The translations under genes were made by a program, and so were the position numbers. DNA of 12,764 nucleotides, taken from the NCBI GenBank assembly GCA_012513125.1, contig JAAZCS010000298.1:1-12764 (forward strand), read 5' to 3'. This DNA comes from Treponema sp. (GTDB taxonomy: Bacteria; Spirochaetota; Spirochaetia; Treponematales; Treponemataceae). The notes under the pieces were generated by a model. That model saw only the letters and a program-made list of their open reading frames with translations. It was not told the origin of the DNA and did not search any database. Of this stretch, positions 1 through 12,764 are shown piece after piece (position 1 is the first letter of the stretch; every line of letters begins with the position of its first letter).

Positions 1-142
1 CAAGGGCTTCTTTTCCAGCAAAATTTCCAACAACAATGCTATCAACAATATTATACATTTGTTGTAAAATATTCCCAATTAATAAAGGTAATGAGAATTT
101 GATAATTAATTTAGCAGGATTTCCTATTGTCATATTAGTCAT
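1..142 (-). CDS. MATE-family efflux transporter, N-terminal fragment
   Basis: Reading the minus strand from the ATG at 142 gives 47 codons that run off the left edge. The protein starts MTNMTIGNPAKLI and continues with FSLPLLIGNILQQMYNIVD and SIVVGNFAGKEAL. This matches the first membrane helix and following loop of MatE (multidrug/Na+ or H+ antiporter) proteins, where FSLPLLIGN, QQ.YN..D and VG.F.G..AL are typical. Such proteins have about 12 membrane helices and 440-460 residues, so roughly 90% lies outside the window. No good Shine-Dalgarno sequence precedes the ATG at 142; an in-frame ATG at 133 is an alternative start. The gene is divergent from the aldo-keto reductase, and its first codons overlap the predicted promoter of that gene. 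The substrate cannot be told. Confidence 0.8.
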   Translation of the reverse strand, partial: MTNMTIGNPAKLIIKFSLPLLIGNILQQMYNIVDSIVVGNFAGKEAL

Positions 143-154
143 GTGTGGTATAGT
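127..154 (+). promoter_or_regulatory. Predicted sigma-70-type promoter of the aldo-keto reductase gene
   Basis: TTGTCA at 127-132 and TATAGT at 149-154 are separated by 16 bp. The start point would be near 161, leaving a leader of about 40 nt that contains the GAGG ribosome binding site at 189-192. It lies across the start of the divergent MATE gene. Motif match only. Confidence 0.4.
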
Positions 155-199
155 ACAGTAAATCTTTTTAAATGAATAGTATTATTGTGAGGTATTAAG

Positions 200-1186
200 A
201 TGTATAAGGCTAATGACAAACGTTATGACAAAATGAAGTATAAACAGTGCGGAAATAGTGGACTCTTATTACCACGAGTTGCCCTTGGTTTATGGCATAA
301 TTTTGGTTCTGTTGATGTTTTTGAAAATATGAAAAAAATGCTGTTTACTGCTTTTGATGAAGGTATTACTCATTTTGATTTAGCAAATAATTATGGCCCC
401 GAGCCTGGTTCTGCAGAAGAAAACTTTGGGCGGATAATGCAGAGTGATTTTCGTTCTTATCGTGATGAGATGATAATTTCTACAAAGGCTGGTTATGGAA
501 TGTGGGCTGGCCCTTATGGAGATGGCGGTAGCAGAAAATATTTATTTGCCAGTTTGAATCAAAGCTTAAAAAGAATGAATTTGGACTATGTTGACATTTT
601 TTATCATCACAGACCTGATCCGAACACTCCACTTGAAGAAACAATGAATGCTCTTTCAGATATTGTAAAGCAAGGAAAAGCTTTATACGTGGGCTTGTCA
701 AATTATGGTTCAGAAGATTTAAAGAAAGCAGCTAAAATTCTAAAGCAAAATGGAACTCCTTTATTAATTAATCAAGTAAGATATAATATGTTAGACAGAC
801 ATATAGAAAATGATAAGCTATTTGACGCTCTTGAAGAAGTTGGTGCTGGAAGTATAGCGTTTTGTCCTTTGGCACAAGGTTTATTAACTGATAAATATTT
901 AAACGGAATTCCAGAAGGAAGTAGGGCAACAAAAAATATTTTTCTTCATAAATCTGATATTACGGAAGAAAAGCTTGTTCAGATTTCAAAGTTGAATGAA
1001 GTTGCAAAAAACAGGAATCAGACTCTTGCAGAAATGTCTTTATGTTGGAATTTACGAAAAGACAGACTAACAACAGTTCTGATTGGTGCAAGTAGAAAAG
1101 AACAAATTCTGGACAATGTCAAAATTATGGAAAAACTTGATTTTACAGAAAATGAACTTAATACAATAGAAGAAATCTTAAAATAG
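200..1186 (+). CDS. Aldo/keto reductase, YghZ/Gpr (L-glyceraldehyde 3-phosphate reductase) type
   Basis: The 328-residue protein has the length and sequence pattern of E. coli YghZ/Gpr, a soluble NADPH-dependent reductase of L-glyceraldehyde 3-phosphate and methylglyoxal-like aldehydes. Family signatures are LGLWHNFG (30-36), THFDLANNYGPEPGSAEENFG (57-77), IISTKAGYGMW (92-102), GGSRKYL (109-115), PLAQGLLT.KYLNGIP (223-238) and VLIGASRKEQI (293-303). The expected catalytic tetrad is D60, Y65, K96 and H137. The GASR segment near the C-terminus matches the cofactor phosphate-binding site. ATG 200 is preceded by GAGG at 189-192 with good spacing; a later in-frame Met (residue 12) would remove a segment conserved in the family. 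The gene converges on the flavodoxin-like gene with a 7-nt gap and has two successive TAG stops. The exact aldehyde substrate is inferred from the family only. Confidence 0.93.
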   Translation: MYKANDKRYDKMKYKQCGNSGLLLPRVALGLWHNFGSVDVFENMKKMLFTAFDEGITHFDLANNYGPEPGSAEENFGRIMQSDFRSYRDEMIISTKAGYGMWAGPYGDGGSRKYLFASLNQSLKRMNLDYVDIFYHHRPDPNTPLEETMNALSDIVKQGKALYVGLSNYGSEDLKKAAKILKQNGTPLLINQVRYNMLDRHIENDKLFDALEEVGAGSIAFCPLAQGLLTDKYLNGIPEGSRATKNIFLHKSDITEEKLVQISKLNEVAKNRNQTLAEMSLCWNLRKDRLTTVLIGASRKEQILDNVKIMEKLDFTENELNTIEEILK

Positions 1187-1200
1187 TAGAGTTCTATTTT
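1180..1200. terminator. Possible weak bidirectional terminator between convergent genes
   Basis: AAAATAG (1180-1186) and CTATTTT (1194-1200) can form a 7-bp stem around a 7-nt loop at the 3' ends of the aldo-keto reductase and flavodoxin-like genes. The stem is almost all A-T, so it would be weak. Confidence 0.3.
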
Positions 1201-2128
1201 TCAATCCTAGTGAATATTTGCTTTGAAAGCTGAGTGCAAATGCTTGTCAGCTTTTCGTGTTTAACATCAAGCTTTTCATCCATTTCATTTGCAAAGTTAA
1301 AGAATTTACCAGGATTGAAATGATTTAGAATGTATTCAACTCTTTTTATTTTTCCTTTGTTTTCGATGCAAAATTGTCTGATTGGACCACATATAGAAAA
1401 TACCCAGATTGGAGTAACAATAATTACTTTTTCTCTTTGCTCAAGATTTGCCTTTTCTGCATAAGGTTTTAGATTCATTCCCCAAGCGTGCATACCAAAA
1501 CGACCGCACCACCAAAATCCAAGTGTGTCCTTTGTCATTTCTGTAGTTTCAAGCTCAAGAATTTCAGAACCAGTTTCATCAGCTTTTTCATAAGCAATTT
1601 TTTTTGTGTAACCCATCCTAGAAAAATAAACGACTAGAGATTTTTTATCTGAACCAATATTCTTGAAATTTGATTTGTAAAATTCATCATTATATTTTTC
1701 TGCAAAAGTTTTTTGACAATAAAAAACAAAACAAACATAACCAGAAATAAATTGTAATAAGCCAAAAATAAAATAAGATTGCGACATGAAATTTTGAGGA
1801 AAAATGACAAATTGAATACAAATCCAAAGCATCAAAGTAATACCAAAAACAAAGCCAAGAATATGACCAATTTTCTTATTTTTCAAAATCAAAACAGCCG
1901 CAATCAAATTGCTTAACCCATTAACAATTAAAAGTGAAATACCAGAAAAGATAAAATTTTGAAAAAGATACTTAGCAAAAGGAAGAACTTGAAAATAAGG
2001 TAACATCCCATTCATTCCAAGAATAGAACCGTCAGGTTTAATAAGCATACAAGAGCTACCAAAAACAGCCCCAATACCAAAAAAAAACACCAAAAAAGAA
2101 TAACAATACGAGAAACTTTATAACGCAT
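1194..2128 (-). CDS. Membrane-anchored flavodoxin-like protein, frame interrupted at a T9 tract
   Basis: The uninterrupted frame covers 1194-2093 (299 codons from a TTG). Three hydrophobic helices (about residues 47-70, 77-99 and 107-127) are followed by a flavodoxin-like domain (about 151-290) that begins KSLVVYFSRMGYTKK, the FMN phosphate-binding loop, and includes VIIVTPIWVFSICGPIRQF near the flavin ring site. The TTG at 2093 has no ribosome binding site. In another frame, an ATG at 2128 has GGAG about 8 nt upstream and a good promoter behind it, and encodes MRYKVSRIVILFWCFF, a natural first membrane helix. The two frames would join if the T run at 2087-2079 had ten bases instead of nine, giving 311 residues. 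This may be a real inactivating or phase-variable slip, or a sequencing error. A flavodoxin-dependent redox role is inferred; the partner is unknown. Confidence 0.7.
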
Positions 2129-2146
2129 AACAATACTCCAGTCCCC

Positions 2147-2175
2147 ATTATAGGAGAAATATAGAGGATAGTAAA
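2147..2175 (-). promoter_or_regulatory. Predicted promoter of the flavodoxin-like gene
   Basis: On the minus strand TTTACT (2175-2170) and a perfect TATAAT (2152-2147) are 17 bp apart. A start near 2140 gives a short leader containing GGAG before ATG 2128. This supports 2128, not 2093, as the true start. Confidence 0.6.
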
Positions 2176-2179
2176 TTAA

Positions 2180-2537
2180 ATTGGAAAGCAAAACAAAGTA
2201 GTTAGACCAATAAACCAGTAAGAAAAGCAAGGTGCTAGACTGGTTTTTATTAATTAGTGCTACACACTAATTAATTCACTTGATGGTGTCACACTCATTG
2301 GTGTGGGCGGAGCCTCAAGAACCCAGTTTACATGTTAGCTAAAGAAACCATAAATTGGATAGCGAAACAAAGAAGTTAGACCAATTTTAATTAATTAGTG
2401 CTATACAATAATTAATTCACTTGATGGTGTAACATTGATATCAAGGGCTTGAGTTTCTGATGCTAACGGTGAAAAAGCTATTATTGTAGAACCCGCATAA
2501 AATGAACAAGTGTTTCATTTTGGTGAATTGTACTTGG
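2180..2537. repeat. Mosaic intergenic repeat element, copy A
   Basis: This non-coding stretch is built from blocks that recur here or in copy B (3489-3711). The 32-bp block at 2180-2211 returns at 2354-2385 with 3 differences (ATTGG at one end, GTTAGACCAAT at the other). The block at 2249-2289 returns at 2390-2430. The block at 2306-2350 (GGCGGAGCC through GTTAGCTAAAGAAACCA) matches 3528-3571. The 33-bp block at 2445-2477, from GGGCTTGAG to GGTGAAAAAG, is identical to 3619-3651. The block at 2501-2537 matches 3675-3711 with 2 differences. GTTAGC/AGAAAC (2334-2349) can pair with GTTTCT/GCTAAC (2452-2467), so the element can fold back on itself. No transposase is present. A non-autonomous mobile or recombining element is an inference. 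Confidence 0.7.
2249..2430. repeat. Duplicated hairpin module inside copy A
   Basis: At 2249-2275 an 11-bp perfect stem (ATTAATTAGTG with CACTAATTAAT) encloses the loop CTACA. The module recurs at 2390-2416 with loop CTATA and one stem mismatch. In both places it is followed by TCACTTGATGGTGT. The stem is A-T rich and has no U-run, so a terminator role is unlikely. Confidence 0.65.
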
Positions 2538-2575
2538 TGAACTGTACTTGGTGAACTGTACTTGGTGAACTGTAC
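2520..2575. repeat. Tandem repeat, four copies of a 14-bp unit
   Basis: Four consecutive units of TTGGTGAACTGTAC lie at 2520-2533 (one base different), 2534-2547, 2548-2561 and 2562-2575, followed by a degenerate partial unit. The array sits at the edge of repeat copy A; copy B has a single related unit (about 3694-3707). It lies about 100 bp upstream of the lipoprotein promoter. The identical inner units suggest recent slippage. It is non-coding, and 14 is not a multiple of 3. Confidence 0.9.
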
Positions 2576-2681
2576 TTTTGGTGAAGAAGTGAACATTTGA
2601 TAAATAAAATTAATCCATACTTTTTTAACAATTTTTTTATTATTTGGTGTAAAACTATGTATAATAAGGAAATACAAGTGC

Positions 2682-2709
2682 TTGACACGGGGGGGGGTAA
2701 TGATAGAAT
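2682..2709 (+). promoter_or_regulatory. Lipoprotein-gene promoter with a G9 tract in its spacer
   Basis: A consensus TTGACA at 2682-2687 and TAGAAT at 2704-2709 are 16 bp apart, and nine of those bases are an unbroken G run (2689-2697) in otherwise AT-rich DNA. Loss or gain of a G by slippage would change the spacing; ten Gs would give the optimal 17 bp. The predicted start is near 2716, upstream of GGGGTGA (2730-2736) and ATG 2741. In T. pallidum, poly-G length changes in tpr promoters are known to alter expression. The same behaviour here is inferred. Confidence 0.7.
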
Positions 2710-2740
2710 AACGAAAAATTATAAATTTCGGGGTGAAATT

Positions 2741-3382
2741 ATGAAAAAAACATTAATCGTTTTATTATCGGTTGTTGCAGGATTATTCTTTTCTTGTAGC
2801 AATTCATCAGACACAAGTACACTTATGACACTTGCTGTAATTCAACAACAACAAGCCGCAGAAGCTGCCGCTGTAAAAGTACCGTCATTATCAGTTGGAG
2901 ATGTATATCTAAATTCTATGACTAGTCAGTATTTTGAAGTCAAAGATTCTACAACAATAAATATTTATTCGTATACAAACAATAGTCTATCGGCACCTTC
3001 TGCTCATTCATATAATGCAGATACAGGAATAATATCTTATAGTGGAAATGTTCTTTGTAAACTTATTCAGAACGATGGTAAACTTTACTCGGGTACTTTT
3101 ATTGCAAAAACAAATGCTAATACAAGCTTCTGTACAACATGGGCAATTACAAGTGATTCAAATACACTTTCTTATACATTTAATACTGATAAAACATGTA
3201 TATATAGTTTAACAGGTTCTCCTGATACAACACTTAAATATGAAGTTTCTCCATATAATAGCAATTTATATACATTGTCATATAATGGAATAGAAATGAA
3301 GGTTTATTATGATGCTAGTTCTGGAATAACAACGTTTATGGATCAGATGAAACTAACAAAAGTATCTGGACTTCCAGCATAA
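2741..3382 (+). CDS. Small secreted lipoprotein of unknown function
   Basis: The 213-residue product starts MKKTLIVLLSVVAGLFFSC, a lipoprotein signal with basic residues, a hydrophobic core and a spirochaete-style lipobox (L-F-F-S before C19). After cleavage C19 would be lipidated. A Ser/Thr/Asn-rich tether (20-30) leads to an Ala/Gln-rich stretch (32-45), then a Tyr/Ser/Thr-rich, probably beta-strand domain (48-213) with repeated short segments such as GDVYLNS, YNADTGIISYSG and YDASSGITTF. I do not recognise the family. ATG 2741 is chosen because GGGGTGA lies just upstream and the signal peptide begins there; the frame stays open back to an ATG at 2597, but that would place the promoter and its G tract inside the gene. 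The stop is doubled (TAA TAG). Two copies of a repeat element flank the gene, so it may be a variable or exchangeable surface antigen (inference). Confidence 0.85.
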   Translation: MKKTLIVLLSVVAGLFFSCSNSSDTSTLMTLAVIQQQQAAEAAAVKVPSLSVGDVYLNSMTSQYFEVKDSTTINIYSYTNNSLSAPSAHSYNADTGIISYSGNVLCKLIQNDGKLYSGTFIAKTNANTSFCTTWAITSDSNTLSYTFNTDKTCIYSLTGSPDTTLKYEVSPYNSNLYTLSYNGIEMKVYYDASSGITTFMDQMKLTKVSGLPA

Positions 3383-3410
3383 TAGATTTCTAGATAAACA
3401 AGAAATTCAA

Positions 3411-3453
3411 AAACCGTCAGTGAAGAAAAACTTTGCTGACGTTTTTTATTTTT
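3411..3453. terminator. Rho-independent terminator, probably bidirectional
   Basis: CGTCAG (3415-3420) pairs with CTGACG (3436-3441). The stem extends inward through TGAAG/CTTTG with two wobble pairs around an A5 loop, and T6 follows at 3442-3447. On the other strand the same stem is followed by GTTTTTG, so it can also end the asnB-ykgJ transcript after that passes through repeat copy B. Confidence 0.85.
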
Positions 3454-3488
3454 AAATAAACACAGTAAATTGCACCGTAAAGTTGAAG

Positions 3489-3711
3489 TCTAGCCCAATA
3501 AACCAAAAGGACACACTTGTAGGTGAAGGCGGAGCCAGAAAACTCAGTTCCACAGTTAGCTAAAGAAACCAAGATCCAAAAGTTGCATTGTTAGCAAAGC
3601 TAACACCAGCAACTTTCTGGGCTTGAGTTTCTGATGCTAACGGTGAAAAAGTGAAAATTTCAGTATCCGCTAACAATGACCAAGTGTTTCATTTTGGTGA
3701 ATTATACTTGG
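3489..3711. repeat. Mosaic intergenic repeat element, copy B, a long foldback
   Basis: It shares three blocks with copy A in the same order and orientation (3528-3571, 3619-3651 and 3675-3711). The whole copy is an imperfect palindrome. The 17-bp arm at 3503-3519 (CCAAAAGGACACACTTG) is complementary to 3681-3697 at 15 of 17 positions. CCCAA (3493-3497) can pair with TTGGG (3708-3712) outside it, and a second large hairpin (3555-3641) sits inside. The element fills the gap between the lipoprotein terminator and the stop codon of the Cys-cluster protein, ending about 10 nt from that stop. No coding potential is seen. Confidence 0.7.
3555..3641. repeat. 87-nt compound hairpin at the core of repeat copy B
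   Basis: Nested paired segments from outside inward are GTTAGC (3555-3560) with GCTAAC (3636-3641), AGAAACCAAG (3564-3573) with CTTG-A-GTTTCT (3622-3632, one bulged A), CCA with TGG, AAAGTTGC (3579-3586) with GCAACTTT (3609-3616), and TGTTAGC (3589-3595) with GCTAACA (3599-3605) around the loop AAA. That is about 34 base pairs. The outer stem is conserved in copy A but the inner hairpin is replaced there by a different insert. Confidence 0.7.
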
Positions 3712-3721
3712 GTGATGTTTC

Positions 3722-4372
3722 TTAATTACTATCCGCCAACGTCATTATCCACATCAATTTTGCTATAGTTTTTGGCAATATATCTCTTATCAAAAATGTT
3801 TTTGTTGAAGTAAAAGAAAAAGATTCTTCCATTAAATCACTCATCAATGGTGGTGTTGTACCAAACAAATCAATAACTTCATCTTTTGAATATTGCTTGT
3901 GAGAAATTGGTGGATTATGTTCAGATAATTTTTCTACAGGATAGAACTTACAAGGTTTCCAGACAAGACAACCTTTTTTATCTTTAAATCCGCTAGCTCC
4001 AAAAAGCCTACAGATAACAGCTCTTCCATTGTATATGGAACAATGGTAATCACTATTTGGATTAAAAAGAAGGCAGGCACTTCCATTGTCAAAAGGAAAG
4101 CTGCCATCTTTAATCTGCATAGCCACATCATTTTGATTTTCAATCAACCATGCAGCCATGTACAAAGCTTCACATTCAAGTAAATCAGGTTCAAAATGTC
4201 TGCAACAGTTTCCGCATCCAGAAGGACACGAAAACTTTGAGATTTCATACCATTTTGATTGCTCTTTTGATATTCTGTCATACATTTTTTCAGTCTTAAC
4301 AAGAATATCATATTCATTAGTTCCTTTAATTTTTGATAGAACATTCTTTATATTAGAATCAATCTCTGTCAT
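3722..4372 (-). CDS. Cysteine-cluster protein, YkgJ/UPF0153 (metal or Fe-S binding) family
   Basis: The 216-residue protein carries the CxxxCxxCC signature of this family at C49, C53, C56 and C57, followed by C67, C100, C111, C121, C135 and C141. The segments SACLLFNPN, HCSIYNGRAVICRLFG and CLVWKPCKFYP give the usual second half of the motif. Family members are thought to chelate zinc or iron or hold an Fe-S cluster; their reaction is not established. No signal peptide or membrane helix is visible, so it is probably cytoplasmic. The ATG lies 9 nt after the asnB stop codon with only a poor ribosome binding site between, so it is almost certainly cotranscribed and perhaps translationally coupled with asnB. 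Whether it acts on AsnB or asparagine metabolism is unknown. Confidence 0.85.
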   Translation of the reverse strand: MTEIDSNIKNVLSKIKGTNEYDILVKTEKMYDRISKEQSKWYEISKFSCPSGCGNCCRHFEPDLLECEALYMAAWLIENQNDVAMQIKDGSFPFDNGSACLLFNPNSDYHCSIYNGRAVICRLFGASGFKDKKGCLVWKPCKFYPVEKLSEHNPPISHKQYSKDEVIDLFGTTPPLMSDLMEESFSFTSTKTFLIRDILPKTIAKLMWIMTLADSN

Positions 4373-4381
4373 TTTAGAACT

Positions 4382-5980
4382 CTATTTTCCTGAATCACCA
4401 TAATTGCTCAAAACTCTGGCAGAAGGATCGTTTACGTTACAGCCTTCCCAAGATTTATTTGGCATCCAGAAGTCAGTAACCATTTCTGCTTGTCCTGGAT
4501 AATATTTTTCAAAAATCTCACGATATAAAAGTGATTCTTTTGTAAAAGGTTTTGCATGAGAATATTTTTTGCAACCTTCTTCAAATTCTTTATCAGAATA
4601 TGTTGAAGCGGCAAATTCTTTTAAGTCATCAACAAGAGAATGTCCTACAGCATCACTGAAAGCTGCTTTTTCTCTCATAAGAATGTCATAAGGAAGATAA
4701 GGAGAGCCATCTTCTGCTTTTTCAAAAGCGTGACGAAGAAGATATTTTCCTTTGTTGTATTTATTCATTTTGATTTCAGGATTAATTCCCATAACATATT
4801 TTACAAAATCCAAATCGCCAAACGGAACACGTGCTTCAATTGAGTTTACACTTATGCATCTATCTGCACGCAAAACATCATACATATGAAGTTCATGGAT
4901 TCTTTTTTCTGCTTCTTTCTGGAATTCTTCAGCATTTGGAGCAAAGTCTGTGTATTTATATCCGAACAATTCATCACTGATTTCACCAGTCAAAAGAACG
5001 CGGATGTTGCTTTGTTCATGAATTGCCTTGCAAATTAAATACATTCCCATACTTGCACGAATTGTTGTGATGTCGTAAGTTCCCAAAGCATGAATAACGT
5101 CTTCCAAAGAACCAAGGACATCTTCTTTTGTGATAATTATTTCATGATGGTTTGAACCGATGTATTCAGCAACTTCTTTTGCATATTTCAAGTCGATGGC
5201 ATCAGTTTTCATACCAATTGCAAAAGTCTCAATCGGTTTTTTTAGAATTTTTGCAGAAACAGCACACACTAACGAAGAATCAAGACCTCCCGAAAGTAGA
5301 AATCCTAATGGTGCGTCAGCATCAAGTCGTTTTTCAATTCCTTTTACCAATTTATCATGAATTTTTTTGCAAGTTGTCTCTAAATCATCAGAACTGTAAG
5401 TTTGTCTTTCTGTAACGTTGTTAAAACAGATGAATTCACCATCTTTATAATAATATCCAGGAGGAAATGGAAGAATCTTTTCTACAATGCCGACTAAGTT
5501 TTTAGGTTCGCTTGCAAAAACAGGTTTTGTGTCGCCTTTTGCATAACCGTAATACAATGGTCTGATTCCAATTGGATCACGAGCTGCAATCAATTGTTCC
5601 GATTTTGCATCGTAAATAATCAAAGCGAATTCTGCATCAAGAGTTTTGAACATCTCAACACCAAATTCTTTATACAATGGAAGTAGAAGTTCACAATCAG
5701 ATTGACTTTTAAAAGTATAACCTTTATTAATCAAATCTTCTTTAAGTTTTCTAAAACCATATATTTCGCCATTGCAAACAACTGCATTATTTTCAAAAGT
5801 AAAAGGTTGCATTCCCTCTTTTTGTAGTCCCATAATTGCAAGGCGATGAAATCCCAAAAATCCTTTTCCTATGTTCAGAATTCTTGAATCATCTGGACCA
5901 CGAGTCTTAGTTCTCTCAAAACAATCCTTTAATCTTTCTAAGGATATACAATCTCCTAAATAACCCATAATTGAACACAT
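4382..5980 (-). CDS. asnB: Asparagine synthetase, glutamine-hydrolysing (AsnB type)
   Basis: At 532 residues this is close to E. coli AsnB (554). It converts aspartate, glutamine and ATP to asparagine. The N-terminal class II amidotransferase domain begins MCSIMGYLG, where Cys2 becomes the catalytic N-terminal nucleophile after Met removal; HRLAIMG (45-51) and CNGEIYG (69-75) are glutaminase motifs. The synthetase domain has the PP-loop SGGLDSS (230-236), LTGEISDELFGYKY (330-343) and SIEARVPFGD (380-389). GAGGTG at 5992-5987 is well spaced before ATG 5980. A dedicated promoter and an attenuator-like leader lie immediately upstream, separated from amtB by a terminator, so expression is likely tuned to nitrogen status by premature termination. 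The Cys-cluster gene follows 9 nt downstream. Confidence 0.96.
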   Translation of the reverse strand: MCSIMGYLGDCISLERLKDCFERTKTRGPDDSRILNIGKGFLGFHRLAIMGLQKEGMQPFTFENNAVVCNGEIYGFRKLKEDLINKGYTFKSQSDCELLLPLYKEFGVEMFKTLDAEFALIIYDAKSEQLIAARDPIGIRPLYYGYAKGDTKPVFASEPKNLVGIVEKILPFPPGYYYKDGEFICFNNVTERQTYSSDDLETTCKKIHDKLVKGIEKRLDADAPLGFLLSGGLDSSLVCAVSAKILKKPIETFAIGMKTDAIDLKYAKEVAEYIGSNHHEIIITKEDVLGSLEDVIHALGTYDITTIRASMGMYLICKAIHEQSNIRVLLTGEISDELFGYKYTDFAPNAEEFQKEAEKRIHELHMYDVLRADRCISVNSIEARVPFGDLDFVKYVMGINPEIKMNKYNKGKYLLRHAFEKAEDGSPYLPYDILMREKAAFSDAVGHSLVDDLKEFAASTYSDKEFEEGCKKYSHAKPFTKESLLYREIFEKYYPGQAEMVTDFWMPNKSWEGCNVNDPSARVLSNYGDSGK

Positions 5981-6011
5981 ATATCACACCTCTATAAAAT
6001 TCAAGTTAAAG

Positions 6012-6076
6012 AAAAAAAGACGTCGTAGACAGATTCCCATATTTCTATAGAAATTTATCTACGACGTCTTTGCCGT
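6012..6076 (-). promoter_or_regulatory. asnB leader: attenuator with alternative hexaloop hairpin
   Basis: Read on the minus strand, the predicted mRNA starts near 6076. The first 16 nt can form a 5-bp hairpin, ACGGC/GTCGT, with the six-base loop AAAGAC (6071-6066; A at position 1, G at position 4). Its loop and 3' side are also part of a perfect 14-bp stem, 6071-6058 with 6029-6016, closed by a 28-nt loop and followed by seven U (6018-6012), which is a Rho-independent terminator. The two folds exclude each other. The loop itself contains the palindrome ATTTCTATAGAAAT. The arrangement matches the amtB leader at 8081-8140. The A1/G4 hexaloop resembles the RNA hairpins bound by ANTAR-domain antiterminators; only one such loop is seen here, so that link is an inference. 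Confidence 0.75.
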
Positions 6077-6083
6077 ACAATAT

Positions 6084-6112
6084 CTTATACATTTTTTAAC
6101 GAAAAAAGTCAA
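6084..6112 (-). promoter_or_regulatory. asnB promoter
   Basis: TTGACT (6112-6107) and TATAAG (6089-6084) are separated by exactly 17 bp on the minus strand, with TG immediately before the -10 box. The predicted start at about 6076 coincides with the first base of the leader hairpin. Confidence 0.75.
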
Positions 6113-6147
6113 TTCCAACGGATTTAAGGCTTTATTCATCAGCTACT

Positions 6148-6189
6148 AAAAAAAAATCTTACGACCGAAATAAATCGGCCGTAAGATTT
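6148..6189 (-). terminator. amtB Rho-independent terminator
   Basis: AAATCTTACG (6154-6163) pairs with CGTAAGATTT (6180-6189). One mismatch is followed by CCGA/TCGG and a 6-nt loop. On the minus strand the stem is followed by nine T (6156-6148). It lies about 40 nt after the amtB stop and separates amtB from asnB. Confidence 0.88.
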
Positions 6190-6231
6190 AAGATTTATCT
6201 TTTCTTCAAGGAAAAATCAAATTAACTTTGA

Positions 6232-7968
6232 TTATTCTTCATCTTGAAGTGCATTAAAGCCTTCTTCACCAGTTCTAACTTTGATTACATTTTCAACATC
6301 GTAAACGAAAATCTTTCCGTCTCCAATATGTCCTGTATACAAAGCTTTTTTTGCAGTATCAATAACAGTTTGTAATGGAACCTTTGCAATAATAATTTCA
6401 ACTTTAATTTTTGGAAGTAAAGTCATGCTGATTGGAGCACCACGATAAAGTTCTGTAGAACCTTTTTGCATACCGCAACCCATAACATTCTGCACAGTCA
6501 TTCCTGTAATTCCAATTTTGTCCATTGCATTTTTTAGTACATCAAACTTAGTTTGACGAGTAACTATTACAACTTTTGTAAGCTTGTTTCCGTCAGAAGA
6601 TTTTGTTGAAACATCAACTGTAGGAATTGCCTTTTCAACAGGAGCAGAAGCCATTTTTAGACCAGCATCTTTAGCTTCTTCAACTTCTGCAGGACTATAG
6701 TTGATTGTAAAGTCAGCATAGCTTGATTCAATTCCATGTTCATATTTATCAAGACCGAATATTTCTTCTTCTGGAGCAGCACGTAATCCGTTAACTTTCT
6801 TGATGATAAGGAATGTGATTGTAATTGTAACACCTGTCCATAAAAGAATTGCTAAAACTCCAAGCAATTGAACTCCAAGCTGATGAAATCCGTGTCCATA
6901 GAATAGACCAGAATCTACGCTGAAAAGTCCAGCTGCAATTGTTCCCCAAATACCATTAGCAAAGTGAACGCCAACAGCACCAACTGGATCATCAATATGA
7001 AGTTTAAGGTCAAGACCTTCAACAACTACAACAACCAAAATACCAGCAACAGCACCGATAATAATAGCTCCTAAAGCATCAGTACAAGCACAAGGTGCAG
7101 TAATAGCAACAAGACCAGCCAAAGAAGCGTTTAATGACATTGAAACATCAGGTTTTCCATTTTTTACCCATGTAAATATCATTGTTACACAAGTAGCTAC
7201 AGCAGGTGCCAAAGTTGTTGTTAAGAATACAGATGCAAGACCACCAACGCCATTCATTTGTGTACAAGCTGCACCGTTGAATCCATACCATCCAAACCAA
7301 AGAATGAATGTACCAAGTGCACCTAAAGTTAATGAGTGTCCAGGAATTGCATGAACTTGAGTTACTTTTCCTTTGCTATCGCGACTGTATTTTCCAAGTC
7401 TAGGACCTAATATTGCAGCACCGATTAATGCACAGAATCCGCCAACCATATGAATCGCAGCAGAACCTGCAAAATCAATAAAACCAAGCTGACATAACCA
7501 ACCATTAGCATTCCATACCCATCCAGCTTCAATTGGATAGATGATAGCACTTATAACACCAGAATAAATACAATATGCACTGAATTTAGTTCTTTCTGCC
7601 ATGGCACCACTTACAATAGTTGCTGCTGTAGCACAGAAAACCAAGTTGAATACAAAGCTAGACCATGGGAAGTTAGCATAGTTTGTGAAAAGCTGTAAAT
7701 CAGGTTTACCAATAATTCCAAAGAAATAATTTTCACTCATCATAAGAGCGAAACCGATAATTGCGAACATAGGTGTTCCAATACAGAAATCCATCAAGTT
7801 TTTCATGATGATATTTCCAGCGTTCTTTGCACGTGTAAATCCTGTTTCGACCATTGCGAAACCACACTGCATGAAGAATACAAGAGCTGCACCAATTAAA
7901 AACCAAATTCCGTACAACTCGCCTGTAGCAGAACTTACTGCTGCATCGATAATAGATTGTGCTTCCAT
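6232..7968 (-). CDS. amtB: Ammonium transporter fused to a C-terminal PII (GlnK-like) domain
   Basis: The 578-residue protein combines an inner-membrane Amt/Rh channel (about 1-400, normally 11 helices) with a PII signal protein (about 464-570). Channel signatures include FVFNLVFCATAATIVSGAMAER (106-126), GSAAIHMVGG (168-177) and GVHFANGIWGT (333-343), which contain the pore twin histidines H173 and H335; D165 corresponds to the conserved Asp at the pore entrance. In the PII part, VMGCGMQKGSTELYRG (495-510) is the T-loop base, LLPKIKVEII (517-526) a core strand, and TGHIGDGKIFV (545-555) with KVRTGEEG (563-570) the nucleotide site. The usual uridylylated Tyr51 of RGAEYMVD is absent (RGAPISMT). 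ATG 7968 has a perfect AAGGAGG. The protein likely imports ammonium and gates itself through nucleotide/2-oxoglutarate binding. It has its own attenuated promoter and terminator. Confidence 0.95.
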   Translation of the reverse strand: MEAQSIIDAAVSSATGELYGIWFLIGAALVFFMQCGFAMVETGFTRAKNAGNIIMKNLMDFCIGTPMFAIIGFALMMSENYFFGIIGKPDLQLFTNYANFPWSSFVFNLVFCATAATIVSGAMAERTKFSAYCIYSGVISAIIYPIEAGWVWNANGWLCQLGFIDFAGSAAIHMVGGFCALIGAAILGPRLGKYSRDSKGKVTQVHAIPGHSLTLGALGTFILWFGWYGFNGAACTQMNGVGGLASVFLTTTLAPAVATCVTMIFTWVKNGKPDVSMSLNASLAGLVAITAPCACTDALGAIIIGAVAGILVVVVVEGLDLKLHIDDPVGAVGVHFANGIWGTIAAGLFSVDSGLFYGHGFHQLGVQLLGVLAILLWTGVTITITFLIIKKVNGLRAAPEEEIFGLDKYEHGIESSYADFTINYSPAEVEEAKDAGLKMASAPVEKAIPTVDVSTKSSDGNKLTKVVIVTRQTKFDVLKNAMDKIGITGMTVQNVMGCGMQKGSTELYRGAPISMTLLPKIKVEIIIAKVPLQTVIDTAKKALYTGHIGDGKIFVYDVENVIKVRTGEEGFNALQDEE

Positions 7969-7973
7969 TTTTT

Positions 7974-7980
7974 CCTCCTT
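7974..7980 (-). promoter_or_regulatory. amtB ribosome binding site
   Basis: AAGGAGG (7980-7974) matches the full Shine-Dalgarno consensus with a 5-nt spacer to ATG 7968. It is the strongest ribosome binding site in the window. Confidence 0.9.
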
Positions 7981-8004
7981 GGAAAATTAAACCCTCTAAA
8001 ATAC

Positions 8005-8062
8005 AAAAAAGGCGTCGAAATTGAAAAACTGCATAAAAACAGTTTATTAATTTCGACGCCTT
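8005..8062 (-). terminator. amtB leader, second (promoter-distal) terminator/attenuator
   Basis: On the minus strand a perfect 14-bp stem, 8062-8049 with 8022-8009, encloses a 26-nt loop that can form its own 6-bp hairpin (AAACTG/CAGTTT). Six T follow (8010-8005), about 25 nt before the amtB Shine-Dalgarno. It sits in the 5' untranslated region, so it is an attenuator rather than an end-of-gene terminator. No A1/G4 hexaloop was found in front of it; the nearest alternative fold is GACG/CGTC with loop AAGG. Confidence 0.75.
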
Positions 8063-8080
8063 CGTCTTTTATTGAAAGTT

Positions 8081-8140
8081 AAAAAAAAGAAGCCGTAGAA
8101 CTATTCTTAAAAAAGATTAAATCTACGGCTTCTTTACCGT
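8081..8140 (-). promoter_or_regulatory. amtB leader, first attenuator with alternative hexaloop hairpin
   Basis: The predicted transcript begins near 8140. Its first 16 nt can form ACGGU/GCCGU with loop AAAGAA (8135-8130; A at position 1, G at position 4). This competes with a perfect 14-bp stem, 8135-8122 with 8099-8086, followed by eight U (8088-8081). Layout and sequence match the asnB leader at 6012-6076. Where the two differ, both folds keep their pairing: G-C here for G-U there in the small hairpin, and the terminator arms change together. This supports RNA-level function. Confidence 0.78.
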
Positions 8141-8147
8141 TATTTGC

Positions 8148-8177
8148 ATAATAATAAATTTTGAATGATTCTGTCAA
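8148..8177 (-). promoter_or_regulatory. amtB promoter
   Basis: TTGACA (8177-8172) and TATTAT (8153-8148) are 18 bp apart on the minus strand. The first base of the leader hairpin, 8140, lies 8 nt past the -10 box, the same distance as in the asnB leader. Confidence 0.7.
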
Positions 8178-8209
8178 GATAAAAATTAAATAAAATGAAA
8201 ATACTTTTC

Positions 8210-8238
8210 TTTACAAGATATTAACCTTGTGTTATAGT
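8210..8238 (+). promoter_or_regulatory. rrf2-mnmA promoter, possibly producing a leaderless mRNA
   Basis: TTTACA (8210-8215) and TATAGT (8233-8238) are 17 bp apart. The ATG of the Rrf2 gene begins 7 nt after the -10 box, where transcription would be expected to start, so the mRNA may have almost no leader. Confidence 0.55.
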
Positions 8239-8244
8239 AGGTTT

Positions 8245-8658
8245 ATGATAGTTTCAACAAGAGGACGTTACGCATTAAGAGTTCTTATAGATTTAGCAGA
8301 ACAAGATTCTTCTTCGTTTGTTCCATTACGTGATATTGCTAACCGTCAAAATATTTCACAAAAGTATATTGAATCGATAATGACTATGCTGTCAAAAAAT
8401 GGATTGATAATTGGTGTACACGGAAAGGGCGGTGGTTATAAATTAATAAAATCTCCCTCAGAGTATAAAGTGAGTGAAATACTGAAAATAACGGAAGGCT
8501 CCTTGGCACCTGTTGCATGCTTGGAATGTGGGGCTACTCCTTGTGCAAGAATTGATAATTGTCGAACAATTGACATGTGGAAAGAGCTTGATAATCGTGT
8601 ATCTGGTTATCTTTCAAGTATTACGATTCATGATTTGATGAAAAAAAATCAGAATTAA
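8245..8658 (+). CDS. Rrf2-family transcriptional regulator (IscR-like cysteine cluster)
   Basis: From ATG 8245 the protein has 137 residues and begins MIVSTRGRYALRVLIDLA, the standard Rrf2 N-terminus. A winged-helix DNA-binding domain occupies about 1-70: LRDIANRQNISQKYIESIM is the helix-turn-helix and GKGGGYKL the wing. C92, C95, C100 and C106 lie in CLECGATPCARIDNC, the region where IscR/NsrR relatives bind an Fe-S cluster (C-x7-C-x5-C plus one extra Cys). It likely senses Fe-S, cysteine or redox state. The frame extends to a TTG at 8227, but that falls inside the promoter and adds nothing conserved. mnmA follows 35 nt downstream on the same strand; in many bacteria an Rrf2 gene precedes cysteine desulfurase and mnmA, but no desulfurase is present here. 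Divergent amtB shares the intergenic region, with no evident shared operator. Confidence 0.92.
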   Translation: MIVSTRGRYALRVLIDLAEQDSSSFVPLRDIANRQNISQKYIESIMTMLSKNGLIIGVHGKGGGYKLIKSPSEYKVSEILKITEGSLAPVACLECGATPCARIDNCRTIDMWKELDNRVSGYLSSITIHDLMKKNQN

Positions 8659-8693
8659 ACAAAATTTTACGATACAAACATAAATAGGAAAAA

Positions 8694-9866
8694 ATGAATT
8701 ATATTAATCAAGAAATGCCCAAAAAAGGCGATACAGTTGTTGTTGGTATGTCAGGTGGCGTTGATTCAACTTTAGTAGCTTTTACGCTTAAACAGAAAGG
8801 GTGCAAAGTAATCGGTGTAACAATGTCTTTATGGGATGGCTCGCTACCAGAAGTGAAATCTGATAAACCTTTGAAAGAATCATGTTTTGGACCTGGTGAA
8901 GAAAAAAATATTGCTGAATGTGAAAAATTCTGTGCTGAAAATGGAATTGAATATCATGTTATCGATGTAAAAGAAACATACAAAAAAGAAGTTCTAGAAT
9001 ATTTTAAAAGTGAATATAGGCATGGAAGAACTCCAAATCCATGTATACGTTGCAATATGATGGTGAAATTCGGGGCTTTGTTAAAGGGTGTCCAAGATTT
9101 AGGTATAAATTATGATTATTTTTGTACAGGACATTATGCAAGAGTAGTACGCCCAGAAGAAGGTTTATATAAAAGCGAAAATCGCCCATTCATGATTGCT
9201 GGTGCAACTGATATTTCAAAAGATCAAACTTATTTTTTATATAGAGTTCCTTCTGCCGTTTTAGAAAAGGTTAGATTTCCTTTGGCAATGATGAAAAAAA
9301 CTGAGGTCTTTGAATTGGCACGAAATGCAAATTTAGAAGCTGCACAGCGTTCAGAAAGTCAGGATTTTATTGGCGAAGAATATTTTGATTTAATTTTTTC
9401 TGATGTTCCTTCAAAACCAGGCGACATTATTGATTTAGATGGTCATGTTCTTGGGAAACACCGAGGAATTGAGCATTATACAATTGGTCAAAGACGTGGT
9501 CTTGGCGTTGCTGTTAATTATCCAGTTTATGTTCATTCAATTGATGTAAAAAATAATTTAGTAGTTTTAGCTCCAAACGATGCTCTGAACTCAAGTGGTT
9601 TGGTAGCTGATGATTTTGTTTGGGCTGGAAACATTGAACCAAATGAAGAAATAGAAGCTATGGTAAAAATAAGATTAGCGAGCAAACCTGTATCTTGTAA
9701 AATAAGCGAATATAAAACAAAAGAAGGCGAGTCGTTCAATGGAAAGCCTTGGAAAATTATTTTTTCGGAACCACAAAGAGCTGTTGCACCAGGTCAATCT
9801 GCTGTTTTATATAAAGATGGCGTAATTTTGGGTGGCGGAATAATCAGTCAAGTTATGCAATTGTAA
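8694..9866 (+). CDS. mnmA: tRNA-specific 2-thiouridylase MnmA, CxxC variant lacking the second catalytic Cys
   Basis: The 390-residue enzyme makes 2-thiouridine at position 34 of Lys, Glu and Gln tRNAs. The PP-loop is SGGVDS (20-25). GRTPNPCIRCNMMVKFG (111-127) holds the catalytic-Cys region, with C117 and C120 replacing the E. coli D-x-x-C. GHYARV (146-151), KDQTYFLYRV (176-185) and YTIGQRRGLGV (262-272) are family signatures, and the C-terminal beta-barrel runs from about 280. Where E. coli has the second cysteine (C199, within GICFIG) this protein reads ESQDFIGEEY, with no Cys. C64 (SCFGPGEE) is a possible third ligand alongside the CxxC, consistent with an Fe-S-dependent version of the enzyme; the mechanism is inferred. 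AGGAA lies 4 nt before the ATG. It is probably cotranscribed with rrf2. It converges on the helicase gene with a 3-nt gap and no obvious terminator. Confidence 0.93.
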   Translation: MNYINQEMPKKGDTVVVGMSGGVDSTLVAFTLKQKGCKVIGVTMSLWDGSLPEVKSDKPLKESCFGPGEEKNIAECEKFCAENGIEYHVIDVKETYKKEVLEYFKSEYRHGRTPNPCIRCNMMVKFGALLKGVQDLGINYDYFCTGHYARVVRPEEGLYKSENRPFMIAGATDISKDQTYFLYRVPSAVLEKVRFPLAMMKKTEVFELARNANLEAAQRSESQDFIGEEYFDLIFSDVPSKPGDIIDLDGHVLGKHRGIEHYTIGQRRGLGVAVNYPVYVHSIDVKNNLVVLAPNDALNSSGLVADDFVWAGNIEPNEEIEAMVKIRLASKPVSCKISEYKTKEGESFNGKPWKIIFSEPQRAVAPGQSAVLYKDGVILGGGIISQVMQL

Positions 9867-9869
9867 TTT

Positions 9870-12017
9870 TTATAGCAAAGTGATTGGGGCAGAAAAACCC
9901 AGCCGTCTAGGGGTAGGAAGAGATTCAAATTTTATTAAATAAGTGAATTTTATTTCATCAATTTCTAGAATTATGCCTTTTCCAAAAATTTTATGCGAAA
10001 TATTATTGCCTATTTTGAAAGTGTTCATAATTGAAAATCTGTTTGTTTTTTCAATTGAAAGCTGAATCTGATGTTTTGCCTCTTCTTCAAGCTTTTCGGG
10101 TAATTCTTTTGCATAATCTAAAAGGTCTTTTTCTACATCAAAAATAAATCTAGACGGATATCTATATCCAAATCCATTTTCAGAACCTTCAGCGTCAGTT
10201 AAAAATAATTCGTTTTCAGCACGAGTGAATGCCACAAACGCAAGCCGTCGCTCCTCTTCCATTTCAGCAGGAGTGGAAATCTTTTTACTCGGAAATAAAT
10301 TCTCATTCATACCACATATAAAAACGACGGGAAATTCCAGCCCTTTTGCAGTATGAATAGTCATCATTTTAATTGCTTGCTTTACAGTTCCCGCGTCGCT
10401 GTTTGTGAATAAGGCTGTGTGAGCCAAATAGTCATCAAGAGACGCTTCTTCACCGCATGAGGCTTCATATTCAAAAATAGATTGCTTTAATTCCGCAAGA
10501 TTATCTAGTCGGTCTTGAGCCCCTTCTGTTCGTAATTCCCTTTCGTAACCACTTTCATTCATTACAAAGCTGAATAATTCTGAAATTTTCATGTTTTGAT
10601 AGGATGACGCATATTTTTCTATAAATTGAATGAAATCTTTTGCCTTAGTATTTGTAAAAATCTCTTCATCAATTGAATCTTTTAGGCATTCATATAAAGA
10701 TTTATTTCTTTCATTCGACATTTCTTTTAGGAATTTAATTCTTTTGTTTCCGAGATTTCGTTTTGGTGTGTTGCAAATTCGTAAAAATGATAAATCGTCC
10801 TTGTAAGCAATCATTCGTAAAAAAGAAAGTGAATCTTTTATTTCCTTACGATCAAAAAATGGAAGTCCTGAAAAAAGTGTATATGGAATTTTTTTTGTGA
10901 TGAATTCTTCTTCTATTGTTCTGGATAAAAAATGTGACCTGTATAAAATTGTGATGTCAGAATGATGATAACCTTTTTGTAAAAGTTCGTTTATTTTGTC
11001 TGAAATAAATTCAGCTTCTTCTTTTGTAGTTTTTGCATGATAAAAAGTGGGTTTTGAGATGGATTCTTTTGTAGAAATTAGATTTTTTGGTATTCGTATT
11101 GAATTTTTAGCGATAAGTGAGTTTGACGCGTGAATAATTTCTGGAGAAGAGCGGTAATTCGTATTCATCATTATTGTTTTTACATTGTCAAACTTTTTGT
11201 CAAAGTTTAAAAGAAATCGAACATCAGCTCCTCGCCATGTATAAATAGTTTGATCTGGGTCTCCAACAATAAAAAGATTTTTATGATAGTCACATAAAGT
11301 TTCCAAAAGTTCATATTGTAGTGAATCAATATCCTGAAATTCATCGACCATTATGTATTCAAGCTGTTTTTGCCATTTTAAGCAAATCTCTTTGTCTGAT
11401 TTAAAAATATACAGTGTGAATTTGATTAAATCGTTGTAGTCCAAGCCAAAGCACTTTTTTTCTTGATAGAGATAACCATAAAAAATGATGTCATCTGTTT
11501 TTGTGGCGTTTTTATATTTTAAATAGATTTCGTCCAAAGTCATTCGTAATATATCAAGATAATATTCTGGATATTGAAAAAGCTTTTTCATTTCAATCAT
11601 GTCTCTTGCATTTGAGAATGTCATTTGTCTTAATGATAAATTTCGCTCTTCGTAAATAATTGAAAGCATTGTATCAATGTCAGAATTGTCTAGTACAAGA
11701 AAATTTTTGGGATATTGAATGGAGTTGCTATCTTCTTTTAAAACCGAAACACAAAATCCGTGAAATGTTGAAATAAATCCAGTGTCATTATCACCTGTTA
11801 TTAGTCTGATTCTTGAACGCATTTCGTTTGCAGATTTATTTGTAAATGTGACACAAAGAATGTTTGAAGGGAGAATTCCTATTTCTGTTACTAAAAAAGC
11901 AAATCTATTAACTAAAGCTTTTGTTTTTCCAGAACCAGCTCCAGCAACGACTCTAAAAAAACCTTCTGTGCTTGTGACCGCTTCTTTTTGTTCCTCATTT
12001 AATTCAGATAAATCCAT
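9870..12017 (-). CDS. UvrD/PcrA-type ATP-dependent 3'-5' DNA helicase
   Basis: At 715 residues this matches the PcrA/UvrD length of about 720. All superfamily 1A motifs are intact: Q-motif LNEEQKEAV (6-14), Walker A AGAGSGKT (25-32), Ia CVTFTNKSANEM (55-66), Walker B DEFQD (225-229), III GDPDQTIYTWRG (252-263), IV NYRS (287-290), V TIHTAKGLEFP (553-563) and VI RRLAFVAFTRAE (590-601). The end, NISHKIFGKGIILEID (672-687), is the small C-terminal domain that in PcrA contacts RNA polymerase. Such helicases unwind DNA in nucleotide-excision and mismatch repair and clear replication-transcription conflicts. PcrA and UvrD cannot be separated with certainty, so no symbol is given. The ATG at 12017 lacks a Shine-Dalgarno but lies 7 nt from a -10-like box. 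It is downstream of the glutamine synthetase terminator and transcribed alone. Confidence 0.95.
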   Translation of the reverse strand: MDLSELNEEQKEAVTSTEGFFRVVAGAGSGKTKALVNRFAFLVTEIGILPSNILCVTFTNKSANEMRSRIRLITGDNDTGFISTFHGFCVSVLKEDSNSIQYPKNFLVLDNSDIDTMLSIIYEERNLSLRQMTFSNARDMIEMKKLFQYPEYYLDILRMTLDEIYLKYKNATKTDDIIFYGYLYQEKKCFGLDYNDLIKFTLYIFKSDKEICLKWQKQLEYIMVDEFQDIDSLQYELLETLCDYHKNLFIVGDPDQTIYTWRGADVRFLLNFDKKFDNVKTIMMNTNYRSSPEIIHASNSLIAKNSIRIPKNLISTKESISKPTFYHAKTTKEEAEFISDKINELLQKGYHHSDITILYRSHFLSRTIEEEFITKKIPYTLFSGLPFFDRKEIKDSLSFLRMIAYKDDLSFLRICNTPKRNLGNKRIKFLKEMSNERNKSLYECLKDSIDEEIFTNTKAKDFIQFIEKYASSYQNMKISELFSFVMNESGYERELRTEGAQDRLDNLAELKQSIFEYEASCGEEASLDDYLAHTALFTNSDAGTVKQAIKMMTIHTAKGLEFPVVFICGMNENLFPSKKISTPAEMEEERRLAFVAFTRAENELFLTDAEGSENGFGYRYPSRFIFDVEKDLLDYAKELPEKLEEEAKHQIQLSIEKTNRFSIMNTFKIGNNISHKIFGKGIILEIDEIKFTYLIKFESLPTPRRLGFSAPITLL

Positions 12018-12023
12018 TCATTA

Positions 12024-12052
12024 AGTATATGAGATTCTGTGAATAATATAAA
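12024..12052 (-). promoter_or_regulatory. Possible helicase-gene promoter, leaderless type
   Basis: On the minus strand TTTATA (12052-12047) and TATACT (12029-12024) are 17 bp apart, and the start ATG follows 7 nt after the -10 box. The -35 match is modest (4 of 6). Transcription would begin at or next to the start codon. Confidence 0.4.
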
Positions 12053-12066
12053 TCAAAAAAGGGTTT

Positions 12067-12113
12067 AAAAAGGATGCGGCGATTCTTGATTAGGAATATC
12101 AAAAACCGCCGCA
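12067..12113 (-). terminator. glnN Rho-independent terminator
   Basis: TGCGGCG (12113-12107, minus strand) pairs with CGCCGCA (12081-12075). The stem continues inward for nine more pairs, including two G-U wobbles, to a 7-nt loop. TCC and five T follow (12071-12067). It lies about 30 nt past the glutamine synthetase stop codon. Confidence 0.85.
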
Positions 12114-12142
12114 AAGATTATGTGTGTGATATATGAGACAAA

Positions 12143-12764
12143 TTATTTAACACTGAACAATAAATCGCCGTAACTTGGATATGGCCAGTATGATTTATCT
12201 GTGCAGCTTTCAAGTTCATCAACAGAAATACGAAGTTCAGTCATTGCAGCAAAAATATTTTCGCGTGTAAATAAAGCCAATTTTGAAATATCATCAGTTA
12301 TTTCTTTTGCTTTTAGAACAGCTTTTTCTAGTTTTTCAACTTTTCTATAGATTGAACTTGTTAATGTAGACACTTTTACAAGAAGTTCTTGTTCATAAGA
12401 TACATCTGCCATTTCATATGCTGCTTTTTTCGCCGTGATTGTTTCTGCCAATGCACGACCAAATTTACTAGCTGAAGGAAGAATATCTTTTTTTGCCATG
12501 TCTAGCATAGTCATTGCTTCAATATTGATTATTTTAATATAGTTGTCATTTTGAATTTCAAATCTTGAATTCGCCTCAACTTTAGAGAAAACGCCGTGTT
12601 TTTCAAATAAGTCGATATTCTTTTTATCAATAAGATGAATTAGAGCTTCTGGAGTTGCACCTGGATCGAGCAAGTTTTTTCCTGTATTTGTAGAAATTGA
12701 CCAGTTGTTATGTTTTCCACTTCCGTTGACGCCTGCAAAAGGTTTTTCATGAAGAAGGCATACC
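12143..12764 (-). CDS. glnN: Glutamine synthetase type III (GlnN), C-terminal fragment
   Basis: The frame is open to the right edge, giving the last 206 residues of a protein that is normally about 700 long. The first visible residues, [22 protein letters not shown], followed by [16 protein letters not shown], are the GSIII catalytic-domain segment; [10 protein letters not shown] corresponds to the ATP/glutamate-binding N-G-S-G-x-H motif shared by all glutamine synthetases. The remainder ([19 protein letters not shown], then a helical region and [19 protein letters not shown]) is the C-terminal helical domain specific to GSIII and its WPYP ending. The enzyme makes glutamine from glutamate, ammonia and ATP and forms dodecamers. 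Its start and promoter lie outside the window, so it cannot be tested for the leader found at asnB and amtB. The internal TTG at 12673 is not a real start. Confidence 0.95.

Follow-up and report, generated by a model that had tools for sequence, protein, structure and literature searches.

Single-hexaloop terminator leaders of asnB and amtB in Treponema: probable targets of ANTAR-mediated antitermination

In the leaders of asnB and amtB on a Treponema sp. contig, a promoter is followed by a small hairpin and an intrinsic terminator that share sequence, which raises the question of what decides between the two folds. The window, that is, the whole stretch of DNA analysed here, covers 12,764 nt (GCA_012513125.1, contig JAAZCS010000298.1, positions 1–12,764, forward strand), and its features are collected in Table 1. 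Residues of about 465–571 of AmtB match P-II models, with scores under the whole-protein cut-offs of those models; since this P-II (GlnK-like) domain forms the C-terminus, the ammonium transporter and a nitrogen sensor appear to be joined in one chain. A divergent gene for an Rrf2-family regulator (8239–8658, +; Pfam Rrf2) begins at a likely ATG approximately 70 nt from the amtB -35 box. The glnN gene is cut by the contig end, and its leader is therefore invisible in this assembly.

Table 1. Genes and leader elements of the window, with the basis of each assignment
Feature	Position	Strand	Basis
asnB, asparagine synthase B, predicted regulated gene	4382..5980	-	NCBIfam NF006949, 616 bits vs cut-off 499
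asnB intrinsic terminator + T-tract, arms 6071-6056 / 6031-6016	6012..6071	-	folding, covariation
asnB antiterminator hairpin ACGGC-AAAGAC-GTCGT, hexaloop 6071-6066, predicted ANTAR site	6061..6076	-	folding, covariation
asnB -10 box TATAAG, 17-bp spacer, 7 nt ahead of hairpin	6084..6089	-	read from sequence
asnB -35 box TTGACT	6107..6112	-	read from sequence
amtB, ammonium transporter fused to P-II domain	6232..7968	-	TIGR00836, 402 bits vs cut-off 343
amtB unit 2 terminator + T-tract	8001..8063	-	stable fold, z -6.5
amtB unit 2 antiterminator hairpin GAC-GAAGGC-GTC, hexaloop 8063-8058, G at position 1	8055..8066	-	resembles other units with G at position 1
amtB unit 1 terminator + T-tract	8079..8135	-	folding; R1 E 1.1e-6 (training row)
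amtB unit 1 antiterminator hairpin ACGGT-AAAGAA-GCCGT, hexaloop 8135-8130	8125..8140	-	folding
amtB -10 box TATTAT, 18-bp spacer, 7 nt ahead of hairpin	8148..8153	-	read from sequence
amtB -35 box TTGACA	8172..8177	-	read from sequence
glnN fragment, glutamine synthetase C-terminal part	12143..12763	-	Gln-synt_C-ter domain, as in type III enzymes

The sequence confirmed the reading of the initial annotation that asnB and amtB each have a strong promoter followed by a hairpin whose 5-bp stem closes a six-base loop; both promoters are of consensus type. When each upstream region was compared with 200 mononucleotide-shuffled versions of itself, the promoter score had p = 0.010 for asnB and p = 0.005 for amtB. 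The 16-nt hairpin folded alone gave -4.2 kcal/mol in asnB, where the small stem can be extended to 6 bp, and -5.0 kcal/mol in amtB unit 1. The whole leaders folded as terminators, with minimum free energies of -32.4 kcal/mol (z -8.6) for asnB and -25.9 kcal/mol (z -6.8) for amtB unit 1, and in each case none of 200 shuffles was equally stable. Position 1 is A and position 4 is G in both loops, and folding of both leaders agreed with the earlier statement that the hairpin's loop and 3' side double as the 5' arm of a strong terminator. Since the two structures use this same strand, they are mutually exclusive, and according to the folding energies the terminator is predicted to prevail over the weak hairpin unless the latter is helped. 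The base swaps given for the two hairpins (G-U to G-C and C-G to U-G) were also correct.

The earlier description of the asnB leader and of amtB unit 1 was right, but it overlooked a second hairpin/terminator unit in the amtB leader (8069–8001, -), the loop of which has G at both positions 1 and 4. This unit was not a training row of R1, a covariance model built from the amtB and asnB leaders only, and it scored E 4.0e-7, between amtB unit 1 and the asnB unit (E 2.3e-9, a row of the R1 training set). The 2.27 Mb assembly (406 contigs, 80.6% complete) contains two mismatch-free copies of the 20-base element at the start of the leaders, both inside the window. Copies with three mismatches (L005, L006) were rejected as chance, there being four matches in total versus seven in the reversed control; by eye, they lie among ORFs apparently unrelated to nitrogen. 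An Rfam search of the window at a loose threshold gave eight hits, all of them under their gathering score.

The initial annotation had raised the possibility of an ANTAR-domain gene in the same genome, and two were found over the Pfam cut-off (PF03861, 53.0 and 50.7 bits vs the curated 27.3). The first (contig C30) follows pyrG and glnA in a pyrG-glnA-ANTAR operon, ahead of which we observed another unit with a promoter (ttgact-17-tataat), a hairpin (TGAGC-GAAGGT-GTTCA), a terminator and a T-tract. R1 missed this unit, and R2, a model trained on Spirochaetes only, gave E 3.1e-5, its training having included the unit; the operon of the predicted regulator would therefore carry the switch itself. 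A unit with the hairpin GAC-AAGGGC-GTT (R2 E 6.3e-6) stands ahead of a second ammonium transporter gene (C282). The second ANTAR gene (C7; L008 3410–4009, -) lies directly after glmS, the latter read by eye. A weaker unit, ATGC-AAAGGC-GCAT (C52:7163–7227, +; L175; R2 E 0.004), is located about 260 nt ahead of a gene that by eye resembles a Na+/H+ antiporter and may be an additional target.

To place the leaders in the genus we used 98 genomes, with relatives of amtB in 89, of asnB in 93 and of ANTAR in 87, and the 30 best-scoring loci per search were fetched; the genome of the window was among the 30 for both amtB and asnB. Most of the 30 asnB loci encode an asnB-type enzyme about 40% identical to that of the window, one of which was named by Pfam Asn_synthase. 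At E 0.05, R2 detected units in 25 of the 30 amtB leaders (16 with one, 9 with two) and in 25 of the 30 asnB leaders, one each, most of the matching rows having also belonged to the training set of the model. Ten of the 60 leaders (five amtB, five asnB) had no R2 match at this threshold, which counts against the ANTAR reading; two of these ten hold units by eye (L021, L014) and two by script, in shifted form (L026, L037). The stems vary between relatives, with ACGGC/GTCGT, AGAC/GTCT, CAAGC/GCTTG, GCAGAC/GTCTGC, GTAAC/GTTAC and AAAC/GTTT among them.

An initial scan that accepted any A..G hairpin loop yielded numerous chance hits within genes; it was replaced by a stricter scan and by a terminator-first scan, in which terminators upstream of amtB and asnB were collected blind to the small hairpin. 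The results showed that 60 of 83 such terminators start with the loop motif R-A-N-G-R, compared with 67 of 210 elsewhere in the loci. The flanking stem paired in 71% of cells in those 60 (31–46% when slid) and in 46% of cells in the 67 (31–41% when slid). Six-base-loop hairpins of at least 4 bp were present at 38 of the 83 upstream terminators; 25 of these 38 read R-A-N-G-R, 24 of them with a closing C-G pair, versus 7 of the 52 such hairpins elsewhere, some of which are units of neighbouring genes. An asnB hit (L039 -228, CTT-GAAGAA-AAG) that overlaps the terminator between amtB and asnB was dropped as chance.

From the 59 distinct rows of the terminator-first scan, 38 units were chosen by eye for alignment A1, in which the hairpin was 82.1% paired with a covariation of 0.46 (slid: 29.5–49.5% and 0.07–0.15) and the terminator 94.9% paired with a covariation of 0.72 (slid: 45–60% and 0.11–0.16). 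The 21 rows not taken comprised mis-phased ones, near-duplicates and a few with good pairing (e.g., L052, L034:1372, L033:3224), as well as at least four that lack a hairpin (L017:3468, L020:3544, L056:1079, L058:1193). Because the A1 rows were hand-picked, their pairing is somewhat flattered, and the terminator-first figure is the fairer one. In A3, an alignment of 60 units from several genera, the hairpin was 85.7% paired with a covariation of 0.62. Loop position 1 was A in 51 rows and G in 9, the latter counting against the ANTAR reading, position 2 was A in 60/60, and the closing pair was C-G in 59/60; the A3 rows were partly chosen with the hairpin, the loop and G4 in view, and loop conservation in A3, and in the Clostridial alignment A5 described below, comes in part from this selection. 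The last units of three amtB leaders (L018, L030, L035) have the form GGC-GATGAT-GTC, with G at loop position 1; as the terminator begins three bases earlier in this form, the 5' arm of the hairpin is there also part of the terminator arm. One such row (L024:3307–3362) was kept in A1 and excluded from A3. Two points of the initial annotation, its call to look for conservation of the small hairpin in relatives and its statement that differences between the leaders preserve both folds, were thus borne out by pairing and covariation, the former in the amtB and asnB leaders as well as in the Clostridial loci below.

A search of Treponema genomes with a covariance model, as had been envisaged, found units across the genus. 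At E 0.1, R1 matched in 93 of the 98 genomes, and the model matches at this threshold amounted to 482, opposite-strand echoes counted in. The 29 new R1 loci (L112–L140) comprised 12 asnB-type genes, 6 gltB, 2 gltD, 2 pyrG, 2 purF, 2 glnN, 1 dapF and 2 without assignment. NCBIfam or Pfam supplied the name for one representative each of gltB, gltD, pyrG, purF, glnN and dapF, the gltB representative being a truncated piece under the whole-protein cut-off, and the others were matched by their N-termini. Stretches from two well-assembled relatives added carA, a carB half and glnA as targets. Units ahead of glnN, anticipated earlier, were thus seen in relatives of the window genome. Judged by their sequences, the predicted targets are enzymes making or spending glutamine, together with ammonium transport, and from the identity of these genes we infer a glutamine/ammonium regulon. 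Tandem units recurred: genome G015 has two ahead of glnN and two ahead of amtB by script (three at amtB by eye, L030), and G076 and G003 have two ahead of gltB by script; such units each lie inside their own terminator, 45–114 nt apart. The dapF gene stands divergent from carA, and each side of this pair has its own hexaloop-terminator unit (L142 2361, -, and 2473, +; L147; L168), which would place two switches back to back. In genome G268, a unit located directly ahead of the ANTAR gene (L162 9013, -) suggests, as far as the sequence goes, ANTAR autoregulation.

The distribution of the units was then set against that of ANTAR genes. Among 194 genomes of the order, 38 had both, 4 a unit only, 7 ANTAR only and 145 neither (Fisher p 1e-28); all four unit-only matches were at E 1e-4 or worse, and one of the seven ANTAR-only matches was under the family cut-off. 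Among 294 genomes of the phylum, searched with R2, the corresponding counts were 44, 3, 12 and 235 (p 1.5e-37). These p values are overstated because the species are related, and the co-occurrence may partly be shared gene loss, since genomes without units and ANTAR often have no amtB either. Eight genomes with units belong to other families of the class and took no part in training; all eight have ANTAR. In stretches from five of these eight and from G402 and G439, which are further ANTAR-bearing genomes of the class, units stand ahead of pyrG, glnA, asnB-type, glnN and GATase_2 amidotransferase genes (Pfam confirmed one case each of glnA, asnB-type, glnN and GATase_2). The script also found units in stretches of the 'ANTAR only' genomes G172, G209, G268, G200, G179, G402 and G439; the stretches covered for G211 and G134 yielded none. 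In the genus sample, two genomes have ANTAR and no units (G046, G086). Counting against the ANTAR reading, 8 of the 11 genomes of that sample without an ANTAR match still have R1 matches at E 0.1, with four to six matches each in G038, G042, G066, G072 and G075 (65–92% complete) and one or two in G007, G013 and G033.

The glnA-linked ANTAR protein of the window genome was modelled with AlphaFold2 (pLDDT 90.3), and the model consists of a receiver-like domain, a long helix and an ANTAR bundle. Its best Foldseek matches were Rv1626, RNA-bound EutV (TM 0.78) and AmiR (0.67); the predicted structure thus has the receiver or pseudo-receiver, coiled coil and ANTAR fold of EutV and AmiR, the receiver domain scoring under the Pfam cut-off. 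In 23 aligned Treponema ANTAR sequences, the positions of EutV K149, E160 and M172 are invariant as K, E and M (with an offset of two in our numbering). Two replacements count against the ANTAR reading: EutV Tyr164, which stacks on G4, is His in 23/23, as in AmiR, and EutV Arg168 is Glu in 23/23. The position of the phospho-acceptor aspartate is nearly invariant in the 23 sequences and missing in the second ANTAR of the genome, and by eye the usual receiver lysine is absent from many of them. Since the aspartate or the lysine is missing in some ANTARs, control by a partner, as in AmiR, appears as likely as phosphorylation. The second ANTAR protein (L008) is diverged as a whole, and most ANTAR-matching genomes of the genus have just one such gene. 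Because the pairing of glnA and ANTAR is near-constant, with glnA beside ANTAR in 29 of the 30 best-scoring genus loci and in 46 of the 49 loci outside the Spirochaetes (of the best 80, see below), one may speculate that glutamine synthetase is a candidate ANTAR partner.

Named genomes were scanned with the ANTAR alignment. Of the best 80 loci, 31 carried a Treponema or Spirochaetes label, and the remaining 49, at 35–42% identity, are by title Clostridia and relatives plus one Coriobacteriales; glnA was also present in 31/31 of the Spirochaete loci. In Clostridium, glnA is linked to the gene of the ANTAR protein NitR; a glnA-ANTAR gene pair is likewise present in most of the non-Spirochaete loci. 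The Spirochaete-trained R2 matched units at Clostridial glnA-linked ANTAR loci with E down to 6.3e-7 (L263), and a script with separate criteria found at least one unit in 29 of the 49. Among the genes that follow these script units are glnA, glnN, gltB, asnB-type and GATase_2 genes, for each of which Pfam named one example, and others; a few script hits in these loci fall inside genes and are chance. In alignment A5, composed of 41 R2 matches from the Clostridial loci, the hairpin was 97.6% paired with a covariation of 0.67, versus 0.04–0.17 when slid; four opposite-strand echoes and one near-duplicate (L270) had been left out, and one row (L249:6070–6119) is possibly on the wrong strand, both strands having scored alike. 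Loop positions 2 and 4 were A and G in 41/41, both of which R2 itself favours. In 35 of the 41 units, the upstream promoter outscores 95% of mononucleotide shuffles; 11 of these 35 read exactly TTGACA-17-TATAAT, and the promoters end 6–16 nt from the stem base.

The units can be compared with known ANTAR systems as these are described in the articles cited here. EutV/eutP, NasR/nasF and AmiR/amiE (Ramesh 2012, PMC3369931) resemble them in that hexaloop positions 1 and 4 are conserved, the loop and 3' side are part of the terminator, the genome encodes an ANTAR protein and nitrogen genes follow. The antiterminators of those systems have two hexaloops, P1 and then P2, and P2 is common to the terminator (PMC3369931); the linker between the hairpins is 2–25 nt (PMC8164766), and deletion of P1 or a change of the linker impairs induction (PMC3369931, PMC8934654). 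The units described here differ from this dual-hexaloop form by (i) the absence of P1 and linker, a single hexaloop standing at the predicted 5' end of the transcript, (ii) tandem copies with their own terminators, and (iii) a purine, as opposed to a strict A, at position 1. Measured by the dual-hexaloop description (Ramesh 2012), the window units show the A1/G4 loop (G1 in amtB unit 2) and the overlap with the terminator, and the second hairpin is absent. The Desulfotomaculum acetoxidans ANTAR regulon likewise has many ANTAR leaders over nitrogen-metabolism operons but was found with a dual-hairpin model (Ramesh 2012).

Published binding data point both ways. EutV induction requires both hairpins (PMC8934654) and the affinity of NasR is about tenfold weaker for one hairpin (PMC7496416), which counts against an ANTAR reading of single-hairpin units, whereas EutV binds either isolated hairpin about equally (PMC8934654) and SELEX with NasR selected a terminal C:G pair, A1 and G4 (PMC7496416), which counts in favour. 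Walshe 2022 (PMC8934654) redefined the minimal ANTAR site as one hexaloop, with three closing base pairs contacted, and the window units and their relatives agree with it in having a hexaloop with G4 on a stem. According to the same article, single sites are to be expected in settings not limited by polymerase timing, antitermination needing both hairpins; here, unlike that expectation, single sites occur in a time-limited antitermination setting. Among the literature matches listed, none linked ANTAR to Treponema or spirochaetes, and those returned were unrelated papers.

The possibility exists that these are ordinary dual-hexaloop ANTAR leaders in which P1 was overlooked, as the published antiterminators (PMC3369931) and the tandem units in the amtB and some glnN and gltB leaders might suggest. 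P1-like hairpins 2–25 nt upstream were, however, found in 5 of 60 units against 3.7 expected, and in 2 of 41 Clostridial units against 3.4 expected, in a shuffle-based test run without a positive control. The space in question holds a predicted -10 box at a narrow distance, 6–13 nt ahead of the hexaloop hairpin in 37 of 46 genus leaders, and because of this spacing the place of P1 appears to be taken by the promoter; the upstream region is a better promoter than 95% of shuffles in 35 of the 46 genus leaders, as it is in most of the Clostridial ones. Moreover, the 25 matching asnB leaders carry one unit each by the model, and tandem units each sit within their own terminator at the distances given above. 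We therefore consider an overlooked P1 very unlikely, and the view that a single hexaloop at the 5' end differs from the two-hairpin motif, put forward in the initial annotation, holds with P1-like hairpins at chance level and a promoter in their place.

It is also conceivable that another RNA-binding protein, or a ligand sensed directly, acts on the leaders and that ANTAR merely co-occurs as a member of the nitrogen gene set, for which the eight genus genomes with units and no ANTAR match and the co-loss with amtB speak. Against this, the units agree with ANTAR sites in loop positions, closing pair and mutually exclusive terminator, and such units stand ahead of the ANTAR operon in the window genome and directly ahead of the ANTAR gene in G268. 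Moreover, a hairpin of 16 nt leaves very little room for a ligand pocket, and none of the Rfam families reached its gathering score in six unit-bearing loci; we regard this explanation as improbable. Plain promoter-proximal terminators, or DNA operators of a repressor with the small hairpin as a by-product, would account for the strong terminators and for inverted repeats at the predicted start site. Yet the 5' arm of the hairpin, which in most units is outside the terminator, still covaries with the shared strand, the loop stays constant while the stems change, as an operator would not require, and six-base loops are enriched at the upstream terminators (38/83 vs 52/210 elsewhere), which makes such an origin barely credible. 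From sequence comparison it is very probable that an ANTAR protein causes antitermination in these leaders by way of one hexaloop at the predicted 5' end of the transcript.

Under ANTAR-mediated antitermination, polymerase would by default start at or next to the base of the hairpin, the stronger terminator would displace the weak hairpin, and transcription would stop after about 60–70 nt. The single hexaloop would be bound as it emerges by an ANTAR protein in its active state, most likely the product of the glnA-linked gene, which would recognise a purine at position 1, A at position 2, G at position 4 and the closing C-G pair. With the small hairpin held by ANTAR, the 5' arm of the terminator would be unavailable, and asnB or amtB would be read through, presumably under nitrogen limitation. 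Series of two or three units, as at amtB and, in relatives, at glnN and gltB, should tighten the shut-off, and the ANTAR operon would itself be a target of the switch.

A broader interpretation can be offered tentatively, and we consider it possible rather than probable: a P1-less class with one hexaloop at the 5' end of the transcript may be the standard form for glnA-linked ANTARs in Spirochaetes and gut Clostridia, the need for two hairpins being a property of the EutV type. Placement at the 5' end may then replace P1, for example if polymerase leaving the promoter gives time for binding, and glutamine synthetase might be the nitrogen sensor that holds or frees ANTAR, as AmiC does for AmiR.

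Walshe 2022 (PMC8934654) calls for further work and bioinformatic analysis of single-hexaloop motifs, and natural single-hexaloop leaders bear on this question. Two-hairpin searches are not expected to find such units, and the single-site question becomes directly testable with the many leaders that combine a strong promoter with one hexaloop and one terminator. For gut Treponema, the ANTAR protein is proposed as a candidate global nitrogen regulator.
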